From Butyrivibrio sp. AE3004 (GTDB lineage: Bacteria > Bacillota > Clostridia > Lachnospirales > Lachnospiraceae): 64,000 bases of DNA. Positions 1-64,000 of the stretch are shown here, one piece after another; position 1 is the first letter of the stretch; every line of letters begins with the position of its first letter. Made by a program: the position numbers and the translations under genes. Below the pieces are notes generated by a model that was given only the letters and a program-made list of their open reading frames with translations, was not told the origin of the DNA and ran no database searches. The DNA lies in NCBI RefSeq assembly GCF_000703165.1, contig NZ_JNLQ01000002.1, positions 62,001 to 126,000 of the forward strand, read 5' to 3'.

Positions 1-2
1 GG

Positions 3-1559
3 GAGTTCATGCGTGGACTTACTGAAGGACTGGCAATTTCTTCATTATCGCAGAATACTATTGAAGGTTATTATTTAGAGCTGATTGGAGAAATAAGTAA
101 GGAATTTGTAATAAATAAGAGTATTAGAACTGAAAATGATATTAGTGAAGCGTTCTTGAGTTATATTTATTCTGAAGAGATGCTTAAAAATATTGACCTG
201 GAGCTGATATTGCTTAGGCAAGATCAGGATGAATTTTGCGAAAGATTAAATACAGTTCTCGAGTCTTTTGGCGAAAAGGAAATATCAAATTCATATGAAC
301 TGTATGATTTTCAGAACTATCTTGCTGATACTACTACAATTATAAAAGAACGTATAGCAAAATCTAAGGATGCCCTGACCAGGTTAAGAGAACGAGTTAA
401 TAATTTAAAACAGCGATATTTTGATTTGGCGGACCATGAGATAAAGAAGGCCAAAGAAGATTACTTGGGTGAATTAAAAGAGGCGGTGAAAAAGGTCAGA
501 CGAATTCTTAAAGATGAGCAAGATTCGGATAATAGAGCAGTGATAAGAGAATTGCTTTCTACAGATGTGGACAATATGTCAGAGGATGCATGCAAATATT
601 ATTTGCTGCGGGCTGCACGATTTAGTGTCGATGCAAATCGGGAACTAAGAATATGTGAGAGGACTGAACGTAATATACTTGAATTAGAAAATGAGCTCGA
701 AGAAAAGCCCAAAACTATTCAAGAGGCGGAAGAAGAATTAAAAAAAGCAGAACTTCAGCAAATATCTTCAGATAAAGAAGCCGAGGTTTCAGGAATACTT
801 GAGGAAGCAAAAGAATATCGAAACTTAAAGACATATAACCGAATAGTCGGGAATTTGTTAAACGAGAAAGCAAAAGAATTAGGTATCAAGCGTCCAAAAG
901 GATTTCATAGATATGATCTCTATCTGCGACTGCAGTATGTGATGAGGTTATATCAAAAGATGCCGTCAATACATAAATATATATGTATTGACGAAGGACA
1001 AGATATCTCTTTTATGGAATATCAGATGCTTGCATCGCTTGGTAAAGGAAAGAGTGTTTTTAATATTTATGGTGATACAAATCAGGTTTTAAATCATGGT
1101 CATGGTCTAAATGATTGGAGAAGCCTAAAGAAGCTGTTCGAATACAAACAGTTCTATTTAGATGAAAACTATAGGAATTCAAATCAGATTACGCATTATT
1201 GTAATAACGAGTTCTCTTTGTCGATGAAAGAAATTGGTATTGACTCTGCGCCGGTAAGAACGCTGTCTAGAACAGAATTTGAATTCGAAATAACAACAAC
1301 AGATAAAGGAGCGAAGGATAGATGGGCAATCCTCTTGGCAAGGGAATATAACAAAAAAAGGTTTGCTGAAACTCTGCCTATAAACAATACATCAATAGAT
1401 GAGATTGGAGAAGAACGAATATCTGTTATGTATGTTGATGAAGTAAGAGGGTTTGAATTTGATAAGGTCTATGTAATTAGAAACGGAATGTCTAGTAATA
1501 TGGAATATGTTTCATATACTAGAGCTATTAATGAATTGGTTATTGTGGACTGGAAGTAA
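3..1559 (+). CDS. UvrD-like superfamily 1 helicase, C-terminal part (cut by window edge)
   Basis: Probable DNA helicase, first visible gene of the ten-gene defence-like operon. Counting from the ATG at 9, a Walker B motif DEGQD lies near residue 328, an SF1 motif with LDENYRNSNQI near 384, and motif V/VI-like EVRGFEFDKVYV near 478 and SYTRAINELVIV near 502. No Walker A loop (GxGKT) is present, and the frame stays open to the left edge, so the ATP-binding N-terminus must lie outside the window and the ATG at 9 is probably internal. Residues 85-270 are charged and predicted coiled coil, as in arms of HelD/UvrD-type proteins. The stop is 2 nt before the next ATG, so the genes are translationally coupled. 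The SF1 helicase fold is confident; the subfamily is not. Confidence 0.8.
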   Translation, partial: EFMRGLTEGLAISSLSQNTIEGYYLELIGEISKEFVINKSIRTENDISEAFLSYIYSEEMLKNIDLELILLRQDQDEFCERLNTVLESFGEKEISNSYELYDFQNYLADTTTIIKERIAKSKDALTRLRERVNNLKQRYFDLADHEIKKAKEDYLGELKEAVKKVRRILKDEQDSDNRAVIRELLSTDVDNMSEDACKYYLLRAARFSVDANRELRICERTERNILELENELEEKPKTIQEAEEELKKAELQQISSDKEAEVSGILEEAKEYRNLKTYNRIVGNLLNEKAKELGIKRPKGFHRYDLYLRLQYVMRLYQKMPSIHKYICIDEGQDISFMEYQMLASLGKGKSVFNIYGDTNQVLNHGHGLNDWRSLKKLFEYKQFYLDENYRNSNQITHYCNNEFSLSMKEIGIDSAPVRTLSRTEFEFEITTTDKGAKDRWAILLAREYNKKRFAETLPINNTSIDEIGEERISVMYVDEVRGFEFDKVYVIRNGMSSNMEYVSYTRAINELVIVDWK

Positions 1560-1561
1560 TA

Positions 1562-2305
1562 ATGAATGGATCAAGATTATATTCGATAAAAGAAATGCGA
1601 GAAATGATAGAAGGGATGCCTTCAGTATCATTTTTGAGGTTCTTGCGTGACACTAGTGATTCAATCAGAGAAATTGCCTTTTCATGGGTGGACGACGAAA
1701 ATACTATTTCTGAAATAAAATCTAAGATGGAAGAAATAGAGGAGTTAGAGGCTGCTTATAGTGAGCAAGGCAGAATATTTGACATGGGAGATTTACTATC
1801 TGTTTTGCGGTCATATGCGAAAAGAGTTGAGTTGGATGAGATTAGAAAAGAGAGGGAATCATTAGAAAAGAGCAACGTAGAGGATATACAGACTGATGAA
1901 AATCAAGAAAAGCAAGATGTTCAGGAAGTGTCTGATACCTCAAGTGATTTTGAACGGGACAGTAGGGACGTTGAAAAAAAGAGTGAAGATTACGAGTATC
2001 CAGATATTGATATACAAAGTATCATAGATGACACTAATCTTTACCAATCGCAAGATTTTGGAAAACGAGTAAACATAGAAGAATTCGAATTATATATATG
2101 GCCAGAGTACTATTGCCCCATACATGGAGAATTGTTGGAGAAAATACAAGTTGTGGCAACATACGGGAAAGGCAAAAAGTTTGGTGTTATTGTGGACTGC
2201 TGTAAGAAATGTAAGAGATTATATGTTAGTCCATTTGAAGTAAATAGTATTGTGGAAGATATAAGACAAAAGAAGATTCCATACATAATAAAAAGGGTAA
2301 AATAA
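1562..2305 (+). CDS. Unknown operon protein with C-terminal Cys/His cluster
   Basis: Not recognised. The 247-residue product has a helical N-terminus, a very acidic and low-complexity middle (about residues 95-165, rich in E, D, S and Q), and a C-terminal domain with a CPIHG motif and a CCKKC motif about 37 residues further on. These could bind one zinc ion. It has no signal peptide or membrane segment, so it is probably cytoplasmic. It sits 2 nt after the helicase and 3 nt before the ZorA-like gene, so it is almost certainly made together with both. An adaptor between helicase and motor is possible, but this rests on position only. Confidence 0.75.
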   Translation: MNGSRLYSIKEMREMIEGMPSVSFLRFLRDTSDSIREIAFSWVDDENTISEIKSKMEEIEELEAAYSEQGRIFDMGDLLSVLRSYAKRVELDEIRKERESLEKSNVEDIQTDENQEKQDVQEVSDTSSDFERDSRDVEKKSEDYEYPDIDIQSIIDDTNLYQSQDFGKRVNIEEFELYIWPEYYCPIHGELLEKIQVVATYGKGKKFGVIVDCCKKCKRLYVSPFEVNSIVEDIRQKKIPYIIKRVK

Positions 2306-2308
2306 ATC

Positions 2309-4048
2309 ATGAAAAGAAACTATAATTGGGGATTTGGATTAATTGTATTATATATAGGCATGTTTGTTGTGTGCCAAATCTTGACTAATATAGATGGAGT
2401 TTCAAAAACCAGCAGACAGATCAATTATGGTCTGTTTATCATTGCGGGCTTGATTTTCATAGCGGCATTTATCTATTTTTCAAAAATATACAGAATTACA
2501 AAGGATCTTCATAAAGCAGCAAAAAAGATCAAAAGTGATTTTGATCAGAAAAATGCATATTTATGGGATGATTACAAGCAAATACCGCCAGAGTCGTTCT
2601 TTAAGGCAACGGAGCTTAGGTCTGCATATAAAGCATATAGCATTGAGGCTAAGCGTCTTGAGAGTAAAACAGGTGGGAGTTTTAGGTGTAACATAGAGGA
2701 CTTCATTAATCGTGAATTGATAGATGTAACGATTAAGAAGAATCTGTTCAATTTAGTGCCAGGAACTATGACTGGATTGGGAATATTGGGTACTTTCCTG
2801 GGACTGTCATTGGGACTTCAGGAGTTTAATACTGGTAGCGCTGCGGAAATTTCGGAAAGTATAGCTCCACTTATGGATGGAATTAAAGTGGCATTTCATA
2901 CCTCCATATATGGTATGGTTTTTTCATTAGTCTTCAATTTCCTTTATAAACAGATAATTGAAGATGCTTATAGTAGATTAGGACAGTTTTTGGATGCATT
3001 CGATTACTATGTAATCAGTGATTCATATTATGAGAATAATAGTAGCTTGTATAACATTTTAAAACAGATTCCTAACGACATAGGTCAGCAGATTATGGTG
3101 GTGCTGGAACCTGCATTTACAACAATGAATGAAACACTAAAGACTTTCTCAAGGGAAGTTAATGAAACCCAGATGGAGGGAGTCTCTCAAATTGTTGACA
3201 AGTTTGTAGAACAAATGAATCAGTCATTAGGTGAAAATTTTGCTCATTTGGGTGAAACAATAGAGAAGACATGCCAGCTGCAAAACGAGAACAATGATTA
3301 TATGCAAGATATTCTCATTAAAGTTGGAGATATGACAAGTAATCTTATGACGATTAATGAAATGTCTGAGAAGACAATTGAGAGCTTGTCTGGATACATA
3401 GAGAAAGTAGAGAAACTTCAAAAAGTAATAAATGATAACTTTATGAGTGTTAATATTCAGCTTGAGTCTCAGAATGAGATGAATGCTAAGCTGAATGAAT
3501 ATATACAAGTATTAACAGAACATGAAAAACAGATGTCAGAAGCTGCAGGTAGCTTGGCAAAAGATATGGCTCTTCAGATAGAAAATCTTGATAAGCTTGA
3601 AAAAGATTTGTCTGAGGGTACTAGAGAGAATATGCAGTTGTTATTACAAAAGGCCGAAGAATATAGTAATAGTTTGGCGGAAGTGGCTAAAAAGCAGATA
3701 CAAGAAGTTATTAATCTCTCTAATAGCAGGACTATGGATATGAATCAAGCTGCGCAGGAACTCTCAAAGGCTTCTGCTGAGTTTGATACGAAGCTTTCAA
3801 CTTCATTAGATAGGACATTTGATACCTTCGATAGTAACCTGGCTGAAATTGCAAAGCATTTAAGTGGAACGATTTCAGAAGTCGAGGCTACTACAGATAA
3901 AGTACCACAAGTGGTGGTGGCTGCATATGATGGAATGGAGAAATCATTTACAGAGATGAGGACAAATCTTGAAGCGCTTATTCATTCATTAGATATTATG
4001 CAGAGGAATCTGCCAAGACTTGTTGATAAATTTGATGACAAGAAGTGA
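2309..4048 (+). CDS. zorA: ZorA-like MotA/TolQ/ExbB-family motor protein
   Basis: Predicted inner-membrane stator subunit of a Zorya-type motor. The N-terminus has two membrane helices (about residues 7-26 and 40-59). A MotA/TolQ-type pair follows: a Gly-rich helix near 150-172 beginning PGTMTGLGILGTFLG, and a second one near 190-213 in IKVAFHTSIYGMVFS. Residues from about 240 to the end form a long cytoplasmic coiled coil, which is the hallmark separating ZorA from ordinary MotA or ExbB. The next gene overlaps and encodes the matching ZorB-like partner. In known Zorya systems the pair forms an ion-driven rotary complex anchored to the cell wall, with the tail reaching into the cytoplasm. Family assignment is confident; action against phage is inferred. 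Confidence 0.88.
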   Translation: MKRNYNWGFGLIVLYIGMFVVCQILTNIDGVSKTSRQINYGLFIIAGLIFIAAFIYFSKIYRITKDLHKAAKKIKSDFDQKNAYLWDDYKQIPPESFFKATELRSAYKAYSIEAKRLESKTGGSFRCNIEDFINRELIDVTIKKNLFNLVPGTMTGLGILGTFLGLSLGLQEFNTGSAAEISESIAPLMDGIKVAFHTSIYGMVFSLVFNFLYKQIIEDAYSRLGQFLDAFDYYVISDSYYENNSSLYNILKQIPNDIGQQIMVVLEPAFTTMNETLKTFSREVNETQMEGVSQIVDKFVEQMNQSLGENFAHLGETIEKTCQLQNENNDYMQDILIKVGDMTSNLMTINEMSEKTIESLSGYIEKVEKLQKVINDNFMSVNIQLESQNEMNAKLNEYIQVLTEHEKQMSEAAGSLAKDMALQIENLDKLEKDLSEGTRENMQLLLQKAEEYSNSLAEVAKKQIQEVINLSNSRTMDMNQAAQELSKASAEFDTKLSTSLDRTFDTFDSNLAEIAKHLSGTISEVEATTDKVPQVVVAAYDGMEKSFTEMRTNLEALIHSLDIMQRNLPRLVDKFDDKK

Positions 4049-4056
4049 GGAAGATG

Positions 4057-4854
4057 ATGTCTAGAAAAAGGCATGAAACAATAGATGAAGAAACAACATA
4101 CTGGTTATCATATTCAGACATGATGGCAGCACTTTTGCTTACTTTTGTTCTGATTATTTCTTTTACTATGTTACAGGCAAAACGACTGTATGAAGAAAAG
4201 GAATCGGAGTTGGAGCAACAACATGAACTTTTGGCAGAGCAGCAGGAAAAGCTGGATGAGCAGCAGATTAAGCTCGATGAACAAAAAAAGATCATGGAAA
4301 AGCAACAAGAACAGCTGGATAAAATTATTGGAGTGAGATCCAACCTTGTAGAAGCGTTAAAGGAAGAATTTGATGGATCTGATCTTAAAGTATCAATCGA
4401 TCCGAATACTGGTGCAATAACATTGGATTCTAGTATCTTATTTGATGTAAATAAATGGGATATAAAAGAGTCAGGACAGGCATTTTTGGAAAACTTTTTA
4501 CCGCGTTACATTGGGGTATTGCTAAAGCCGGAATTCAAGTCATATGTTTCCGAAATAATAATTGAGGGGCATACGGATACAAATGGTAGTTATATGCATA
4601 ATCTAGAACTGTCTCAGGATCGTGCTTTATCAGTTGCAAGGTTTTGCTTGATGGATGAGAGCACTGTTCTTAATGCCCGTGAAATAGAAGAATTAAGGCC
4701 AATCTTGACAGCCAATGGAAGATCTTTTAGTGATCCAGTTTATGGGGCTGATGGTAATGTGGATTTAGCAGCATCACGAAGAGTTGAGTTTAAATTTAGA
4801 CTTACAGATGAAGAGATGGTAACAGAGATGATGGAGCTATTATCTTCAAATTAA
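4057..4854 (+). CDS. zorB: ZorB-like MotB/OmpA peptidoglycan-anchoring motor protein
   Basis: Partner of the preceding ZorA-like protein. A single membrane helix (about residues 21-43) starts in YSDMMAALLLTF. The Asp at residue 21 sits where MotB/ZorB carry their ion-carrying carboxylate. A Gln/Glu-rich coiled coil follows, then an OmpA-type domain with EGHTDTNG near residue 169 and a C-terminal AASRRVEFKF motif, expected to grip peptidoglycan. The reading frame is open from a GTG at 4045 that overlaps zorA. The ATG at 4057 is preferred because GAGG lies 6 nt before it; ATG 4054 is also possible. The family is clear. In a Gram-positive cell the OmpA domain would bind the thick outer wall. Confidence 0.88.
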   Translation: MSRKRHETIDEETTYWLSYSDMMAALLLTFVLIISFTMLQAKRLYEEKESELEQQHELLAEQQEKLDEQQIKLDEQKKIMEKQQEQLDKIIGVRSNLVEALKEEFDGSDLKVSIDPNTGAITLDSSILFDVNKWDIKESGQAFLENFLPRYIGVLLKPEFKSYVSEIIIEGHTDTNGSYMHNLELSQDRALSVARFCLMDESTVLNAREIEELRPILTANGRSFSDPVYGADGNVDLAASRRVEFKFRLTDEEMVTEMMELLSSN

Positions 4855-4865
4855 TAAGGACATTT

Positions 4866-6062
4866 ATGGAATATACTTATACCCCTAAAAGACTGCTTCA
4901 GGCGGTGGAAGATATTAAAATACAGCATCCATTAGAGCAAGAGATTCCCCAAATTTCTCAGGATCAAAGTCTCTTTGAACTAATAACTAGGCTTGCTAAA
5001 TTGGAATTGTATCAAGTAAAGGTAAATGCCATTGCATTATCGGATTTAGATGCTGCTAGGGTTGCTGGATATCTACCATTTAATTATTACAATGTTAATA
5101 TGAAAAATCTATTTTTGATTTTTAACTATCGGTCAAATGATAGATTATGCAAGATATTGTTTAATCAATGGCAGGATTCTTTTTATAATCGCGATTGTAA
5201 TGCTTTTATTACTGAGCTGCTCAATATGGATGAGAAATTTATAATGATGATTCGAGGATGTCATTATAAAGAGGATGAATTCTCTAAGGCACTGGAAGGG
5301 AATCATATTATACTTCTTTTGATAAAGAAGTTGAAATCAACACCATTCCCTGTCGGAACGGAGCTTGGAGAAAAACTTCAGTACTGGGGCATAAGGACAG
5401 ATAGTAAATTGTTTCGAGCTATTAAATTCTTGTTTTATACCTTTTGTGAGAAAGAGGATTATCTTGCAATAACTAAAGGAGAACTTCTTTCTACAGTAAG
5501 AAGATATGCTGAAAAGGATCAGGAGGTATTAAAGAAGTTCTTAATTAATTTTATATCAAAATTTGAACATCGTGAATTAGAGAATTACCCAGAGTTAGCG
5601 TCATTTCTTGTTACACAGACGGGTGAAGTAAATACGGATAAGTTTAAAAACTTCTTCGAGGGTGTAGATTATTCGATAGTCAAAAAGTATATAAACTGGA
5701 TAAACATAAAGATTATTAATGAAGTATTTGGCTATGATGAGAGAAGTAGATTTTGGAAACAATATGAATACTTGTCAGTCAGAAAATATTATAGAAGTAA
5801 TTCTGTTGTGATGGAAATGGAAAAATACTATGCAGTAGAATTCCTTGGGAAAGCTATGGGGCCGATATACATCTATAAGAAAGAGGTATTTGACAGTCAA
5901 GTAAGAAAATGGTTTGTATATAACAATAATTCTGAAGTGAGATCGCTGCTATTTAATAACCAGGATTTATGTGTGCTCAGGCGTGCACATAATTCGGGTT
6001 GGGAGAGAGAAATAAACAGATATCTTATATCTAACCATATGACACAAAAGATAGTGGTATAG
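4866..6062 (+). CDS. Probable EH-signature (ZorC-like) protein
   Basis: Lies where zorC does in type I Zorya, directly after zorA-zorB. The 398-residue product is soluble and alpha-helical. Its last third carries features like the EH_Signature domain of ZorC: RSRFWKQY near residue 293, a conserved-looking Glu in YAVEFLG near 322, and a His in RRAHNSGWE near 372. The paired Glu and His give that domain its name. In Zorya, ZorC is thought to act with the motor and the nuclease/helicase on invading DNA. The N-terminal two thirds are not recognised. The call rests on weak motifs plus strong context; a profile search against the EH_Signature family would settle it. Confidence 0.6.
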   Translation: MEYTYTPKRLLQAVEDIKIQHPLEQEIPQISQDQSLFELITRLAKLELYQVKVNAIALSDLDAARVAGYLPFNYYNVNMKNLFLIFNYRSNDRLCKILFNQWQDSFYNRDCNAFITELLNMDEKFIMMIRGCHYKEDEFSKALEGNHIILLLIKKLKSTPFPVGTELGEKLQYWGIRTDSKLFRAIKFLFYTFCEKEDYLAITKGELLSTVRRYAEKDQEVLKKFLINFISKFEHRELENYPELASFLVTQTGEVNTDKFKNFFEGVDYSIVKKYINWINIKIINEVFGYDERSRFWKQYEYLSVRKYYRSNSVVMEMEKYYAVEFLGKAMGPIYIYKKEVFDSQVRKWFVYNNNSEVRSLLFNNQDLCVLRRAHNSGWEREINRYLISNHMTQKIVV

Positions 6063-6072
6063 AGGGTGTGCG

Positions 6073-7194
6073 ATGAAATGTATAAGGTGTGGTGCTGAAT
6101 GGAAATCTAGTAATATGCATCCTCCAATGAAAAAATGTCCGGTGTGTGGAAACGATTTTGATAAAAATAGAGGGCAAAGAGTCTTTTCATCAGAGGGTGA
6201 ACTTATCTATGTACTAAGAAAAGAGGAAGGAAAGACTATCGTTTCTGAACCTAAGAGGGTATTTGCTTTTTTAAACGATTATTTTCCAATGAATGAGGGA
6301 TTTCGAAATCAGTATCTTGCACTGTATGATAAAGGTTTTGCTGATACAGTATCGCAATACTTTTCTGGTTCTTTGCAAAACAAAGACATATCTGATTTTG
6401 TGCAATCTAATTCTAACGATGATGCTTTTGTTGATGCAATTCTTTTTTCCTTAAGTGTGGTTGAGTCTAATGGAACAGATTTCAATGATCCGAAGTATTG
6501 GATGAATGTTTTGAATCAGTTATCAAGTGATGAGTATAAATCAACAGTATTAAAGCATGCATCTGAGCTATCTGATGATTCAACTATATCGGAGAAAATC
6601 ATTGAATTAGAGTTAAACAGTGGAGATATTAAGCGAGCTGCAGAAAAATTAGAAGAATTGGCATCAAAGGGTAATCCAGATGCACTTTATAAGATAGCAA
6701 CAATGTACTTAGAAGGGGAGTATTACGAGAAGAATTTAAAAAAAGCAGTATCACTATACAAACTATCTGCGGATAAAGGGAATGTCGAAGCTGAATATCG
6801 ACTCGGGGTTATAAGTGAGGATTGCAATGAGGTCGAACTAGATGATTGTATCAGCTATCTAAAAAGAGCTTCCGATAAGGACCATATACAAGCGCAGTGT
6901 AGACTTTATAGTACTTTGTATAAGGATGATAAATCAAAGATAGAGGCAATTGGATACTTAAAAAAAGCGGCATTCCAAAATTACCCGCCTGCCATGTATG
7001 AGTATGCTATGCATTTGCTATATGGAGACGAAGTTGAAAAGGACATTGAGTCTGCTATAAGATTTTTACAAACAAGCGCAGACGGAGGCGATAAGGATGC
7101 AATCAGTAAATTAGTTTATTTATATACAACAGGGTATGAAGTTGAGCGTGATGAAGAAAAAGCAAATCATTATAGGAAAATGATAGAGAGGTAA
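6073..7194 (+). CDS. Zinc-ribbon protein with Sel1-like repeats
   Basis: Predicted protein-protein interaction scaffold. An N-terminal zinc ribbon is formed by C3-x2-C6 and C22-x2-C25 (in KCPVCGNDF). Residues from about 185 to the end contain about five Sel1-type helical repeats, for example ALYKIATMYLEGEY, AEYRLGVIS and AMYEYAMHLLYGDEVEKD. The central region is helical and not recognised. It is cytoplasmic, with no signal peptide. The gene starts 10 nt after its neighbour and ends 5 nt before the next, inside the Zorya/TerY-P operon. Sel1 repeats often bind signalling partners, so it may couple the kinase/phosphatase triad to the motor; this is inference. Confidence 0.72.
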   Translation: MKCIRCGAEWKSSNMHPPMKKCPVCGNDFDKNRGQRVFSSEGELIYVLRKEEGKTIVSEPKRVFAFLNDYFPMNEGFRNQYLALYDKGFADTVSQYFSGSLQNKDISDFVQSNSNDDAFVDAILFSLSVVESNGTDFNDPKYWMNVLNQLSSDEYKSTVLKHASELSDDSTISEKIIELELNSGDIKRAAEKLEELASKGNPDALYKIATMYLEGEYYEKNLKKAVSLYKLSADKGNVEAEYRLGVISEDCNEVELDDCISYLKRASDKDHIQAQCRLYSTLYKDDKSKIEAIGYLKKAAFQNYPPAMYEYAMHLLYGDEVEKDIESAIRFLQTSADGGDKDAISKLVYLYTTGYEVERDEEKANHYRKMIER

Positions 7195-7199
7195 TAGAG

Positions 7200-7706
7200 A
7201 TGGGCTTTTTTGATTGGCTTTTTGGCACACCCAAACCTGCAACGCCGAATGTGCAGTCGATTTTACCGGACATTGCGAAGAATGAAATAATGAATGGAAG
7301 GCTTCCACATATTAATCCTGACAAATTGTTTTTGAAAAGAGGCGAGATATGTCATTATGCGGATAAAGCAATGTTGGAGGTTACTAAAACTAAAAAGACT
7401 ATAAATTCGAGACACGTAGGACATAGCGTTCCGGGGCTTTTAAAAGGAAATAGATGGAATATGGGAAGAACGGTTTCATCTATAGACGAGGCTGTAGAAG
7501 TCAACGAGTATAAGGGGATTTTATATATAACTAATAAGCGGATTGTATTTAATTCAAAAGGCATGGGGTTTGATAAGCAGTTTCAATATTTGTCTGCGTT
7601 CAATCCTTATGCTAACGGAATAGAACTTCAATATGGAGCAACAATCTATAGGTTGTTTGTCCCTGACGGTAATGTAGTATATCGCGTAATTCAAATGCTT
7701 CAGTAG
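7200..7706 (+). CDS. Small protein with PH/GRAM-like beta domain
   Basis: Not firmly recognised. The 168-residue protein starts with the hydrophobic MGFFDWLFG, then has a beta-rich region with GILYITNKRIVFNSKGMG, a pattern typical of bacterial PH/GRAM-like domains ('...lyiTnkRliF...'). Such domains bind membranes or proteins. The amphipathic N-terminus could sit on the membrane surface. It is placed 5 nt after the Sel1 protein and 14 nt before the kinase, so it belongs to the operon. A membrane-docking or sensor role beside the motor is plausible but unproved. Confidence 0.6.
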   Translation: MGFFDWLFGTPKPATPNVQSILPDIAKNEIMNGRLPHINPDKLFLKRGEICHYADKAMLEVTKTKKTINSRHVGHSVPGLLKGNRWNMGRTVSSIDEAVEVNEYKGILYITNKRIVFNSKGMGFDKQFQYLSAFNPYANGIELQYGATIYRLFVPDGNVVYRVIQMLQ

Positions 7707-7720
7707 TAGGAGGTATCTAA

Positions 7721-9028
7721 GTGGAAGGATTATTAAAAAAAGGGCAGCAACTACAGAGCTATAGTAATAACAACATAGTTTATGTTGTAGGCGATTGTTT
7801 AGGCGCTGGCGGACAAGGTGAGGTTTACGTTGTGGATTCTCCTACGGGGAAAAAGGCTTTGAAGTGGTATTTTAAAGCTACAAGTACTGCTGAGCAAAAG
7901 AATACCATAATGAATTTGGTTCAAGATGGAAGCCCAAGTAAAAATTTTCTTTGGCCAGAAGATTTCATTGTCAGTAATGATGGTACGTTTGGCTATATCA
8001 TGGAATTAAGGCCTAAAGAATATAGAAATATCCCAGATTTATTAAATAGAAGAATCGAACCTGATCCGACTTTTGAGAAGCTTATTCTTGCAATTTATAA
8101 TATGGCAAAAGAGTATGAAGAGCTTCACAAAAAGGGCTATAGTTATAAAGATATATCGGAACAAAATATTTTCTTTAAACCGGATACTGGGGATGTATTG
8201 GTTTGTGACAATGATAATGTTTCAGGTGATGGACTAGATGATAGTGGAGTGTATGGAACTATGAGATATATGGCACCTGAAATTGTAAGAGGCGAGGCAT
8301 CTCCTAATAGGAATACAGATTTATATTCACTTGCAGTACTTATTTTTTGTATGCTGTTTATAAGTCATCCTTTGGAAGGGAAGAATGAGGCGAGTATTCA
8401 CGCATTGGATGAAAATGCATTAAAAGGATTATTTGGAAAACATCCAGTTTTTATTTTTGATCCTAATAATGATGAGAATAGGCCTGTTCCGGGAATTCAT
8501 GATAATGCAAATATTTATTGGAACCTTTATCCACAATTTCTTAAGGACAAATTCATCACTGCATTTACAGATGGCTTGACTGATCCTAACGCTAGAATTG
8601 TTGAGAAAGAATGGCGCGATACAAGTATAAGATTGCTGGATAGCATAATGATATGCCCGGTGTGTGGAGCGGAAGTTTTCTTCGATGAGGAAAAAGATGT
8701 ACATGGGCAGCCGCATATATGTTGGGGATGTGGAAATACGATTACTGCACCTCCGCAGATTAGAATCGGAAAACATAGAATACTTTTGAATCTTACCACA
8801 AAGATAAATGAGCATCATATTAAAAACAATTACAATATTTCCAAAACGGTAGCCAGCATATCTCAAAACCCCAAGAATCCGAGTCAATGGGGACTGAAGA
8901 ACGAAAGTGATGCGCCGTGGACTTATATAAGAAATGATGGTTCTCAGGTTATCGTAGCGCCAGGGCAAAGTGCAGCGTTGGTTTCTGGAACAAAAATCAA
9001 CTTTGGTCAGATAGAAGGAACCATTTAA
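7721..9028 (+). CDS. Serine/threonine protein kinase of the TerY-P triad
   Basis: Eukaryotic-type kinase. It has a glycine loop GAGGQGEVYVV near residues 27-37, a Lys in KKALKWY near 47, a catalytic-loop variant YKDISEQN near 142 (catalytic Asp and Asn kept, usual Lys replaced by Ser), a metal-binding DND in CDNDN in place of DFG, and MAPEIV. A zinc ribbon follows (CPVCG near 312 paired with CWGCG), then a C-terminal FHA-like beta domain. This kinase-zinc ribbon-FHA-like layout is the one described for TerY-P kinases. It starts with GTG, preceded by TAGGAGG. Its phosphatase and VWA partners are the next two genes. It probably phosphorylates operon proteins; the substrates are unknown. Confidence 0.85.
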   Translation: MEGLLKKGQQLQSYSNNNIVYVVGDCLGAGGQGEVYVVDSPTGKKALKWYFKATSTAEQKNTIMNLVQDGSPSKNFLWPEDFIVSNDGTFGYIMELRPKEYRNIPDLLNRRIEPDPTFEKLILAIYNMAKEYEELHKKGYSYKDISEQNIFFKPDTGDVLVCDNDNVSGDGLDDSGVYGTMRYMAPEIVRGEASPNRNTDLYSLAVLIFCMLFISHPLEGKNEASIHALDENALKGLFGKHPVFIFDPNNDENRPVPGIHDNANIYWNLYPQFLKDKFITAFTDGLTDPNARIVEKEWRDTSIRLLDSIMICPVCGAEVFFDEEKDVHGQPHICWGCGNTITAPPQIRIGKHRILLNLTTKINEHHIKNNYNISKTVASISQNPKNPSQWGLKNESDAPWTYIRNDGSQVIVAPGQSAALVSGTKINFGQIEGTI

Positions 9029-9089
9029 AAGAAATAATAAACAATTTTAATGAAATTGAGGGTTATAAACGTTCAAGGAGGTGTAAAAA

Positions 9090-9818
9090 ATGAGTGAAAT
9101 GATACGTCGACCCGGTGGTGAAATGGCTAAACGCCCTTTGAATTTCTTTTGGGTAGTGGATTGCTCTGGTTCTATGAGCGTAGAAAACAAAATGCAGCAG
9201 GTTAATTATGCCATTCAGTCTACTATTCCTGATATGAGAGAAGCTGCTAAAGACAATACAAATGCACAGTTATATGTGCAAGCGATGCAGTTTTCTACTG
9301 GGGCAACTTGGCTCACAACGCAACCTGAAGAAATAGAGACATACCAATGGCGAGATATGACTGCTAGTGGTGTTACTGATTTGGGAAAAGCATTTGAATT
9401 ATTATGTGGTCAGTTAAGTATTCCTCCTATGTCTGATAGGGCATTACCACCAGTTATTGTTTTACTTTCTGATGGACAACCTACTGACTCCTACCGAAGT
9501 CAGCTGGATCAACTTTTGAATATGCCATGGGGAAAGAAGGCGGTTAGGATTGCCATTGCCATTGGAAGAGATGCTGACAGATCGGTATTAGAGGAATTTA
9601 CTGGAAATAAGGAACTCGTTTTAGATGCAAATAATCCGCAGGCGTTGGTTGCTATGATTAAATGGGCATCTACAGTAGCAAAACAGGTTTCCACACCTGC
9701 AAGCAGAAGGGCGAATGTTGAAACTTCTACACCATCTGGGGCACCTTCAAGCGTGCAAACTGGACCAGTAACAATAGATTTGGCAGTACCGGATGATTTT
9801 GGGGATGATGTGTGGTAA
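9090..9818 (+). CDS. TerY-like von Willebrand factor A domain protein
   Basis: VWA-fold protein with a complete metal-ion-dependent adhesion site: DCSGSMS near residue 24, a Thr in VTDLGK and an Asp in LLSDGQPTD near 126. TerY-type VWA proteins are single-domain cytoplasmic proteins encoded beside a PP2C phosphatase and a kinase. They are thought to act as metal-dependent assembly platforms. About 40 residues at the C-terminus are Ser/Pro/Thr-rich and could be phosphorylated by the neighbouring kinase. It has a strong AAGGAGG site. The 61-nt gap before it is the longest in the operon and could hold an internal promoter, though no consensus was seen. Confidence 0.85.
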   Translation: MSEMIRRPGGEMAKRPLNFFWVVDCSGSMSVENKMQQVNYAIQSTIPDMREAAKDNTNAQLYVQAMQFSTGATWLTTQPEEIETYQWRDMTASGVTDLGKAFELLCGQLSIPPMSDRALPPVIVLLSDGQPTDSYRSQLDQLLNMPWGKKAVRIAIAIGRDADRSVLEEFTGNKELVLDANNPQALVAMIKWASTVAKQVSTPASRRANVETSTPSGAPSSVQTGPVTIDLAVPDDFGDDVW

Positions 9819-9833
9819 TTGTGAGGTGTGCCT

Positions 9834-10721
9834 ATGAGGGTTGTTAAAGTAAATGCTTCTGCTATGGGAGCATCTCATAAGCGTAGTAAGAATCCAAAAT
9901 GTCAGGACGCGAATCTTGTAAAGACTCTTCCTGACCATACTATTGTTGCTTGTATTGCAGACGGACACGGAAGTGAGAAATGTCGCTTTAGCGATAGAGG
10001 AGCGCGTTTTGCTGTAGAAGCATTCTATGAGTTGGTAAGGAAATATTATTCTAATGCTGATGGAAATCATGATAGTATGATGCAGCATTTGAAAAAAAGT
10101 GAGACGACAAAGTTTGTGCAGCTCTTTCATACCATATGGAAGCGGAAAATAAAGAATTCTTATGATCAGATTCGTAAAGCATATACTGATTTGAGTCAAA
10201 TCAAGGAAGTTAATCCGGAATTATACGGAACAACTTTTATTGGAATGATTATTGCTTCTGATTTTGTTTATGGTCTTCAGATTGGGGATGGTGATATGGC
10301 TTTTGTGGACAAGAGAGGATATCAGGTGGTTATTAGACCTGATAAATTTCTGGGAGTTGAGACATATTCAATGTCTGAAGATGAGCCATGGAGACATGCA
10401 AAGTCATATTTACAGGAAGTTGAATTTGATTCAAATATACCATTTATGTATATTCTGACCACGGATGGATTTGCAAACAGTTTTAAGGATGATGAGCAGT
10501 ATCAAATATCTTGCGTCGATTATTTTAATACCATATGCAAATATGGTCAGAAGGCTGTACAGACTAATTTGGAAGAATGGTTATCACAGACTAGCGAAGA
10601 AGGGTGCGGAGATGACATAACACTAGTAGCTGTAGGTGGAATAGAGGATGAAGATGATAACGAAACTGATGATGAAGGCGATGTAAGTGCAACGGATAAT
10701 GGTGATGATGCGGACATTTAG
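9834..10721 (+). CDS. PP2C-type protein phosphatase of the TerY-P triad
   Basis: Metal-dependent Ser/Thr phosphatase. It shows the PP2C signature CQDAN near residue 26, ADGHG near 42, TTDGF near 209 and CGDDITLVAV near 258, supplying the acidic metal ligands. It would reverse phosphorylation by the kinase two genes upstream, so kinase, VWA and phosphatase form a switch. The ATG at 9834 is preferred over the GTG at 9828 because GTGAGG lies 7 nt before it. The C-terminus is an acidic tail of about 25 residues rich in D and E. It is the last gene of the operon; the next gene is convergent and its stop is 18 nt away. Confidence 0.87.
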   Translation: MRVVKVNASAMGASHKRSKNPKCQDANLVKTLPDHTIVACIADGHGSEKCRFSDRGARFAVEAFYELVRKYYSNADGNHDSMMQHLKKSETTKFVQLFHTIWKRKIKNSYDQIRKAYTDLSQIKEVNPELYGTTFIGMIIASDFVYGLQIGDGDMAFVDKRGYQVVIRPDKFLGVETYSMSEDEPWRHAKSYLQEVEFDSNIPFMYILTTDGFANSFKDDEQYQISCVDYFNTICKYGQKAVQTNLEEWLSQTSEEGCGDDITLVAVGGIEDEDDNETDDEGDVSATDNGDDADI

Positions 10722-10739
10722 CATTTGTTTTGAGGTGCT

Positions 10740-11330
10740 TTAGTATTTGCCGGGTACAAAACCATTTTCAAGGGCAATAATATGCATTTCACGCAATCTA
10801 CCTCTATCCCAAAGATTGACATCGGTCATTCGTGCTGTTTCATAAGCTGCTTTGGTAAAGTAACTGTTTGTCATGACAATTGCCTTATTACATTTATAGA
10901 AAATCTTCCCGGACACAACTTCTTGAACAGCGTGATTCCCAACATTTCCAGAATATTTTTTACATTGAATTGCGTAGGAGAGGCTACTTTTTTGACATAA
11001 TATGTCAACACCAAAGTCTCCGCTACCAGAAGTAACCTGTATATTACTGAAACCATTGTATCTAAGTAAGTCAGCACAATAGTATTCAAAGCTATGACCT
11101 TCAATAGAGTCTATATCGAATTTAGTAGAAAAAGAGGATTTAGCGGTCATCGTTGATGAGGAAGAGAGCGGCAGATTTGACGTGGTGGGTAGTAAACCAT
11201 CAGAGCGTAATTGGGCAATAATAGATTCAGCCTCAGACTGAGATATTTTCATCTCAACCTGAAGAAGGCTGACGGATGGATTATTGTATCTTTTTATTAT
11301 ATTTAATGCAGTCTGCAAATTTGAATTCAT
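10740..11330 (-). CDS. Mrr-like restriction endonuclease with FtsK-gamma-like N-terminal domain
   Basis: Predicted DNA endonuclease of the PD-(D/E)xK Mrr class. The C-terminal half has E82, the motif GDFGVDI with D109 and the QxK motif Q122-C-K124, matching the Mrr/HJC catalytic core. The N-terminal 48 residues (NPSVSLLQVEMKIS...QLRSDGLL) resemble the winged-helix gamma domain of FtsK, which reads short DNA motifs. The two are joined by a Ser-rich linker. It is encoded opposite to and just after the Zorya/TerY-P operon, and divergent from the next gene with only 29 bp between starts. Mrr enzymes cut modified DNA, so it may belong to the same defence island. Whether it works with the operon is not shown. 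Confidence 0.8.
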   Translation of the reverse strand: MNSNLQTALNIIKRYNNPSVSLLQVEMKISQSEAESIIAQLRSDGLLPTTSNLPLSSSSTMTAKSSFSTKFDIDSIEGHSFEYYCADLLRYNGFSNIQVTSGSGDFGVDILCQKSSLSYAIQCKKYSGNVGNHAVQEVVSGKIFYKCNKAIVMTNSYFTKAAYETARMTDVNLWDRGRLREMHIIALENGFVPGKY

Positions 11331-11359
11331 ATAGGGTCTTCTTATGTGTTGGAGGGTAT

Positions 11360-12379
11360 ATGATTAATGATCATTATTATTATCATAAACTGAATGGCAT
11401 TGAACAGGAAGCGTATAAGGTCATATATAAGGCGATAACGCAACGTGAGAAAGAGGCCATTTTTTGTTCTCCGAATCTCTCGATGGAAGATGTTTTCAAT
11501 ATCTATAAAGCAATTATATTAGATAATCCACATTTGTACTATATCGACTATGGAAATATTATGGTATCAAAAGATTCTAATGGAATGATACGGGCGCAAA
11601 TAAGACAGGTATATTCAGAGGAACAGTGCAAAAAACTAGATGGATTACTTGAGAAATATGCCAAAACCATTTTACAAAAAATTGATTTTACAGGTAAAGA
11701 TGTGTCTGAGCAAATACATGCAGTCCATGATTTGCTAGCTTCGAATGTTGTATATGATCATGATGTTGCTGAAGAACGAGCAGCTGTGGAAGATATACAT
11801 TTTTCGCATACAATATTGGGTGTTATTTTAAGAAAAAAGGCAGTGTGTGATGGTATAGCAAAATCTTTTAAATATCTTTTAAATGCTATAGGAATTAGAT
11901 GCATAGTGGTCACCGGGAACGCTGATAATGATATGTATAATAATGAAGACCATGCGTGGAATATAGTAAAGATAGGCGAACATAGTTACCATATTGATGT
12001 TACAAATGATACAAATAGCACTGAAAGTGGGTTTATATGTCAGGATTATTATTGTCTAAATGATGAGCTGATAAATAGAGATCATTCAAATTACAAAGGT
12101 ATGCCCATTTGTGATAGCCTAGAAGAAAACATGTTTTATAAAAATGGGGCGATAATTAAAAACAATGACGATATGGATGTTTTTATCAAAAACAAACTGG
12201 CTTCTGGATCCAATCGCGCATATTTTATGCTGGATTATGTAGATGATATGGTAAGAGTAGCGAATGATATTCAAGAATCTGTAGCTGGTTATATCATGCA
12301 AAAAGGAACAAAAGCTAAAATATTTACTGTTTCTAATGAGAAAATGCGAACGGTTATGTTAACAGTTGAAGAGTTTTAA
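11360..12379 (+). CDS. Transglutaminase-like cysteine-protease-fold protein
   Basis: Contains the transglutaminase-like triad in the expected order: Cys in KAVCDGIAKSF near residue 163, His in DHAWNIV near 198, and Asp in HIDVTND near 212. Such domains act as proteases or cross-linking enzymes. There is no signal peptide, so it is probably cytoplasmic, and the N-terminal 100 residues and C-terminal 90 are not recognised. The frame is open upstream, but the ATG at 11360 directly follows GGAGG and is the evident start. The gap to the divergent nuclease gene is only 29 bp, so its promoter probably overlaps that gene. Substrate unknown. Confidence 0.7.
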   Translation: MINDHYYYHKLNGIEQEAYKVIYKAITQREKEAIFCSPNLSMEDVFNIYKAIILDNPHLYYIDYGNIMVSKDSNGMIRAQIRQVYSEEQCKKLDGLLEKYAKTILQKIDFTGKDVSEQIHAVHDLLASNVVYDHDVAEERAAVEDIHFSHTILGVILRKKAVCDGIAKSFKYLLNAIGIRCIVVTGNADNDMYNNEDHAWNIVKIGEHSYHIDVTNDTNSTESGFICQDYYCLNDELINRDHSNYKGMPICDSLEENMFYKNGAIIKNNDDMDVFIKNKLASGSNRAYFMLDYVDDMVRVANDIQESVAGYIMQKGTKAKIFTVSNEKMRTVMLTVEEF

Positions 12380-12404
12380 TTACCAGAATGGTAGAAGGAT
12401 ACCT

Positions 12405-12638
12405 ATGAAAGACTATTGGATTTATGGAATAGGATTCTTTATTGCGACACTTGTGATTCAGTATTTTGCGTTTCGGGTTCGAAAAGGTAAAAAGGATAAC
12501 TGGGCCATCATGACCGGAGAAACGGCAGTGATCGCTATATGCTTAATAGGAATTTTAGAACATAATGAAATACATTATGCTTCTATTATAGGCTTTGTAT
12601 TGGCAGATTTGATAGGAAAAGCAGCAGGGTTGCACTGA
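12405..12638 (+). CDS. Small membrane protein, unknown
   Basis: Product of 77 residues with a first membrane helix (YGIGFFIATLVIQYFAF), a short basic cytoplasmic loop (RVRKGKKDN), then two further hydrophobic stretches (AVIAICLIGIL and ASIIGFVLADLIG). It resembles no family I can name. The ATG at 12405 follows AGAAGGA; the longer open frame from 12366 has no ribosome site and overlaps the previous gene. It is encoded 25 nt after the transglutaminase-like gene, so the two are probably co-transcribed. Confidence 0.55.
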   Translation: MKDYWIYGIGFFIATLVIQYFAFRVRKGKKDNWAIMTGETAVIAICLIGILEHNEIHYASIIGFVLADLIGKAAGLH

Positions 12639-12815
12639 AAATGGAGACTGTGTTTTAGACTTGTTTCTGGTAATGAATGATTTGTTATATTATTCCTTTA
12701 TGATATTTCTGATAGAATAGTTCAAATGTCGGGGATTTAAGTAAGTATATAGTTGCACCTCGTGTTTTGAAGGAGATATAATTTATTCACATATTTTTGT
12801 AGCAGAGGTGTGAAT

Positions 12816-13463
12816 ATGAAGCGAATTGTTACTAGAGTAATGGTTGTTGCGGTTTGTATGTTGTGCTTTGTTAGCTTTGATAGCCATGCATATAAACATT
12901 CTTATAGTGAATATAAGCAGGCAAAAGAAAAGGCCTACCAGCAGTATCAAAAAGAGAAGGAAGAAAGCTATCAACGTAATCGTGGTAAGAGCTACTCTGA
13001 AAGAAGAGCAGACTACGAGGCTGTTCATGATAGAGGTATAGCAAATTATGAGAAAGTATACCAATATTATCATGATGGAACAGGAAGCGCATATGTAAGT
13101 GGTAGTAGTAATACTACGGTTGGGCAGGCTTCAACGAGTACTGTTTCTAATTATGTGAGTCCTAATATTTCAGATATTACAAAAGTGACTGACAAAGCTC
13201 AGATTATTGCTGTGTATGATGAAAATTATTATTTAAGCAATAATCCTGATGTTGCACAGTCAACCGGTGGTGATTCTGCAGCAACTTTACAGCATTTTCT
13301 TAAGTATGGAATCAAGGAGGGACGTGCTGGAAATGCAGAATTTAATGTAAGCATTTATAGAGCCAAAAATGCAGACCTTGATGCGGCATTTGGTGATGAT
13401 CTTGCAAAATACTATCAGCATTATGTGAATAATGGGAAATTAGAGAACCGAGTAGCACACTAA
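12816..13463 (+). CDS. Secreted protein with C-terminal NPDVA-type repeat
   Basis: Exported protein of unknown role. It has a clear signal peptide (basic start MKRIVTR, hydrophobic VMVVAVCMLCFV, likely cut near SHA). A highly charged, Tyr/Lys/Glu-rich segment follows (about residues 27-90), then a Ser/Thr linker. The C-terminal 85 residues contain YDENYYLSNNPDVA and YGIKEGRAGN, a repeat common in secreted and cell-wall proteins of Lachnospiraceae ('...yPDVa...yl.yGi.EGR'). The ATG at 12816 is preferred to the GTG at 12810, with AGAGG in front. It is followed by a terminator and so ends its transcription unit. Confidence 0.7.
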   Translation: MKRIVTRVMVVAVCMLCFVSFDSHAYKHSYSEYKQAKEKAYQQYQKEKEESYQRNRGKSYSERRADYEAVHDRGIANYEKVYQYYHDGTGSAYVSGSSNTTVGQASTSTVSNYVSPNISDITKVTDKAQIIAVYDENYYLSNNPDVAQSTGGDSAATLQHFLKYGIKEGRAGNAEFNVSIYRAKNADLDAAFGDDLAKYYQHYVNNGKLENRVAH

Positions 13464-13490
13464 TTTAAATTAAGGATAAGGGTATATAAG

Positions 13491-13533
13491 GGTTACGGAA
13501 TGCAACCGACTGGTTGCGTTTCGTAACCTTTTC
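13491..13533 (+). terminator. Rho-independent terminator
   Basis: A 17-bp stem, GGTTACGGAATGCAACC paired with GGTTGCGTTTCGTAACC, with a 4-nt loop (GACT) followed by TTTTCT. It closes the secreted-protein gene. Confidence 0.85.
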
Positions 13534-13535
13534 TA

Positions 13536-13564
13536 TTGCGTTTATTTTTTCTGCTTAATATAAT
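13536..13564 (+). promoter_or_regulatory. Sigma-70-type promoter of the Lrp/alpha-CTD genes
   Basis: The -35 box TTGCGT and -10 box TATAAT are separated by 17 bp, directly after the terminator and 39 bp before the Lrp start codon. The perfect -10 box and spacing make this convincing. Confidence 0.65.
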
Positions 13565-13602
13565 CAGCTTAATCAGAGTCGACACTGATAGGAGCAGAGA
13601 TT

Positions 13603-14100
13603 ATGGATGAAACTGATAAGAAAATCTTGGATATGATCAAGGGTAATGCCCGCATGAGTTTCCAGGAGATTGGTAATCAGCTGGGTATTTCCCGGGTGGC
13701 TGCAAAGAAAAGGGTTGATAAGCTCGAGAAGGCAGGAATTATTCGCGGCTATAATACCTATATCAAGAGAGATGATGAGATAACCATGTTATTTGATATC
13801 ATCACTGCAGAGGGAGCCTTTGAAAGAGTCTTGGAATATGTAGCAACGCGGACAGCTTATGTGCGTCAGATTGTTACTACTCATAAAGAAAATCATATTC
13901 ATATGGTGGCAGTATCAGATTCTTCTAAAAATCTCAAGTATTTGGCCAAGATGATTGACAAGGACTGCGGAGATGATATTAAAGAGCTACATGTTCGCCA
14001 GGTCCAGGAGGTCATCAAGGACGTTTATGGAGGAATTAAATATGAACCAGGATCAGTGTCGAACACTAGCGCAGATAATGGAAACAATGGCAGGCTATAG
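13603..14100 (+). CDS. Lrp/AsnC-family transcriptional regulator
   Basis: Has the Lrp/AsnC signature: an N-terminal helix-turn-helix (DETDKKILDMIKGNARMSF, then IGNQLGISRVAAKKRVDKLE) over residues 1-60, and a beta-alpha ligand-binding domain to about residue 150. These proteins form octamers and sense amino acids or small metabolites. The last 15 or so residues (from the region where the next gene begins) are Asn/Ser/Gly-rich and look unconstrained. The end overlaps the next gene by 59 nt, so the C-terminal tail doubles as the start of the alpha-CTD-like protein. It has its own promoter just upstream, which it may control itself. Confidence 0.85.
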   Translation: MDETDKKILDMIKGNARMSFQEIGNQLGISRVAAKKRVDKLEKAGIIRGYNTYIKRDDEITMLFDIITAEGAFERVLEYVATRTAYVRQIVTTHKENHIHMVAVSDSSKNLKYLAKMIDKDCGDDIKELHVRQVQEVIKDVYGGIKYEPGSVSNTSADNGNNGRL

Positions 14101-14431
14101 AGTTCACGAGAAAAAAGGAGGAAAATTTTATTTCAACCTGTATCTGAGTAATAGTATGAGTGAAGCGCCAATAGAGGCTCTGGAGCTTGGAGTCCGGTCA
14201 TATAACTCATTGAAAAGAGCCGGTTATACAAATATCGGAGAATTAGCCGAGGCAATAGCCGATGGTATCGATCTCAATAAGATAAGAAACTGCGGTGCTA
14301 AAAGTAGCAGAGAAATAATGGAAAAATTATTTATATATCAGTTTAATGTGCTCCCACAAGGCAGGCGAGAACAATATGTTAAAGATGTAATGCTGCTTAA
14401 TGCAAGGAAACATGAATATGGAGAAGTATAA
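14042..14431 (+). CDS. Stand-alone RNA polymerase alpha-CTD-like protein
   Basis: Residues 43-100 closely follow the C-terminal domain of RNA polymerase alpha subunit: LELGVRSYNSLKRAGYTNIG, then IRNCGAKSSREIMEKL. The DNA-contacting residues of E. coli alpha (R265, N268, G296, K298, S299) appear kept as R52, N55, G85, K87 and S88. There is no alpha N-terminal domain, so it cannot assemble polymerase as alpha does. It may bind UP-like DNA or a regulator. The ATG at 14042 follows GGAGGA by 7 nt and lies inside the Lrp gene, implying coupled translation. Similar proteins are, to my knowledge, annotated in other Lachnospiraceae without known function. Confidence 0.75.
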   Translation: MNQDQCRTLAQIMETMAGYRVHEKKGGKFYFNLYLSNSMSEAPIEALELGVRSYNSLKRAGYTNIGELAEAIADGIDLNKIRNCGAKSSREIMEKLFIYQFNVLPQGRREQYVKDVMLLNARKHEYGEV

Positions 14432-14485
14432 GAAAGCATATAAGAATGGGGTGTTCTATAACCATTGGGATAGGAGGATTTATCT

Positions 14486-15217
14486 ATGATCGGAGGATAC
14501 GCTGTTTGGGATACACATATTCATATAATTCCAGGAGTTGATGATGGAGCTAGGACTACAGAAGAAGCTATTGAAATGCTGAGAATGGAGTATAGACAAG
14601 GTGTGGACTGTGTTTATGCGACTCCTCATAGTTTGGCATTTGACCATAACGCAGAATTTGTGCAGAAGAAATACGAGGAACTTAAAAGAGCGATTGAAGG
14701 AGCAAGGATTAATATTCAACTTATGGGGCTTGGATGTGAAGTTTTTTGCCATCCTGGGAATATTACTGAATGCATAAAGAAAATAAAAGATGGTGTTTAT
14801 CCCACTCTGTCACAATATGTTCTTACGGAGCTGCCTACATATGGTATAAGTATAAATGATGTTATGATATGTCTGGATAAGATAATTGATGCAGGATATG
14901 TTCCGGTTTTATCACATGTTGAAAGATATGAGTTTTCTGATATTAAAAGTATTGCATTTCTAAGAGATAAAGGTGTTCAGATTCAGGTAAACGCATACAG
15001 TCTTACAAATGGTGCATCGTCAGCAAAGAGAAAACTTACTACTGAACTTGTAAAATATGGAATGGTGGATTTTGTAGGAAGTGATGCACATAGACTTGAC
15101 CATAGACCGCCTGTTGTTGAAGAGGGGGTAAAGAGAATAATAGAGCTGACTTCAGATGTAGATGCAATGCTGATATTAGCCGCAAACCCTAAGCAGAGAT
15201 TGCTAAGAGGAGAGTAA
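14486..15217 (+). CDS. PHP-domain tyrosine-protein phosphatase (CpsB/YwqE family)
   Basis: Metal-dependent PHP-fold phosphatase of the type that dephosphorylates the tyrosine kinase controlling capsule or exopolysaccharide export. Visible metal-site motifs are WDTHIHIIPGVDDGA (residues 8-22), ATPHS, GCEVFCH, LSHVERYEF and GSDAHRLDHR. The length of 243 residues matches the family. It has a good AGGAGG site. No capsule gene or tyrosine kinase lies nearby, so its partner must be elsewhere, or it has another substrate. It is 54 nt after the alpha-CTD gene and may share its transcript. Confidence 0.85.
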   Translation: MIGGYAVWDTHIHIIPGVDDGARTTEEAIEMLRMEYRQGVDCVYATPHSLAFDHNAEFVQKKYEELKRAIEGARINIQLMGLGCEVFCHPGNITECIKKIKDGVYPTLSQYVLTELPTYGISINDVMICLDKIIDAGYVPVLSHVERYEFSDIKSIAFLRDKGVQIQVNAYSLTNGASSAKRKLTTELVKYGMVDFVGSDAHRLDHRPPVVEEGVKRIIELTSDVDAMLILAANPKQRLLRGE

Positions 15218-15353
15218 GGTTTACTTAGAGAACTCAGGGTAATAACAACTCTGCGGAAAGTATCCGCTCAGAGATTGAGTATGCCAAAGAATATGGAAAA
15301 ATGCAGAATATTTAAATACTGGCGAATAAAATAATGTTGGGGATTTTGTAACA

Positions 15354-15878
15354 ATGAAGGATTTTGAAAGACTTAAGAAGGAATGCTTGGATGAGATTGC
15401 AGATTTGGGCATCGAGACAGGACAGATAAAAGAATGGACGATAAATACCCAGGCAAGGAGCAGGTGGGGGCAGTGCAAAAAGAATAAGGATGGAACATAT
15501 TCTATACAGATAGCTGACCGCCTTCTTGCAGATAATCGTATATCTGAAAAGGCATGTAAGGAGACTATTATTCATGAGCTTTTGCATACATGTAAGGATT
15601 GTATGAAGCACACTGGAAAATGGAAGGCTTATGCTCAGGAGATGAATGAGGAGTATGGTTATAACATTAAGCGAACAACAAGTGGTAATGAAAAAGGTGT
15701 CGAGAACTATAAGCCTAAGAGAATGTCCGTTAAGTATGTATTTACCTGCGGGGGCTGTGGCGCAACAATCTACAGGAAACGTATGAGTAAGTTTACCAGG
15801 TATTACAGGAATTACCGGTGTACAAGGTGCGGAGCAATTGCCTGGAGAAGGCAGACTGTTGCGAGTAGACCTGCTTGA
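15354..15878 (+). CDS. SprT-like zinc metallopeptidase-fold protein
   Basis: SprT/WLM-type protein. It has HELLH at residues 74-78, the RSRWGQC motif (residues 36-41) typical of SprT, and a C-terminal zinc ribbon made by CGGCG and CTRCG (about residues 127-158). SPRTN/SprT relatives cleave proteins cross-linked to DNA; most bacterial SprT members are uncharacterised. The ribosome site is weak (GGGG 12 nt upstream). A strong terminator follows 36 bp downstream. The 137-nt gap before it encodes a short tail, SEIEYAKEYGK, in an open frame, possibly the remnant of a lost gene. Confidence 0.75.
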   Translation: MKDFERLKKECLDEIADLGIETGQIKEWTINTQARSRWGQCKKNKDGTYSIQIADRLLADNRISEKACKETIIHELLHTCKDCMKHTGKWKAYAQEMNEEYGYNIKRTTSGNEKGVENYKPKRMSVKYVFTCGGCGATIYRKRMSKFTRYYRNYRCTRCGAIAWRRQTVASRPA

Positions 15879-15914
15879 TACAGTGTAATTGATGAAAAGC
15901 AATGAGTTCTTTCT

Positions 15915-15950
15915 GAGCTGGGAAATATAAAAATCCCAGCTCTATTTTTG
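15915..15950 (+). terminator. Rho-independent terminator
   Basis: GAGCTGGGA pairs with TCCCAGCTC across a 10-nt A/T loop, followed by TATTTTTG. It closes the SprT-like gene. Confidence 0.85.
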
Positions 15951-16072
15951 TAGGAATAGCAGGGCAATGGTTTATAATGTTCATATGTGATTTTGGGAAG
16001 CCCCGATGAGGTCAGGTATGAAGGAGATAATGGAAAGTAATAAGACGACCAAGGAAAAAATGTTCTTTGTGA

Positions 16073-16369
16073 TTGTTATTTACCAAACACGAAATATCTG
16101 AATACAAAACCAGGGGGAAAGCATCAGACATCAGGGGGCGCGTATTTATCTACAAATGTGACTTTTATAATGGGAAAAGAAAAGAGCACAGTACGTTTGA
16201 AAATGATTTTGACAGGATTTATCATGGAAAAATTTTTACATTTAATCCCAGTTACGAAGATGCATTAAGAATATTTGATGAATACTTTTTTGAAAAGAAG
16301 GAAGCTGCCCGTAAAGAAGCTGAAAAGTTAGCGGCACAATATGAAAGATTCCGACAGAATTTGAATTGA
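16073..16369 (+). CDS. Small hypothetical protein, possibly 5'-truncated
   Basis: An open frame of 98 codons with a charged, Lys/Glu-rich C-terminal helix and a beta-like N-terminal half (GRVFIYKCDFYNGKRKEH). No family recognised. The only start is a TTG immediately after an in-frame stop and without a ribosome site. A good site (AAGGAG) and ATG at 16030 open another frame that stops after 23 codons. This pattern suggests a frameshift or a degraded start, so it may be a pseudogene. Confidence 0.4.
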   Translation: MLFTKHEISEYKTRGKASDIRGRVFIYKCDFYNGKRKEHSTFENDFDRIYHGKIFTFNPSYEDALRIFDEYFFEKKEAARKEAEKLAAQYERFRQNLN

Positions 16370-16419
16370 GATAAAGAAAGAATTATCAGCAGATGATAAA
16401 AGGCAATCAGATATATAAA

Positions 16420-16456
16420 GCCGTAGCATTCAATGAATACTGCGGCGTTGTTTTTT
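16420..16456 (+). terminator. Probable Rho-independent terminator
   Basis: GCCGTAGCATTC pairs imperfectly (with G-U pairs) with GAATACTGCGGC, followed within a few bases by TTGTTTTTT. It ends the small hypothetical gene. Confidence 0.65.
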
Positions 16457-16463
16457 GGAGGGG

Positions 16464-16491
16464 GACTATCGGAATGGGGATTCCGATAGTC
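16464..16491. repeat. Perfect 12-bp inverted repeat
   Basis: GACTATCGGAAT and ATTCCGATAGTC flank a GGGG loop. There is no T-run, so it is not a normal terminator in either direction; an operator or RNA hairpin is more likely. The 265-nt gap before the lipoprotein gene holds this, the preceding terminator and nothing else recognisable. Confidence 0.6.
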
Positions 16492-16633
16492 ATGTTATGA
16501 AAAAAGTGTTCTTATGAGGGGTATCAAGTGGGTTTGTGTTCCTCTTGATATGTTTATGATAATGTTTTAGCCTTAAGGAAACCTAAAACGATTGTGAAGG
16601 AAAAGTGAAATAATAAAGGATGGAGAAAATGGT

Positions 16634-17677
16634 ATGAGAAAGCAGATAATGTGCATGACTGCATGCTTAGCAGTTGTCCTGGTGGCAGGCTGTGGGAGCA
16701 GATCATACAATGCAGATGATACGGAATCAATTGTGGAGCAGATAGATGAAGACACTGTTACCACTGTGGAGCAGGCTGATGAAGATACCGTGACTATAGT
16801 AGAACTTAAGACTCCGGTGGTAAAAGATGGTGTTACTGAACAGGGTGAAGATGCAGTAAACGTTGTCTTTACATGGGATGCTGTTGAAGGAGCTGATGGA
16901 TATGAGGTGCTTGAAGAGAACAAATTCTGTACAGAGGAAGCATTCCGCGAGCCAGATTATGATCTGACATCTTATACTTCACAGACAACATATGTCGCAA
17001 GTGCTCAGGATGATTTTGATTTCAGAATAAAGATAAGATCTTACCGTGGAGAAGGTGACAGCAGGGAATTTAGTGAGTGGAGTGAGTATGCATACGGAAA
17101 AACTTATGAAGGGACTGTAAATATTTCTGATACTGATAAGAAATCCGTAACTGCAACACAAGAGGAAGCTGACGAACTGTTTGAAAAAGCAATTGCGGGT
17201 GAAATCATTGTAAAAGCTTATTATGAAGACAGTACGGATTGTTCTTTCTGGATCCCTGAGCTGCCACATGCCCCTGATGATTTCGAATGTTATGAGGTTG
17301 GAGAAAGGGTGGACCTTGATAATGATGGTGTCAAGGAGCTCATAATAAATGGCCCATATGGTGGGAAGTACCTGGATGCAAGGGATGGAGAAGTCTTCCA
17401 GCTTGCAGAAGGAGAAGGTACCGCAGGTTGGCTGTGCCACGCGGAATATAATGGTAAGACTTATATCTGTCATGTAGATAATTCACATGGTGGCAGGGAA
17501 ACATTTTTAATGGATCAGTATGATGGGAGCGGAAACATAGTAGAATCCACGTCATTGACCGCAGAGTATTGGGATTATGTCGAGTTCGATGCGGATTCAG
17601 CAGTCTGCCATTTTGGTGATGAAGAGATTTCCGCTGACAGATATCTTGAACTTAGAAAAGAAATATTTGATTATTAA
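16634..17677 (+). CDS. Lipoprotein with fibronectin-III-like domain
   Basis: Predicted surface lipoprotein. It has a signal peptide ending in the lipobox VAGC, with the lipidated Cys near residue 20. A Thr/Glu-rich spacer follows (residues 21-60), then a fibronectin type III-like domain (VFTWDAVEGADGYEV ... FRIKIRSYRGEG ... WSEYAYGKT, about residues 70-160). The C-terminal 170 residues include LDNDGVKELIIN, which resembles a calcium-binding or FG-GAP-like loop. The function is unknown. The start follows AAGGATGGAG. It stands alone, with no neighbour that suggests a partner. Confidence 0.7.
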   Translation: MRKQIMCMTACLAVVLVAGCGSRSYNADDTESIVEQIDEDTVTTVEQADEDTVTIVELKTPVVKDGVTEQGEDAVNVVFTWDAVEGADGYEVLEENKFCTEEAFREPDYDLTSYTSQTTYVASAQDDFDFRIKIRSYRGEGDSREFSEWSEYAYGKTYEGTVNISDTDKKSVTATQEEADELFEKAIAGEIIVKAYYEDSTDCSFWIPELPHAPDDFECYEVGERVDLDNDGVKELIINGPYGGKYLDARDGEVFQLAEGEGTAGWLCHAEYNGKTYICHVDNSHGGRETFLMDQYDGSGNIVESTSLTAEYWDYVEFDADSAVCHFGDEEISADRYLELRKEIFDY

Positions 17678-17779
17678 GTTTAGCGGATGCTGAAGAATAA
17701 TCAATGTATTCCTTTCCTATATTAAAAGCAGTAATTAGTCAATTGACGGTCAATGACAGAATAGGAAACACGTAGTAAA

Positions 17780-18334
17780 ATGGAATTTTTTGATATAACA
17801 GACGATAATGGAATACCCACAGGGAAAACAGTAAGCAGGAGCGAAGCCCATGAAAAGGGCATCCCTCACAGAACAGCTCATATATGGATAGTAAAAAAAG
17901 AGGATGATGACTATCGGGTTCTTCTTCAGAAGAGAAGCGCAGAAAAAGAGTCCTTCCCTGGGATGTATGATACCTCTTCTGCAGGTCACATCCAGGCAGG
18001 TGATGATCCGCTCGAATCAGCACAAAGAGAACTTCATGAGGAATTGGGAATAAGAGCAAATGAGGGCGACCTTACCTTTGCAGGAAAATTCCACATTAAA
18101 TATGAGATGGAGTTCCATGGAAAGCTCTTCAAGGATAATGAAGTGGCTTTTGTCTATGTATATGAAAAGCCGGTAGATATAGATAGCCTCACTCTTCAGA
18201 AGGAAGAGGTTGATGAAGTCAGATGGTTTGACATAAATGAAGTTCATGAGGGCTGCATCCACAGGGACGGCACGTTCTGTGTTCCGATAGAGGGGCTTGA
18301 AACGCTCATGAAGTATCTTGGTGAAAAAGAGTGA
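17780..18334 (+). CDS. Nudix hydrolase
   Basis: Nudix-fold enzyme that would hydrolyse a nucleoside-diphosphate-linked or isoprenoid diphosphate substrate. The Nudix box spans residues 69-91: it opens with G69, carries D75 where the consensus has Glu, and ends with RELHEELGI (R83, E84, E87, E88). N-terminal FDITDDNGIPTGKTVSRSEA and the FPGMYDTSSAGH stretch are like IPP-isomerase-type or YfcD-like Nudix proteins. The D-for-E change is conservative. It is followed by a run of small unknown genes in the same direction that may form one transcript. Confidence 0.82.
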   Translation: MEFFDITDDNGIPTGKTVSRSEAHEKGIPHRTAHIWIVKKEDDDYRVLLQKRSAEKESFPGMYDTSSAGHIQAGDDPLESAQRELHEELGIRANEGDLTFAGKFHIKYEMEFHGKLFKDNEVAFVYVYEKPVDIDSLTLQKEEVDEVRWFDINEVHEGCIHRDGTFCVPIEGLETLMKYLGEKE

Positions 18335-18366
18335 ATGTTCGAATTATATAAGTTTGGAGATTATCT

Positions 18367-18510
18367 GTGGCAAGGGAACTAACGGAGGCTGAAAGAGTAG
18401 CCTATAATGAAATGATAGAAGGGGCAAAACAGCTAACAATCTTTGGGACAGAGGAAGAGTTGGATCCCAGAGATTACGTTTTTGAATACCCTGATGACAA
18501 GGAAGAATAG
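18367..18510 (+). CDS. Small 47-residue protein, unknown
   Basis: A short open frame starting with GTG, with GGAGA 6 nt upstream. It encodes an acidic protein ending EYPDDKEE. The next gene starts 4 nt after its stop, as expected for coupled genes, which supports translation. There is no family assignment. Confidence 0.5.
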   Translation: MARELTEAERVAYNEMIEGAKQLTIFGTEEELDPRDYVFEYPDDKEE

Positions 18511-18514
18511 TAAA

Positions 18515-18757
18515 ATGGTTGAGATAAGCATAGAAAAATTTGCAAAGTCAGTAGTTAAGAACAATCCCGGAGAGGACCTTAAGACCGTAACAGAGTCTTT
18601 GAAGGAGGCGCTTGATGCAAAGAAAGCCGGAGCAAAATGTCCTATATGCGGAAATCCTATTTGGGCAGCAGGCAGCGGCATTACAGGAAGTTATATGTGC
18701 TTTACCTGCACAACAGGGGAAGCAGATGACAGCGAGGACTACGAAATAGTTGAATGA
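18515..18757 (+). CDS. Small zinc-ribbon protein, unknown
   Basis: An 80-residue acidic protein with a probable zinc ribbon, CPICG paired with CFTC about 25 residues later. The N-terminus is helical. The ATG at 18515 is 4 nt after the preceding small gene, with GGAAG upstream; the longer frame from 18443 lies inside that gene and has no ribosome site. Function unknown. Confidence 0.6.
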   Translation: MVEISIEKFAKSVVKNNPGEDLKTVTESLKEALDAKKAGAKCPICGNPIWAAGSGITGSYMCFTCTTGEADDSEDYEIVE

Positions 18758-18834
18758 ATACGCTTTGGTTATATATGAATAGGCCAGGGACTTTAGTAAT
18801 AGAATAGTATCTGATAGAGCAGTAGGTGACCGCT

Positions 18835-19524
18835 ATGATAGATGAGATCAGAAGTAGAGAGGATCTGGTGGAACTTGTCAATGAGATAGGTTTTCTGCCA
18901 TTCTTTTCAGGAAGGATTGAAGGCTTCTCGCTGGAAGAGAATATTTCATATGATGCATGGTATCAGGGACGCTGGAGTGGGAAAATCCATTGGGATGCCT
19001 GGGACTGGAAAGGACAGGTTCTTCAGAACAAAGAGCTTGTTTATGGCAAGTTCTTTGAGAAAAAAGCTGGATTTATCAGTTTGAAACTATGGCCGGACTT
19101 CTGTAATTACCGCAGGGATGGTTATGACTTTGATGCCAGATTTGATGACGGGCTTGCACCATATAAGGATAAAGATGTTGTGGATCTTATTTCTGGACAA
19201 GGAGCAATACTGACTCGGGAGATTAAGGACAGCTTGAATTATAAAAAGGGTGGAAACAAGGGATTTGAGACAGTGATCACCAGGCTTCAGATGCAGACAT
19301 ATGTTGTGCCGGTAAATTATGAATACAGTAAGCGTAAGAATGGCGATGAATACGGCTGGGGCAACTGCCGATATGATATAGCTGAAAACTACTGGGGCGA
19401 CAAGCCTTGCAGATCAGCTTATAAGAGGAGTCCGGAGGAATCTTTGGACAGGATAATAAAACATATCAGAAAAGCATTACCAAAGATGGATGAGGATGTT
19501 CTTAGGAAATTACTAAAGGAATAG
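18835..19524 (+). CDS. Conserved protein resembling 'AlkZ-related' family
   Basis: Not assignable with certainty. The 229-residue protein is rich in Trp and aromatic residues (DAWYQGRWSG, WDAWDWKGQ), with a central KAGFISLKLWPDFCNYRRDG motif. This general pattern I recall from Clostridia proteins labelled AlkZ-related, a winged-helix group near the AlkZ/YcaQ DNA glycosylases. The QxQ-type catalytic motif of AlkZ is not evident, so no glycosylase activity is claimed. ATG 18835 (GTAGG 8 nt upstream) is preferred to GTG 18826. Confidence 0.55.
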   Translation: MIDEIRSREDLVELVNEIGFLPFFSGRIEGFSLEENISYDAWYQGRWSGKIHWDAWDWKGQVLQNKELVYGKFFEKKAGFISLKLWPDFCNYRRDGYDFDARFDDGLAPYKDKDVVDLISGQGAILTREIKDSLNYKKGGNKGFETVITRLQMQTYVVPVNYEYSKRKNGDEYGWGNCRYDIAENYWGDKPCRSAYKRSPEESLDRIIKHIRKALPKMDEDVLRKLLKE

Positions 19525-19574
19525 TAGAAGATAGTGTTCTATAGCTTGGAAGCAATGTTGTGGAAGGTAGGATT

Positions 19575-20180
19575 ATGGCGGAGATACTAAGACTAAAAGA
19601 AGGCTGCAGGATTTCATTAGATACGATTTTACATGAAGGCTATGAGATCTCAGGTAATTCCATAACTGCAAATGTGAGCATTGGGAAAATAGAGGATGTA
19701 CTGATCCATTTTATAGCGATGCATGATGAACCTCTTTTCTTTATACTGGAACTCCCTGCCAAAGCAGATGATGAACAGGAAGTAAAGCCAGGCGTTGTAG
19801 AGTCGCTGCACAGAGATGTTTATTACATTGATGGCTGCTCCAGAGAAGAAGCGGTAGCCATTCTTGAGGGGATAGGTAGCCTTCTTTACAATGACGGACT
19901 CTCCTCATTTGGCTTTGGAGGTCATAAGAGCTCAGATGAGATCATGTTTGGTAAATATAATGTTCTGCAGATATACAGCAGGGACATAAGCAGTTTTGAT
20001 GGATTTTTGGAAGAACACAAGATAGAGCGGGTTGATAACCTTGTCACGGGATGGGATGTGATTTCCAAAGATAATCCCGGAATCTGCAGCCGGTACGAAG
20101 AAGAGGGCAAGTCAGTATTTGATATCCCTGAAGAGTTTAAGGACTGGGGAATATATATGGCGGAGCAGAGGGAAGAATAA
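19575..20180 (+). CDS. Unknown protein
   Basis: A 201-residue soluble acidic protein of alternating beta and alpha character. There is no signal peptide, membrane helix or known motif. SFGFGGHKSSDEI in the middle is the most distinctive stretch. The ATG at 19575 follows GGTAGG closely; an upstream GTG (19560) is in frame. It lies in a co-directional row of small unknown genes (18.4-21.0 kb) that share codon usage. Confidence 0.6.
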   Translation: MAEILRLKEGCRISLDTILHEGYEISGNSITANVSIGKIEDVLIHFIAMHDEPLFFILELPAKADDEQEVKPGVVESLHRDVYYIDGCSREEAVAILEGIGSLLYNDGLSSFGFGGHKSSDEIMFGKYNVLQIYSRDISSFDGFLEEHKIERVDNLVTGWDVISKDNPGICSRYEEEGKSVFDIPEEFKDWGIYMAEQREE

Positions 20181-20265
20181 TAGAATCCAGAGTATGGTTT
20201 TAAAGCGTTACTGATGTGATAGGAACCAATGTTATCCAAAGGATTAAAAGCGGAGGACGTACTGT

Positions 20266-21027
20266 ATGAATCTAGGCACATGCCGTTTTGAGGGATTTGC
20301 TACAAAGATGAAGCTTGTTTCCCATAACAGGATAGAAGGCAAGCCAACAAGAGCAATAGAGGAAACAGAGCAACATTTCACATTAACAAGAGATGGCAGG
20401 ATCTGGTTTTCGGGATACCGGGATGAAAATAATAAGCAGGAGAAGCTTCGTCAGTTCCAGGAAAAGATTTCACCTGAGGCTGCAAACTATTTCCTTGCCT
20501 GCATAGGATATGAACTGTCGCAGGCTGAAGTAGACTGGCCAGGCCCTAATGAATCATACTGGGATCTGGAACTCACTAATGAAAAAGATGATACATACAG
20601 GTATAGAGGTTTGATGCCAACAACAGATAAGGCATTGCATGATATGTCCGATTGGCTCAGAAATGTGCTGGGTACAGACACTATTCTTGCATTTGATGGA
20701 GAGGCAAGATTTGCCATAACAGTAAGACCTGAAGAGAAGATATTTGTTGCGGTAAAATCCATAATTGATCCGGACGAGGAACCTTACTGGTATTTCTATG
20801 AGGGCAACAATATAAATATCGGAGATCAGTTCCTTGCTCCATTTAGGAAAGGCGAGCGATATTATAACGTTGAGGTTGTGGATATTGTTGTTGCTACTCC
20901 AGAGAACGGGCCTGTGCCATTAAGACAGCAGAAAAGGATGATGGTTTTGGAAGGCAGCATGAGATCCAAGCTGCCGGGCGAGTTCACTAACATGTTTAAA
21001 AAGATGAATGGATGGGATGTGAACTAA
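20266..21027 (+). CDS. Unknown protein
   Basis: A 253-residue soluble protein with a beta-rich N-terminal half (FEGFATKMKLVSHN, HFTLTRDGRIWFSGY) and a middle motif YWDLELTNEKDDTYRYRG that recalls small beta-sandwich or immunity-like proteins. No family named. GGAGG lies upstream of the ATG. It is the last gene before a strong terminator. Confidence 0.6.
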   Translation: MNLGTCRFEGFATKMKLVSHNRIEGKPTRAIEETEQHFTLTRDGRIWFSGYRDENNKQEKLRQFQEKISPEAANYFLACIGYELSQAEVDWPGPNESYWDLELTNEKDDTYRYRGLMPTTDKALHDMSDWLRNVLGTDTILAFDGEARFAITVRPEEKIFVAVKSIIDPDEEPYWYFYEGNNINIGDQFLAPFRKGERYYNVEVVDIVVATPENGPVPLRQQKRMMVLEGSMRSKLPGEFTNMFKKMNGWDVN

Positions 21028-21042
21028 ATGGGAAGAGTAGCG

Positions 21043-21073
21043 GGAGCAATCGTCGATGGTTGCTCCTTTTTTT
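21043..21073 (+). terminator. Rho-independent terminator
   Basis: GGAGCAA pairs with TTGCTCC across a 10-nt loop, followed by seven T. It ends the 18-21 kb gene row. Confidence 0.9.
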
Positions 21074-21075
21074 AG

Positions 21076-21485
21076 TTAAAAAAAATAGAAATAGTTTCAC
21101 TGGCAGAACTTGAGCCTTATTATAAGCCCCAAGTTCATACATACGAGGCACGCGGAGTAGAAGATATTTTGCCTTACCGCTGATAACTGCAATGATTGAA
21201 GGCGATGATGATTATTCAGATACGTTATCGATTACAAATAAGGATAGCTTAAGACTGTTAAAAGCAGACATTATGAGACGCGCCAAATGTTATACAGAGC
21301 TTATTGAAGAATTCTCATCACAGAATTTTGTAGATGGTCGCTTAAATGATTACCTTCAATTTGAGTTGGAAAAAGCCAAACAAAGGGATAATAAATGCTA
21401 TTGTACTGATGAGGTACCTGTCTCAAATTTAAGGCCTGTTAAAGAACGCTTGAGAGTTAGCCTGGGTGAATTACCGTTGTTGTAA
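21076..21485 (+). pseudogene. Decayed gene: 5' end lost, one frameshift
   Basis: An open frame without a start runs directly from the terminator (IVSLAELEPYYKPQVHTYEA, then RGVEDIL) and stops at 21183. In the next frame the same protein appears to continue (ALPLITAMIEGDDDYSDTL...) to the stop at 21485. A one-base change in the TTTT run near 21170 would join the two into one product of about 135 residues. The 97-codon frame starting ATG 21192 is the downstream part; it lacks a ribosome site. Family unknown. Confidence 0.5.
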
Positions 21486-21500
21486 TTAAAAAGTTGGATG

Positions 21501-21536
21501 AAAATACTGTGACACAATGTGTTGCAGTATTTTTTA
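21501..21536 (+). terminator. Rho-independent terminator
   Basis: AATACTG pairs with CAGTATT (inner GACACA/TGTGTT also partly pairs), followed by a run of T. It lies 16 bp after the pseudogene stop, showing the locus once was a complete gene. Confidence 0.75.
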
Positions 21537-21562
21537 TTGTGCATCTATTAGACAAGTACAAG

Positions 21563-21826
21563 TTATAACCCACGTTGTTTGATAAGCTTATTATGGGTAA
21601 GAGCATTATCCGCCTTCACTTGTTGACACCGGCGCTTACGGAAATGGGGATTGATTACTTCATTTGGAACAGGAGGTGGTACGGTAAATTTCGAGAGGAA
21701 GGTGAATGGTTTTATTGGGGCAGCGTAATTAGAAGAATGTGAATCAAAGTGAGATTGTGAAATTGCAACGGGAACCAATGACATATATTGTGTTTCCGTT
21801 TTTTGTGTATATTCTGCTATATCCAC
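21563..21826 (-). CDS. Doubtful small ORF or gene remnant
   Basis: An 87-codon frame, open upstream to a stop with no ATG and no ribosome site (first start is GTG). The encoded sequence is Pro-rich (KFTVPPPVPNEVINPHF) and ends with a basic helix. It may be the tail of a lost gene. The surrounding 21,540-21,938 stretch holds nothing else I recognise except a short hairpin, GTATCA-N6-TGATAC, near 21,846. Confidence 0.2.
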   Translation of the reverse strand: MDIAEYTQKTETQYMSLVPVAISQSHFDSHSSNYAAPIKPFTFLSKFTVPPPVPNEVINPHFRKRRCQQVKADNALTHNKLIKQRGL

Positions 21827-21938
21827 GTGATGTTCAACAAACGTGTATCACTGTAATGATACTTAAATCTCATTAGAATGGTAATTCTCAATTCCTGACG
21901 CCGTTGTTAAAATACATTAGTGTAAGAGAGGATTCATT

Positions 21939-22340
21939 ATGAATGACAACGATGTTAAGGAACTTGTTAACAGGATTAGGAATACGATCAAAAAAGAGGA
22001 TATTCCTGCGGCAGAACTTGCCGAAAAAGCAGAAGTGAGTTACAACACTGCCAAGGATTTTCTTAACGGGAAGAAAGATCCCGATTTCAGGACAGTAATC
22101 CGTATGATCGATGCAGCTGATCTTGACATTTCAAAGGTTTTTGAAGCGACAACCATTCTTATAGAAACAGACAACCCTACGGAAGATTTTTATGTCAGAA
22201 AGTATAGAAGACTTGATGAGTATGGGAAGAGTGCTGTGAAGTATATTATCGACGCCTGTACATCGTATGAGAAAGAGAAGCAACGACTGGCAAGAAGGAA
22301 AAATAAAGAAGACAGCGCAGATGATTCAGAGCAGATATAG
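21939..22340 (+). CDS. XRE-family helix-turn-helix regulator
   Basis: A DNA-binding regulator of 133 residues. The HTH covers about residues 24-55 (IPAAELAEKAEVSYNTAKDF), followed by LNGKKDPDFRTVIRMIDA, as in phage- and element-encoded Cro/CI-type proteins. The C-terminal 60 residues are helical, ending in a charged tail, and probably dimerise. It is the first gene of the recombination/regulation module that ends with int. It has a GAGAGG ribosome site and its own terminator downstream. It probably represses element genes. Confidence 0.75.
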   Translation: MNDNDVKELVNRIRNTIKKEDIPAAELAEKAEVSYNTAKDFLNGKKDPDFRTVIRMIDAADLDISKVFEATTILIETDNPTEDFYVRKYRRLDEYGKSAVKYIIDACTSYEKEKQRLARRKNKEDSADDSEQI

Positions 22341-22403
22341 TTAAGAAGCTTGTTTTTTGGAGATTTTGGAGTTAGCAGCAACTAGTTTTTAAGACATCAT
22401 AAG

Positions 22404-22444
22404 ACCGGAGATAGCAGGAAACAACTGCTGTCCCCGGTTTTTTG
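22404..22444 (+). terminator. Rho-independent terminator
   Basis: ACCGG(A)GATAGCAG pairs with CTGCTGTC(C)CCGGT around a GAAACAA loop, followed by TTTTTTG. It isolates the first XRE gene from the next gene. Confidence 0.85.
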
Positions 22445-22500
22445 ATAGATTTTTTAGAGGGGATGTAACTGTTGTTTTTTCAATGGAGGGATATGAAAAA

Positions 22501-23154
22501 ATGAGGAGGAAACGTATATCAGCGCATGCACTGGCAATTGAACTTTGCAGAAGGGAGAACATGTCATATAATAAAGTTCATGAGCATTCTTGTAAACTTC
22601 TAGAGAGGTACGCGAAGGGACAGAGTGATCCGCTGAGAGGAAACAAGTTCAGGAAAAAGACTTTTGGCTCTATTCAGCAGGAAAAGCAGAACATCAGAAG
22701 AAGGTACATCGAAATCATCAAAGGGAAAAAACCATATACTGATGAAGAATATGAGGACTTTGTTTGGGATGTGGTCACATCAAGATGGTTTATGGAAAAA
22801 GCAACTATGATACTGGACCTTATAGAGCTTCTTGTTGATGGTAGTGTCTCTGGAACAGACTATGATGTAGATTTTGATGCCCGTAACCAGGGGAAACAGA
22901 TAAGACGGATATTGAAGGATCTATTTCTAAGAGGCGAAAACAATGTGAAGGACGGCAAGGCTATCTACGTAGGAATGGGAATATCCAGGGCAACATATTT
23001 TAGGAGACGCCCTGACGGAATTGTACTATTTGGAATTCTCATGTGGATATATGCCAAGAGGAGAGAAGAGGAAGATATCGAGGCAGGAATTGTTGACAGG
23101 CCTGAAGAAGATATTATAGATATGCCTATAAGTGAAGAGTTTGTATTTGTATAG
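22501..23154 (+). CDS. Unknown element protein, possibly DNA-binding
   Basis: A 217-residue basic, helical protein. No family is certain. A helix-turn-helix-like end (YVGMGISRATYFRRRPDGI) resembles the C-terminal part of phage ArpU/sigma-like regulators. ATG 22501 is chosen because GGAGGG lies 10 nt before it; the upstream in-frame ATG 22483 has none. It lies directly before the ten-copy 11-bp array and is a candidate for binding it. This is inference. Confidence 0.55.
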   Translation: MRRKRISAHALAIELCRRENMSYNKVHEHSCKLLERYAKGQSDPLRGNKFRKKTFGSIQQEKQNIRRRYIEIIKGKKPYTDEEYEDFVWDVVTSRWFMEKATMILDLIELLVDGSVSGTDYDVDFDARNQGKQIRRILKDLFLRGENNVKDGKAIYVGMGISRATYFRRRPDGIVLFGILMWIYAKRREEEDIEAGIVDRPEEDIIDMPISEEFVFV

Positions 23155-23160
23155 AGCAGA

Positions 23161-23189
23161 AAAGCCCGGTTCGTAATGGACCGGGCTTT
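23161..23189. terminator. Perfect hairpin, likely terminator
   Basis: AAAGCCCGGT and ACCGGGCTTT form a perfect 10-bp stem with a 9-nt loop, 7 bp after a stop codon. The A-rich left and T-rich right ends allow termination in both directions. Confidence 0.75.
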
Positions 23190-23205
23190 AACTATGCCAA
23201 TTTAT

Positions 23206-23315
23206 GTGAGACTTTCATGAGACTATCGTGAGACTTTCATGAGACTATCGTGAGATTTTTGTGAGATTTTCGTGAGACTTAATTGAGATTTATTTGAGAT
23301 TTCAGTGAGACTAAA
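23206..23315. repeat. Tandem array of ten 11-bp repeats
   Basis: Ten directly adjacent units of exactly 11 bp with consensus NTGAGAYTWWN (examples GTGAGACTTTC, ATGAGACTATC, TTGAGATTTAT). The first four alternate between two variants; later units drift. One unit per helical turn puts the TGAGA cores on one DNA face. A possible promoter follows, -10 TAATAT at 23333-23338, whose -35 position overlaps the last repeat and is poor, so the array may be bound by an activator or repressor of the next XRE gene. It could also be a partition or replication site. Confidence 0.85.
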
Positions 23316-23374
23316 TCCCGGTATTTATGTGCTAATATGTCCGTGTTTTGTTGAGAAAGGAGGAGACATGGCTT

Positions 23375-23620
23375 ATGAAGGAAATGCCTGATAGGAAAGT
23401 CGGGGAGAGACTCAGGGTGCTCAGGATGAGTGAAGGCCTAACGCAAGAGGCGGTGGCAAAACTGTTCAATCTGTCCAGTGGCAGGATAATCTCGGCATAT
23501 GAAACCGGGACAAGGCTTGTTCCGCTGGATCTGGTGGTCAAATATTCCGGTGAGTTTGATATTTCAACGGACTGGATACTGACAGGGCGAGATAGTACGA
23601 GCTGTAAGAATACTGCATAG
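23375..23620 (+). CDS. XRE-family helix-turn-helix regulator (Tn916 orf9-like position)
   Basis: An 81-residue regulator with a classical HTH: VGERLRVLRMSEGLTQEAVA then LFNLSSGRIISAYETGTRLV. The short C-terminus ends SGEFDISTDWILTGR, the usual end of this group. It sits where Tn916 places its XRE regulator, before a sigma-like gene, xis and int. The ATG at 23375 is chosen; an AAAGGAGG at 23357-23363 is better spaced for an overlapping ATG at 23368, which opens only a seven-codon frame (MAYEGNA), perhaps a leader peptide. The 11-bp array directly upstream is its likely control region. Confidence 0.8.
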   Translation: MKEMPDRKVGERLRVLRMSEGLTQEAVAKLFNLSSGRIISAYETGTRLVPLDLVVKYSGEFDISTDWILTGRDSTSCKNTA

Positions 23621-23679
23621 TGCAGAGAAATACGGCAAAAAGAAGAGATATTCCGCATATCAGTGAACCTTCCGCCAGT

Positions 23680-23715
23680 AGTTTTTAGCTAAAATTATAT
23701 ATGTAGCCAAAAACT
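23680..23715. promoter_or_regulatory. Dyad operator before the sigma-like gene
   Basis: AGTTTTTAGCTA and TAGCCAAAAACT form a 12-bp inverted repeat (one mismatch) around an A/T-rich 12-nt centre. It lies 33 bp before the start codon of the next gene, in the promoter position, so it is a probable regulator-binding site. Confidence 0.55.
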
Positions 23716-23748
23716 GGGGAAACAGAAGTTATTTGTAGGAGGGGCAAG

Positions 23749-24333
23749 ATGCTAGATCTTGAAAACATTGTGGAAGACTATCATGAAGCTTCCATCGAAA
23801 AACGGGTAGACATGATATTGCGGAATTTCTCAAACTTTGAAGCAATCGTTGACTGCTGCGAGAAAAACTTGAGCGTCACTATTAAGGAAGAAATTGATTA
23901 CAACAGACGCGAGGAGCTGGGAAATCTCGGTGTAAGAGTTCAGACTTCAAACATCAGTAATCCCACACTAAGTGATGCAGCAAACAGGGAAGAAATTGAA
24001 AAGGCAATCCATAATGGTGAGTATTACAGAATACTCAGATGGACAGATGATTTCGAGAAGCACAGGACGCAGATCATCACATTGCAGAAAATGAGAAATG
24101 ATTATTTCAGAGTCAGCAATGTGGTAAACTGCTTAGATCCGCAGAACAGAAGGATTTTTCGAAAGTATATTTCAAAGGAAGCTTCAGTGGAGACACTGGC
24201 GGAGGTTGAAAAACTCACACATGATTCTGTAAAGACCAGAATAAAAGAAGCTAGAAAAACAGTACGATCATGTGCGGGAAGGGAAATGAGAAATGGAATA
24301 GACTTCGCAGTACTGGAAAAAGCTGTTGCATGA
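23749..24333 (+). CDS. Sigma-factor-like regulator (Tn916 orf7-like)
   Basis: A 194-residue helical protein whose C-terminal third resembles sigma region 4 or ArpU-type regulators: LDPQNRRIFRKYISKEASVE, then a recognition helix in LTHDSVKTRIKEARKTV. The N-terminus is not recognised. Tn916-type elements encode a sigma-like protein at this position before xis and int. It has a strong AGGAGGGG ribosome site. It probably drives transcription of element genes, perhaps xis-int. Confidence 0.65.
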   Translation: MLDLENIVEDYHEASIEKRVDMILRNFSNFEAIVDCCEKNLSVTIKEEIDYNRREELGNLGVRVQTSNISNPTLSDAANREEIEKAIHNGEYYRILRWTDDFEKHRTQIITLQKMRNDYFRVSNVVNCLDPQNRRIFRKYISKEASVETLAEVEKLTHDSVKTRIKEARKTVRSCAGREMRNGIDFAVLEKAVA

Positions 24334-24344
24334 ATCTCGAATCG

Positions 24345-24396
24345 GAGTCATGATAGACTCGTGCCAGAGAGTCTTATGGATAAAGCCAACCCTATT
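24345..24396 (+). repeat. Leader repeat copy A, before xis
   Basis: About 52 bp beginning GAGTCATGATAGA and containing GTGCCAGAGAG and AAGCCAACCCTATT. It matches the copy upstream of int (24709-24763) over its whole length with a few substitutions and two short gaps. It lies 42 bp before the xis start. It could be a duplicated 5' leader RNA or a pair of Xis/Int binding sites. Confidence 0.6.
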
Positions 24397-24438
24397 TTCT
24401 ATAAAGAAGAAATATTTCTAAAGAAGGGAGAAGCTTTT

Positions 24439-24648
24439 ATGATGAATCAGAGAAGTAAAGTAGAGGAGACAAGGAACGCCTGCAAGCGCTTTTTCAAGTA
24501 TCCGGAGGCAGAGGAGTACTTCGGTATGGAGCGTAAGACCATAAGGAGACTTGCGAAAGAATGTGGTGCATACCTTGAGTACAGCACAACTATGATCCGA
24601 ATTGACGGACCGGTGCTGGAGGAATATTTACTGACATTCAGAAGATAA
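24439..24648 (+). CDS. xis: Excisionase (Tn916 Xis family)
   Basis: A 69-residue winged-helix excisionase. The core YPEAEEYFGMERKTIRRLAK and a later MIRIDGPVLEEYL follow the Tn916 Xis pattern (EASKYF..GENKLRRLA... R...K.FE..L). It would bend the element ends and tip the adjacent integrase towards excision. The ATG at 24439 (ATGATG) with GGGAGA upstream is the real start; the longer open frame from 24361 runs through the repeat leader and is not needed. int follows 128 bp later. Confidence 0.8.
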   Translation: MMNQRSKVEETRNACKRFFKYPEAEEYFGMERKTIRRLAKECGAYLEYSTTMIRIDGPVLEEYLLTFRR

Positions 24649-24708
24649 TCATATAGGTAGAATAAGGGTTGGTTAATACGATTTAGTTCTTGCGGTGCGC
24701 TTTTCATA

Positions 24709-24763
24709 GAGTCATAATAGAATTGTGCCAGGGAGAATCTATGCGGATTAAGCCAGCCTTATT
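24709..24763 (+). repeat. Leader repeat copy B, before int
   Basis: Second copy of the element found before xis: GAGTCATAATAGA, GTGCCAGGGAG, AAGCCAGCCTTATT. It ends 13 bp before the int start codon, so here the leader includes the ribosome-binding region. The two copies keep the same order of conserved blocks. Confidence 0.6.
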
Positions 24764-24776
24764 AATTGGAGGTAAC

Positions 24777-26024
24777 ATGGCTAAATCTGACACAAAGAGA
24801 GACTTTAGAGGTCGGCCTCTGAGAAAAGGAGAGCTGCAACGCAAATCTGACCTGCGATATCAGTACACCTACACAGATCCTTATGGTAATAGGAAATACA
24901 TATATTCCAAAGATCTGATGGAACTGAGGCGCAAGGAGGATGAACTAAAGAGAGACCAGCTAGACGGGTTAGACATCTATGCTGCTGGAAGAGCTACTAT
25001 CGATTTTACTTTTAACAGGTACATGTCAACGAGAAGTGATCTCAAGGGTTCAACACAGGCCAATTACTGGTATACGTATGATCGCTATATCAAGGATAAC
25101 CTCGGATCCAAGAGAGTTGTTGACCTGAAACACTCAGACATTCTCCAGTTTTATTATTTCCTTATGAAGGAGAGAAATCTTTCGTATAACACACTGGAAT
25201 CAGTGCATGGTATCATTCATCCGATTTTCGATCTTGCGGTGATGGATGATATAATAAGAAGGAATCCTTCCGATAAGATCATGGGTAAGATTGCAAAAAG
25301 AGAAGGAGTGGAGATTGTACCCAAAAAAGCTCTGACAGTTGAAGAGCAGAGAGCATTTAAGGAGTACGTTGCAAACAGTCCTATATACTATCATTGGTGG
25401 CCAATCTTCACGGTGCTTTTTGGTACCGGAATGAGAATCGGCGAATGCATCGGCCTAAGATGGGAAGACATTGATCTTGAGAAGAGAAGAATCAGCGTTA
25501 ATCACAGTCTTTCATATTATACTGACAGGAAGACAGGTGAGTGCAGACTGAGAGTATCGACTCCCAAGACCAAGGCGGGTATCAGAACTATTCCGATGAT
25601 GAGCTCTGTCAAGGATGCTTTCGAGGTCGAAAAAGAGTTACAGCTGGATGGCAATGGTCTCAACGCTACTGTGATAGATGGAATGAGTGGTTTCATCTTC
25701 CAGAACAGAGACGGAGGCTGCCTTACTGCAGCAGATATCAATCGGGCGATCAAGAGAATTTACACGGATCACAACGCAGAGGAAATTCTTAAGGCAAAGA
25801 AAGAAAAGAGAGAACCGATAATCATCCCTCATTTCACATGTCATATCTGCAGACATACTTTTGCTACAAGACTCTGTGAAGTTGAGGACAACCCCAAAGT
25901 AATCCAGTCGATCATGGGTCACAAGAGCGTGGTGACAACATTTGATGTCTATGCTGACTCATCCGACAGAAGAAACGAGGTGTCCTTCAACAAGTTAGTA
26001 GACAGATGGAATGATGCTTTTTAA
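24777..26024 (+). CDS. int: Tyrosine recombinase (Tn916-type integrase)
   Basis: Site-specific recombinase of 415 residues. The catalytic set is complete: R220 in GTGMRIGE, H356-x-x-R359 in HICRHTFATR, a His in MGHKS near 382 and the nucleophile Y392 in FDVYAD. The N-terminus (about 1-70) is an arm-binding domain as in Tn916 Int, followed by a core-binding domain. The start ATG 24777 has GGAGG 4 nt before it; the frame is open further upstream but without support. Arm-like TGACAACA repeats lie just downstream. It catalyses integration and excision of the element; the att sites could not be fixed from this window. Confidence 0.9.
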   Translation: MAKSDTKRDFRGRPLRKGELQRKSDLRYQYTYTDPYGNRKYIYSKDLMELRRKEDELKRDQLDGLDIYAAGRATIDFTFNRYMSTRSDLKGSTQANYWYTYDRYIKDNLGSKRVVDLKHSDILQFYYFLMKERNLSYNTLESVHGIIHPIFDLAVMDDIIRRNPSDKIMGKIAKREGVEIVPKKALTVEEQRAFKEYVANSPIYYHWWPIFTVLFGTGMRIGECIGLRWEDIDLEKRRISVNHSLSYYTDRKTGECRLRVSTPKTKAGIRTIPMMSSVKDAFEVEKELQLDGNGLNATVIDGMSGFIFQNRDGGCLTAADINRAIKRIYTDHNAEEILKAKKEKREPIIIPHFTCHICRHTFATRLCEVEDNPKVIQSIMGHKSVVTTFDVYADSSDRRNEVSFNKLVDRWNDAF

Positions 26025-26050
26025 AGAGCGACACTGTCTCTGATCATTTT

Positions 26051-26089
26051 TGACAACAATAAAATAGATCTGACAACACTTTGACAACA
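26051..26089. repeat. Three TGACAACA repeats, probable Int arm sites
   Basis: TGACAACA occurs at 26051, 26071 and 26082 in the same orientation, starting 27 bp after the int stop. Short direct repeats beside int are typical of the sites bound by the N-terminal domain of Tn916-like integrases. An att site would be expected nearby. Confidence 0.5.
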
Positions 26090-26339
26090 AATAGACGGTC
26101 AAACATGTCAAGTATAGGCTGAACCGGTCATGGTTTTGGAGAGCCGGAAATCAGGTATTTCCAAGACATTCCAGGTGGTGGAGGAATTTTAAATGAGATC
26201 CCGACCTTGAAATCACAGAAGTAACACACGGACTCATTAGGAATCACTGAAATCCATAGACGTACTATGTTGTCCAAAAATGCAACATTTTTACAACGAA
26301 TTCATTGGACAAGTACGGAGCTATTTGGACGTGTATGTA

Positions 26340-26480
26340 GTTTTTATCCAAAATTAATAGGACATCAGTGGTGTGTCAAAAGACAATTTCTACTTGCTTA
26401 AAAATCGCATTTTGGGATAGGAACTTTAAAAGTTTCTATCCCAGGGTAATTGTCAAAGGAATAATCGGTTCTGACACATC
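26340..26480. other. Structured non-coding region between int and the replicon
   Basis: The 26,025-26,586 gap has no credible gene. Within it, TGGGATAGGAACTT and AAGTTTCTATCCCA form a strong hairpin (about 26413-26442). Around that, TGTGTCA...GACAATT on the left and AATTGTC...TGACACA on the right form an outer inverted repeat. Nested stems of this kind occur at origins, oriT sites and antisense-RNA loci. Which applies here is not clear. Confidence 0.45.
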
Positions 26481-26491
26481 ACACATTTGAC

Positions 26492-26527
26492 CACATTTCT
26501 CGAAGGAAGAGAAGATGTGGTTTTTTT
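26492..26527 (+). terminator. Rho-independent terminator or attenuator before the replicon operon
   Basis: CCACATTTCTC pairs with GAGAAGATGTGG (one bulge), followed by seven T. It lies 60 bp upstream of the first replicon gene, so it may attenuate that operon or stop transcripts arriving from int. Confidence 0.8.
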
Positions 26528-26586
26528 GTACCCTAAATTCTGATCTTCTTAATTGCATCTCGTAACACCAGAAACGGAGGTTACAG

Positions 26587-27045
26587 ATGAATCGTGGAAA
26601 ATCCCCACCAGTTGACTTAGATAAGTATCTTGTCGGAAAAGAACATCGATATTGCACCTACCAGGACGGAGCCAGACTTTACAGCATGGCATATTGGTCA
26701 TTTGTGACTCTGGCAAAAGAAGCTAAAGCCAATATAAAGCTTCGGAAAACTGCCCTTGTTGATCTGGATTTGATCGAACAGTACATTGAACAATTTTGTG
26801 AAGAAGGAAACGAAAGTGAGGAAGTATTCATGGCTAGAAGAAAGAAAATCGAAGATTTAGCAGAAATCGTTAAGGAAGGCAAAAAGAAATATGTCAGGTA
26901 CGCGGAGGGAGCAGAGCTCTATTCAATGGGGCTTCATACATTTGAAAGCCTTGCAAAGGAAGCCAAGGCCACAAGAAAGGTAAAGGGAGTGGTTCTCTGC
27001 AACACAGAAAAGATTGATGCGTTTATTGAGTCATTTGATGAATGA
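26587..27045 (+). CDS. DUF6462-like protein with tandem duplicated excisionase-like domain
   Basis: A 152-residue protein made of two copies of one small domain. Residues 21-72 (YCTYQDGARLYSMAYWSF...LAKEAKAN) and 100-151 (YVRYAEGAELYSMGLHTF...LAKEAKATRKV) align throughout. Each resembles the single-domain, winged-helix excisionase-like proteins (DUF6462 type) often found at the head of Tn1549-like elements. It is probably a DNA-binding protein with two heads, perhaps controlling the par/rep operon. It lies 12 nt before parA and has a good CGGAGG site. Confidence 0.65.
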   Translation: MNRGKSPPVDLDKYLVGKEHRYCTYQDGARLYSMAYWSFVTLAKEAKANIKLRKTALVDLDLIEQYIEQFCEEGNESEEVFMARRKKIEDLAEIVKEGKKKYVRYAEGAELYSMGLHTFESLAKEAKATRKVKGVVLCNTEKIDAFIESFDE

Positions 27046-27057
27046 GGAGGAAAAGAG

Positions 27058-27870
27058 ATGTCTAAAGTTATAGCAGTAGCAAACCAAAAAGGCGGGGTAG
27101 GGAAGACAGTAACGAGCGTGAATCTTGGTATTGGGCTTGCCAGGGAAGGTTACAAGGTACTCATGATAGATGCGGATCCTCAAGGGAGCATGTCAATAAG
27201 TCTTGGATGTGATGAACCGGACAGACTTGATTATTCTCTTGCTACAGCACTTGTAAATATTATCAATGATGAGCCCGTGGATGTATCAAAAGGAATTATC
27301 CACCATGCAGAAGGTGTTGATCTGATGCCGGGAAATATTGAGCTCTCAAGCTTGGAAATAAGCATGACCGGAGTTATCAGCAGGGAAACAATTCTCAGAG
27401 AATATGTGGATAACGCAAGAAATACTTATGATTTTGTGATTATTGACTGTATGCCATCCCTTGGAATGATGACGATTAACGCACTTGCCTGTGCGGATTC
27501 GGTAATTATTCCGTGCCAGGCAGCATATCTTCCTGTAAAGGGCCTTCAGCAGCTTATAAAGACAATTGGAAGAGTAAAACGTCAGCTCAATCCAAAGCTC
27601 GAAATAGAGGGGATTCTCATCACTATGGTGGATAACAGAACCAATTATGCAAAAGATATAGCGGCTCAGATTTACGAAGCTTATTCATCCAGCATAAATG
27701 TTTTTGAAACAGAGATTCCTCTTTCGGTAAGAGCTGCAGAAATAAGTGCTTCAGGAAGCAGCTTGTATCAATATGATCCAAAAGGAAAAGCAGCATTTGC
27801 TTACACATCATTTATCAGGGAGGTTATGAACAATGGCACAAAGAGTTGGTCAGAAAGTAAAGCTATCTAG
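27058..27870 (+). CDS. parA: ParA-family partition ATPase
   Basis: Walker-type ATPase for DNA segregation. It carries the deviant Walker A KGGVGKT (residues 11-17), Walker A' in MIDADPQGS and the Walker B-like FVIIDCMPS. The length of 270 residues fits the Soj/ParA group lacking a long N-terminal HTH. It overlaps parB by 38 nt, so the two are coupled. ParA moves ParB-bound DNA along the nucleoid; here it would stabilise the plasmid or the excised circular form. Confidence 0.92.
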   Translation: MSKVIAVANQKGGVGKTVTSVNLGIGLAREGYKVLMIDADPQGSMSISLGCDEPDRLDYSLATALVNIINDEPVDVSKGIIHHAEGVDLMPGNIELSSLEISMTGVISRETILREYVDNARNTYDFVIIDCMPSLGMMTINALACADSVIIPCQAAYLPVKGLQQLIKTIGRVKRQLNPKLEIEGILITMVDNRTNYAKDIAAQIYEAYSSSINVFETEIPLSVRAAEISASGSSLYQYDPKGKAAFAYTSFIREVMNNGTKSWSESKAI

Positions 27871-28744
27871 TATAGATGAGCTCCTCGGTGTTCCAAGCAC
27901 CGAGGGGACTGTGGATCTCGATGTAATGACTATCTATCCTTTTGAGAATCATCCTTTCAGGGTAGTTGATGATGAAAAGATGGAAGAGCTTGTAGAAAGC
28001 ATCAAGGAAAGTGGAGTGCTTACACCTGTTCTAGTAAGACCGGATGATGAAGGAACTTACGAGATGATTTCAGGGCATAGAAGACTTCACGCGGCTAAAC
28101 GAGCTGGGCTTCGAAAGATACCGGCAATCATCAAGGAAATGACCAATGATGATGCGACAATCGCCATGGTTAATGCCAATATGCAGAGGGAAGAGATACT
28201 TCCGAGTGAAAGAGCCTTTGCCTTAAAAATGAAGATGGATGCCTTGAATCATCAAGGTAAGCGTTCTGATTTAACTTTGTCTCTTGAAGAGACAAAGTTG
28301 CATTCGGCAACAGAAGTTGGCGAATCAGTGGGAATGAAAAGAGCACAAATACATAGATATATGCGACTCACATATCTAATTCCCAAGTTATTAACAATGG
28401 TTGATGAAGGAAGATTAGCTATTGCAGTAGCTGTAGAAATCTCCTATTTTAACCCAACCTATCAACAGTGGATATGGGAGTATATTCACGAAAACGGCAT
28501 GATCAAGCAGGAACAGCTTATGGATCTTCGTCAATATCGTGATGATGACTCTCTTACACAGGAACAGATGATAGACATCCTTATCCAAAAGAGATCCACG
28601 CCACAGACCAGGAAGAAGATCCTTATCACAGAACGTAAGCTCAACAAGTACTTCCCTGCTTATTATTCACAGTCTGAGATTGAAAGAGTTATCGTAAGTC
28701 TCTTGGAGCAATGGAAGGCATCGCAGGAAAGTGAGGAACAATAA
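27833..28744 (+). CDS. parB: ParB-family partition protein
   Basis: Centromere-binding CTPase partner of ParA. It has the ParB N-terminal motif (NPFRV-like HPFRVVDDEKM, then ISGHRRLHAAKRAG near residues 80-95) and a central HTH region (TEVGESVGMKRAQIHRYMRL). The 303 residues are a full length. The start ATG lies inside parA with GGGAGG upstream. No 16-bp parS of the chromosomal type was noticed; the 11-bp arrays at 23.2 or 42.8 kb are alternative candidates. Confidence 0.9.
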   Translation: MAQRVGQKVKLSSIDELLGVPSTEGTVDLDVMTIYPFENHPFRVVDDEKMEELVESIKESGVLTPVLVRPDDEGTYEMISGHRRLHAAKRAGLRKIPAIIKEMTNDDATIAMVNANMQREEILPSERAFALKMKMDALNHQGKRSDLTLSLEETKLHSATEVGESVGMKRAQIHRYMRLTYLIPKLLTMVDEGRLAIAVAVEISYFNPTYQQWIWEYIHENGMIKQEQLMDLRQYRDDDSLTQEQMIDILIQKRSTPQTRKKILITERKLNKYFPAYYSQSEIERVIVSLLEQWKASQESEEQ

Positions 28745-28745
28745 T

Positions 28746-29111
28746 ATGATGGACTATTTTTACAACACCCAGGCACAGCAATTTGCTTCTGTAGAGATAC
28801 CAAGAGAGCTGCTTACAGGGAAGAGCTTTTCTTCCCTGTCGGCTTCGGCCAAAATGCTTTATGCAGTTCTTTTGGACCGCATGGGCGAAGCTAAGAAACA
28901 TAATTGGTTTGATGATGATAACAGAGTCTACATCATTTATCCGTTAAGCAAGATTCAGGAAGATATCAATTTCTCCAAGCACACAATAATTGATTGTATG
29001 AATGAACTTGAAGAATTTGGTCTTATATATAAGTTACAGGCAAAAGGTAAGCCAAGCAAGATCTACGTTAAAAATTTCAATCGTAGATGCAGATTTCAAC
29101 TGATTGGGTAG
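28746..29111 (+). CDS. Short RepA_N-domain protein
   Basis: A 121-residue protein matching only the N-terminal winged-helix domain of RepA_N initiators (FSSLSASAKMLYAVLLDRMG, then INFSKHTIIDCMNELEEFGL). The next gene encodes a full-length homologue with the same motifs. It may be a truncated duplicate or a regulator that competes with or helps the initiator. ATG 28746 is chosen because GAGGA lies 8 nt before it; GTG 28731 is in frame. It is only 2 nt after parB, in the same operon. Confidence 0.7.
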   Translation: MMDYFYNTQAQQFASVEIPRELLTGKSFSSLSASAKMLYAVLLDRMGEAKKHNWFDDDNRVYIIYPLSKIQEDINFSKHTIIDCMNELEEFGLIYKLQAKGKPSKIYVKNFNRRCRFQLIG

Positions 29112-29176
29112 TGCAGAAATTGCACCACTTAAATCCATGGAACGTCACATAAAATCATCGAAGGGAGGAAAAAAGA

Positions 29177-30127
29177 GTGAGCGAAAGAATCATTTTTGAC
29201 TATTTCAGCGGTCAGGAATCAGAAATGCTTGCCTTTTACAGAATACCAAAGCTTTTGTTCACAAACGCCTATTTTAGCGGGCTTGACGCTCTTGCTAAGA
29301 CTCTTTACGGTCTTATGCTTGATAGAATGTCATTATCCCTCAAAAATAAGTGGTTTGATGAGCTTCAGAGGGCTTATATATACTTTGCACAGCAGGAAGC
29401 CGCAGAAATGCTGGGCTGTGGGGAAGATAAGATCAGATGTCTTTTTAAGAGTCTTGAGGAATATGGACTCATAGAGCGCAAAAAACAGGGCCAGGGGAAG
29501 CCTACCAAGATCTATCTCAAGAACTTTGCGTCAAGAGAAAATGAAGAAGTTCAGACCTTGGAAAAACAAAGTTCTGGAACAAATATGGTAATTTCAGACC
29601 CCGGAAATATCGGGGTCAAGACCACGGAAAATTCGGGTTCTAGACCAAGTGAAAATCCGGTTCTAGACCACGGAGAATCCGACCCTAATTATAATAATAT
29701 TAATAATACTAAAAGAGTTATAAATACTAATCATATCTCTTCGATGAAAACCGATTTGAATGATGAGTATAATGCCTATGCAGAAATAGTCAGGGAAAAT
29801 CTGTGCATTGATACCATGCTGGAAAGATATCCTCATGACACAGACATTATTGAAGGCATTTATGACTTGGTGCTTGAGACAGTGCTTTGCCAGAATCCAA
29901 GCATTTGGATCTCCAAGAATGAGTATCCTACAAACCTTGTTAAGTCCAAGTTCCTGAAGCTTAACCATATGCATCTTGAGTATGTTATGGGATGCATGAA
30001 GGATAATACCACCAAGGTGCGGAACATAAAGAACTATCTTTTATCAGCTCTTTTCAACGCACCTACGACTATGGGTAGCTATTACCAGTCAGAGGTCAGC
30101 CATGATCAGGCATACAGAGCCATGTAA
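29177..30127 (+). CDS. repA: RepA_N-family replication initiator
   Basis: Initiator of plasmid-type replication with 316 residues. The N-terminal domain (LPFYRIPKLL-like LAFYRIPKLLF, SGLDALAKTLYGLMLDRM, AEMLGCGEDKIRCLFKSLEE) covers about residues 15-115. The middle, residues 140-190, is low complexity and contains the iterons described separately. The C-terminal domain runs from about 205. RepA_N proteins carry their origin inside their own gene, as seems true here. It starts with GTG after AAGGGAGG. It implies replication of a plasmid or of the excised conjugative element. Confidence 0.85.
   Translation: MSERIIFDYFSGQESEMLAFYRIPKLLFTNAYFSGLDALAKTLYGLMLDRMSLSLKNKWFDELQRAYIYFAQQEAAEMLGCGEDKIRCLFKSLEEYGLIERKKQGQGKPTKIYLKNFASRENEEVQTLEKQSSGTNMVISDPGNIGVKTTENSGSRPSENPVLDHGESDPNYNNINNTKRVINTNHISSMKTDLNDEYNAYAEIVRENLCIDTMLERYPHDTDIIEGIYDLVLETVLCQNPSIWISKNEYPTNLVKSKFLKLNHMHLEYVMGCMKDNTTKVRNIKNYLLSALFNAPTTMGSYYQSEVSHDQAYRAM
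29596..29740. other. Probable replication origin: four 23-bp iterons plus AT-rich stretch
   Basis: Four direct repeats with a 23-bp period start at 29596, 29619, 29642 and 29665. Each opens AGACC and contains GGAAA(A)T and a CGG/GGG(T)TC end. The stretch from 29687 to about 29740 is almost pure A/T (AATTATAATAATATTAATAA) and would melt easily. The period is not a multiple of three, so selection acts on DNA and not on the protein. Iterons beside an unwinding element inside repA match known RepA_N plasmid origins. Confidence 0.7.
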
Positions 30128-30133
30128 AAGCAT

Positions 30134-30193
30134 TTGACATATGTGTTCGACACTCATATAATCAAAATATAACATAACTGTTCAACACTCATA
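30134..30193 (+). promoter_or_regulatory. Consensus promoter with two direct-repeat operators
   Basis: The -35 box TTGACA (30134-30139) and -10 box TATAAT (30157-30162), 17 bp apart, match consensus perfectly. The sequence TGTTCRACACTCATA occurs twice, at 30144-30158 (covering the spacer and start of the -10) and at 30179-30193 (just before the ribosome site). The next gene encodes a ribbon-helix-helix protein, which typically binds such direct repeats, so autorepression is likely. Confidence 0.75.
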
Positions 30194-30206
30194 GGAGGAT
30201 GAAGAT

Positions 30207-30647
30207 ATGCCAAGAGTAAATCTATCACTTACACAGGATATGTATGATCGTATCGAGAAGGAAGCCAAGAAGCAGAACATCACAGTCAATTATTATATCT
30301 GCGAGATGCTGGAAGAGCGCTTTGGTAAAAGAACTACCTACGACTATACAGTGGCCGTTGGCGAGATGATCAAGGAAGCCAAGAAGATGGATAAAGAGTT
30401 CACTCTGGCAGATCTTCCTACTTTTGCAGATGTGAATGAGGTACTTGTAGAGTACAAGATCAAGGAATCACCGGCTCAGATAAGAGCCCGTCTTGGCAAG
30501 ATGTTTAATGAGGCAGTCAAGAAGGGTACAGCAAAAGGAGTCGAGAGAGCCACAACAATAAAAGATGGCGAAGAGCAGCTCAAGTTCTATTGCAGGGCTG
30601 CAGTGTATGTCAACAAATTGAATCAGATTAAAAAGGGTGACAAATAA
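30207..30647 (+). CDS. Ribbon-helix-helix DNA-binding protein
   Basis: The N-terminal 45 residues (PRVNLSLTQDMYDRIEKEAK, then NITVNYYICEMLEE) form a ribbon-helix-helix fold of the CopG/Arc type. The remaining 100 residues are helical and not recognised. The position just after the replicon suggests a copy-number or partition regulator. Its own promoter carries two copies of a 15-bp direct repeat that it probably binds. AGGAGG precedes the ATG. It overlaps the next gene by 1 nt. Confidence 0.7.
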   Translation: MPRVNLSLTQDMYDRIEKEAKKQNITVNYYICEMLEERFGKRTTYDYTVAVGEMIKEAKKMDKEFTLADLPTFADVNEVLVEYKIKESPAQIRARLGKMFNEAVKKGTAKGVERATTIKDGEEQLKFYCRAAVYVNKLNQIKKGDK

Positions 30648-31084
30648 TGTGGGATGAAGATAAGTTTTTCTTTAATAGACACGATAGCGTATCAGATAGT
30701 GTTTCAAGCAGTGCTGCCGGCGCTCTGGGAGGTATTGCTGCTATTCCGATAGCCTTGGTCCTTTCAGCTGTTGGTATTCTCATTATGAGGATTGATATCC
30801 TCAATGCAGCCAGTGCTGGCTTTATTCCATTATTCCTTACTCGTAACATGGGATTGGATTCAAAAACGTGCCTGATTATATATGTGGTAACTGTTATTGT
30901 TACGCTTATTCTTGAACATTGTTTTACTATTGCCAAGATTCTGGGAAGTATTATAGGATGCTTGGTTGTCGCTTTTCTATGCTATGAACTTAGTGATGTG
31001 ACACCAATGAACACTCGGCTTATAATTACCTGTGTTGGAACAGTTATAACTATTTTGCTTAATATCAGATTTTGGATAAGATAA
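30647..31084 (+). CDS. Membrane protein with about four helices, unknown
   Basis: A 145-residue protein with a charged, soluble N-terminus (residues 1-18) and then four hydrophobic segments (around 25-45, 50-72, 80-105 and 115-140). No family recognised. It is coupled to the RHH gene by a 1-nt overlap and ends before a terminator, so the two form one operon. Possible roles include entry exclusion or element maintenance, but only position supports this. Confidence 0.55.
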   Translation: MWDEDKFFFNRHDSVSDSVSSSAAGALGGIAAIPIALVLSAVGILIMRIDILNAASAGFIPLFLTRNMGLDSKTCLIIYVVTVIVTLILEHCFTIAKILGSIIGCLVVAFLCYELSDVTPMNTRLIITCVGTVITILLNIRFWIR

Positions 31085-31175
31085 ATAATTAAGCTCCCAA
31101 TCGGGATTTGCGAGGAAAAGCAAAGAGTATGGAATTAGAGCCGGTGGAAGCAAAATCGAGTTAAACGATTCCTTT

Positions 31176-31213
31176 GCCATGTAGTTGTTTAAAACAGCTA
31201 TGTGGCTTTTTTA
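31176..31213 (+). terminator. Rho-independent terminator
   Basis: GCCATGTAGTTGTTT pairs with AACAGCTATGTGGC (with G-U pairs), followed by six T. It ends the RHH/membrane-protein operon just before the MarR operon. Confidence 0.8.
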
Positions 31214-31221
31214 TATCATAA

Positions 31222-31255
31222 ATTAGTTGACAAATACAACTAATGATTTTATCAT
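31222..31255 (+). promoter_or_regulatory. MarR-operon promoter with overlapping operator
   Basis: The -35 box TTGACA (31227-31232) and -10 box TATCAT (31250-31255) are 17 bp apart. The palindrome TTAGTTG-N7-CAACTAA (31223-31243, extendable by one base each side) covers the -35 box, so a bound repressor would block polymerase. Its form matches typical MarR-dimer operators, and the first gene encodes a MarR protein. Confidence 0.8.
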
Positions 31256-31278
31256 TTAAATTCATAGGAGGGCATTCG

Positions 31279-31722
31279 ATGGATAAGGTAAAACTATTTC
31301 GAGAAAGTACCAGAGAATTAGAACGTAATCTTGAGAAGCTAAACAGTTCTGATTGCTGTCAATGTAACGTTAATACATCTCAATGCTTTCTGGTTGTTGA
31401 GATAGGCAGAAAACCTGGAATATGTGTAAAGGAACTTGCTGAACTTCTTAAGATGGATAAAAGTGCTGTAAGCAGATCTGTAGAAGAACTTGTCCAAAAA
31501 GGATATGTTTTGCGAGAACCTTCAAAAAGGGACCGTAGATGTGTAGTGCTTAATCTGACTGATGAAGGAATGGCAAGATTCAATACAATAGAAAAAGATA
31601 TGAATTTGAAGTTTGAGAGAGTTTTTTCGATGATTCCAAAGGAAAAACAGAGTCAGGTTTTAGAGGCATTAAATATCTATAATGATGCGATAAAAAAATC
31701 GGAGGTGGAATGCTGTGATTAG
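31279..31722 (+). CDS. MarR-family regulator with N-terminal cysteine cluster
   Basis: A winged-helix repressor of 147 residues: VKELAELLKMDKSAVSRSVE is the recognition region and EPSKRDRRCVVLNLTDEG the wing. Four Cys (C26, C27, C29, C36) lie in the first helices, and the protein ends ECCD. This many Cys near the N-terminus suggests it senses a thiol-reactive agent or a metalloid such as arsenite. It probably controls its own operon through the palindrome upstream. ATG 31279 is chosen because AGGAGGG lies before it. Confidence 0.8.
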   Translation: MDKVKLFRESTRELERNLEKLNSSDCCQCNVNTSQCFLVVEIGRKPGICVKELAELLKMDKSAVSRSVEELVQKGYVLREPSKRDRRCVVLNLTDEGMARFNTIEKDMNLKFERVFSMIPKEKQSQVLEALNIYNDAIKKSEVECCD

Positions 31723-32191
31723 AGAAATGAGAGATGAAGACTGGGGGACAGTATCAGAGATTTACAAGCAGGGATTAGAAGAGGGAACATCAACTTTTAA
31801 TACAGAGTGTCCTAGTTTTACTGAGTGGAATGAAGGTCACGTAAAGAATTGTAGGTTTGTTTTTGAGGAAGAAGGGAAGGTTGTAGGCTGGATAGCGTTA
31901 AGTCCTTCTTCGAGTAGGTGCGCATATAAAGGCTGCGTTGAAATGAGTGTATATGTTGATAGAAACTATAGAGGTCATGGGATAGGAACAGCTTTGGTAA
32001 ATACGATTATCCGAGAAGCTGAGAAAGATGGATATTGGAGCATATATTCTGCAATATTTTCAATTAATAAAGCAAGTATAGCCTTACACAAAAAATGTGG
32101 TTTCAGGGAAATTGGCTATAGAGAAAGAATAGCTAAAGATCGATTCGGAAAATGGCAGAACACAACTCTTATGGAGTACAGAGCTTCATAA
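31715..32191 (+). CDS. GNAT acetyltransferase of the phosphinothricin/ArsN type
   Basis: Acetyl-CoA-dependent N-acetyltransferase of 158 residues. The acetyl-CoA loop is YRGHGIGTALV. Family marks are the early EEGTSTFNTE, EEGKVVGWIALSP, MSVYVDRNYRG and IALHKKCGFREIGYRERI. These follow the pattern of phosphinothricin acetyltransferase and ArsN, which detoxify phosphinothricin or arsinothricin. It starts at GTG and overlaps the marR end by 8 nt. The neighbours (Cys-rich MarR, Cys-rich DUF5714-like protein, exporter) favour a metalloid-related substrate; this is inference. Confidence 0.82.
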   Translation: MIREMRDEDWGTVSEIYKQGLEEGTSTFNTECPSFTEWNEGHVKNCRFVFEEEGKVVGWIALSPSSSRCAYKGCVEMSVYVDRNYRGHGIGTALVNTIIREAEKDGYWSIYSAIFSINKASIALHKKCGFREIGYRERIAKDRFGKWQNTTLMEYRAS

Positions 32192-32214
32192 TTAGTTTAA
32201 AGGAGAAGCTACTT

Positions 32215-32769
32215 ATGACTATTGAAGAAAAAGCAAACAGGATTATTGAAGATATACGTAATGAAAAAGGCGTAAATCCTATCAAGATGTTTAAGTCAAT
32301 GGCAAAGAAAGCGTATATAAGCATACATGGGCCAGAGCATCATATATTAGATGGGGCATGTCTTTTAATGGCTTATCATAATGCTGGTGGCAAAATAGAT
32401 ATAGACTATGCCTTGGAGAAGCTTTTGAAAGAAGGACTTCGGATGCCTGGAGCGATGTGCGGACTGTGGGGAATATGCGGAGCGATAACATCTATAGGAG
32501 CAGCTCTTTCTATTATTGATGGTACAGGACCACTTTCTGAGGATGGCTCATGGGGAGATCACATGGCATTTACATCAAGCGCCATAGGAGAACTTGGCCA
32601 GATAAATGGTCCAAGATGTTGTAAAAGAGATGCTATGATTGCGTTCAAGCATGGAATAGAGTACGTAAGACAGCACTACGGAGTGCAGATCGAATATGAG
32701 AAGCAACACTGTGAGTTCTCATCGCAGAACCAGCAGTGCATCAAAGAAAGATGCCCTTTCTTTGGATAA
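32215..32769 (+). CDS. DUF5714-like cysteine-rich protein
   Basis: A 184-residue soluble protein with many Cys in its C-terminal two thirds: MCGLWGICGAI, GPRCCKRD, and HCEFSSQNQQCIKERCPFFG. IHGPEHHILDGACLL is another distinct motif. I recall this pattern as DUF5714, which occurs near or fused to SAM-dependent methyltransferases in Clostridia. It may bind metal or an iron-sulfur cluster. ATG 32215 follows AAAGGAGA; the longer frame overlaps the acetyltransferase gene. Role in metalloid handling is inferred from the operon. Confidence 0.6.
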   Translation: MTIEEKANRIIEDIRNEKGVNPIKMFKSMAKKAYISIHGPEHHILDGACLLMAYHNAGGKIDIDYALEKLLKEGLRMPGAMCGLWGICGAITSIGAALSIIDGTGPLSEDGSWGDHMAFTSSAIGELGQINGPRCCKRDAMIAFKHGIEYVRQHYGVQIEYEKQHCEFSSQNQQCIKERCPFFG

Positions 32770-32861
32770 TGGAAAGCTTTTGGTTTCGGACGATTTAGAA
32801 ATTATGGAACTTTGAATTTCAGGATAATGAAATAAGCAAATCGGGATTAGTGGAGTAGAAC

Positions 32862-34064
32862 ATGGATAAAAAAAGGGCTTTGTCTGGCGCCATAATATTT
32901 ATAACCCTGATGGGAATCGTAAGTCTGTTTTCGGACATGACTCATGAAGGCGCCAGAAGCATATTGGGCGAATATCTGAACCTCGCAGGGGCATCCGCTG
33001 CAACCATCGGATTTGTGTCCGGTATAGGAGAATTGTGCGGGTATTCACTAAGGCTCATATCCGGATTTATAGCAGATAAAACGAAGAAATACTGGACATT
33101 TGTTATCACAGGCTATGTAATACAGGCTCTGGCGATTCCTGCACTGGCACTCGTACCTGAACATGGCTGGATTTGGGCCTGCGGTCTTGTGATCCTGGAG
33201 CGTATCGGAAAAGCGATAAAAAAGCCTGCCAAAAACACATTGGTAAGCTTTGCGGCAAGCGAGATCGGAACTGGAAAAGGCTTTGCCTATCAGGAGTTTC
33301 TGGATCAGCTTGGCGCGTTTCTCGGACCGGTACTGCTTTTTGTAACAGCTCTTGTAAAAGGTACAGACGACCTTTTTACAACATATAGAATCTCTTTTGC
33401 GATACTGCTTGTTCCTGCAATGATCACCATAGCTCTTGTTTTGACAGCAAAGATAAGATACCCTGATCCGGAGATCTTTGAAAAGCAGGAAGATAAACCG
33501 GCAAGCTTTGAATTCAGGAAGTCATTTGTTCTGTTCATGGCGGCCATCTGCTTTTTTGCTTTTGGCTTTGCAGACTTCACCCTGATCACACTTCATTCGG
33601 CTAATACCGGAGCATTTAATGAATCCATGCTCAGCCTGCTATATGCTGGGGCAATGGCTGTGGATGCCTTTGCTGCACTATTCTTTGGCTGGCTTTATGA
33701 TAAGGTCGGGCTGAAGGCTCTGATCATTTCCACACTATGCAGCACATTCTTCTCATATTTTGTTTTTATGACTGGAAATGCCTGGTTGATCGGAGCTGGG
33801 ATAATTCTGTGGGGGATTGGAATGGGTGCGCAGGAAAGTATTATGAAAGCAGCTGTCAGTGGAATCGTCCCGCGTTCCATGCGAAGCACCGGTTTCGGAA
33901 TATTTGAGACAGGATTTGGTATTGCATGGTTTCTGGGCAGTTGGCTTCTCGGTGCCCTGTATGATTTGAATCCTGTGTATCTTGTCACTGTGTCTGTGGT
34001 ATCACAGTTTCTGGCGATTGCATTTTATGCTTTATGCCTCCGGTGCAATACGACAGAGTGCTAA
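32862..34064 (+). CDS. Major facilitator superfamily exporter
   Basis: A 400-residue membrane protein with about 12 helices and MFS features, such as GFIADKTKKYW and FGWLYDKVG after helices 2 and 8. No substrate can be read from sequence alone. It is in the MarR/acetyltransferase/DUF5714 row, 92 bp after the last gene, and probably exports the toxic compound or its acetylated product. Codon use here is more GC-rich than in the three preceding genes, so it may have joined the cluster separately. Confidence 0.8.
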   Translation: MDKKRALSGAIIFITLMGIVSLFSDMTHEGARSILGEYLNLAGASAATIGFVSGIGELCGYSLRLISGFIADKTKKYWTFVITGYVIQALAIPALALVPEHGWIWACGLVILERIGKAIKKPAKNTLVSFAASEIGTGKGFAYQEFLDQLGAFLGPVLLFVTALVKGTDDLFTTYRISFAILLVPAMITIALVLTAKIRYPDPEIFEKQEDKPASFEFRKSFVLFMAAICFFAFGFADFTLITLHSANTGAFNESMLSLLYAGAMAVDAFAALFFGWLYDKVGLKALIISTLCSTFFSYFVFMTGNAWLIGAGIILWGIGMGAQESIMKAAVSGIVPRSMRSTGFGIFETGFGIAWFLGSWLLGALYDLNPVYLVTVSVVSQFLAIAFYALCLRCNTTEC

Positions 34065-34164
34065 CAATTCCAGTTTGCTGGAATGAGCATTATACCGGAA
34101 GTTAATCTAATCATACCCATAAACATTTAAAGAATATTGCCGATATAAAAGATAGCAACGGAAA

Positions 34165-34213
34165 TGCGTGTCTTTTCAATGGAATGAACATCCTTGAAAG
34201 GGCACGTTTTTTG
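34165..34213 (+). terminator. Terminator or attenuator before the next gene
   Basis: CGTGTCTTTTCAA pairs with TTGAAAGGGCACG (two mismatches), followed by six T. The ribosome site of the next gene lies about 5 bp after the T-run, so this hairpin is in that gene's leader and may attenuate it. Confidence 0.75.
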
Positions 34214-34229
34214 TTATCTGGAGGCAAAC

Positions 34230-35000
34230 ATGGGTATAGCAGCGATAGCGAATGATTATTTAACAAGACCATTAAGATCTGCAGCTGGAAAAGAGACAAC
34301 TCCCGTCATAAGTGAGACTGAAAGCTTTGGACAGAAGCTACAGGCTGAAACTGAGAAAAAATGTCCATATAGCTTTCTGGCGAAGGATGGAGTCATACAG
34401 TACAAAGGAGTTACTTTTGTCTGTGATTACAAGCAAAATGCCATAACGCTCGGAAATATGTATGAAAAGGATAAGGTCCTTAAGATTGCCCTTCCTAGTG
34501 GTGGAAGCCTTCATGTTAACGTGTACAACATTGATACTCTCTCCAAGGCAGCGAGTATGTTCACACCTGAGGATCTCAACGCCATAATGCGTGCTATCCA
34601 TGAGTATAATCATTGCACCAGAAAACGCATGGAGATTGAAGAACAGAAAGCTGAGACTGCAGAGGAAGCTGCTGCAGAATCAGAAACTCCTGATGCTGAG
34701 AAAGAGCCGGAGGTAGATAATGCTTCACTGACAGAGCAGATAAATGCATTCAGGAAAGAACTGTTCTACAAGCTCATCAATAACGAAACTGAGATCAAGA
34801 TACAGATAGGTAGCCAGGAGATGAGCATAAAGGAATGGGATAAGCTCATGGACAGCATTGATAAAGAACTTGAGACTATTCACGAAGCACTTCTGGAGAA
34901 AGAAGAGAAGCAGTCTGAAAAAGAGCAGGAAGAACGGATCAGAAAGCTTTTTGAAGATAGAAACGCAAATGAAGAAATGACTAATGTGGTTGGCGCATAA
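34230..35000 (+). CDS. Element protein of unknown function, 3' end duplicated downstream
   Basis: A 256-residue protein with a mixed N-terminal domain (YSFLAKDGVIQYKGVTFVCD, EKDKVLKIALPSGGSLHVNV, then FTPEDLNAIMRAIHEYNH), an acidic linker and a long charged C-terminal helix (KELETIHEALLEKEEKQSEK). Not recognised. The last 225 bases recur at 42.6 kb just before the conjugation operon, so this gene is native to the element and was split from its neighbours by the inserted cargo. CTGGAGG precedes the chosen ATG. Confidence 0.65.
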   Translation: MGIAAIANDYLTRPLRSAAGKETTPVISETESFGQKLQAETEKKCPYSFLAKDGVIQYKGVTFVCDYKQNAITLGNMYEKDKVLKIALPSGGSLHVNVYNIDTLSKAASMFTPEDLNAIMRAIHEYNHCTRKRMEIEEQKAETAEEAAAESETPDAEKEPEVDNASLTEQINAFRKELFYKLINNETEIKIQIGSQEMSIKEWDKLMDSIDKELETIHEALLEKEEKQSEKEQEERIRKLFEDRNANEEMTNVVGA

Positions 35001-35004
35001 TTTA
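34776..35004 (+). repeat. Left copy of 229-bp direct duplication
   Basis: Covers the 3' end and stop codon of the preceding gene. It aligns without gaps to 42551-42779; I count nine differences by eye. The two copies bracket the 7.5-kb cargo. Confidence 0.9.
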
Positions 35005-35037
35005 AGGCATTGAAAAAAACTATAACCAACGTAGTAA

Positions 35038-35056
35038 TAACCCCCCAGGGGGCTTG
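35038..35056. repeat. Left terminal inverted repeat of the cargo
   Basis: TAACCCCCCAGGGGGCTTG; its exact reverse complement lies at 42529-42547. The flanks of the C6AG5 core are asymmetric (TAA, CTTG), so the inverted match is not merely the palindromic core repeated. Confidence 0.85.
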
Positions 35057-35068
35057 TGGAGTGGATTT

Positions 35069-35092
35069 CACAATGCTATCCTTTCCATTGTG
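35069..35092. promoter_or_regulatory. Inverted repeat before the importer operon
   Basis: CACAATG and CATTGTG, separated by 10 bp, 36 bp before the binding-protein start. A candidate operator, for example for a metal regulator, or a small leader hairpin. Confidence 0.4.
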
Positions 35093-35127
35093 TGAGGTAA
35101 TTTAAGCACAGTGGAGGATACTATATT

Positions 35128-36738
35128 ATGAAGAAAAAATTTCTAGCAGCACTTCTTGCTGCAACCATGACATTATCAATGGCAGCCTGTGGTTCCGGTG
35201 CAGGAACTCAGACAACAGAAACTCAGACAACAGAATCTGAGGCATCTGCTGATACACAGGCGACAACATCTGATGATCAGACAGCTGACGCAAGTCAGGC
35301 TACAGCTACAGGTGAAAAGATTCTTCACACTGCAGCATCTTTTGCTTATCCAAGTCTTGATGTACACAAGGAATACTATGGATGGTACACATCAATTTAT
35401 GGAGTTTCAGAGGCACTGTTTAAGCTCGACGAGACCATGAGTGCTGTTCCATGCCTTGCTAAGGACGCAGTTGCAGATGGCAGCACATGGACTGTTACAC
35501 TTAATGATGGAGTTCAGTTCTCAAACGGAAACCCTCTTACAGCTGATATGGTAATTAGAAACCTTCAGCGTCTTGCTGCAGAGAACAGCAGATTTGCTTA
35601 TCTCGGCGATTTTGAAATGACTGCTACAGATGACAAGACAATCGTTATCGATACAAAGGAAGTTTATCCTACTCTTAAGAACGACCTTGCAAGTCCTGAG
35701 TGCGGAATGATCGATCTTGATGCAACAACAGATTTTGACAACGCACCTGTATGCACAGGACCATTTGTTATTACAGAGTTTATCCCTGAGGGAGACGTAA
35801 CAGTAGCAAAGAACGAAAACTACTGGGGCGGCGATGTTAAGCTCGACGGCGCTGTATTCTACTACATGCAGGAGGATGATCCCAAGCTCCTTGCTATGCA
35901 GAGCGGCGAGATCGACTGCTACAACAGCGTTTCATCAGCAGCTCTTGAGGTTTATAACCAGAGCCCTGATCTGTACGATGTAGTTTCAATTCCAGGTGCA
36001 CGTCTTCAGTTCTACATTCTCAATGAGAATACACTTGATGATTCTGTGAGAGAAGCAATCAATCTCACTGTTGATAAGGACAAGATTGCAGAGTACCTTT
36101 CAGGTACAGTATCTGCAGCAGTTGGACCATTCTCAACATCAGCTGCTTATGGCAAGGTGAGTGTTCCTGCAGTAGATACAGCCAAGGCAAAAGAGCTTTT
36201 GGAGGCCGATGGTTACACACTTGGAGCTGACGGCATTTACGAGAAGGATGGTAATAAGCTCAGCATCAGCATTGCATACTATGCAGCAAGATCTCTTGAT
36301 ACTCTTGCAATCCTGATCCAGGAGCAGCTTAAGGCTGTTGGTATTGATTCAACACTTAGAGTTGAGGAAGATCCTGATGCTACTTACATTGCTAACGCAG
36401 ACTTTGATCTTGCTCTTTACTGCATGATCGCTGATAAGTCAGGTGATCCTCTTTATTTCATCGACTCAACTCTTGCAGACGGAGCTTACTACAATGTAGG
36501 TGGATTTGAGAGTGCTGAATGCCAGAGCATGATTGAGCAGCTCAGAACTGAGACAGATACTGCAAAGAGAGCAGAGCTTGCCAACAAGATCGTTCAGATT
36601 GCTATAGATGACAATGCATTTGGATATGTTGGACTTTTCAATAACACTACAGTTCTTCGTAAGGGCGTAAGCGGATTTGCAGAGTATGTTCCTTTCGATT
36701 TCTATGGAGTAGACGCAGAGACTGACATTAATGGCTAA
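35128..36738 (+). CDS. ABC importer substrate-binding lipoprotein (NikA/peptide type)
   Basis: Extracellular binding protein of the SBP_bac_5 family with 536 residues. The signal peptide ends with a lipobox (MAAC), followed by a Thr/Gln/Ala-rich spacer to about residue 62. Family motifs include WTVTLNDGVQFSNGNPLTAD and NENYWGG. It delivers nickel, a nickel complex or a short peptide to the following permeases. The downstream methyltransferase and DUF4198-like gene favour a metal or metallophore ligand over peptides. Codon use is strongly biased to frequent codons, suggesting high expression. It overlaps the first permease gene by 8 nt. Confidence 0.85.
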   Translation: MKKKFLAALLAATMTLSMAACGSGAGTQTTETQTTESEASADTQATTSDDQTADASQATATGEKILHTAASFAYPSLDVHKEYYGWYTSIYGVSEALFKLDETMSAVPCLAKDAVADGSTWTVTLNDGVQFSNGNPLTADMVIRNLQRLAAENSRFAYLGDFEMTATDDKTIVIDTKEVYPTLKNDLASPECGMIDLDATTDFDNAPVCTGPFVITEFIPEGDVTVAKNENYWGGDVKLDGAVFYYMQEDDPKLLAMQSGEIDCYNSVSSAALEVYNQSPDLYDVVSIPGARLQFYILNENTLDDSVREAINLTVDKDKIAEYLSGTVSAAVGPFSTSAAYGKVSVPAVDTAKAKELLEADGYTLGADGIYEKDGNKLSISIAYYAARSLDTLAILIQEQLKAVGIDSTLRVEEDPDATYIANADFDLALYCMIADKSGDPLYFIDSTLADGAYYNVGGFESAECQSMIEQLRTETDTAKRAELANKIVQIAIDDNAFGYVGLFNNTTVLRKGVSGFAEYVPFDFYGVDAETDING

Positions 36739-37654
36739 ACAAATACTTAAAAGGATCCTGGGACTTGCCCTGATACTTTTAGTGCTGAGCTTTCTTGTGT
36801 TTGGCATAATGTATCTGGCTCCCGGTGACCCTGCGGAAAAGAGACTCACCTCCCAGGGTGTGGTGGTCACAAAAGAAATACTGCAAGCGGAGCGGGAGAG
36901 GCTTGGCCTCCTCCGCCCCTTTATCGTTAGGTACGCGGAGTGGCTTTCGAATGTTCTTAGAGGAGATTTTGGAGTTTCCTTTAAGGATGATCTTCCTGTT
37001 GCGCCAAAACTGATAAAAGGGCTTAAGAACACATGTGGACTGGCTTTAACCAGTCTGCTTTTGGCGCTTATAATCTCTTTTCCACTGGGAATATGGTCAG
37101 CGGTCAAAAAGGGGAAATTGGTAGACCATATAGTCAGGCTCTTTTCATTTATAGGTAATTCCCTTCCGAATTTCCTTATTTCAGTACTTTTGATGTATCT
37201 GTTTTGCATACATATCAAGGTCTTTCCTGTAATTGCAGATGGAAGCATCAAAGGACTTATGCTGCCTGCACTTTCTCTGGCAATACCCATGGCAGGAAGG
37301 TTTACAAGACAGATTAGGAGCGAACTCCTGGATCAGCTTGGAGAAGAGTATGTTGTGGGAATGAAGTCCAGAAAGGTAAAGGGCAGATTTATTCTTATCA
37401 ACAATGTCCTTAGAAACAGCCTTGGACACATACTTACAATAATCGGCCTTCAGATAGGAACCCTGATGGGAGGCAGCGTTGTTATTGAGAATATTTTCAG
37501 ATGGCCGGGTATCGGCAAACTTGTGATGGATTCCATAACAGCCAGGGACTACCCTGTGATCATGGGCTTTGTGCTCATTATGGGAACAATCTATGTTGTT
37601 ATAAATCTGATAGTTGATATTACCTACAGGCTTTTGGATCCGAGGTCTTTTTAA
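36731..37654 (+). CDS. ABC importer permease, NikB-type
   Basis: Inner-membrane permease with 307 residues and about six helices, of the DppB/NikB family. It opens with KRILGLALILLVLSFLVFGI and MYLAPGDPAEK, then has the EAA-like coupling motif near MKSRKVKGRF and the C-terminal VIENIFRWPGIGKL. It pairs with the next permease. The start ATG lies within the binding-protein stop region. Confidence 0.88.
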   Translation: MAKQILKRILGLALILLVLSFLVFGIMYLAPGDPAEKRLTSQGVVVTKEILQAERERLGLLRPFIVRYAEWLSNVLRGDFGVSFKDDLPVAPKLIKGLKNTCGLALTSLLLALIISFPLGIWSAVKKGKLVDHIVRLFSFIGNSLPNFLISVLLMYLFCIHIKVFPVIADGSIKGLMLPALSLAIPMAGRFTRQIRSELLDQLGEEYVVGMKSRKVKGRFILINNVLRNSLGHILTIIGLQIGTLMGGSVVIENIFRWPGIGKLVMDSITARDYPVIMGFVLIMGTIYVVINLIVDITYRLLDPRSF

Positions 37655-38472
37655 TGAACCATAAACGGAAAAAGATTAACAGAATAAAAGTAATAATATC
37701 TGCAGGTGTTGTACTTCTTTTGGTGCTTATAGCTCTTTTTGCAAGTGTTATCGCACCTAATGACCCATATGCTACAAGCGCATCAGCAATAAGGTCAGCT
37801 CCGTCCGGGGAATTTCTGTTTGGAACAGACAACCTGGGAAGATGCGTGTTTTCAAGGGTTTTATACGGAGCAAGGACAACTATAGCAGCTACATTTATAC
37901 TGGTTGCGATTTCTTTTATCTTGGGAAGCATTATTGGAATCCTTAGCGGATATTATGGCGGAATATTGGATGAAATTATGATGAGGATTGCCGATATTAT
38001 GCTGGCATTTCCTCAGATGGTAGTAGCCATCGCGGTTGCGGGCATTCTTGGAGGAGGCCTTTCAAGTGCCATGATTGCGCTGGGAATAACTATGTGGACC
38101 GGGTTTGCCAGACTTGCACGGAGTCATACTTTTGCCATAAAGAATTGCCCCTACGTGCAAGCTGCAAAACTGGCAGGAAAGAGTGGGCCGGCTATAATGA
38201 TGGCCCACATACTTCCTAATATAATAGCACCACTTCTTACAAATGCCCTTACACAGATAGGAACCACCATGATAGGTATCTCGGGCCTGTCTTTTTTGGG
38301 GCTTGGAGTTGTGCCACCCACTGCTGAGTGGGGGTCAATGATCAATGAGTCCAGGGCATATATACAGATAGCTCCCTGGGCTGTGCTGTATCCGGCAATT
38401 GCTACCATAGTCACCATCATAGTATTTAACTATCTTGGGGACTGCGTCATGGAATATAGAGATGAGGATTAA
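37654..38472 (+). CDS. ABC importer permease, NikC-type
   Basis: Second permease, 272 residues with about six helices. Typical marks are FGTDNLGRCVFSRVLYGART, the coupling-loop region CPYVQAAKLAGKSG and the final GLSFLGLGVVPPTAEWGSMI, all of the DppC/NikC family. It starts in the stop codon of the NikB-like gene (TAATG). It forms the membrane channel with its partner. Confidence 0.9.
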   Translation: MNHKRKKINRIKVIISAGVVLLLVLIALFASVIAPNDPYATSASAIRSAPSGEFLFGTDNLGRCVFSRVLYGARTTIAATFILVAISFILGSIIGILSGYYGGILDEIMMRIADIMLAFPQMVVAIAVAGILGGGLSSAMIALGITMWTGFARLARSHTFAIKNCPYVQAAKLAGKSGPAIMMAHILPNIIAPLLTNALTQIGTTMIGISGLSFLGLGVVPPTAEWGSMINESRAYIQIAPWAVLYPAIATIVTIIVFNYLGDCVMEYRDED

Positions 38473-38474
38473 GC

Positions 38475-39197
38475 ATGGATACAATACTTAGGATAAACAA
38501 TCTCTCTGCCGGCTATGGTGATGAGAGTGTTATAAATGATATCTCTTTTGAAGTGGAAGCAGGTAAAAGAGTCTGTATCGTCGGTGAGAGCGGAAGTGGT
38601 AAATCTACGCTTCTTAAGGCTATTCATGGCTTTGGAGGCGTGACTAAAACATGCGGAAGTATAGAGACTCCAAAAGACATTTTACTTGGCATTGTGCCTC
38701 AGAATCCCGGCGGATCTTTTAATCCCATAAGGACTTACAAGGCACAGATAATGGAGGCGCTAAAAAGTAATAACATCGACTTTAAAATAGATGAAGTTGA
38801 GAAGACACTCCAAATCCTGGGACTTAATGATGCTAAAAGAGCGCTTGCATCAAGGCCTTATGAGCTGTCAGGAGGCATGAACCAGCGTATGGCCATTGCC
38901 ACAACAATGCTCTTGGAGCCGGGGATTTTATTATGCGATGAAGTTACAAGCGCCCTGGATGTTAAAACTGCAGGGATGGTTGTGGAGCAGCTTCTTGAGA
39001 TCAACAAACTAAAGGGTACTACTATTTTGATGGTTACCCACCATTTGGGTATTGCATCTAAAATGGCTGATTACATTGGAATCATGAAAAGTGGCAGGAT
39101 GCTTGAGTATGGCCCTGCAAAAGAGATCCTGGAGAATCCACAAAACGAGTACACAAAAAATCTCTTGAAGGCCGTACCAAGACTGAAGGTGAGCTGA
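38475..39197 (+). CDS. ABC importer ATPase, NikD-type
   Basis: ATP-binding subunit of 240 residues. It has Walker A GESGSGKST (residues about 36-44), the signature LSGGMNQRM and Walker B ILLCDEVTSALD. It is shorter than typical DppD proteins because the C-terminal oligopeptide/cluster extension is missing, as in NikD. It works with the next gene's ATPase. Confidence 0.9.
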   Translation: MDTILRINNLSAGYGDESVINDISFEVEAGKRVCIVGESGSGKSTLLKAIHGFGGVTKTCGSIETPKDILLGIVPQNPGGSFNPIRTYKAQIMEALKSNNIDFKIDEVEKTLQILGLNDAKRALASRPYELSGGMNQRMAIATTMLLEPGILLCDEVTSALDVKTAGMVVEQLLEINKLKGTTILMVTHHLGIASKMADYIGIMKSGRMLEYGPAKEILENPQNEYTKNLLKAVPRLKVS

Positions 39198-39198
39198 T

Positions 39199-39939
39199 AT
39201 GCCGGATTCAGATATAATTTTAGAAGGAAAAAATCTAAATAAAAGTTACGTTGATAAAGGCAAAAAATTGCAGGCTTTAAAGGATGTGAGTTTCTTCTTG
39301 AAAAATGGAGAGATCCTTGGAATCGTCGGCGAGAGCGGAAGTGGAAAGAGCACCCTTCTTCGTCATGTCAGCTGCCTGGAAAAGCCTGACAGTGGAAATC
39401 TTTATTATAAGGGAACAGAGTATACAGGTAAGTCGCCGGCCTTTGCCGGAACTTTTCTGCAGATGATATTTCAGGATGCCCAGATGTCTTTTGACCCAAG
39501 AATGAAGATGAAAAAAGCCGTTGTGGAAGCTGCAAAGGGCTGTGGCCATGAAAAACTGTCACGAATCCTTGAGGCCGTTGGGCTTGATGAGAGTCTTTTG
39601 GAGAAAAAGGCAGGAAGCATGTCCGGAGGACAGTGCCAGCGAATGTCAATTGCAAGGGCGCTGTGTTCTGATGCCGGGATTCTTTTGTGCGACGAGGCAA
39701 CAAGTGCGCTGGATGTTACAACTCAGGCCCAGGTAGTAGCTCTTTTGCAGCAGCTGAGGGAAAAAGAAGGGGTGTCGATCATATTTGTCTCCCATGACAT
39801 TGCTCTGGTGAGCATGCTGTGCGACAGGATAATGGTAATGAAAAACGGCGAGTGTGTGGAAGAGGGCGAGACCGGTAAAGTTCTTGGAAATCCACAACAT
39901 GAGTACACGAAAGAACTGCTTGATAATCTTATTGAGTAA
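39199..39939 (+). CDS. ABC importer ATPase, NikE-type
   Basis: Second ATP-binding subunit, 246 residues. Walker A is GESGSGKST, the signature MSGGQCQRM and Walker B ILLCDEATSALD. It follows the first ATPase by 1 nt and completes a five-gene NikABCDE-like importer. It also lacks the C-terminal extension of oligopeptide ATPases, which again favours a nickel-type system. Confidence 0.9.
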   Translation: MPDSDIILEGKNLNKSYVDKGKKLQALKDVSFFLKNGEILGIVGESGSGKSTLLRHVSCLEKPDSGNLYYKGTEYTGKSPAFAGTFLQMIFQDAQMSFDPRMKMKKAVVEAAKGCGHEKLSRILEAVGLDESLLEKKAGSMSGGQCQRMSIARALCSDAGILLCDEATSALDVTTQAQVVALLQQLREKEGVSIIFVSHDIALVSMLCDRIMVMKNGECVEEGETGKVLGNPQHEYTKELLDNLIE

Positions 39940-39977
39940 CAAACTTTTAGAAAAATAATTGAGGTATACGTAGTAAT

Positions 39978-40739
39978 ATGACTAAACTTATGCAGATTCC
40001 TTTTGAGGAGGAAGCTGAAGATATCAAAGATAAAGTTGTGACCTACTGGTCCAAGAGAGCGGAGAGCTTTAGTGAGCACAAACACGAGGAGATACACAGC
40101 AGGAAAAAACAGCTGTGGCAGGCGGAGTTTTTAAGACACTTTTCAGCTGATGATAAGCTGTCTGTTCTGGACGTTGGATGCGGAGCCGGCTTTTTTGAAA
40201 TGGTGTTGTCGGATTTCGGGTTTGAGGTGACGGGCGTGGATCTTACGCCTGAGATGATAGAGAAGGGAAAAGAGCTGCTTTCGCGCCATGGAGCAAAGGC
40301 GCGCCTTATGGTTATGGACGCCGAGAAACTGGATTTTGCCGATAGCTCTTTTGACCTGGTGATAAATAGAAATCTTGTCTGGACACTTCCGCATCCGGTG
40401 GAAGCCTACATGGAGTGGCACAGAGTGTTAAAGCCGGGAGGAATGCTGCTTGTGTATGATGCGGAGTATGCAAAGGGATTTCATCACTATGATCAGATGC
40501 AGAACCTTGCCCACAAAAATGTGACCGACGCCATGGTAGAGGAGTGCCATGATATTTACCACATGTTATCTATCAGCACTTTGGACAGACCGGAGTGGGA
40601 TAAAGCTGCGCTAGAAAAAATCGGGTTTGAAAATATAGTTACTGATCTTGGGGCGGGAGACAGACTCTATGGCGAGAAAGACCAGTTTTATATGCCTGAT
40701 AGGATGTTTCTGGTAAAGGCTCAGAAAGCAATAGTCTAA
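39978..40739 (+). CDS. SAM-dependent class I methyltransferase
   Basis: A 253-residue methyltransferase with motif I VLDVGCGAGFFEM (SAM binding), an acidic loop GVDLTPEMIEK and MDAEKLDF. It belongs to the Methyltransf_11 type. It is encoded between a nickel-type importer and a DUF4198-like gene. Methyltransferases in such operons may modify a metal-binding small molecule; the substrate here is unknown. GAGG lies upstream of the ATG at a wide spacing. Confidence 0.82.
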   Translation: MTKLMQIPFEEEAEDIKDKVVTYWSKRAESFSEHKHEEIHSRKKQLWQAEFLRHFSADDKLSVLDVGCGAGFFEMVLSDFGFEVTGVDLTPEMIEKGKELLSRHGAKARLMVMDAEKLDFADSSFDLVINRNLVWTLPHPVEAYMEWHRVLKPGGMLLVYDAEYAKGFHHYDQMQNLAHKNVTDAMVEECHDIYHMLSISTLDRPEWDKAALEKIGFENIVTDLGAGDRLYGEKDQFYMPDRMFLVKAQKAIV

Positions 40740-40759
40740 TAATATGAATGGAGTTTGAG

Positions 40760-41500
40760 ATGAGAAGAGGAATTGATACTACAGATATGTTGGTATATGG
40801 CCACGAAGCCTGGATAATCACTGACAAGAGTGTATATGAGCCGGGGGAAGAAGTCTGCGGAATAATGAGATGGGGACATCACATGAGACCTGACGGATTC
40901 TTTCGCCTTGATGAGATAAGAGCCTTTGCCACAGATGAAAAAGGAAACAGAATAGCAATAACACCGGTAAAGGGCCCGAGCGATGAGCAGGGAGACTACT
41001 ATGAGCTTCGCTTTACGCCAGTTTCTGAGGGCATTTACACCCTTATGTGTATCTATGACAACAATTATGTAAGAGATGAAAAAGACGTGTATTATGAGGG
41101 CGACAGAAGGACATATCCTGATATTCTTGACGCCAAGAACTATCCTCAGATATATGTGACAAACATAACTGTTGGAGATAAGAAGGGGACTCCCGAATTT
41201 ATCCATGAGTCCAGAGTAAGCTTCGTTCCCGATCCCTGGGAAGCATACACCGACGTGCTTCATTTAAAGCTTATTCACGACAAATTCCCGCTTAAGGGAT
41301 CCACGGTGGTTGTTGTGTTCTATGATGGAAAAGAGTATTTTGAGAGAATTCTGAACACAGATGAGGAAGGCAGGATATTCTTCTCAGTAGAGAAAAAGGG
41401 TGTGTATATGGCCGTTACAAGAACTCCGCTGGCAGAAGGAATTCCCGGAATCTATGACAGCAAAGAGATAGCTTCAACATTCACATACGTTAAAAGGTAA
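40760..41500 (+). CDS. DUF4198-like metal-uptake-associated protein
   Basis: A 246-residue beta-rich protein with the start motif LVYGHEAWI and later YEPGEEV, similar to DUF4198 proteins, which are often encoded with nickel or cobalt importers. Many of those are exported, but no signal peptide is seen here, so this variant would act in the cytoplasm. ATG 40760 is preferred as GGAG lies 6 nt before it. It is the last + strand gene of the cargo and ends in a bidirectional terminator. Confidence 0.65.
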   Translation: MRRGIDTTDMLVYGHEAWIITDKSVYEPGEEVCGIMRWGHHMRPDGFFRLDEIRAFATDEKGNRIAITPVKGPSDEQGDYYELRFTPVSEGIYTLMCIYDNNYVRDEKDVYYEGDRRTYPDILDAKNYPQIYVTNITVGDKKGTPEFIHESRVSFVPDPWEAYTDVLHLKLIHDKFPLKGSTVVVVFYDGKEYFERILNTDEEGRIFFSVEKKGVYMAVTRTPLAEGIPGIYDSKEIASTFTYVKR

Positions 41501-41504
41501 TACG

Positions 41505-41541
41505 AAAACAGGATGCATTCAACATGCATCCTGTTTTTGTA
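41505..41541. terminator. Bidirectional terminator between convergent genes
   Basis: AAAACAGGATGCAT and ATGCATCCTGTTTT form a perfect 14-bp stem with a 5-nt loop and A-rich/T-rich ends. The stop codon of the minus-strand gene lies in the loop. Confidence 0.92.
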
Positions 41542-42475
41542 TTACTCCGTAGGTCACCATGGGACCATTCTTGATTATGCTAAGAGATGAGCACTGGTGG
41601 ATCAGAACTCCGTCAGTATCGGCAATGGCTGTGTGAAGGGGTCTTCCAAAGTAATCCCTTATCTCACCAAATTTATCACCTTTTGAAAATCTCTCTCCCA
41701 CCTTTTTCTCAGGATACCAGCAGCCGGTGAATGGTGCGTCATCACTGAATTCTCTGAGTTCTGTCTTGGGATATGTCTTGTATTCTCCTTCAATAAGACC
41801 AAGGAATTTCAAAATGTTCAGCACATCCTCTTTGTCTGCCTGTACCTCATCCTTTGGAAGCAGGCTTAACTGACCACGCTCTATTAGAACACTGGGGATT
41901 CCGGCCATGGAGGCTGTGTTGTAGGCACCTTCGGTGGTGCAGGTACTCTTTACGCAGTAGGAGGCGTTGACGCAGTCTACCATCTTTTTTGCAATATCGC
42001 TGGCAGGAGAAGCTCCCACGTAGTATGCGTAGGGGATAAGAGTCTCGTATCCGTCTCCGCTATGCAGGTCAATGTAAGCATCAGCGTTTTTGATAAAAAC
42101 ATCAAACAAGAGGCTTGCCAGGCGATCCGCGGCTGAACCATCCTTGTCTCCCGGGAAGACTCTGTTGAGATTCTTGCCATCCTCATAAACAAGGGACATG
42201 GTTCTGTTTTCAAAACCTGACCTGTTGGCTAATGGGATGATGATAAGATTTCCTGAAAGGTCTTTGGGAGAAATCTCATTAGAGAGCTCAATAGCTGCCT
42301 GAATGCCGACATATTCTGCGTTGTGAATGCCGGCTGTGACAAGAACGGTTTTGCCCGGCTTTTCTCCGCAGATGATGATGTGGGGAATGTGTATCTCAGT
42401 TCCACCGACATGTATATGATCTTTTATCGTCTTGCCGGAGGTAAGTTCGTGTCCGGCTATATTTATTTTCTCCAT
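41519..42475 (-). CDS. AstE/AspA-family zinc carboxypeptidase-like hydrolase
   Basis: A metallohydrolase of the M14 succinylglutamate desuccinylase/aspartoacylase group, 318 residues. Zinc ligands are visible as H51 and E54 in GIHNAEY and H138 in DLHSGDG; the substrate-binding NLNRVFPG lies near 102-109. It would remove an acyl or amino-acid group from a small N-acyl substrate. It is convergent to the importer operon but inside the same inverted-repeat-bounded cargo, so its product or substrate may be linked to the imported molecule. Confidence 0.8.
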   Translation of the reverse strand: MEKINIAGHELTSGKTIKDHIHVGGTEIHIPHIIICGEKPGKTVLVTAGIHNAEYVGIQAAIELSNEISPKDLSGNLIIIPLANRSGFENRTMSLVYEDGKNLNRVFPGDKDGSAADRLASLLFDVFIKNADAYIDLHSGDGYETLIPYAYYVGASPASDIAKKMVDCVNASYCVKSTCTTEGAYNTASMAGIPSVLIERGQLSLLPKDEVQADKEDVLNILKFLGLIEGEYKTYPKTELREFSDDAPFTGCWYPEKKVGERFSKGDKFGEIRDYFGRPLHTAIADTDGVLIHQCSSLSIIKNGPMVTYGVIQKQDAC

Positions 42476-42528
42476 AGTTTTTAAACCTCACTTCAGAGCC
42501 AAGGTTATCATGTTAGGACCGGGACTTT

Positions 42529-42547
42529 CAAGCCCCCTGGGGGGTTA
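42529..42547. repeat. Right terminal inverted repeat of the cargo
   Basis: CAAGCCCCCTGGGGGGTTA, the exact reverse complement of 35038-35056. It ends 3 bp before the right copy of the 229-bp duplication. Confidence 0.85.
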
Positions 42548-42550
42548 CAT

Positions 42551-42779
42551 ATCAATAATGAAACTGAGATCAAGATTCGGATAGGCAGCCAGGAGATGAG
42601 CATAAAGGAATGGGATAAGCTCATGGACAGCATTGATAAAGAGCTTGAGACTATTCACGAAGCACTTCTTGAGAAAGAAGAAAAGCAGTCTGAAAAAGAG
42701 CAGGAAGAACGGATCAGGAAGCTTTTTGAAGATAGAAATGCAAATGAAGAAATGACTAATGTGGTTGGCGCATAATTTA
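42551..42779 (+). pseudogene. Duplicated 3' fragment of the 34.2-kb gene
   Basis: An in-frame copy of the C-terminal 74 or so codons and stop of the gene at 34230-35000 (EIKIRIGSQEMSIKEWDKLM ... NEEMTNVVGA). There is no start codon or ribosome site, so it is not expressed as a protein. It marks the right side of the cargo insertion. Confidence 0.85.
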
Positions 42780-42796
42780 CCAATTGAAAAAGCGTC

Positions 42797-42851
42797 CCCA
42801 AATGTCACCCAAATGTCACCCAAGTGGCACCCAAATGACACCCAAATGGTA
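42797..42851. repeat. Tandem array of five 11-bp repeats
   Basis: Five adjacent units of exactly 11 bp, consensus CCCAAATGNCA (third unit CCCAAGTGGCA, last CCCAAATGGTA). A -10 box TATAAT lies at 42882-42887 with a poor -35 (TGCGGT at 42859). The array ends 7 bp before that -35, a good place for an activator of the conjugation operon. Confidence 0.85.
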
Positions 42852-42960
42852 GTTTCCATGCGGTTTTGGGCATGATATTATTATAATGAGCCAAGGAATG
42901 AACGAGAGAACAAAATCGATTCATTCTTTGGTTTTTCTTTTGCAAAAGAATAACTGTTGT

Positions 42961-43005
42961 GAAGCGCTGCTTCCGGTATTCCTGCCGGGGTGGCGCTTTT
43001 ATTTT
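42961..43005 (+). terminator. Hairpin with T-run in the leader of the conjugation operon
   Basis: AGCGC...GGCGCT forms an outer stem around an inner CCGG/CCGG stem, followed by TTTTATTTT. It lies between the promoter region and the first gene, 23 bp before the start codon, so it probably acts as an attenuator. It shares the 12-base string TTCCGGTATTCC with the leader of the SSB gene (55547-55558). Confidence 0.7.
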
Positions 43006-43028
43006 GTCCAAAAAAGAAAGGGAAATGT

Positions 43029-44111
43029 ATGGATTTTGAACAATTCAAAGAGGAACTTGCTTCCAGCGTGAAGGAGATCATGTATTCCAAGTATGGAATG
43101 GAGGTTGAGATTGAGGCCAGAACGATGGAGAAGATGAACTCCTCCTATGAGGCACTTACTGTTAAGCCTGAGGACAGCATCATCGGTGTTAACCTCAATG
43201 CCACAGCACTTTACCAGCAGTACGAAAAGGGAATCGATATTGATGTCATTACTTCCAAGGCTGCTGAGCTTGCAGAGAGTGCACTTAACAGCAGACCTGA
43301 TTTTGATATCGACTCTTTTAAGGATTACAGCAAGATGAAGGAAACACTGACGATGGAAGTTGTTTCTGCTGAGAGAAATGCTGCACTTCTTGAGACTGTG
43401 CCTCACAGGATTATGGAGGATATGGCTGTTGTTTACCGATTTGAGGTGAACACAACTACTACGGAAAGAGGTTCAATCCTGGTAACAAACCAGATGCTGG
43501 ACCAGTACGGAATCACAGCTGAGCAGCTTCATGCTGACGCGTTGATTCATGCTCCGGAGGTCAAGCCTATTGTGATCGAGGGAATGGCACAGGTCCTTGC
43601 CAAGCAGATGGGAGTCGAGGATCTTGAAATGCTTGGTCTTAATATTCCACCTGAGCAGGAACAGATCTTTGTTGCTTCTGTAGAGGGAAATGTCCACGGA
43701 GCAGGAGTAATTGCTTATCAGGATTTCATGGAAAAGGCTTCTGAGAGGGTTGGTGGTGAGTCGTTCTTCATTTTACCCAGCAGCATCCATGAAATTTTGA
43801 TTGTACCTGACAATGGGCTTATGGATCTTCAGCACCTTGAGAGCATGGTCAGAGAGGTTAATGCTACTACCGTAGATCCTGCTGACAAGCTTACTGACAA
43901 CGTTTATCACTACGATGCCAAGGACAAGGTATTTGAGCTTGGAGAGAAATTCGTAGAACGTCAGAACTCGAAGGAATCCAAGGGTATTGAGGCAGGTGAA
44001 AAGAAATCTCTCTCCGCCGAGATCAAGGCAAAGAAAGAGCAGATTGCCAATGCTCCTAAGAAGGAAGCAGCTGCGTTGGAGCCAAAGGCAAAGGAAGGAA
44101 AAGTGAAGTGA
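43029..44111 (+). CDS. DUF5688-like element protein
   Basis: A 360-residue soluble protein that begins the conjugation operon. The N-terminus (FEQFKEELASSVKEIMYSKY) and middle (RGSILVTNQMLDQYGITAEQ, SFFILPSSIHEILIVPDNGL) match my recollection of DUF5688 proteins, common in mobile elements of Lachnospiraceae and of unknown function. The last 60 residues are Lys/Glu-rich. ATG 43029 follows AAAGAAAGGGA; the longer frame begins within the leader hairpin. It ends 1 nt before the next gene. Confidence 0.65.
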   Translation: MDFEQFKEELASSVKEIMYSKYGMEVEIEARTMEKMNSSYEALTVKPEDSIIGVNLNATALYQQYEKGIDIDVITSKAAELAESALNSRPDFDIDSFKDYSKMKETLTMEVVSAERNAALLETVPHRIMEDMAVVYRFEVNTTTTERGSILVTNQMLDQYGITAEQLHADALIHAPEVKPIVIEGMAQVLAKQMGVEDLEMLGLNIPPEQEQIFVASVEGNVHGAGVIAYQDFMEKASERVGGESFFILPSSIHEILIVPDNGLMDLQHLESMVREVNATTVDPADKLTDNVYHYDAKDKVFELGEKFVERQNSKESKGIEAGEKKSLSAEIKAKKEQIANAPKKEAAALEPKAKEGKVK

Positions 44112-44112
44112 C

Positions 44113-44361
44113 ATGATTTTTTCTAAGGACAAGCCAAAGAACTGCCGTGGATGTGCGTACAAAGACATCTGTAATGGCATAAAAAGAGAATGTGTTTACC
44201 GACAAAAGTTCCTGGAAGCCTGCCTGGGTAGCGACTATCCGTGCCATGGCTGCCCTTATGGCAGAGAGCACAGGATATGTTTTCCATGTTACAAGAACCT
44301 TCTGGGACAGACCGGAATAAAAGAATGGAAGGAGAAGCACCCGAAGATATGCCTTTGGTAA
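44113..44361 (+). CDS. Small cysteine-rich protein
   Basis: An 82-residue protein with 11 Cys: CRGCAYKDIC, CVYRQKFLEAC, CHGCPYG, CFPCYK and a final CLW. The regular CxxC pairs suggest two zinc or iron-sulfur sites. The family is not known to me by name. It starts 1 nt after the previous gene in the operon. Confidence 0.6.
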   Translation: MIFSKDKPKNCRGCAYKDICNGIKRECVYRQKFLEACLGSDYPCHGCPYGREHRICFPCYKNLLGQTGIKEWKEKHPKICLW

Positions 44362-44404
44362 GTTTTGGCTGTCCTATGAAATCAGGAGGAAAGGAGGTGA
44401 GCGT

Positions 44405-44800
44405 ATGCACAAGGTAATTGAATGTCGTGGCCAGAGCTTTTGTGTTGGTGAAAAGGACATGAGCTGTAATCTGGACATGGCTGTTTTTATAGACAAAAAT
44501 CGCTATGTCTGGGGACTTGGGGAAGATCTGGCAATTGCAATGGTTGAGTCTTATGAGGGAAATATTGAGACCATAATGATTCCTGGTACTGACTTCATCA
44601 TGATATTTGATGAGGCTAATACAGTGGTTCTTGCGGGTCATAAGTATCTCTTTTACGACTGCCTTATTATGAAGTCCACAGAAAAAGGCCTTAAGGCTAT
44701 TCCTGCAGATGAGATTGATGCAGCCAGAAATGCATTTAAGAAGCAGACAGGCCGCTACCAGGTTGGACCTTTTGAGTTCCTGGCTTATAGAATCTCATGA
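44405..44800 (+). CDS. Unknown element protein
   Basis: A 131-residue soluble, beta-rich protein with a strong AAAGGAGG site. No motif is recognised. Its position before pcfB suggests an accessory gene of the conjugation operon. Confidence 0.6.
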   Translation: MHKVIECRGQSFCVGEKDMSCNLDMAVFIDKNRYVWGLGEDLAIAMVESYEGNIETIMIPGTDFIMIFDEANTVVLAGHKYLFYDCLIMKSTEKGLKAIPADEIDAARNAFKKQTGRYQVGPFEFLAYRIS

Positions 44801-44814
44801 AAGGAGGCTAATAC

Positions 44815-45315
44815 TTGGTTAATGAACAATTAACACAGGAAGCAATAAGATTCTGTTACCGAGGATCTAAAGAAGTCATTCATCTTTCAGAGAAGTCCAT
44901 GGTATATATCATGAAGCTGTACAATGCGACGATAAAGCCTGCAAAGGATCGTATTTTCAAAGATCCCCAGGACTGCCACGGCAAAATGTCTGTTAAAAAA
45001 CTCATTCGCAAGGATGAAGGCGCTACCTGTGTGGACATTTCCAAGACAGAACTTAGGGATTTTCAAAAGGTTGCCAAAAGGTATGGAGTAGATTTTGCGG
45101 TTGTTAATCACAAGAACAGTGATCCGCAGACCTACTCCATTTTCTTTAAGGCCAGAGATCAGGATGCAATTACTGATGTTATCAGGTATTACACGGAAAA
45201 GAAGCTCATGAAGGAGCAGAAACCGTCTCTAAAGGAAAAGATTGATCATTACAAGCAGAAGATAGCAGAGGGTCCAAAGAAAGTGCTGAACAAAGTAAAG
45301 GAGAGAACGAGATGA
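44815..45315 (+). CDS. PcfB-family (DUF3801) conjugation accessory protein
   Basis: A 166-residue protein that probably works with the coupling protein to recruit the relaxosome. Marks of the PcfB/DUF3801 family are VIHLSEKSMVYIMKLYNA and FAVVNHKNSDPQTYSIFFKA, plus a basic C-terminus. The start is a TTG at 44815 with AAGGAGG 7 nt upstream, an uncommon start codon; no ATG is available nearby. It overlaps the VirD4 gene by 4 nt. Confidence 0.75.
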   Translation: MVNEQLTQEAIRFCYRGSKEVIHLSEKSMVYIMKLYNATIKPAKDRIFKDPQDCHGKMSVKKLIRKDEGATCVDISKTELRDFQKVAKRYGVDFAVVNHKNSDPQTYSIFFKARDQDAITDVIRYYTEKKLMKEQKPSLKEKIDHYKQKIAEGPKKVLNKVKERTR

Positions 45316-46946
45316 TTACTTATGAAACCATTCTCCACAATCCAAGAGCCATGATCGGAATCATTGGACTTGCAATCATGCTGCTGGTTCTTTTCATCTG
45401 GGATAGGAAAGAAAATAGAAAGAACTACAAACATCGAGTGGAATTCGGTTCAGCCCGGTGGGGCAATAAGAAAGATATAGAGCCGTACATTGACCCGGTG
45501 TTTGAGAATAACGTTATCCTGTCAGAGACAGAGATGCTTACTATGAACAGCAGACCTGCTAATCCTAAATATGCCAGGAACAAAAATGTCCTGGTTATAG
45601 GTGGGTCCGGTTCAGGTAAGACGCGCTTTTTTGTGAAGCCTAATCTTTTGCAGATGCATTCCAGCTATGTGGTTACTGATCCTAAGGGACAGCTTCTTCC
45701 CGAGACAGGCATGGCTCTACTTAAAAATGGCTACAAGATAAAGGTGTTCAACACCATAAACTTTGCCAAGAGCCAGCACTACAACCCCTTTCACTACATA
45801 CATTCAGAAAAAGACATTCTGAAGATAGTGAACGTGCTCATGTTGAACACAAAGGGCGAAGGAAAGAGCAATGACCCATTTTGGGACAAAGCGGAATCCA
45901 TGCTTTACGCAGCTCTCATAGGATATATTCACTATGAAGCGCCTGAGCATGAGCAGAACTTCAAGATGCTTCTTGAGATGATCAATTCCATGGAAGTAAG
46001 GGAAGATGATGAAAACTTTAAGAACGCTATCGACCTTATCTTTGAAGATCTGGAAAAAGAAAAGCCTGATCACTTTGCTGTAAGGCAGTACAAGAAATTC
46101 AAACTTGCAGCAGGCAAGACAGCCAAGTCAATTCTTGTATCAGCCGGGGCAAGGCTAGCGCCTTTTGATATTGCAGAGCTTAGAGAACTTACAGCCTATG
46201 ATGATTTTGAGCTTGATACTCTTGGTGATGAAAAGACTGCTCTTTTCCTGATCATGTCAGATACAGATGGTACATTTTCATTCCTTATCAGCATGATCTA
46301 CACTCAGCTTTTTAACCTTTTGTGTGAGAAAGCTGATGATGAGTATGGTGGAAGACTTCCTGTTCATGTCAGGTGCCTCATTGATGAGTGCGCCAACTGT
46401 GGAACAATTCCAAATTTGGAGAAGCTTGTAGCAACTATACGAAGCAGGGAAATATCAGCATGTCTGATTCTTCAGGCTAAATCGCAGCTTAAAGCTCTGT
46501 ACAAAGATCATTGTGAGACCATCATCGGTAACATGGATTCGCAGATCTTTCTTGGTGGAAATGAGACAGAAACCTTGAAGGACCTGAGCGCAGTTCTTGG
46601 AAAGGAAACCATTGATTTTTTTACCATCCAGGATACAAAGGGCATGCAGCCTTCTGTAGCAACAAACTATCAGAAAACAGGCCATGACCTTATGAGTATG
46701 GATGAACTTGCCGTAATGGATGGCGGCAAATGTATAGTCCAGGTGAGAGGTGTAAGACCATTCATGTCAAAGAAATATGATGTTACAAAGCACCCTAAAT
46801 ATCACCTGACTGCAGATTTTAGCGCAAAGAACTACTTCGACATTGAGAAGTATATAAAGCGCGGAGACAACTTAATATTGAAACCTGATGACACATATGA
46901 AGTCATCGAAGCAACAGATATGGAGAGCGCACAGGCAGATCAATAA
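45312..46946 (+). CDS. VirD4/TraG-type coupling protein
   Basis: A membrane ATPase of 544 residues that links the relaxosome to the secretion channel. It has an N-terminal helix (MIGIIGLAIMLLVLFIW, about residues 13-30), Walker A GGSGSGKT near 97-104, VTDPKGQ, Walker B CLIDECAN near 356 and the downstream LILQAKSQLKALY. Only one clear membrane helix is seen, as in Gram-positive VirD4 proteins of Tn1549-like elements. Confidence 0.92.
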   Translation: MITYETILHNPRAMIGIIGLAIMLLVLFIWDRKENRKNYKHRVEFGSARWGNKKDIEPYIDPVFENNVILSETEMLTMNSRPANPKYARNKNVLVIGGSGSGKTRFFVKPNLLQMHSSYVVTDPKGQLLPETGMALLKNGYKIKVFNTINFAKSQHYNPFHYIHSEKDILKIVNVLMLNTKGEGKSNDPFWDKAESMLYAALIGYIHYEAPEHEQNFKMLLEMINSMEVREDDENFKNAIDLIFEDLEKEKPDHFAVRQYKKFKLAAGKTAKSILVSAGARLAPFDIAELRELTAYDDFELDTLGDEKTALFLIMSDTDGTFSFLISMIYTQLFNLLCEKADDEYGGRLPVHVRCLIDECANCGTIPNLEKLVATIRSREISACLILQAKSQLKALYKDHCETIIGNMDSQIFLGGNETETLKDLSAVLGKETIDFFTIQDTKGMQPSVATNYQKTGHDLMSMDELAVMDGGKCIVQVRGVRPFMSKKYDVTKHPKYHLTADFSAKNYFDIEKYIKRGDNLILKPDDTYEVIEATDMESAQADQ

Positions 46947-47096
46947 AAGATCTGCAAATGGCGTTCTTTATATAGATGTGGCCACATATCCTGAATCAGT
47001 CGACGGGTTCAGGAGTAACTAACAACAACCGGCACTGCGGAATACGAGTAGTGTCGCTAACCAAAAACAATTATTGGAAGGGAGGAAGAAACTGAC
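46947..47096 (+). other. Structured 150-nt leader before the Maff2-like gene
   Basis: No gene. It holds the perfect palindrome ATGTGGCCACAT (46976-46987) and the stem CTGAA/TTCAG (46991-47012), then an unstructured stretch and GGGAGG. A processing site or leader RNA is likely, as the operon continues on the other side. Confidence 0.4.
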
Positions 47097-47100
47097 ATGA

Positions 47101-47334
47101 GTGTCAGTTTCAAATCAAATTATGGCATTTTTTCAGAGTTCAGTAACAGTACTTCAGTCACTCGTAATCGCACTTGGCGCAGGTCTTGGCATCTGGGGAG
47201 GCGTAAACCTCATGGAAGGTTACGGCGGTGATAACCCTGGTGCTAAGTCACAGGGCATGAAGCAGCTCATGGCGGGCGGCGGAATCGCCCTCATCGGCAC
47301 CACACTTGTTCCACTTCTTTCAGGTCTTTTTTGA
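47101..47334 (+). CDS. Maff2-family small membrane protein
   Basis: A 77-residue hydrophobic protein with two membrane helices and the family signature VIALGAGLGIWGGVNLMEGY followed by GAKSQGMKQLMAGGG and a C-terminal helix. It is found just after virD4 in Tn1549-like systems and is probably a channel component, like VirB2/PrgF-type subunits. Start choice is unclear: GTG 47101 has the best frame support, ATG 47122 fits the usual length, and an ATG at 47097 with GGGAGG upstream opens another frame of 44 codons. Confidence 0.8.
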   Translation: MSVSNQIMAFFQSSVTVLQSLVIALGAGLGIWGGVNLMEGYGGDNPGAKSQGMKQLMAGGGIALIGTTLVPLLSGLF

Positions 47335-47353
47335 TCCTGGGAAGGAACGAGAC

Positions 47354-47434
47354 GAGGCTGGGGAGTGACACTCAGCCTCAAACATGAAGAAACTGACCCG
47401 GGGCTTGTATTAAAAGCGGTCCCGGGCCTTATTT
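47354..47434 (+). other. Two hairpins between channel genes
   Basis: GAGGCTG/CAGCCTC (47354-47379) and GACCCGGGGC/GGTCCCGGGCC (47395-47428, followed by TTATTT). They lie between the Maff2-like and VirB6-like genes. The second may partly terminate, which would raise output of the small subunit over later genes. Confidence 0.5.
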
Positions 47435-47454
47435 AGAAACAACGGAGGGCATGA

Positions 47455-48321
47455 ATGGAAGCCGTATTAGAACAAATTGAAGAATGGTTTAGAAACATGC
47501 TCATCGAAGGAATAATGGAACATCTGACCAATACCTTTGACTCGCTAAATACAGAGGTTGGAGAGATAGCAACCACAGTAGGTCAGACTCCCGCAGAGTT
47601 TCTGCCATCAGTTTACAACCTGATAAGAAACCTGTCAGAGAATCTGATCATGCCGATTGCAGGAATAATCCTGACGTTTATTGCATGTTATGAGCTTATC
47701 CAGCTTGTAATAAGCCACAATAACCTGGCTAACTTCGAGACCTTTATATTTTTCAAATGGGTATTCAAGACTTTTGTAGCAGTAACACTTATAACCAATA
47801 CTTTTACCATAACCATGGCGATATTTGATGTAGCCAAATGGGTAATAACGCAAAGCGGAGGAATAATTGCAGCCAGTACTGCGGTTGATGCTTCTGCCCT
47901 TGCTTCGTTCCAGGCCATCCTGGAAGGCATGGAAACAGGAGAGCTCTTTAGTATTTTCATGCAGACCTTTGCATTGCAGTTCCTTATCAAGCTGGCAGCG
48001 GTGTTTATCTTTATCGTGGTAAATGGAAGAATGATCGAGATTTATTTGTACATTTCCATGGCGCCAATACCTTTTGCCACCTTTGGAAATGCCGAGCAGT
48101 CTCAGATGGGGCAGAACTATTTCAAAGCACTCTGGGCCCTGGGACTTCAGGGATTCCTTATCATGGTGTGCGTTGGAATATATGCGGTTATGATCCAGTC
48201 AGTGGTATTTAGTACTGACATTATGGGATCTATGTGGAAAGTATTTGGTTTCACAGTCCTTCTAGGATTTACGCTGCTTAAGTCAGGAACCATAGCAAAG
48301 GCTATTCTTCACGCAACGTAA
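47455..48321 (+). CDS. VirB6/TrbL-like channel membrane protein
   Basis: A 288-residue protein with five or six membrane helices (for example IMPIAGIILTFIACYELIQL and WVFKTFVAVTLITNTFTITM) and the conserved-looking YISMAPIPFATFGN. It matches the polytopic VirB6-type subunit at this position in Tn1549-like operons. ATG with CGGAGGG upstream. Confidence 0.8.
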   Translation: MEAVLEQIEEWFRNMLIEGIMEHLTNTFDSLNTEVGEIATTVGQTPAEFLPSVYNLIRNLSENLIMPIAGIILTFIACYELIQLVISHNNLANFETFIFFKWVFKTFVAVTLITNTFTITMAIFDVAKWVITQSGGIIAASTAVDASALASFQAILEGMETGELFSIFMQTFALQFLIKLAAVFIFIVVNGRMIEIYLYISMAPIPFATFGNAEQSQMGQNYFKALWALGLQGFLIMVCVGIYAVMIQSVVFSTDIMGSMWKVFGFTVLLGFTLLKSGTIAKAILHAT

Positions 48322-48330
48322 GGAGGCTAC

Positions 48331-48753
48331 ATGGCGAATTATATCAGTGCACCTCGTGATTTTTCCAAAGTGAAATCCAAGGTATTCTTTAACCTGACCA
48401 AAAGGCAGATCATATGCTTTTCACTTGGAGCAATGATAGGTGTTCCTACCTTCTTTCTCATAAAACGGTTTGGAAATGTAACAGTGGCAACTCTGGGGAT
48501 GATGATCTCCATGATGCCACTGTTTTTTCTTGCTATGTATGAAAAGAATGAGCAGCCACTTGAGGTGTACATAGAACATTTTATTGAGGCGACTTTTAAA
48601 AGACCAAAGATACGCCCGTATAAATCAGAAAACTATTATGCACTGCTTGAAATATTAGCAGGGCAGGAAAGGGAGATGAATGATAAAACTATTTCAGAAG
48701 GGAAAGAAAAAGAGCGAAGTGCCGGACAGTGCACAGAAAAGCATCCCCTTTGA
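48331..48753 (+). CDS. PrgI-family membrane protein (VirB3-like)
   Basis: A 140-residue protein with the PrgI mark ISAPRDFSKVKSKVFFNLTK, then two adjacent membrane helices (residues about 30-70). PrgI is the VirB3-like partner of VirB4 in Gram-positive conjugation. Its end overlaps the virB4 gene by 74 nt, and the last 25 residues read in that overlap are polar and probably free to vary. Confidence 0.85.
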   Translation: MANYISAPRDFSKVKSKVFFNLTKRQIICFSLGAMIGVPTFFLIKRFGNVTVATLGMMISMMPLFFLAMYEKNEQPLEVYIEHFIEATFKRPKIRPYKSENYYALLEILAGQEREMNDKTISEGKEKERSAGQCTEKHPL

Positions 48754-51040
48754 CAGAATGTTCCCTGATGGGATATGCAGAGTGGGAAAGAACTACTACA
48801 CCAAGACAATTCAGTTTCAGGACATAAATTATCAGCTGGCTCAGCAGGAAGATCAGACTGAGATATTTGAAGAGTGGTGCAGTTTTCTCAATTTCTTTGA
48901 CAGCTCAGTCCACTTTCAGCTCACATTCCTGAATCAGACTACAGATGCTGAGAAGTTTGAGAAAAAGATAGCTATCAGACACAGGAATGATGGCTATGAC
49001 AGAGTTCGTGATGAGTACAGCTTTATGCTGTTTCACCAGATGCAGGCAGGTAATAACGGTCTTACCAAGACCAAGTATCTCACTTTCGGAATCTTTGCAT
49101 CCGGTATGAAGGAGGCAAAGCCAAGACTTATCCACATCGAAATGGATCTTCTCAACAATTTCAAAAGACTTGGAGTAGCAGCAATAACCTTAAATGGAGT
49201 GGAGCGCCTTGAACTTATGCACGCTCAGTTCCATATGGGAGACGATGCCAAGTTCTTTTTTAACTGGGAAGACAGCATTAAAGCCGGTGCTTCTGTAAAA
49301 GATGCAATTGCTCCAAGCAGCTTCTATTTCAAGAACGGAAGACTCTTCAAGATGGGAGATACCTATGGCTGCATGAGTTTTTTGCAGATCACAGCATCAG
49401 ACATTAGTGACAGGATGCTGGCAGACTTCCTGTCTATGGAATCAAGCCAGATAATCACGATGCATTTGCAGTCTGTAAATCAGAATGAAGCAATCAAGAC
49501 CATCAAGCACACTATCACAGAGCTGGACAGGTCCAAGATTGAAGAACAGAAAAAGGCCGTTCGTTCCGGATATGATATGGACATAATTCCTTCAGATCTG
49601 GCCACTTACGGCAAAGATGCAAAGGCACTTCTGAAGGAACTGCAGTCACAGAATGAGAGAATGTTCATTATGACATTTCTCATCATGAATACCGGAGCTA
49701 CCAAGCAGGAACTTGAGAATAATTTCTTCCAGGCAAACAGTATTGCGCAGAAGCATAACTGTAACCTGGTACGTCTTGATTTTCAGCAGGAACAGGGACT
49801 GATGAGTATGCTGCCACTGGCAAATAGTCTCATAGATATCAAGAGAGGAATGACAACTTCCTCGACTGCGATCTTTGTGCCATTTACTACACAGGAGCTC
49901 TTTCAGACTGGAAAAGAGTCTTTGTACTACGGCCTAAATGCACTTTCCAATAACCTTATCATGGTGGACAGAAAGCTGCTTAAGAATCCAAACGGACTGA
50001 TCCTTGGTACTCCAGGTTCAGGTAAGTCTTTTGCAGCTAAAAGAGAAATCGCAAACGCCTTTTTGGTGACGGATGACGACATAATCATTTCGGATCCTGA
50101 GCGAGAGTACAGTCCACTGGTTGAGCATTTCGGAGGACAGGTAATAAAGATAAGTCCAACCTCAGATCAGTATATAAATCCCATGGATATCAACAATAAT
50201 TACTCAGATGATGATAATCCGGTCATGCTAAAGGCCGACTTTATCCTTTCGCTGTGTGAACTTATTGTTGGTGGAAAAGAGGGACTTCTTCCAGTAGAAA
50301 AGACGGTAATCGACAGATGCATCCATCAGATCTATCAGAGATACTTTGAGAATCCCACGCCGGAGAATATGCCAATTTTAGAGGACCTGTATAACGAGCT
50401 ATTAAAGCAGGACGAGGCAGAGGCCAAGCACGTTGCTACTGCTCTTGAAATCTATGTATCAGGTTCACTTAATGTTTTTAACCACAGGACCAATGTGAAT
50501 ATCACAAACAGAATCGTGTGCTATGACATCAAGGATCTTGGTAAACAACTCAAAAAGATTGGAATGCTTGTAATTCAGGATCAGGTCTGGGGAAGAGTTT
50601 CTTCCAACAGAGAAGATGGGAAATCCACCAGATACTACTTGGATGAAATGCATCTGCTCCTTAAAGAGGAGCAGACAGCTGCGTACACAGTTGAAATCTG
50701 GAAGAGATTCCGTAAGTGGGGAGGTATTCCCACAGGTATAACTCAGAACGTAAAAGATCTGTTGTCGTCCAAAGAAGTAGAGAATATCTTTGAAAACTCT
50801 GACTTCGTGTACATGCTAAATCAGGCGGTTGGCGACAGACAGATTCTTGCAAAACAGCTCAACATAAGCCCTCATCAGCTCTCTTATGTGACCCATAGCG
50901 GAGAAGGTGAAGGGCTTTTGTTTTATGGAAATGTCATCCTGCCTTTCGTAGACAGATTCCCTAAGGATCTTGAACTCTATTCCATCATGACCACGAAACC
51001 TCAGGAAATCCAGGAGGCAAAGGAGCAGGCCAATGAATGA
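48680..51040 (+). CDS. VirB4/TraE-type conjugation ATPase
   Basis: The main energising ATPase of the channel, 786 residues. It has Walker A GTPGSGKS near residue 443, Walker B YYLDEMHLL near 653 and a typical N-terminal CagE/TrbE-like region. Full length. It starts inside prgI with a GGGAGATGA site and overlaps the next gene by 8 nt, as is usual in this operon class. Confidence 0.93.
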   Translation: MIKLFQKGKKKSEVPDSAQKSIPFDRMFPDGICRVGKNYYTKTIQFQDINYQLAQQEDQTEIFEEWCSFLNFFDSSVHFQLTFLNQTTDAEKFEKKIAIRHRNDGYDRVRDEYSFMLFHQMQAGNNGLTKTKYLTFGIFASGMKEAKPRLIHIEMDLLNNFKRLGVAAITLNGVERLELMHAQFHMGDDAKFFFNWEDSIKAGASVKDAIAPSSFYFKNGRLFKMGDTYGCMSFLQITASDISDRMLADFLSMESSQIITMHLQSVNQNEAIKTIKHTITELDRSKIEEQKKAVRSGYDMDIIPSDLATYGKDAKALLKELQSQNERMFIMTFLIMNTGATKQELENNFFQANSIAQKHNCNLVRLDFQQEQGLMSMLPLANSLIDIKRGMTTSSTAIFVPFTTQELFQTGKESLYYGLNALSNNLIMVDRKLLKNPNGLILGTPGSGKSFAAKREIANAFLVTDDDIIISDPEREYSPLVEHFGGQVIKISPTSDQYINPMDINNNYSDDDNPVMLKADFILSLCELIVGGKEGLLPVEKTVIDRCIHQIYQRYFENPTPENMPILEDLYNELLKQDEAEAKHVATALEIYVSGSLNVFNHRTNVNITNRIVCYDIKDLGKQLKKIGMLVIQDQVWGRVSSNREDGKSTRYYLDEMHLLLKEEQTAAYTVEIWKRFRKWGGIPTGITQNVKDLLSSKEVENIFENSDFVYMLNQAVGDRQILAKQLNISPHQLSYVTHSGEGEGLLFYGNVILPFVDRFPKDLELYSIMTTKPQEIQEAKEQANE

Positions 51041-52712
51041 AGACAGAACAAAGCAAAAGAAGTCCGCCACAAAAAACGCTGATAAACTCAAGAACAATTC
51101 CAAGGCATCGCAGTATGCAGCTTCCAAGTTCAGGACAGGGAAAAAGGATAACTCACTTACCCTGGAAGAAATGAAGGAGCTTGCAAGGATAAGAAAGCAG
51201 GGCAGGAAAGCAGCTCAAAAGGTCGCTGCGGAACAGGGATTAGTTAAGGTTATATCATCTGTCCATGATGCTGCGGAAGGGGAGTCAAAAAGCGGTGGTG
51301 AGGATCAGAATGTTGGTGCTCAGAGTCTGGAAGGAGCTGCATCTGCAACTTCTACGGCTTTGGTTTATGCGGAAAAGCTTCAGAAGTACAACTACAGCAA
51401 AAAGCAGACTGCCAAAAAGATTCTGCAGCATAAGGCGGAGGATAAAGCAGTTCAGAAATCTGATTCTAATCCTCAATCAAAGGCCAGGCAGAAAAGCCAG
51501 ATAAAAAAGGAAATACAAAGAAAGAATCAGCAGCGAAGTGCCAAAGAAGCAGCAAATCAGGTTGGAGATATCAGCAAGAAGTTTGTGGATAAGGCAGAGG
51601 ATCTTACTGGAAAACTTGCTGAGTTTATTGAAGAGCACTTTCAGGAGGTGGCAACAATCCTTATAGTGTTTGTGCTGATTCTTTTGGTGGCTTCAATGTT
51701 TTCTTCCTGCGGCGCTGCTTTTAACGGAACCTCACATGTGGGGATAACTACAAGCTATACCGCAGATGATGAGGATATCTATGCTGTAGAAGACGACTAC
51801 AGAGAGATGGAAGAGGAGCTTCAGGATACGATTGATGACATAGAGCATGACTATCCGGATTACGATGACTATCAGTATAACCTGGATAATATCGCTCATA
51901 ATCCGTATCAGCTGGCTGCTGTTCTGACAGTTATCTTTGAACAGTACAAAGAGGATGAAGTGCAGGACACCATCGAAGACATCTTTGAGCGCCAGTATGA
52001 GCTGACACTTACTCCTGTCACAGAAACAAGAGAGCGAGAAGTTACAGGTACCAGATGGGTAGATGACGACTCTCATCCAGATGGCGGTTACGAGGAAGAG
52101 TATACCTACACAGAGGAATATGAGTACAAGATTCTCAAGGTTAATCTTGTTAATCACACTCTTGACACTGTTATCCGAGAACTTGGACTTTCTTCTGATC
52201 AGCTGGCAAGATACGATGTTCTTCTTGAGACTTATGGCAACAAGAAATATCTTTTCGATGATGATATTTATTCCATTGTGGATCCTGGCAGATATGAAGA
52301 TTATGACATTCCTCCTGAAGCCCTTACTGATACCCGTTTTGCCAACATGATCAGAGAAGCAGAAAGATATCTTGGCTATCCTTATGTCTGGGGAGGAAGC
52401 AAGCCATCAACCTCTTTTGACTGCTCAGGATTTGTCTGCTGGGTAATCAATCATTGCGGCAATGGATGGAATGTTGGAAGGACAACTGCAAACGGGCTTC
52501 TGGGGAGATGTACCAGAGTTCCTGTATCAGAGGCGAGGCCCGGAGATCTTATCTTTTTCAAAGGAACCTATGATGTTAAGGGAGCAAGTCATGTTGGCAT
52601 TTATGTTGGAGATGGCATGATGCTTCACTGCGGAAATCCGATTCAGTACACATCGGTTAATACCAATTATTGGCGTAAACACTTTTATACATATGGCAGG
52701 ATCAACGGCTGA
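51033..52712 (+). CDS. NlpC/P60 cell-wall hydrolase of the conjugation channel
   Basis: A VirB1-like protein of 559 residues. A long charged N-terminus (about 1-200, Lys/Gln/Ala-rich) is cytoplasmic. One membrane helix (VATILIVFVLILLVASMF) is near 205-225. An acidic extracellular region follows. The C-terminal NlpC/P60 domain has the catalytic Cys in FDCSGFVCW near 463 and His in ASHVGIYVGDG near 519. It would open the wall for the channel. The fold and topology are as in Tn1549-like elements. Confidence 0.9.
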   Translation: MNEDRTKQKKSATKNADKLKNNSKASQYAASKFRTGKKDNSLTLEEMKELARIRKQGRKAAQKVAAEQGLVKVISSVHDAAEGESKSGGEDQNVGAQSLEGAASATSTALVYAEKLQKYNYSKKQTAKKILQHKAEDKAVQKSDSNPQSKARQKSQIKKEIQRKNQQRSAKEAANQVGDISKKFVDKAEDLTGKLAEFIEEHFQEVATILIVFVLILLVASMFSSCGAAFNGTSHVGITTSYTADDEDIYAVEDDYREMEEELQDTIDDIEHDYPDYDDYQYNLDNIAHNPYQLAAVLTVIFEQYKEDEVQDTIEDIFERQYELTLTPVTETREREVTGTRWVDDDSHPDGGYEEEYTYTEEYEYKILKVNLVNHTLDTVIRELGLSSDQLARYDVLLETYGNKKYLFDDDIYSIVDPGRYEDYDIPPEALTDTRFANMIREAERYLGYPYVWGGSKPSTSFDCSGFVCWVINHCGNGWNVGRTTANGLLGRCTRVPVSEARPGDLIFFKGTYDVKGASHVGIYVGDGMMLHCGNPIQYTSVNTNYWRKHFYTYGRING

Positions 52713-52724
52713 GAAGGGAGAAAA

Positions 52725-53057
52725 ATGTACGAGAGAATAGACAGACTTAGAGAAGATCTTGAACGTGCCAGGAAGCGAAGAGCTGAGGCTGAAGCAAGAG
52801 TGCGACTTTGTGAAAGTAAGCTGAAAGAGGCTGAGAACAATCAGATTATTGCAGAGGTCGCTAAGAGAAAGCTTCGTCCTGAACAGGTGGCACAGCTCCT
52901 TGCGCTTGCTACTGACGGGCAGCTTGAGGCTCTTTTATCGGGAAAGCCGGTAGAAGTTAGTGCCAAGGATTCAAGCGCAGATCTTTTGGAAAAAGAATCT
53001 TTGGAAGTGGATTTTGATTACGATGAAAGTGAGGAAAATGAAGACGATGAAAACTAA
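52725..53057 (+). CDS. DUF4315-like small coiled-coil protein
   Basis: A 110-residue charged protein: an N-terminal coiled coil (ERIDRLREDLERARKRRAEA) and a QVAQLLALATDGQLEALL motif, followed by an acidic tail. This is the DUF4315 pattern, found between the NlpC/P60 and DUF4366 genes in Tn1549-like elements. Function unknown. The end overlaps the next gene by about 20 nt. Confidence 0.8.
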   Translation: MYERIDRLREDLERARKRRAEAEARVRLCESKLKEAENNQIIAEVAKRKLRPEQVAQLLALATDGQLEALLSGKPVEVSAKDSSADLLEKESLEVDFDYDESEENEDDEN

Positions 53058-53772
53058 AATAAATAAGCTTTGCTTGAGGGCTGTGGCTGGAGCTGCAGCT
53101 CTTTTTGTTGGAATGACTCCTATACCCGTTTTTGCAAATGCACCTAAGTGCATATGTGAGGAAAGATGTACCGAGGATCATATCAATGAGGAATGCCCTG
53201 TTTGCAGTAAGGACTACAACGACTGTGAAGGAGCTGTTCCGGAGATTGTTCCTGAGGAGACTCCTGTTGAGGAATATGGTCCTCTTACGCCGGATGGCAA
53301 CATGGAACTTGTGGACGATTACGGAACTCTAGAGTGTGGAGGCAAACAGTTCATCACTGTTGTGACTAAGAGCGGCCATTACTTCTACATCATTATCGAC
53401 AGAGATGATGATGGTAATGAGAATGTTCACTTCCTGAACATGGTGGATGAGAGAGATCTTTTAACTCTGATGGAAGATGAAGAGGTAGAAGAGTATATGG
53501 CATCCATTTCAGAAAAAGAGCCTGAACCAGCTCCGGAACCGGAACCTGATCCAGAGCCAACACCTGAACCGGAGCCTGTGAAAAAAGATTACACATTACT
53601 TTTAGTAACGCTTCCGATCATGGGTATTGGAATAATCTTTGGATATTTTGCTCTTAAGAAAAAGAAACAGCAGCCAAAGGATGAACCTGATCCGGATGCT
53701 GACTATGTGGATGAAGAGGCTGATTATCTGAATCAGATTTCTGATGAAGAGGACGCTGGAGACGATGAGTAA
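53038..53772 (+). CDS. DUF4366-like surface protein
   Basis: A 244-residue exported protein. It has a signal peptide (VAGAAALFVGMTPIPVFANA), a Cys-rich short segment (CICEERCTED, CPVCSKDYNDC), a beta domain with GGKQFITVVTKSGHYFYIII, a Pro/Glu repeat stalk (EPEPAPEPEPDPEPTPEPEP), a membrane helix and an acidic cytoplasmic tail. This matches DUF4366 proteins. It is probably a membrane-anchored surface part of the channel. The start is uncertain: ATG 53038 is chosen, with 53023 and 53047 also in frame. Confidence 0.8.
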   Translation: MKTMKTKINKLCLRAVAGAAALFVGMTPIPVFANAPKCICEERCTEDHINEECPVCSKDYNDCEGAVPEIVPEETPVEEYGPLTPDGNMELVDDYGTLECGGKQFITVVTKSGHYFYIIIDRDDDGNENVHFLNMVDERDLLTLMEDEEVEEYMASISEKEPEPAPEPEPDPEPTPEPEPVKKDYTLLLVTLPIMGIGIIFGYFALKKKKQQPKDEPDPDADYVDEEADYLNQISDEEDAGDDE

Positions 53773-54097
53773 TCGTAAGATTTATGCAAAGTTCAGGCTT
53801 ACTCCTGAAGAGTGGCAGATCATTCATGACAGGATGGAGAGTGTAGGCACTAAAAACCTTAGTGCCTACCTCAGAAGACTTGTGCTTACCGGCCATGTGA
53901 TCGAAGTTGATATGTCAGATTTTAGGGAAATCAGAAGGCTGGTGAGTATTGAAAGTAACAACCTCAACCAATATGCCAGGAGGGCAAATGAAACAGGAAG
54001 TATCTACAAAGCGGATATCAAGGAACTTCAGAAGTCGCACGAAGAGCTGATTCGACTGCTGGGAGAACTGCTTCAGAGGTTCAACAACATCGAATAG
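53765..54097 (+). CDS. mobC: MobC-family relaxosome accessory protein
   Basis: A 110-residue DNA-binding protein (KFRLTPEEWQIIHDRMESVG, LSAYLRRLVLTGHVI, then SIESNNLNQYARRANETG), the classic MobC order of a ribbon-helix-helix plus the 'NLNQ.A...N' motif. It melts or binds oriT for the relaxase encoded next. ATG 53765 follows GGAGAC. Confidence 0.88.
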   Translation: MSNRKIYAKFRLTPEEWQIIHDRMESVGTKNLSAYLRRLVLTGHVIEVDMSDFREIRRLVSIESNNLNQYARRANETGSIYKADIKELQKSHEELIRLLGELLQRFNNIE

Positions 54098-54111
54098 CTG
54101 TAACGGGGTAA

Positions 54112-55515
54112 ATGGAAATGGCAGCAACCAGGCTAATAGCAATGCATCAGAATGCCGGCAAATCTATCGGGCAGTGTCTGTCTGCCCGATTGGATTATGT
54201 CACGGATGAGGAGAAGACACGGAAAAGAAACGAGGATGAAGAGGAAGAGAAAAGTAAATATATAACTTCTTATGCCTGCAATGCGGCTATTGCAAAGGAA
54301 GAATTTATGGATTCCAGAAATGAATATGTCAGGATCACCGGCAGGCAGTATGAGGGCGATATCATCGCTTATCAGATCCGACAATCCTTCAAACCTGGAG
54401 AAGTTACGCCAGAGGAAGCTAATGCGATTGGCTACGAAACTGCCATGAGATTTACCCGAGGACAGCATCAGTTCGTGTGCTGCACTCATGTGGATAAAGA
54501 GCATATTCACAACCACATCGTATATAACTCGGTCAATCTTCACTGTGATAAGAAATTCAGAGATTCATGGTTCTGCGGAATTGGCTTAAGAACCCTTTCT
54601 GACATGATATGTCTTGAGCATGGACTATCAGTTATTGAGCCGTACAAACATAAAGGCAAGAAGCCTGTTTATCAAAAGAGCTATCGTCAGGTTATCAGAG
54701 ATGTGATCGATAAGATTCTTGCAGAAAAGCCCAAAGACTTTGAATCCTTCATTTCAGAACTTAAGAAAGCGGGCTTTGAAATAAAGGAAGGAAAGCACCT
54801 GGCTATTAAAAGTCCTGGGCGAAAGAACTTCGTAAGATTCGATTCTCTTGGAAAAGACTATTCTGCTGAAGCACTCAAAGCTAAGTTCGAAGGTTCAGAG
54901 ATTTCCAAAGATTCCAGAAAAGGAAAGCCCTTTGACTTGCTCATTGATATTCAGGAGAAAATCCGTCAGGGAAAAGGTAAAGGCTATATCAATTGGAGTC
55001 AGAAATTCAACAACAAGGCTATGATGAAGACTCTGCTATATCTCAATGATAAAGGAATCAGGAGTTACGCAGAATTAAAAGATAAGGCAGATACTTCATC
55101 AGCAAGTTTTAAGAAGATTACTGACAACTTAAAAGCGGTTGAAGGAAGAATTGATAAACTCAGTAACCTCAGAAAACATATCCTGGCCTTCAGTAAGACA
55201 AAAGCAGTTTTCGAGGAATATAAGAAAAAGCGTTACAGCAAAGCATTCTTTGAGGCCCATCGTGAAGAAATCACCAAGTACAGAGCTGCCAAAAAAGCTT
55301 TTAACGAATATGGCCAAAAACTTCCCACTGTAAAAGAAATCAATAAAGAAATAGACCAGCTTATGCATGATAAGAAAGCTCTTTACAAGGAGTATTACCT
55401 TAAACGTGATGACAACAAGAGTCTTCAGGAAGCTAAGAGGAATGTTGAGATGTTCCTTCAGATGGACAACAAAGAAGCAGATAAGCAAAAGCAGAGAACA
55501 CAGCCTGTAAGGTAA
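54112..55515 (+). CDS. Relaxase (MobP type)
   Basis: A 467-residue nicking enzyme that starts DNA transfer. The metal-binding motif III is visible as HVDKEHIHNHIVYNS near residues 125-139, and motif I lies in the N-terminal 30 residues (SLSARLDYVTDEEK includes a Tyr). The C-terminal 200 residues are Lys-rich coiled coil. The matching oriT was not located; it is usually just upstream of mobC or near the relaxase. It starts 14 nt after mobC. Confidence 0.88.
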   Translation: MEMAATRLIAMHQNAGKSIGQCLSARLDYVTDEEKTRKRNEDEEEEKSKYITSYACNAAIAKEEFMDSRNEYVRITGRQYEGDIIAYQIRQSFKPGEVTPEEANAIGYETAMRFTRGQHQFVCCTHVDKEHIHNHIVYNSVNLHCDKKFRDSWFCGIGLRTLSDMICLEHGLSVIEPYKHKGKKPVYQKSYRQVIRDVIDKILAEKPKDFESFISELKKAGFEIKEGKHLAIKSPGRKNFVRFDSLGKDYSAEALKAKFEGSEISKDSRKGKPFDLLIDIQEKIRQGKGKGYINWSQKFNNKAMMKTLLYLNDKGIRSYAELKDKADTSSASFKKITDNLKAVEGRIDKLSNLRKHILAFSKTKAVFEEYKKKRYSKAFFEAHREEITKYRAAKKAFNEYGQKLPTVKEINKEIDQLMHDKKALYKEYYLKRDDNKSLQEAKRNVEMFLQMDNKEADKQKQRTQPVR

Positions 55516-55598
55516 CAGGAAAAGCACTTAATAAGCGATAGCGCCGTTCCGGTATTCCACGGTGTAATGGGGCTTGGGGCGTTACGCCTCCAACAAGC

Positions 55599-55644
55599 GG
55601 CAAGAGCATTTGTCCCACAAATGCACTGCTTGCCACTTCTTTTA
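55599..55644 (+). terminator. Terminator in the leader of the ssb gene
   Basis: GGCAAG-N3-ATTTGT and ACAAAT-N6-CTTGCC form a two-part stem, followed by ACTTCTTTTAT. The 200-nt gap between the relaxase and ssb also contains TTCCGGTATTCC, shared with the leader at 42971, and a small GGCG/CGCC stem. Confidence 0.7.
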
Positions 55645-55715
55645 TAGCCCTCGTAGGGATTCTTCAGAAGCGGTGCGGCGCCTTGATTTTACAAGAAAAA
55701 GAGGAGGATAAACAC

Positions 55716-56114
55716 ATGAACAAAGTACTATTATCAGGAAGACTTACAAGAGATGCAGAGATCAGGAATGCTGACTCTGACAAGAAGGTAGCAAGATGCA
55801 CTCTTGCAGTAAACAGAGATTTCAAAAAGGAAGGAGAAGAGCCGAATGCTGACTTCATAGGAATTGTCGGATTTAAGAATCAGGCAGACTTTCTTGAGAA
55901 GTTTGGCAAGAAGGGTGTGAAGTTCATAGTGATCGGACGCATTCAGACCGGCAGCTATGAAAAGGATGGTGGTCGCGTTTACACCACAGATGTCATAGCA
56001 GAGAGAATCGAGTTTGCCGAGAGCAAGAAATCTTCTGAGGAAGGATCCGGAGATTCTGGTGATGGGTTTTCTAATATCCCAGACGGATTTGATGACAGCA
56101 TGCCTTTTAATTGA
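55716..56114 (+). CDS. ssb: Single-stranded DNA-binding protein
   Basis: A 132-residue OB-fold protein with the SSB pattern: NKVLLSGRLTRDAEIRN, CTLAVNRDF, FIGIVGFKNQADFL, and the acidic tip DGFDDSMPFN that recruits partner proteins. It protects the transferred strand or the replicating plasmid. AGAGGAGG precedes the ATG; the longer frame from 55683 lacks a site. Confidence 0.9.
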   Translation: MNKVLLSGRLTRDAEIRNADSDKKVARCTLAVNRDFKKEGEEPNADFIGIVGFKNQADFLEKFGKKGVKFIVIGRIQTGSYEKDGGRVYTTDVIAERIEFAESKKSSEEGSGDSGDGFSNIPDGFDDSMPFN

Positions 56115-56127
56115 GGAGGATGAAGCC

Positions 56128-57255
56128 GTGGAAGAGGTAAAGAACAAGTTTAAGATTGACGAGATCGCTGAGCAACTTGAGAAAGGAATCGGCGATCTTT
56201 TTAATTCTGACAAATACAAGACATACCTGAATACCATGTCCAAGTTCCATAGTTATAGCGTAAATAACACGCTGCTCATAGCCATGCAGAGACCGGATGC
56301 AACTCTGGTTGCCGGTTATGATGCCTGGCAGGATAAGTTTGATCGGCACGTTAAGAAAGGTGCAAAGGGGATAAAGATAATCGCTCCCTACAAGGTGAAA
56401 AAGAAGGTAGTGGGCGATCACTATTATGTTGATAATGGAGACAAGATTCCGGTCTATGCTCCTGGAGAAACCAAGGAAGATTATGAGAATCGTATTGCTC
56501 AGACAACCAGAGAAGTTGAATACACAAACTTCAGGGTAACAACAGTTTTTGATGTCAGTGATACTGAGGGAAAAGAGCTTCCGACTCTTGGAGTGAATGA
56601 GCTCATGGGCTCAGTTGATGGCTATGAGAAACTGAAAACCGCGCTAGAGGAAACCTCAAAGGTCCCTGTCGAGTATGGCCTTGTGACCAGCGGAGCAAAA
56701 GGATTCTTTTCACCTGATATGCATAAGATCTGTGTTCAGAGTGGCATGTCTGAGGTCCAGACTGTAAAGACAATCATTCATGAGATGGCACATGCACTTC
56801 TTCATGACAAGACAGATAATCCGGACCTGGTACAGGATCCAAAGACCAAGAACACAAAGGAAGTAGAAGCTGAGTCCATCGCCTATGTTGTCTGCCAGCA
56901 CTTTGGAATTGATACATCGGATTATTCTTTCGGCTACATCGCCGGATGGAGTTCTGGTAAGGAAACCAAAGAGCTGAAAGCTTCAATGGACACCATTAGG
57001 GTTACTGCGTCAAAGATGATTGTTGAGCTGGAATCTGCCTTGGAAAAACAGCAGGAAGTTGAGAAAGCTGATGTGACTATGGCTGCAGATGAGGTAGGAG
57101 GTCGTGCTGCTGGATCAGAGAAAAAGGAGCTTGTTGGTGACAAGAAAGCATCCCTTATGGACAAGCTGAAGTCCAAATTGAATATTGTGAGTTCGCAGCC
57201 AAAGGTAGAGAGGGCTTTAGAGAATAAAGTGAAAACACCTGAGATTGCGAGATGA
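56128..57255 (+). CDS. ArdC-like antirestriction protein
   Basis: A 375-residue protein with an N-terminal ArdC domain (LNTMSKFHSYSVNNTLLIAM, then LVAGYDAWQDKFDRHVKKGA) that binds single-stranded DNA, and a zinc metallopeptidase-like part with HEMAHALLH near residues 217-225 and the downstream Glu in EVEAESIAYVVC. ArdC proteins protect incoming DNA from restriction. It starts at GTG with GAGGAGGA upstream and is 13 nt after ssb, so they are co-transcribed. The C-terminal 60 residues are charged and variable. It ends at a strong terminator, probably the end of this operon. Confidence 0.82.
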   Translation: MEEVKNKFKIDEIAEQLEKGIGDLFNSDKYKTYLNTMSKFHSYSVNNTLLIAMQRPDATLVAGYDAWQDKFDRHVKKGAKGIKIIAPYKVKKKVVGDHYYVDNGDKIPVYAPGETKEDYENRIAQTTREVEYTNFRVTTVFDVSDTEGKELPTLGVNELMGSVDGYEKLKTALEETSKVPVEYGLVTSGAKGFFSPDMHKICVQSGMSEVQTVKTIIHEMAHALLHDKTDNPDLVQDPKTKNTKEVEAESIAYVVCQHFGIDTSDYSFGYIAGWSSGKETKELKASMDTIRVTASKMIVELESALEKQQEVEKADVTMAADEVGGRAAGSEKKELVGDKKASLMDKLKSKLNIVSSQPKVERALENKVKTPEIAR

Positions 57256-57258
57256 GAG

Positions 57259-57309
57259 TTGGGGCAGTTCTGTGACTAATCAAAAGTCATGGGCTGCCCC
57301 GCTTTTTGT
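57259..57309 (+). terminator. Rho-independent terminator
   Basis: GGGGCAG pairs with CTGCCCC (inner TGACT/AGTCA also pairs), followed by GCTTTTTG. It marks the end of the transfer operon. Confidence 0.88.
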
Positions 57310-57424
57310 ATTGAATCTGCTGTAAGCTGTATGGATACTGAATGAAATGCTGTCATTTTTATGGGGCTAAAAGAAGTTTATGATTTTGTTATAAGGTGGG
57401 GGTAGAATGCTGCTTGTCATTGGA

Positions 57425-57453
57425 TTGATGGTGTATGTTTGTTGTTGTAAAAT
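57425..57453 (+). promoter_or_regulatory. Promoter of the DUF6731-like/membrane pair
   Basis: TTGATG and TAAAAT are 17 bp apart, 30 bp before the start codon of the next gene. Confidence 0.5.
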
Positions 57454-57482
57454 CAAATCATAATACCAATGAGGAGATTACG

Positions 57483-58331
57483 ATGGCAAAAACAGTACAT
57501 ATTACATGCAGATACTTTTATGTAAAAACATATTCCGAAAACGATGATGAGCAGCAGAAACTTTTTGATTTACGAAGCTGGATTGGCATGGTTGCTGATT
57601 ATACTTTACCAGAACGAATCAGATTATTAAGCGGATCCTCAAAGGGGAGACTTGACAGTATTAATGTTCGTGAAAACTTCTATGCAATGAATTTTGTTAG
57701 AATGGAAGACTATAGTTCAACGTATATAGTTAAGGAAGCTGAAAATGCGAAACATGTTGATATTTCAGTAGATGAGGACGAGTATATTGGGAAGAATACT
57801 GTAGCAATATACGATGCTACTAAATCCGTACTAATGTTGATGGCTAATCAGGGAGGATTTTCAGCAAGTACAGTAACAAGTTATATTAATTCTTTTTATG
57901 ATAAACCGGTATGTGTACTAGAACCGGTTAAATTGGAAAAGAACTTTACCAAATCAACAAATAAGTTTGGGAAAATACAAATTAAAATTTCTAGCGTTGA
58001 TGACTATTCGGCGTCTAAAGGAGCTCCTTATGAGGATGTATTGAGAAATGCAAGGGATATGTCGGCACAAACGATGTCTTTTGAATTTAGCGTGGGCAAA
58101 AAGAAGAATGAATATCTTGATGCCAATATTGTGAGAACAATTATCTCTGATGCATTTTCTAACATGGGTGCAGTATCAATAGCTAGAGTTAAAATGGAAG
58201 ATGAACAAGGTTCAGCTCTCTATAATCTGTTTGAGAATGTTAAGAATTGTATTCTAACGTTAAAAACAGATTCTAAAGGAGAAATTGGTTACAAGGTTAT
58301 CGCGGAGGCAATGGTAGAAAATTATAAGTAG
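57483..58331 (+). CDS. DUF6731-like soluble protein
   Basis: A 282-residue cytoplasmic protein with mixed beta and alpha character (CRYFYVKTYSENDDEQQKLF, NFYAMNFVRMEDYSSTYIVK, AIYDATKSVLMLMANQGGFS). I recall this as DUF6731, of unknown function. It is paired with a small membrane protein 10 nt later under its own promoter, between the end of the transfer region and restriction genes. ATG 57483 follows GAGGAG. A sensor role in a two-gene defence pair is possible but unproved. Confidence 0.6.
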   Translation: MAKTVHITCRYFYVKTYSENDDEQQKLFDLRSWIGMVADYTLPERIRLLSGSSKGRLDSINVRENFYAMNFVRMEDYSSTYIVKEAENAKHVDISVDEDEYIGKNTVAIYDATKSVLMLMANQGGFSASTVTSYINSFYDKPVCVLEPVKLEKNFTKSTNKFGKIQIKISSVDDYSASKGAPYEDVLRNARDMSAQTMSFEFSVGKKKNEYLDANIVRTIISDAFSNMGAVSIARVKMEDEQGSALYNLFENVKNCILTLKTDSKGEIGYKVIAEAMVENYK

Positions 58332-58341
58332 GAGTTTTGGC

Positions 58342-58899
58342 ATGAAAAAGGCGAGACGAGTTTGGCTAAATTGTTATCAGTTTATAATTCCGATTGTTAT
58401 TGAAGTTTTGTATCTTGTTTATGCAATCAGCGTATTAAGAAGTACGACATTAATACCATGGGTGGCAGATAGCAAGGGCTTTTCAGAAATGTGTAAGGCT
58501 ATAGCGGAATTTTCATCAATTATTTTAGGCGTTTACGGTTTTTTTATTCCAGTTGTGGTTGGAAGAAAGAATAGTTTTTCAGATTATTTTTGGAGCCACA
58601 TTGACAAAGAACGTTATAAAAAAGACTTCAAACGAATTCTTATTAGTGGAATCCTGACAATAATGGTAAGTGCTTTTTTGCTTATATGCGATATTCTTCC
58701 AAGAAGCATTGAAATGATTTTGTTTGGCCTATTACTTATAATTCTTGTATTTTACGTCTGCAGTACATATCGCTTTATAAACATATTTGTCAGCCTTATT
58801 GTTGATAACAATGACGATACGAGTAAACAGGTAGAGATTAATGGAATGATATCTGACAGTGAGGCTCAAGTACTGAATGATAAATTAGATAAGTTTTAA
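58342..58899 (+). CDS. Membrane protein with four helices, unknown
   Basis: A 185-residue protein with membrane helices near residues 12-32, 50-72, 95-115 and 120-145, then a soluble C-terminal tail of about 30 residues (VEINGMISDSEAQVLNDKL). No family recognised. It has AGGAG before the ATG and ends at a terminator. It may be the effector of the DUF6731-like gene; several phage-defence pairs combine a soluble sensor with a membrane protein. Confidence 0.6.
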   Translation: MKKARRVWLNCYQFIIPIVIEVLYLVYAISVLRSTTLIPWVADSKGFSEMCKAIAEFSSIILGVYGFFIPVVVGRKNSFSDYFWSHIDKERYKKDFKRILISGILTIMVSAFLLICDILPRSIEMILFGLLLIILVFYVCSTYRFINIFVSLIVDNNDDTSKQVEINGMISDSEAQVLNDKLDKF

Positions 58900-58929
58900 A
58901 GAATTCAGATGAAAGATCAAATGAAGTAA

Positions 58930-58968
58930 GGGGATGGAACAATACCTTGTTGTTACCATCTCCTTTTT
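58930..58968 (+). terminator. Rho-independent terminator
   Basis: GGGGATGGAACAA pairs with TTGTTGTTACCATCTCC (small bulge) followed by TTTTTG. Confidence 0.85.
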
Positions 58969-59035
58969 GTGTCCTTTTTATTGGATAGGCTGTGTGTACA
59001 TAATAAAAAAGGAGAGTTATATTAGAAAACAAGTA

Positions 59036-59126
59036 TGGTTATTAAAAACCAAAGTTTGGTTATTGACAACCAAGATTTGCTGTGATATATTTTGATTACA
59101 GAAATAGATGTGGTTATAAATAACCA
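59036..59126 (+). promoter_or_regulatory. Promoter with three 16-bp palindromic operators
   Basis: TGGTTATNNNNAACCA occurs at 59036-59051, 59057-59072 and 59111-59126. The first two are 21 bp apart, two helical turns. A promoter, TTGACA (59063-59068), 17 bp, TATATT (59086-59091), overlaps the second; the third touches the ribosome site AGGAGG. A dimeric repressor bound here would block both transcription and translation of the methylase fusion gene. Confidence 0.85.
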
Positions 59127-59138
59127 AGGAGGTAACAG

Positions 59139-60860
59139 ATGCTAGATAGAACAGAATTGAAGAAAATAAATAAGAAGGTAGTAAGTGAGATTGGTTGGAA
59201 TATATCAAACTATATTAGAGGTATGGCTCCTGCCGATCCATTGCTATATTATGTCCTGGTATACTCTGCATACCTAGCTCAAGTGAATAACATAGAGGAT
59301 AAAGAAGAATTGATTTCATTCATTGAAACCAAAATATCAGAACAAAGAGCTATGTTTATAAAAGAGTTAGCTCGAGAGAATCTTGGAATCGCTATCAAGA
59401 TAGCAAAGGCTTTCAGTGAAAATGATCTTTTGGCGTATCTGTATGTATTACCTAGAGAGAATGCTGGAAGAGATGGGGGAGTCTATGAGACCCCTGAGTC
59501 TATTTCAAAACTGGCTCTGAAAATACTTGATATTAAAGAAGATGATAGAGTTGCAGATTTTGGAAGTGGCTTAGGTGATTTTATTACTTTAGCTGCCGAA
59601 AATGCAGAACAAAAAGCTTTATATGGAGTTGAACGTCATACATATATTTGTGAAGCTTCAAGAATAAGAACGGAGTTATTTGCACCAAATGCCGAAATTG
59701 AATTGGGGGATATGTTTTCAATCCGTGAAGATAGGAAGTTTGATAAGATCTTTTCGAATTATCCTTTTGGATTGAGACTAATTCATCTTCAGACAGGCAC
59801 TGAGTATATTGATGAGCTTCATAAAAGGATGCCTGAGATAAAGAAAGCAACATCATCAGACTGGATTTTCAACTCACTTATATTTGATCACTTGTCTGAC
59901 AAGGGTAGAGCAGTAGCTATTATGACTAATGGAAGCACTTGGAACAGCATTGACCAGAAAATCAGAGAGTTCTTCATTAGAAATGGGCTTATAGAGGCGG
60001 TTATTGCGCTTCCTGCAAAGATTTTTGAGCACACTGCAATAGCAACTACAATGATAGTAATAAGTAAGGGTAACAAAACTGTAAAGATGGTTGATGCTAC
60101 CAGTTTGTGCGAACAGGGAAGAAGACAAAACATCATTAGTGATTCAGATATTGATAATATCGTTAGACTACTGAATGAAGATGGTAGCGAAACTATAACT
60201 GTGAATCTTAGCACTTTCCAGGAGAATGATTTTGTTCTAAATCCTTCACGATATTTAGAAAAAACAATTTCTATCGAGGATGGAGTTGAGTTTGGTAGCT
60301 TGATGAAGCGAATCACAAGAGGTGCTCCTTTACGAGCTAGTGAGCTTGATGCATTAGTATCAGAAGAACCGACTGACGTTCAATACTTGATGTTAGCAAA
60401 CATCCAGAATGGAATGATTTCAGAGGATCTACCTTTCCTTAAGGAGGTCGATTCGAAGCTTGATAAATACTGCATTGGTCATAGAAATTTATTACTTTCC
60501 AAGAATGGTGCACCTTTTAAGGTTGCAGTTGCTGAAATAGAGGAAGGAAGAAAAATATTAGGAAATGGCAATTTATTCATCATTGAGCTAGATGAGGAGA
60601 AGGTTAATCCATATTTCATAAAAGCTTTTTTAGATAGTGAGGTAGGTGCATCAGTGCTTAAATCTATAACTGTAGGCGCTACCATTCCCAATATTTCAGC
60701 TGAATCTTTAAAGAAACTGATTGTCCCGTTACCTTCAATGGAAAAACAGAATGAAATTGCCAATCTTTATCAAGCAAAACAGGATGAAATAAAAGTTCTT
60801 CAATTAAAGATCCAGAAAGCGCAAAACGAGTTGAGAGGTATTTTCGGGGAGGTGGATTAA
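59139..60860 (+). CDS. N6-adenine methylase fused to a type I specificity-like domain
   Basis: A 573-residue protein. The N-terminal 130 residues are helical. The methylase part has motif I VADFGSGLGDF near 137 and motif IV SNYPFG near 205, where the usual NPPF has Tyr in second place. The C-terminal 200 residues resemble one target-recognition half of HsdS (YLMLANIQNG, KVAVAEI, then the coiled coil IPNISAESLKKLIVPLPSME). Thus one gene carries modification and part of the specificity. No nuclease gene is adjacent. The variant motif IV may alter or reduce activity. It is controlled by the triple operator upstream. Confidence 0.75.
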   Translation: MLDRTELKKINKKVVSEIGWNISNYIRGMAPADPLLYYVLVYSAYLAQVNNIEDKEELISFIETKISEQRAMFIKELARENLGIAIKIAKAFSENDLLAYLYVLPRENAGRDGGVYETPESISKLALKILDIKEDDRVADFGSGLGDFITLAAENAEQKALYGVERHTYICEASRIRTELFAPNAEIELGDMFSIREDRKFDKIFSNYPFGLRLIHLQTGTEYIDELHKRMPEIKKATSSDWIFNSLIFDHLSDKGRAVAIMTNGSTWNSIDQKIREFFIRNGLIEAVIALPAKIFEHTAIATTMIVISKGNKTVKMVDATSLCEQGRRQNIISDSDIDNIVRLLNEDGSETITVNLSTFQENDFVLNPSRYLEKTISIEDGVEFGSLMKRITRGAPLRASELDALVSEEPTDVQYLMLANIQNGMISEDLPFLKEVDSKLDKYCIGHRNLLLSKNGAPFKVAVAEIEEGRKILGNGNLFIIELDEEKVNPYFIKAFLDSEVGASVLKSITVGATIPNISAESLKKLIVPLPSMEKQNEIANLYQAKQDEIKVLQLKIQKAQNELRGIFGEVD

Positions 60861-60861
60861 C

Positions 60862-61389
60862 ATGTTATCTATCGAAGAATTATCCGATCTTGAAGATGCT
60901 ATAATGGAAGTTTTGCCGGATAAGATAACACAGATTTTGTCCAGGGCTAATAGGAATGGAGAACTGGATGAACTGTTGAGAATAATGGGACTGTCTGATT
61001 TGCTTGGAAGTGATGATCGGTTTGAATCATTCAAGGATGGCAAAATAGTGGTAATAGGTGGAACTGAAGTTAAAGAAGAAGTGCTTTCGGCAATAGGTAA
61101 GCAGTTGGGCATTGATAAAAAACGCTTTGAGTTCTGCTTGGATTATAAAGAAGCGCAGAAATATGATTTCAAAAAAATGCAATATGCTCCCCAATATAGA
61201 GTAATCTTGTTCGGCCCAACACCACATAGCGGTCATGGCAAAGAAGATAGCAGTAGCATCATTGCTGAATTGGAAAAGACAGAGGCTTACCCAAGGGTGG
61301 AAAGACTAATAAGCGGCCAGGAATTAAAGATTACAAAGACAAGTTTCAGACAAAAACTACAGCAGTTAATAGATGAAGAATATATCTGA
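60862..61389 (+). CDS. Small partner protein of the methylase fusion, unknown
   Basis: A 175-residue protein that starts 1 nt after the methylase stop. The N-terminal 55 residues are helical. The middle has a Rossmann-like start, DGKIVVIGGTEVKEE, and VILFGPTPHSGHG, faintly like DUF2325-type folds. The C-terminus is helical (LKITKTSFRQKLQQLIDEEY). Not recognised. Tight coupling suggests it acts with the methylase, for example as a regulator or effector. Confidence 0.6.
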   Translation: MLSIEELSDLEDAIMEVLPDKITQILSRANRNGELDELLRIMGLSDLLGSDDRFESFKDGKIVVIGGTEVKEEVLSAIGKQLGIDKKRFEFCLDYKEAQKYDFKKMQYAPQYRVILFGPTPHSGHGKEDSSSIIAELEKTEAYPRVERLISGQELKITKTSFRQKLQQLIDEEYI

Positions 61390-61487
61390 CAACGATGCTA
61401 TACTAATGAATGATGTGATTTTCTGAAAAAAAACACAATAATTATGATAATAAACGCATAAATGCGAGAAAAAGGATGGAAAAGAAT

Positions 61488-63590
61488 ATGTCAGAAAGAC
61501 AACAAATTGATGCAATGTGGGATGACTCCCCGATTGACGTTTCAACAGAGGTGAATTTTATTTGGTCTATCGCTAATAAGTTACGTGGCACATACCAAAG
61601 TGATAAGTATAAGGATGTAATCATCCCGATGGTTATTATCCGTCGATTTGAGTGTGCATTGGAGCCAACTAAGAAGAAAGTAGTTGATACTTTTAAGGCA
61701 AACCCTAATTATCCAGTTAAGGCGATGTACCGTATTTCTGGATTTCAGTTTTATAACACCAGCGAGTTTAGCCTTGCTGAATTAATTAATGATGCAGATA
61801 ATTTGGCTGCAAACTTTAAGGCGTACTTACAGAGTTTTTCTCCAAATGTTCAGGAAATAATCGTATCTGCAGAAAAAGGATTGGACTTTTATAAGCAGAT
61901 TGACAAAATGGATAAAAACAATCGCTTGCTAAGCGTTGTAAAAGCCTTCTCAGAATTAGATTTAGATCCCAGAACCATAGACAATGTAAAGATGGGATAT
62001 ATCTTTGAAGATCTTATCAGAAGATTTTCAGAAAATGCTGAGGCAGGTGATCACTACACAGGACGTGACATTATAAAGCTGATGGTTAACATACTGCTCG
62101 CAGAGGGTTGTGATGATATTTTTGATGATGGAAAAGTAATTACTGTCTTGGATCAGGCATGTGGTACCGGTGGTATGCTTTCGACAAGTTATAACTTCAT
62201 TAAGAGATACAATCCAACTGCTGATGTAAGACTATTCGGACAGGAAATCAATCCAGAGTCGTATGCGATTTGTTTGGCAGAAATGCTAATCAAGGGACAA
62301 AATGCAGATAATATTTGCTATCAGGACACAATGAAGAAAGATCGATTCGCTGATACTAAAATGCGTTTTGTCATTGAAAATCCTCCTTTTGGAACACCAT
62401 GGGGCGGTAAAGATGCAGCCGAAGGAGTTGAACAGGCTGTTAATGATGAGTATGCCAAAGGCTTTGATGGACGTTGGGGAGCTGGTGTTCCCGGAACGAG
62501 CGACATGCAGCTTTTGTTTTTGCAATCTGCAATAGATAAAATGGACGACACTGTTGGGCGGGCAGCGATTATTGAAAATGGTAGTCCGTTATTTAATGGC
62601 GGTACAGCGTCAGGTGAAAGCCAGATAAGAAGATGGGTATTAGAAAATGATCTAGTAGAAGCGATAATAGCTCTCCCTACTGAATTATTTTACAATACCG
62701 AAATTGCAACCTACATATGGGTGCTTTCAAAAAATAAAAGAAATGAACGAAGAGGGAAGATTCAGCTCATTGATGCTTCAAACATATATCATAAACTAAG
62801 AAAAGCTTTAGGAAAGAAGAAGAATGAGATTTCACCGGATGACAGAAAAGTGATTACTAAGCTGTATTCCGATTTTACTGAATCAGAGGATAGCAGAATA
62901 TTTAAAAATGAAGACTTTATATATAAAGAGTATTCTGTTATGCAACCTCTGCAGAGAAGCTATGCTATAACCGATGAACGAATTCAATATATGCTTCAGT
63001 CTGGCTCGTTAAGCTCATTGTATGATGAAGCCAAAGTTAATGAGTTAGAAGACTCGGAGGAACTTTCAGGAAAAGATCAGAAAAAATTAGATGATTATAA
63101 TGAAAATAAACCAACATATGATTCGATTATTGAAACGTTAGAAAACGCAGTTTCTGATAAAAAATATTTATCAGAAAAACAATTCATTCCAGTGTTATCA
63201 GACGTACTTGATGGAATTATATCTGATAAGAAGTTGATTGCTAAAATTGCTTACGGTTTATCTGAAATGGATAAAACTGCTGAAATACAGAAGGACAAAA
63301 AGGGCAATATTATTTATGACAAGGAATCAAAGGACGTTGAGCTTATAAAATTTGAAGAAAACATTGATCAGTATATGGAAAGAGAAGTGCTTCCATATGT
63401 TCCAGATGCAAAAGCGTTTTTTGAAGAAAATCTTGGAGCTAAAAAGCCTGTTATTAAAACTGGAGCCGAGATACCTTTCACAAGGACTTTCTACAAATAT
63501 CAAGCTCCGGAGTCAAGCGTTGAACTTGAAAAACGATTTGTAGAACTAGAAGAATCAGTTTCAAAAAGTATAGGAAAACTATTTGGATAA
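61488..63590 (+). CDS. hsdM: Type I restriction-modification methylase HsdM
   Basis: A 700-residue N6-adenine methylase. The HsdM N-terminal domain (FIWSIANKLRGTYQSDKYKD) is present, motif I is VLDQACGTGGML near 220, and motif IV is the canonical ENPPFG near 297. The C-terminal 150 residues are longer than in EcoKI-type HsdM. ATG 61488 is favoured because AAAGGATGG is at the right distance; ATG 61476 lies too close. hsdS follows 13 nt later; hsdR must lie beyond the window. Confidence 0.92.
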   Translation: MSERQQIDAMWDDSPIDVSTEVNFIWSIANKLRGTYQSDKYKDVIIPMVIIRRFECALEPTKKKVVDTFKANPNYPVKAMYRISGFQFYNTSEFSLAELINDADNLAANFKAYLQSFSPNVQEIIVSAEKGLDFYKQIDKMDKNNRLLSVVKAFSELDLDPRTIDNVKMGYIFEDLIRRFSENAEAGDHYTGRDIIKLMVNILLAEGCDDIFDDGKVITVLDQACGTGGMLSTSYNFIKRYNPTADVRLFGQEINPESYAICLAEMLIKGQNADNICYQDTMKKDRFADTKMRFVIENPPFGTPWGGKDAAEGVEQAVNDEYAKGFDGRWGAGVPGTSDMQLLFLQSAIDKMDDTVGRAAIIENGSPLFNGGTASGESQIRRWVLENDLVEAIIALPTELFYNTEIATYIWVLSKNKRNERRGKIQLIDASNIYHKLRKALGKKKNEISPDDRKVITKLYSDFTESEDSRIFKNEDFIYKEYSVMQPLQRSYAITDERIQYMLQSGSLSSLYDEAKVNELEDSEELSGKDQKKLDDYNENKPTYDSIIETLENAVSDKKYLSEKQFIPVLSDVLDGIISDKKLIAKIAYGLSEMDKTAEIQKDKKGNIIYDKESKDVELIKFEENIDQYMEREVLPYVPDAKAFFEENLGAKKPVIKTGAEIPFTRTFYKYQAPESSVELEKRFVELEESVSKSIGKLFG

Positions 63591-63603
63591 GGAGGAGCTA
63601 TTG

Positions 63604-64000
63604 ATGATTGAATATAAAGAGACTGATATTCAGTGGCTTGGCTCAATACCTTCCTCGTGGGAATTGAAAAAAATCAAATATGTGTTACGAGAAAGAATTG
63701 AAAAGAATAACCCAGTAAGAACGTCTTTTATTTTATCTTTAACGGCAAAACAAGGGGTAATTCCGTATGATGAAAAAGAAGGAGGAGGCAACAAACCTAA
63801 AGAGGATGTTTCTGCATATAGATTAGCTTATCCCGGTGATATTGTAATGAATAGTATGAATATACTTTCGGGTTCTGTTGGTTTGTCAAATTATTTTGGC
63901 TGCGTAAGCCCTGTATATTACATGCTGCGTCCTAAAGATGAAGCTGATGATGTTCGTTTCTTCAATTACATATTTCAAACCACGATGTTTCAGCGTAGTC
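63604..64000 (+). CDS. hsdS: Type I specificity subunit HsdS, N-terminal part (cut by window edge)
   Basis: Open to the right edge from an ATG at 63604 with AAGGAGGAG upstream (a TTG at 63601 is also possible). The first residues YKETDIQWLGSIPSSWELKK are the standard start of an HsdS target-recognition domain ('kdSGi.WlG.iP..W....lk'). About 132 residues are visible. It selects the DNA sequence methylated and cut by the HsdM/HsdR complex. Confidence 0.9.
   Translation, partial: MIEYKETDIQWLGSIPSSWELKKIKYVLRERIEKNNPVRTSFILSLTAKQGVIPYDEKEGGGNKPKEDVSAYRLAYPGDIVMNSMNILSGSVGLSNYFGCVSPVYYMLRPKDEADDVRFFNYIFQTTMFQRS

Follow-up and report, generated by a model that had tools for sequence, protein, structure and literature searches.

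Zorya systems of every type protect against phages in a manner that depends on ion flow. Type I combines ZorA, ZorB, a ZorC with an EH signature and the SNF2-type helicase ZorD, type II employs the HNH nuclease ZorE, and type III carries ZorF (DUF3348) and ZorG (DUF2894). An earlier comparative-genomics link between a Zorya-type motor and TerY-P is said to be connected with the work of Anantharaman et al. in 2012. In the passages of one source that treat it, the TerY-P triad is described as neighbouring genes for a VWA protein, a PP2C phosphatase and a kinase with a C-terminal zinc ribbon, which are associated with tellurite resistance and share an operon with an SF1 helicase in type II and III-A CoCoNuTs (PMC11090510). 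TerY-P alone is reported, in a section of another source, to be active against T7-like phages (PMC7699616).

The locus described here opens a 64,000-nt stretch of the genome of Butyrivibrio sp. AE3004 (contig NZ_JNLQ01000002.1, positions 62,001 to 126,000), hereafter the window. Judged from sequence, its ten genes (Table 1) may be read as a modular Zorya variant acting in phage defence, to which a probability of about 0.6 is given, and the operon is probably an undescribed variant. As in type I Zorya, a ZorA1/ZorB1-type pair and a probable divergent ZorC stand in the order A-B-C, whereas in the operon an SF1 helicase precedes and a Sel1 protein follows this core, gene 2 is extra and a GRAM-TerY-P cassette is attached. 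PADLOC searches of the ten proteins, with the helicase in its cut form, gave no match to ZorD, ZorE, ZorF or ZorG at E up to 0.1, and the full-length helicase had no ZorD match at E up to 0.001; HNH, DUF3348 and DUF2894 domains were likewise absent from the ten proteins in Pfam and PADLOC searches. The adjoining VWA, PP2C and zinc-ribbon kinase genes agree with the TerY-P triad, and an SF1 helicase in their operon is a trait of type II and III-A CoCoNuTs as portrayed in the relevant parts of their description (PMC11090510), but the partner of TerY-P in the operon is a Zorya motor, and profile searches detected neither an McrB-type GTPase (CnuB) nor any other CoCoNuT core protein. DISARM components DrmA and DrmB were not found in the operon by PADLOC, and Pfam, PADLOC and NCBIfam profiles identified no nuclease domain in any of its ten products.

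Table 1. Features of the operon, in positions of the window.
Feature	Positions	Strand	Evidence
SF1 helicase, gene 1	3..1559	+	C-terminal 518 of 949 aa inside window
Gene 2, protein of no assigned family, C-terminal CxxH and CxxC	1562..2305	+	motif reading
ZorA	2309..4048	+	ZorA1 9.4e-32; MotA_ExbB 1.3e-6; solved ZorA 8qyh 7.6e-15
ZorB	4045..4854	+	ZorB1 1.7e-77; OmpA 1e-11; MotB_plug 2.5e-5; solved ZorB 8qyd 6.6e-15
Divergent ZorC (EH-signature) candidate, gene 5	4866..6062	+	assigned via the G568 relative
Zinc-ribbon-like N-terminus and Sel1 repeats, gene 6	6073..7194	+	Sel1 1.2e-18; two N-terminal CxxC pairs
GRAM/PH-like protein, gene 7, opens TerY-P cassette	7200..7706	+	GRAM 0.0054, below cut-off
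TerY-P Ser/Thr kinase with C-terminal zinc ribbon, gene 8	7721..9028	+	Pkinase 1e-14
TerY-like VWA protein, gene 9	9090..9818	+	VWA 1.3e-7; DCSGS and SDG motifs
PP2C-type phosphatase, gene 10	9828..10721	+	PP2C_2 3.1e-29; DGHG, GDG, DGF and GDD motifs

In the ORF list of the window, all ten genes are co-directional and tightly packed, with successive intergenic gaps of 2, 3, -4, 11, 10, 5, 14, 61 and 9 nt, and the ORF calls bear out the original prediction of ten co-directional genes spaced by -4 to 61 nt. The start of gene 1 at position 3 is an artefact of where the window begins: the helicase gene starts 1291 nt before window position 1, and its full ORF encodes 949 aa (L002:14710-17559, corresponding to G000:C2:60710-63559). 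A pattern scan of the + strand revealed no terminator-like site between 2450 and 10721 and two weak ones inside genes 2 and 3 (1610-1623 and 2429-2450), while an 11-pair stem with a T-rich tail separates gene 1 from an upstream methyltransferase gene. Promoter-like sites were not more frequent than in shuffled sequence. The exact ten-gene order had no second copy in the DNA searched.

Most domain names proposed beforehand were verified, namely the UvrD-type SF1 helicase, MotA_ExbB/ZorA, MotB_plug/OmpA/ZorB, Sel1 with CxxC pairs, kinase, VWA and PP2C_2. The PH/GRAM-like label of gene 7 found a GRAM match, albeit below cut-off, and the EH-signature-like label of gene 5 found none for the window protein directly. 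As anticipated, the motor could be placed in ZorA/ZorB by HMM, with PADLOC, NCBIfam (below its cut-offs) and the solved chains in agreement. ZorA shows the MotA/ExbB-like membrane domain and the long cytoplasmic tail, probably a coiled coil, that characterise Zorya, and ZorB combines the membrane helix with an Asp (a plug helix with YSDMM) with an OmpA-type peptidoglycan-binding domain. Its nearest relatives in the family are 56-62% identical (L023-L025), and in L023 an SF1 helicase precedes ZorA, too. Two matches were dropped: the ZorB-like protein of L132 lacks the plug helix and has an upstream neighbour that is not ZorA-like, and the 229-aa protein of L151 was recognised by eye as an ordinary ExbB-type protein.

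Genes 2 to 6 can be compared with the locus L158 of genome G568, where a gene 2-like protein, ZorA, ZorB, ZorC, a Sel1-UvrD fusion, DrmA and DrmB are encoded in this order by genes spaced -11 to 15 nt apart. The order gene 2-like, ZorA, ZorB, ZorC, Sel1 is common to both loci, and the G568 protein preceding ZorA (L158:6550-7122) aligns with the C-terminal end of gene 2 (34% over 85 residues, E 2e-6). Gene 5 matched neither EH_Signature nor any other Pfam family at E up to 1 in direct profile searches, nor a PADLOC ZorC model. Since its G568 relative (24-25% identity) weakly matches EH_Signature (5e-5, below cut-off) and PADLOC ZorC1 (2.8e-4), gene 5 is likely to represent a divergent ZorC; support for this assignment also comes from an hhalign alignment with a ZorC candidate of Nostoc. 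Relatives of gene 5 were scarce in the samples searched. One match was obtained in G506 (E 3.9e-4), none was found in viral contigs, and neither gene 5 nor gene 7 had a match among the plasmids searched; hits in G245, beside type II/IV secretion ATPases, and in G128, a glycosyl hydrolase, were discarded. At the place of gene 6, the G568 helicase is fused to Sel1 (L158:11047-13440) and is of UvrD/GajB type, whereas the operon helicase is a separate gene; the fusion suggests a joint function of genes 1 and 6. DrmA-DrmB take the place held by GRAM-TerY-P in the operon, and no TerY-P was seen near the G568 core (L158, L159). The effector slot of the core formed by gene 2, ZorA, ZorB and ZorC accepts quite different helicase sets.

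Genes 8-10 are motif-complete and adjoin as kinase with C-terminal zinc ribbon, VWA protein and PP2C phosphatase, in keeping with the predicted TerY-P triad. The kinase retains the invariant residues K48, D144, N149 and D163 and carries CxxC at 312 and 334. No PADLOC-DB family matched genes 9 and 10, though PADLOC-DB may hold no TerY-P models, and no relative of the kinase was found in viral contigs. Kinase searches matched 581 stretches, 278 of which were confirmed; the best 80 of these 278 were used, 33 of them holding 20 kb or more, and the resulting counts are no census. Within this set, single-sequence searches detected a VWA protein at 59 loci and a PP2C at 63. Four loci (L067, L076, L078, L082) have a close gene 7 homologue directly before the kinase, forming a GRAM-TerY-P cassette with no detected motor. 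Such cassettes, together with the G568 core that lacks TerY-P, place the module join between genes 6 and 7.

Motor and TerY-P are usually found apart. None of 14 ZorAB loci in the family contains TerY-P, with seven of these stretches holding 20 kb; this count excludes the ZorB-like proteins of L037-L040 (E 5.4e-31 to 1.8e-19), which have no adjoining ZorA. One of these four, L039, is a WXG100/FtsK locus that encodes an OmpA-domain protein together with a kinase and a PP2C. Conversely, a motor-like pair occurs in one of the 80 best kinase loci, L149, in a co-directional run of kinase, VWA, PP2C, a 227-aa protein, the motor-like pair, a 239-aa protein and a GRAM-like protein; the ZorA-like member matches neither PADLOC nor MotA_ExbB, its assignment resting on membrane segments and motifs read by eye. 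The Prevotella plasmid pE2-28 (NZ_CP091789.1) joins TerY-P and a true Zorya II (ZorA2 5.5e-157, ZorB2 1.8e-80, ZorE2 8.6e-68) in a single co-directional series of genes lying -8 to 28 nt apart: TerY-C, kinase, VWA, PP2C, three unassigned proteins (one GRAM-like) and FGE are followed by UvrD/RNaseT, FtsK, a 566-aa protein, ZorA2, ZorB2, ZorE2 and FtsK. It shares TerY-P, a GRAM-like protein, a UvrD-type helicase and ZorAB with the operon but has a type II motor accompanied by ZorE, two FtsK proteins and an FGE-like protein, and it begins with TerY-P. This plasmid and L073, where TerY-P has no motor within 31 kb, were the best two of 2333 matching plasmid records. A ZorB scan of viral contigs yielded two loci, both without TerY-P. 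In a ZorB tree of 20 rows (L028 left out), the three motors linked to TerY-P require three changes; as the starred branches force only one, the tree, which has long branches and is poorly resolved around the window, is no proof of separate origins.

These distributions bear on the rather unlikely alternative that two defence systems are merely stacked, in which case genes 1-6 would be a Zorya variant and genes 7-10 a separate GRAM-TerY-P cassette that is transcribed together with it but does not share its mechanism. The motor-free cassettes and the TerY-P-free G568 core would fit such an arrangement, as would the activity against T7-like phages that part of one report ascribes to TerY-P alone (PMC7699616). 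It is opposed by the join itself, a gap of 5 nt with no terminator-like site, and by the two further settings, pE2-28 and L149, that unite TerY-P and motor in one co-directional run. The original prediction had named as adverse the finding that the two parts usually lie apart and are neighbours here by chance; they do usually lie apart, but the same two settings oppose the reading by chance.

The helicase raises a further possibility, improbable in our view, that it acts on RNA polymerase in the fashion of HelD and clears phage transcription. That ZorD is replaced by a UvrD-like helicase, as originally proposed, holds in that no ZorD was detected and an SF1 helicase is present (UvrD-helicase 7e-10, Viral_helicase1 2.4e-6; GCAGSGKT at 392, DEGQD at 761), but among solved chains the helicase lies closest to HelD rather than UvrD (6wvk 3.1e-13, a second at 4.8e-7), and among PADLOC profiles the full-length protein matched only GajB, RTasHel, C3a187 and mad8 at E up to 0.001. 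The 369 residues between Walker A and DEGQD would leave room for an insertion like the arm of HelD. On the other hand, residues 1-243 do not align with HelD, and the N-terminal-domain DWR motif, called absolutely conserved in HelD in the pertinent part of its description (PMC8655204), falls on an alignment gap, a DWR string being present elsewhere, after motif III. Slightly less probable still is an envelope or metal stress response in which the stator reports wall stress and TerY-P relays it to the helicase for repair. The nearest ZorB genes in the family (L023-L025) adjoin housekeeping-type genes for FBPase, a Na+/H+ antiporter and HDOD, and TerY-P is linked with tellurite resistance in passages of its description (PMC11090510). 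Defence is favoured over this account by the scarcity of gene 5, by the defence genes that partner the core in G568 and by the neighbourhood of the operon, which is flanked by restriction-modification genes on one side and an Mrr-type gene on the other and has mobile-element genes upstream. The upstream side encodes a C5 methyltransferase, a MutH-like protein, Vsr and a relaxase, with a TraG-type coupling protein and an ArdC-like protein farther away; the Mrr-type gene is downstream.

For the Zorya variant preferred here, phospho-control is plausible, and a mechanism can be sketched. By analogy with published Zorya work, ZorB would sense the disturbance of the cell wall by an injecting phage, ion flow would rotate ZorA, and the ZorA tail would recruit the helicase together with ZorC and the Sel1 protein, which would act on nucleic acid where the phage enters. 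If TerY-P works as hypothesised, its zinc-ribbon kinase and PP2C, held on the VWA protein as a scaffold, may control how far the motor or the proteins it recruits are phosphorylated, so that a phospho-switch would arm the helicase only on infection; the GRAM protein may tie the cassette to the membrane. More tentatively, at somewhat below even odds, a portable TerY-P switch, which has apparently joined different Zorya-type motors on three occasions, would arm or release a motor-recruited, DNA-acting effector.

To our knowledge, signal transfer from the Zorya motor to its effector on phage attack has so far only been modelled. A natural operon with kinase, phosphatase and VWA genes beside motor and helicase offers a direct handle on whether this relay can be switched and supplies a short list of candidate TerY-P substrates. 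If the proposed gating is true, the sensing of the wall, the rotation driven by ions and the signalling by the kinase would form one immune relay.

The ten closely packed, co-directional genes of the original prediction were confirmed as a plus-strand operon, with successive intergenic gaps of 2, 3, -4, 11, 10, 5, 14, 61 and 9 nt. The start, previously set at window position 3, had to be moved because gene 1 is truncated at the window edge; its full reading frame, contained in L002, the stretch covering the upstream side, encodes 949 aa. The window itself corresponds to G000:C2:62001-126000 of the own genome. An 11-pair stem with a T-rich tail lies between gene 1 and an upstream C5 methyltransferase gene. 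A plus-strand pattern scan revealed weak terminator-like sites within gene 2 (1610–1623) and gene 3 (2429–2450) and none from 2450 to 10721, while a convergent Mrr-type gene starts 18 nt past the operon end. Upstream genes encode the C5 methyltransferase, MutH-like and Vsr-like proteins and a relaxase, followed further out by a TraG-type coupling protein, an NlpC/P60 protein and an ArdC-like protein, and by gene content the surroundings look like an integrative conjugative element.

The assignment of the motor to ZorA and ZorB is upheld by matches to PADLOC ZorA1 (9.4e-32) and ZorB1 (1.7e-77), and the closest solved chains are Zorya ZorA 8qyh (7.6e-15, residues 53–237) and ZorB 8qyd (6.6e-15). 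NCBIfam profiles concur, with scores under their cut-offs, and the YSDMM plug motif of ZorB is unchanged in all eight aligned rows. The helicase, proposed to be UvrD-like, does match UvrD-helicase (7e-10) at full length, as well as GajB-type profiles, but its closest solved chain is HelD (3.1e-13). It was not classed as HelD since the position of the DWR motif, absolutely conserved in HelD according to PMC8655204, is gapped in the alignment. A relative in genome G047 adjoins TmtA-like and DrmD-like genes.

Gene 5, described as EH-signature-like, is not matched directly by EH models; that description holds only through its sole full-length relative among the 299 family, 392 order and 391 class genomes sampled (partly overlapping sets). 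This protein from genome G568 (24% identity across residues 4–379) matches EH_Signature (5e-5; 23.2 bits, under the cut-off of 27.5) and PADLOC ZorC1 (2.8e-4). On a Nostoc plasmid, the gene placed after ZorB and before a helicase encodes a ZorC candidate; hhalign matched it to the two gene 5 proteins, with a probability of 67.5%, along the stretch that contains FW..Y and VEF. Via the G568 relative, gene 5 is taken as a putative divergent ZorC. The G568 genes run in the order gene 2-like, ZorA, ZorB, ZorC, Sel1-UvrD fusion, DrmA (2.2e-225) and DrmB (1.9e-81); this shared order thus indicates a probable Zorya core common to both loci with an exchanged accessory set, the partners in G568 being DISARM-type DrmA-DrmB and its helicase, unlike that of the window, being fused to Sel1. 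This fusion suggests that window genes 6 and 1 may act together.

The TerY-P triad was likewise borne out: kinase residues K48, D144, N149 and D163 are unchanged in 9/9 aligned kinases, the kinase C-terminal part has two CxxC pairs, the VWA protein carries DCSGS and SDG, and the phosphatase carries DGHG, GDG, DGF and GDD. The cassette also includes the GRAM-like gene, since a close homologue directly precedes the kinase in four other loci (L067, L076, L078 and L082). L067 further encodes BrxL, an SF1 helicase-REase and an LRR protein, and L076 an LRR protein and a Schlafen-type protein.

Motor and triad lie together in this operon, but the two parts are usually separate. ZorB (E below 1e-45) is present in 14 of 299 family genomes, own genome excluded. 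ZorA accompanies ZorB in each of these 14 loci, and none of them shows a match to the kinase, VWA, PP2C, gene 2 or gene 5 (7 of the 14 stretches span 20 kb). The kinase (E up to 1e-25) occurs in 7/299, again excluding the own genome, with no motor match near any of the seven. A wider scan of 84,980 genomes, one per species, yielded at least 80 kinase loci; the best 80, spanning many phyla by record titles, include a single motor-like pair (L149). Of two TerY-P plasmids examined, Prevotella plasmid pE2-28 has a motor, while none was found in the other (L073). The parts meet in three settings: the window, L149 and pE2-28, where both fall within a run of 15 genes that share one direction and are spaced by -8 to 28 nt. 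Best-scoring models are type I for the window motor and type II for that of pE2-28 (ZorA2 5.5e-157, ZorB2 1.8e-80, ZorE2 8.6e-68), a difference which points to TerY-P having probably been coupled to motors repeatedly, although the ZorB tree does not prove separate couplings. The favoured reading, held as moderately likely, is that the operon is a modular variant of Zorya defence whose motor or recruited proteins may be under TerY-P phospho-control. Two stacked systems, namely a Zorya variant (genes 1–6) and an independently acting GRAM-TerY-P cassette (genes 7–10), are a less likely alternative.

Coordinates of the operon, related loci and neighbouring features
Feature	Location	Strand	Remarks
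Ten-gene operon	G000:C2:60710 (own genome) to window 10721	+	
Mrr-type restriction endonuclease	window 10740-11330	-	weak FtsK_gamma match, N-terminal part
AsnC/Lrp-like regulator and RNA polymerase alpha C-terminal domain-like pair	window 13603-14431; L158:5231-6133		near both operons, by eye
Restriction-modification cluster	L002:9471-14386		co-directional C5 methyltransferase, MutH-like enzyme, Vsr-like nuclease, DUF6339 protein
Weaker helicase relative, own genome	L056:15719-18295 (G000:C2:141719-144295)		neighbours UvrD, HNH, restriction-type genes
G568 Zorya-core/DISARM-type run	L158:6550-18326		7 genes, gaps -11 to 15 nt
Short ORF row 5' of G568 operon	L158:1011-4551		common leader-like part ending in double glycine; perhaps a set of small peptides
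pE2-28 TerY-P/Zorya II locus	L075 (NZ_CP091789.1:10000-42000), 11008-30425	-	15-gene run; also FGE-like, UvrD/RNaseT helicase, two FtsK proteins, Zorya II A, B, E
BREX-related locus with phospho-switch	L067:1-12494		LRR, BrxL, SF1 helicase with MTES_1575 nuclease, then GRAM-TerY-P
Kinase/PP2C locus	L039:8884-16051		also 261-aa protein, 539-aa OmpA-domain protein; adjoins WXG100-like, FtsK genes; recalls type VII-like secretion locus

A Zorya-TerY-P link may reportedly be described by Anantharaman and colleagues (2012). Zorya requires peptidoglycan binding by ZorB and ion flow through ZorAB, the ZorA tail being a proposed recruiter of a nuclease complex (PMC11890865). PMC11090510 advances the hypothesis that TerY-P acts as a metal-sensing, phosphorylation-dependent switch, and describes its attachment to CoCoNuTs that bear a helicase. 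PMC10889362 and PMC10855318 each mention both Zorya and TerY, and the joined system was not found in the accessible parts of the open-licence literature searched (PMC7159879, PMC11090510, PMC12839542, PMC11890865, PMC12458937, PMC12505986, PMC8565338).
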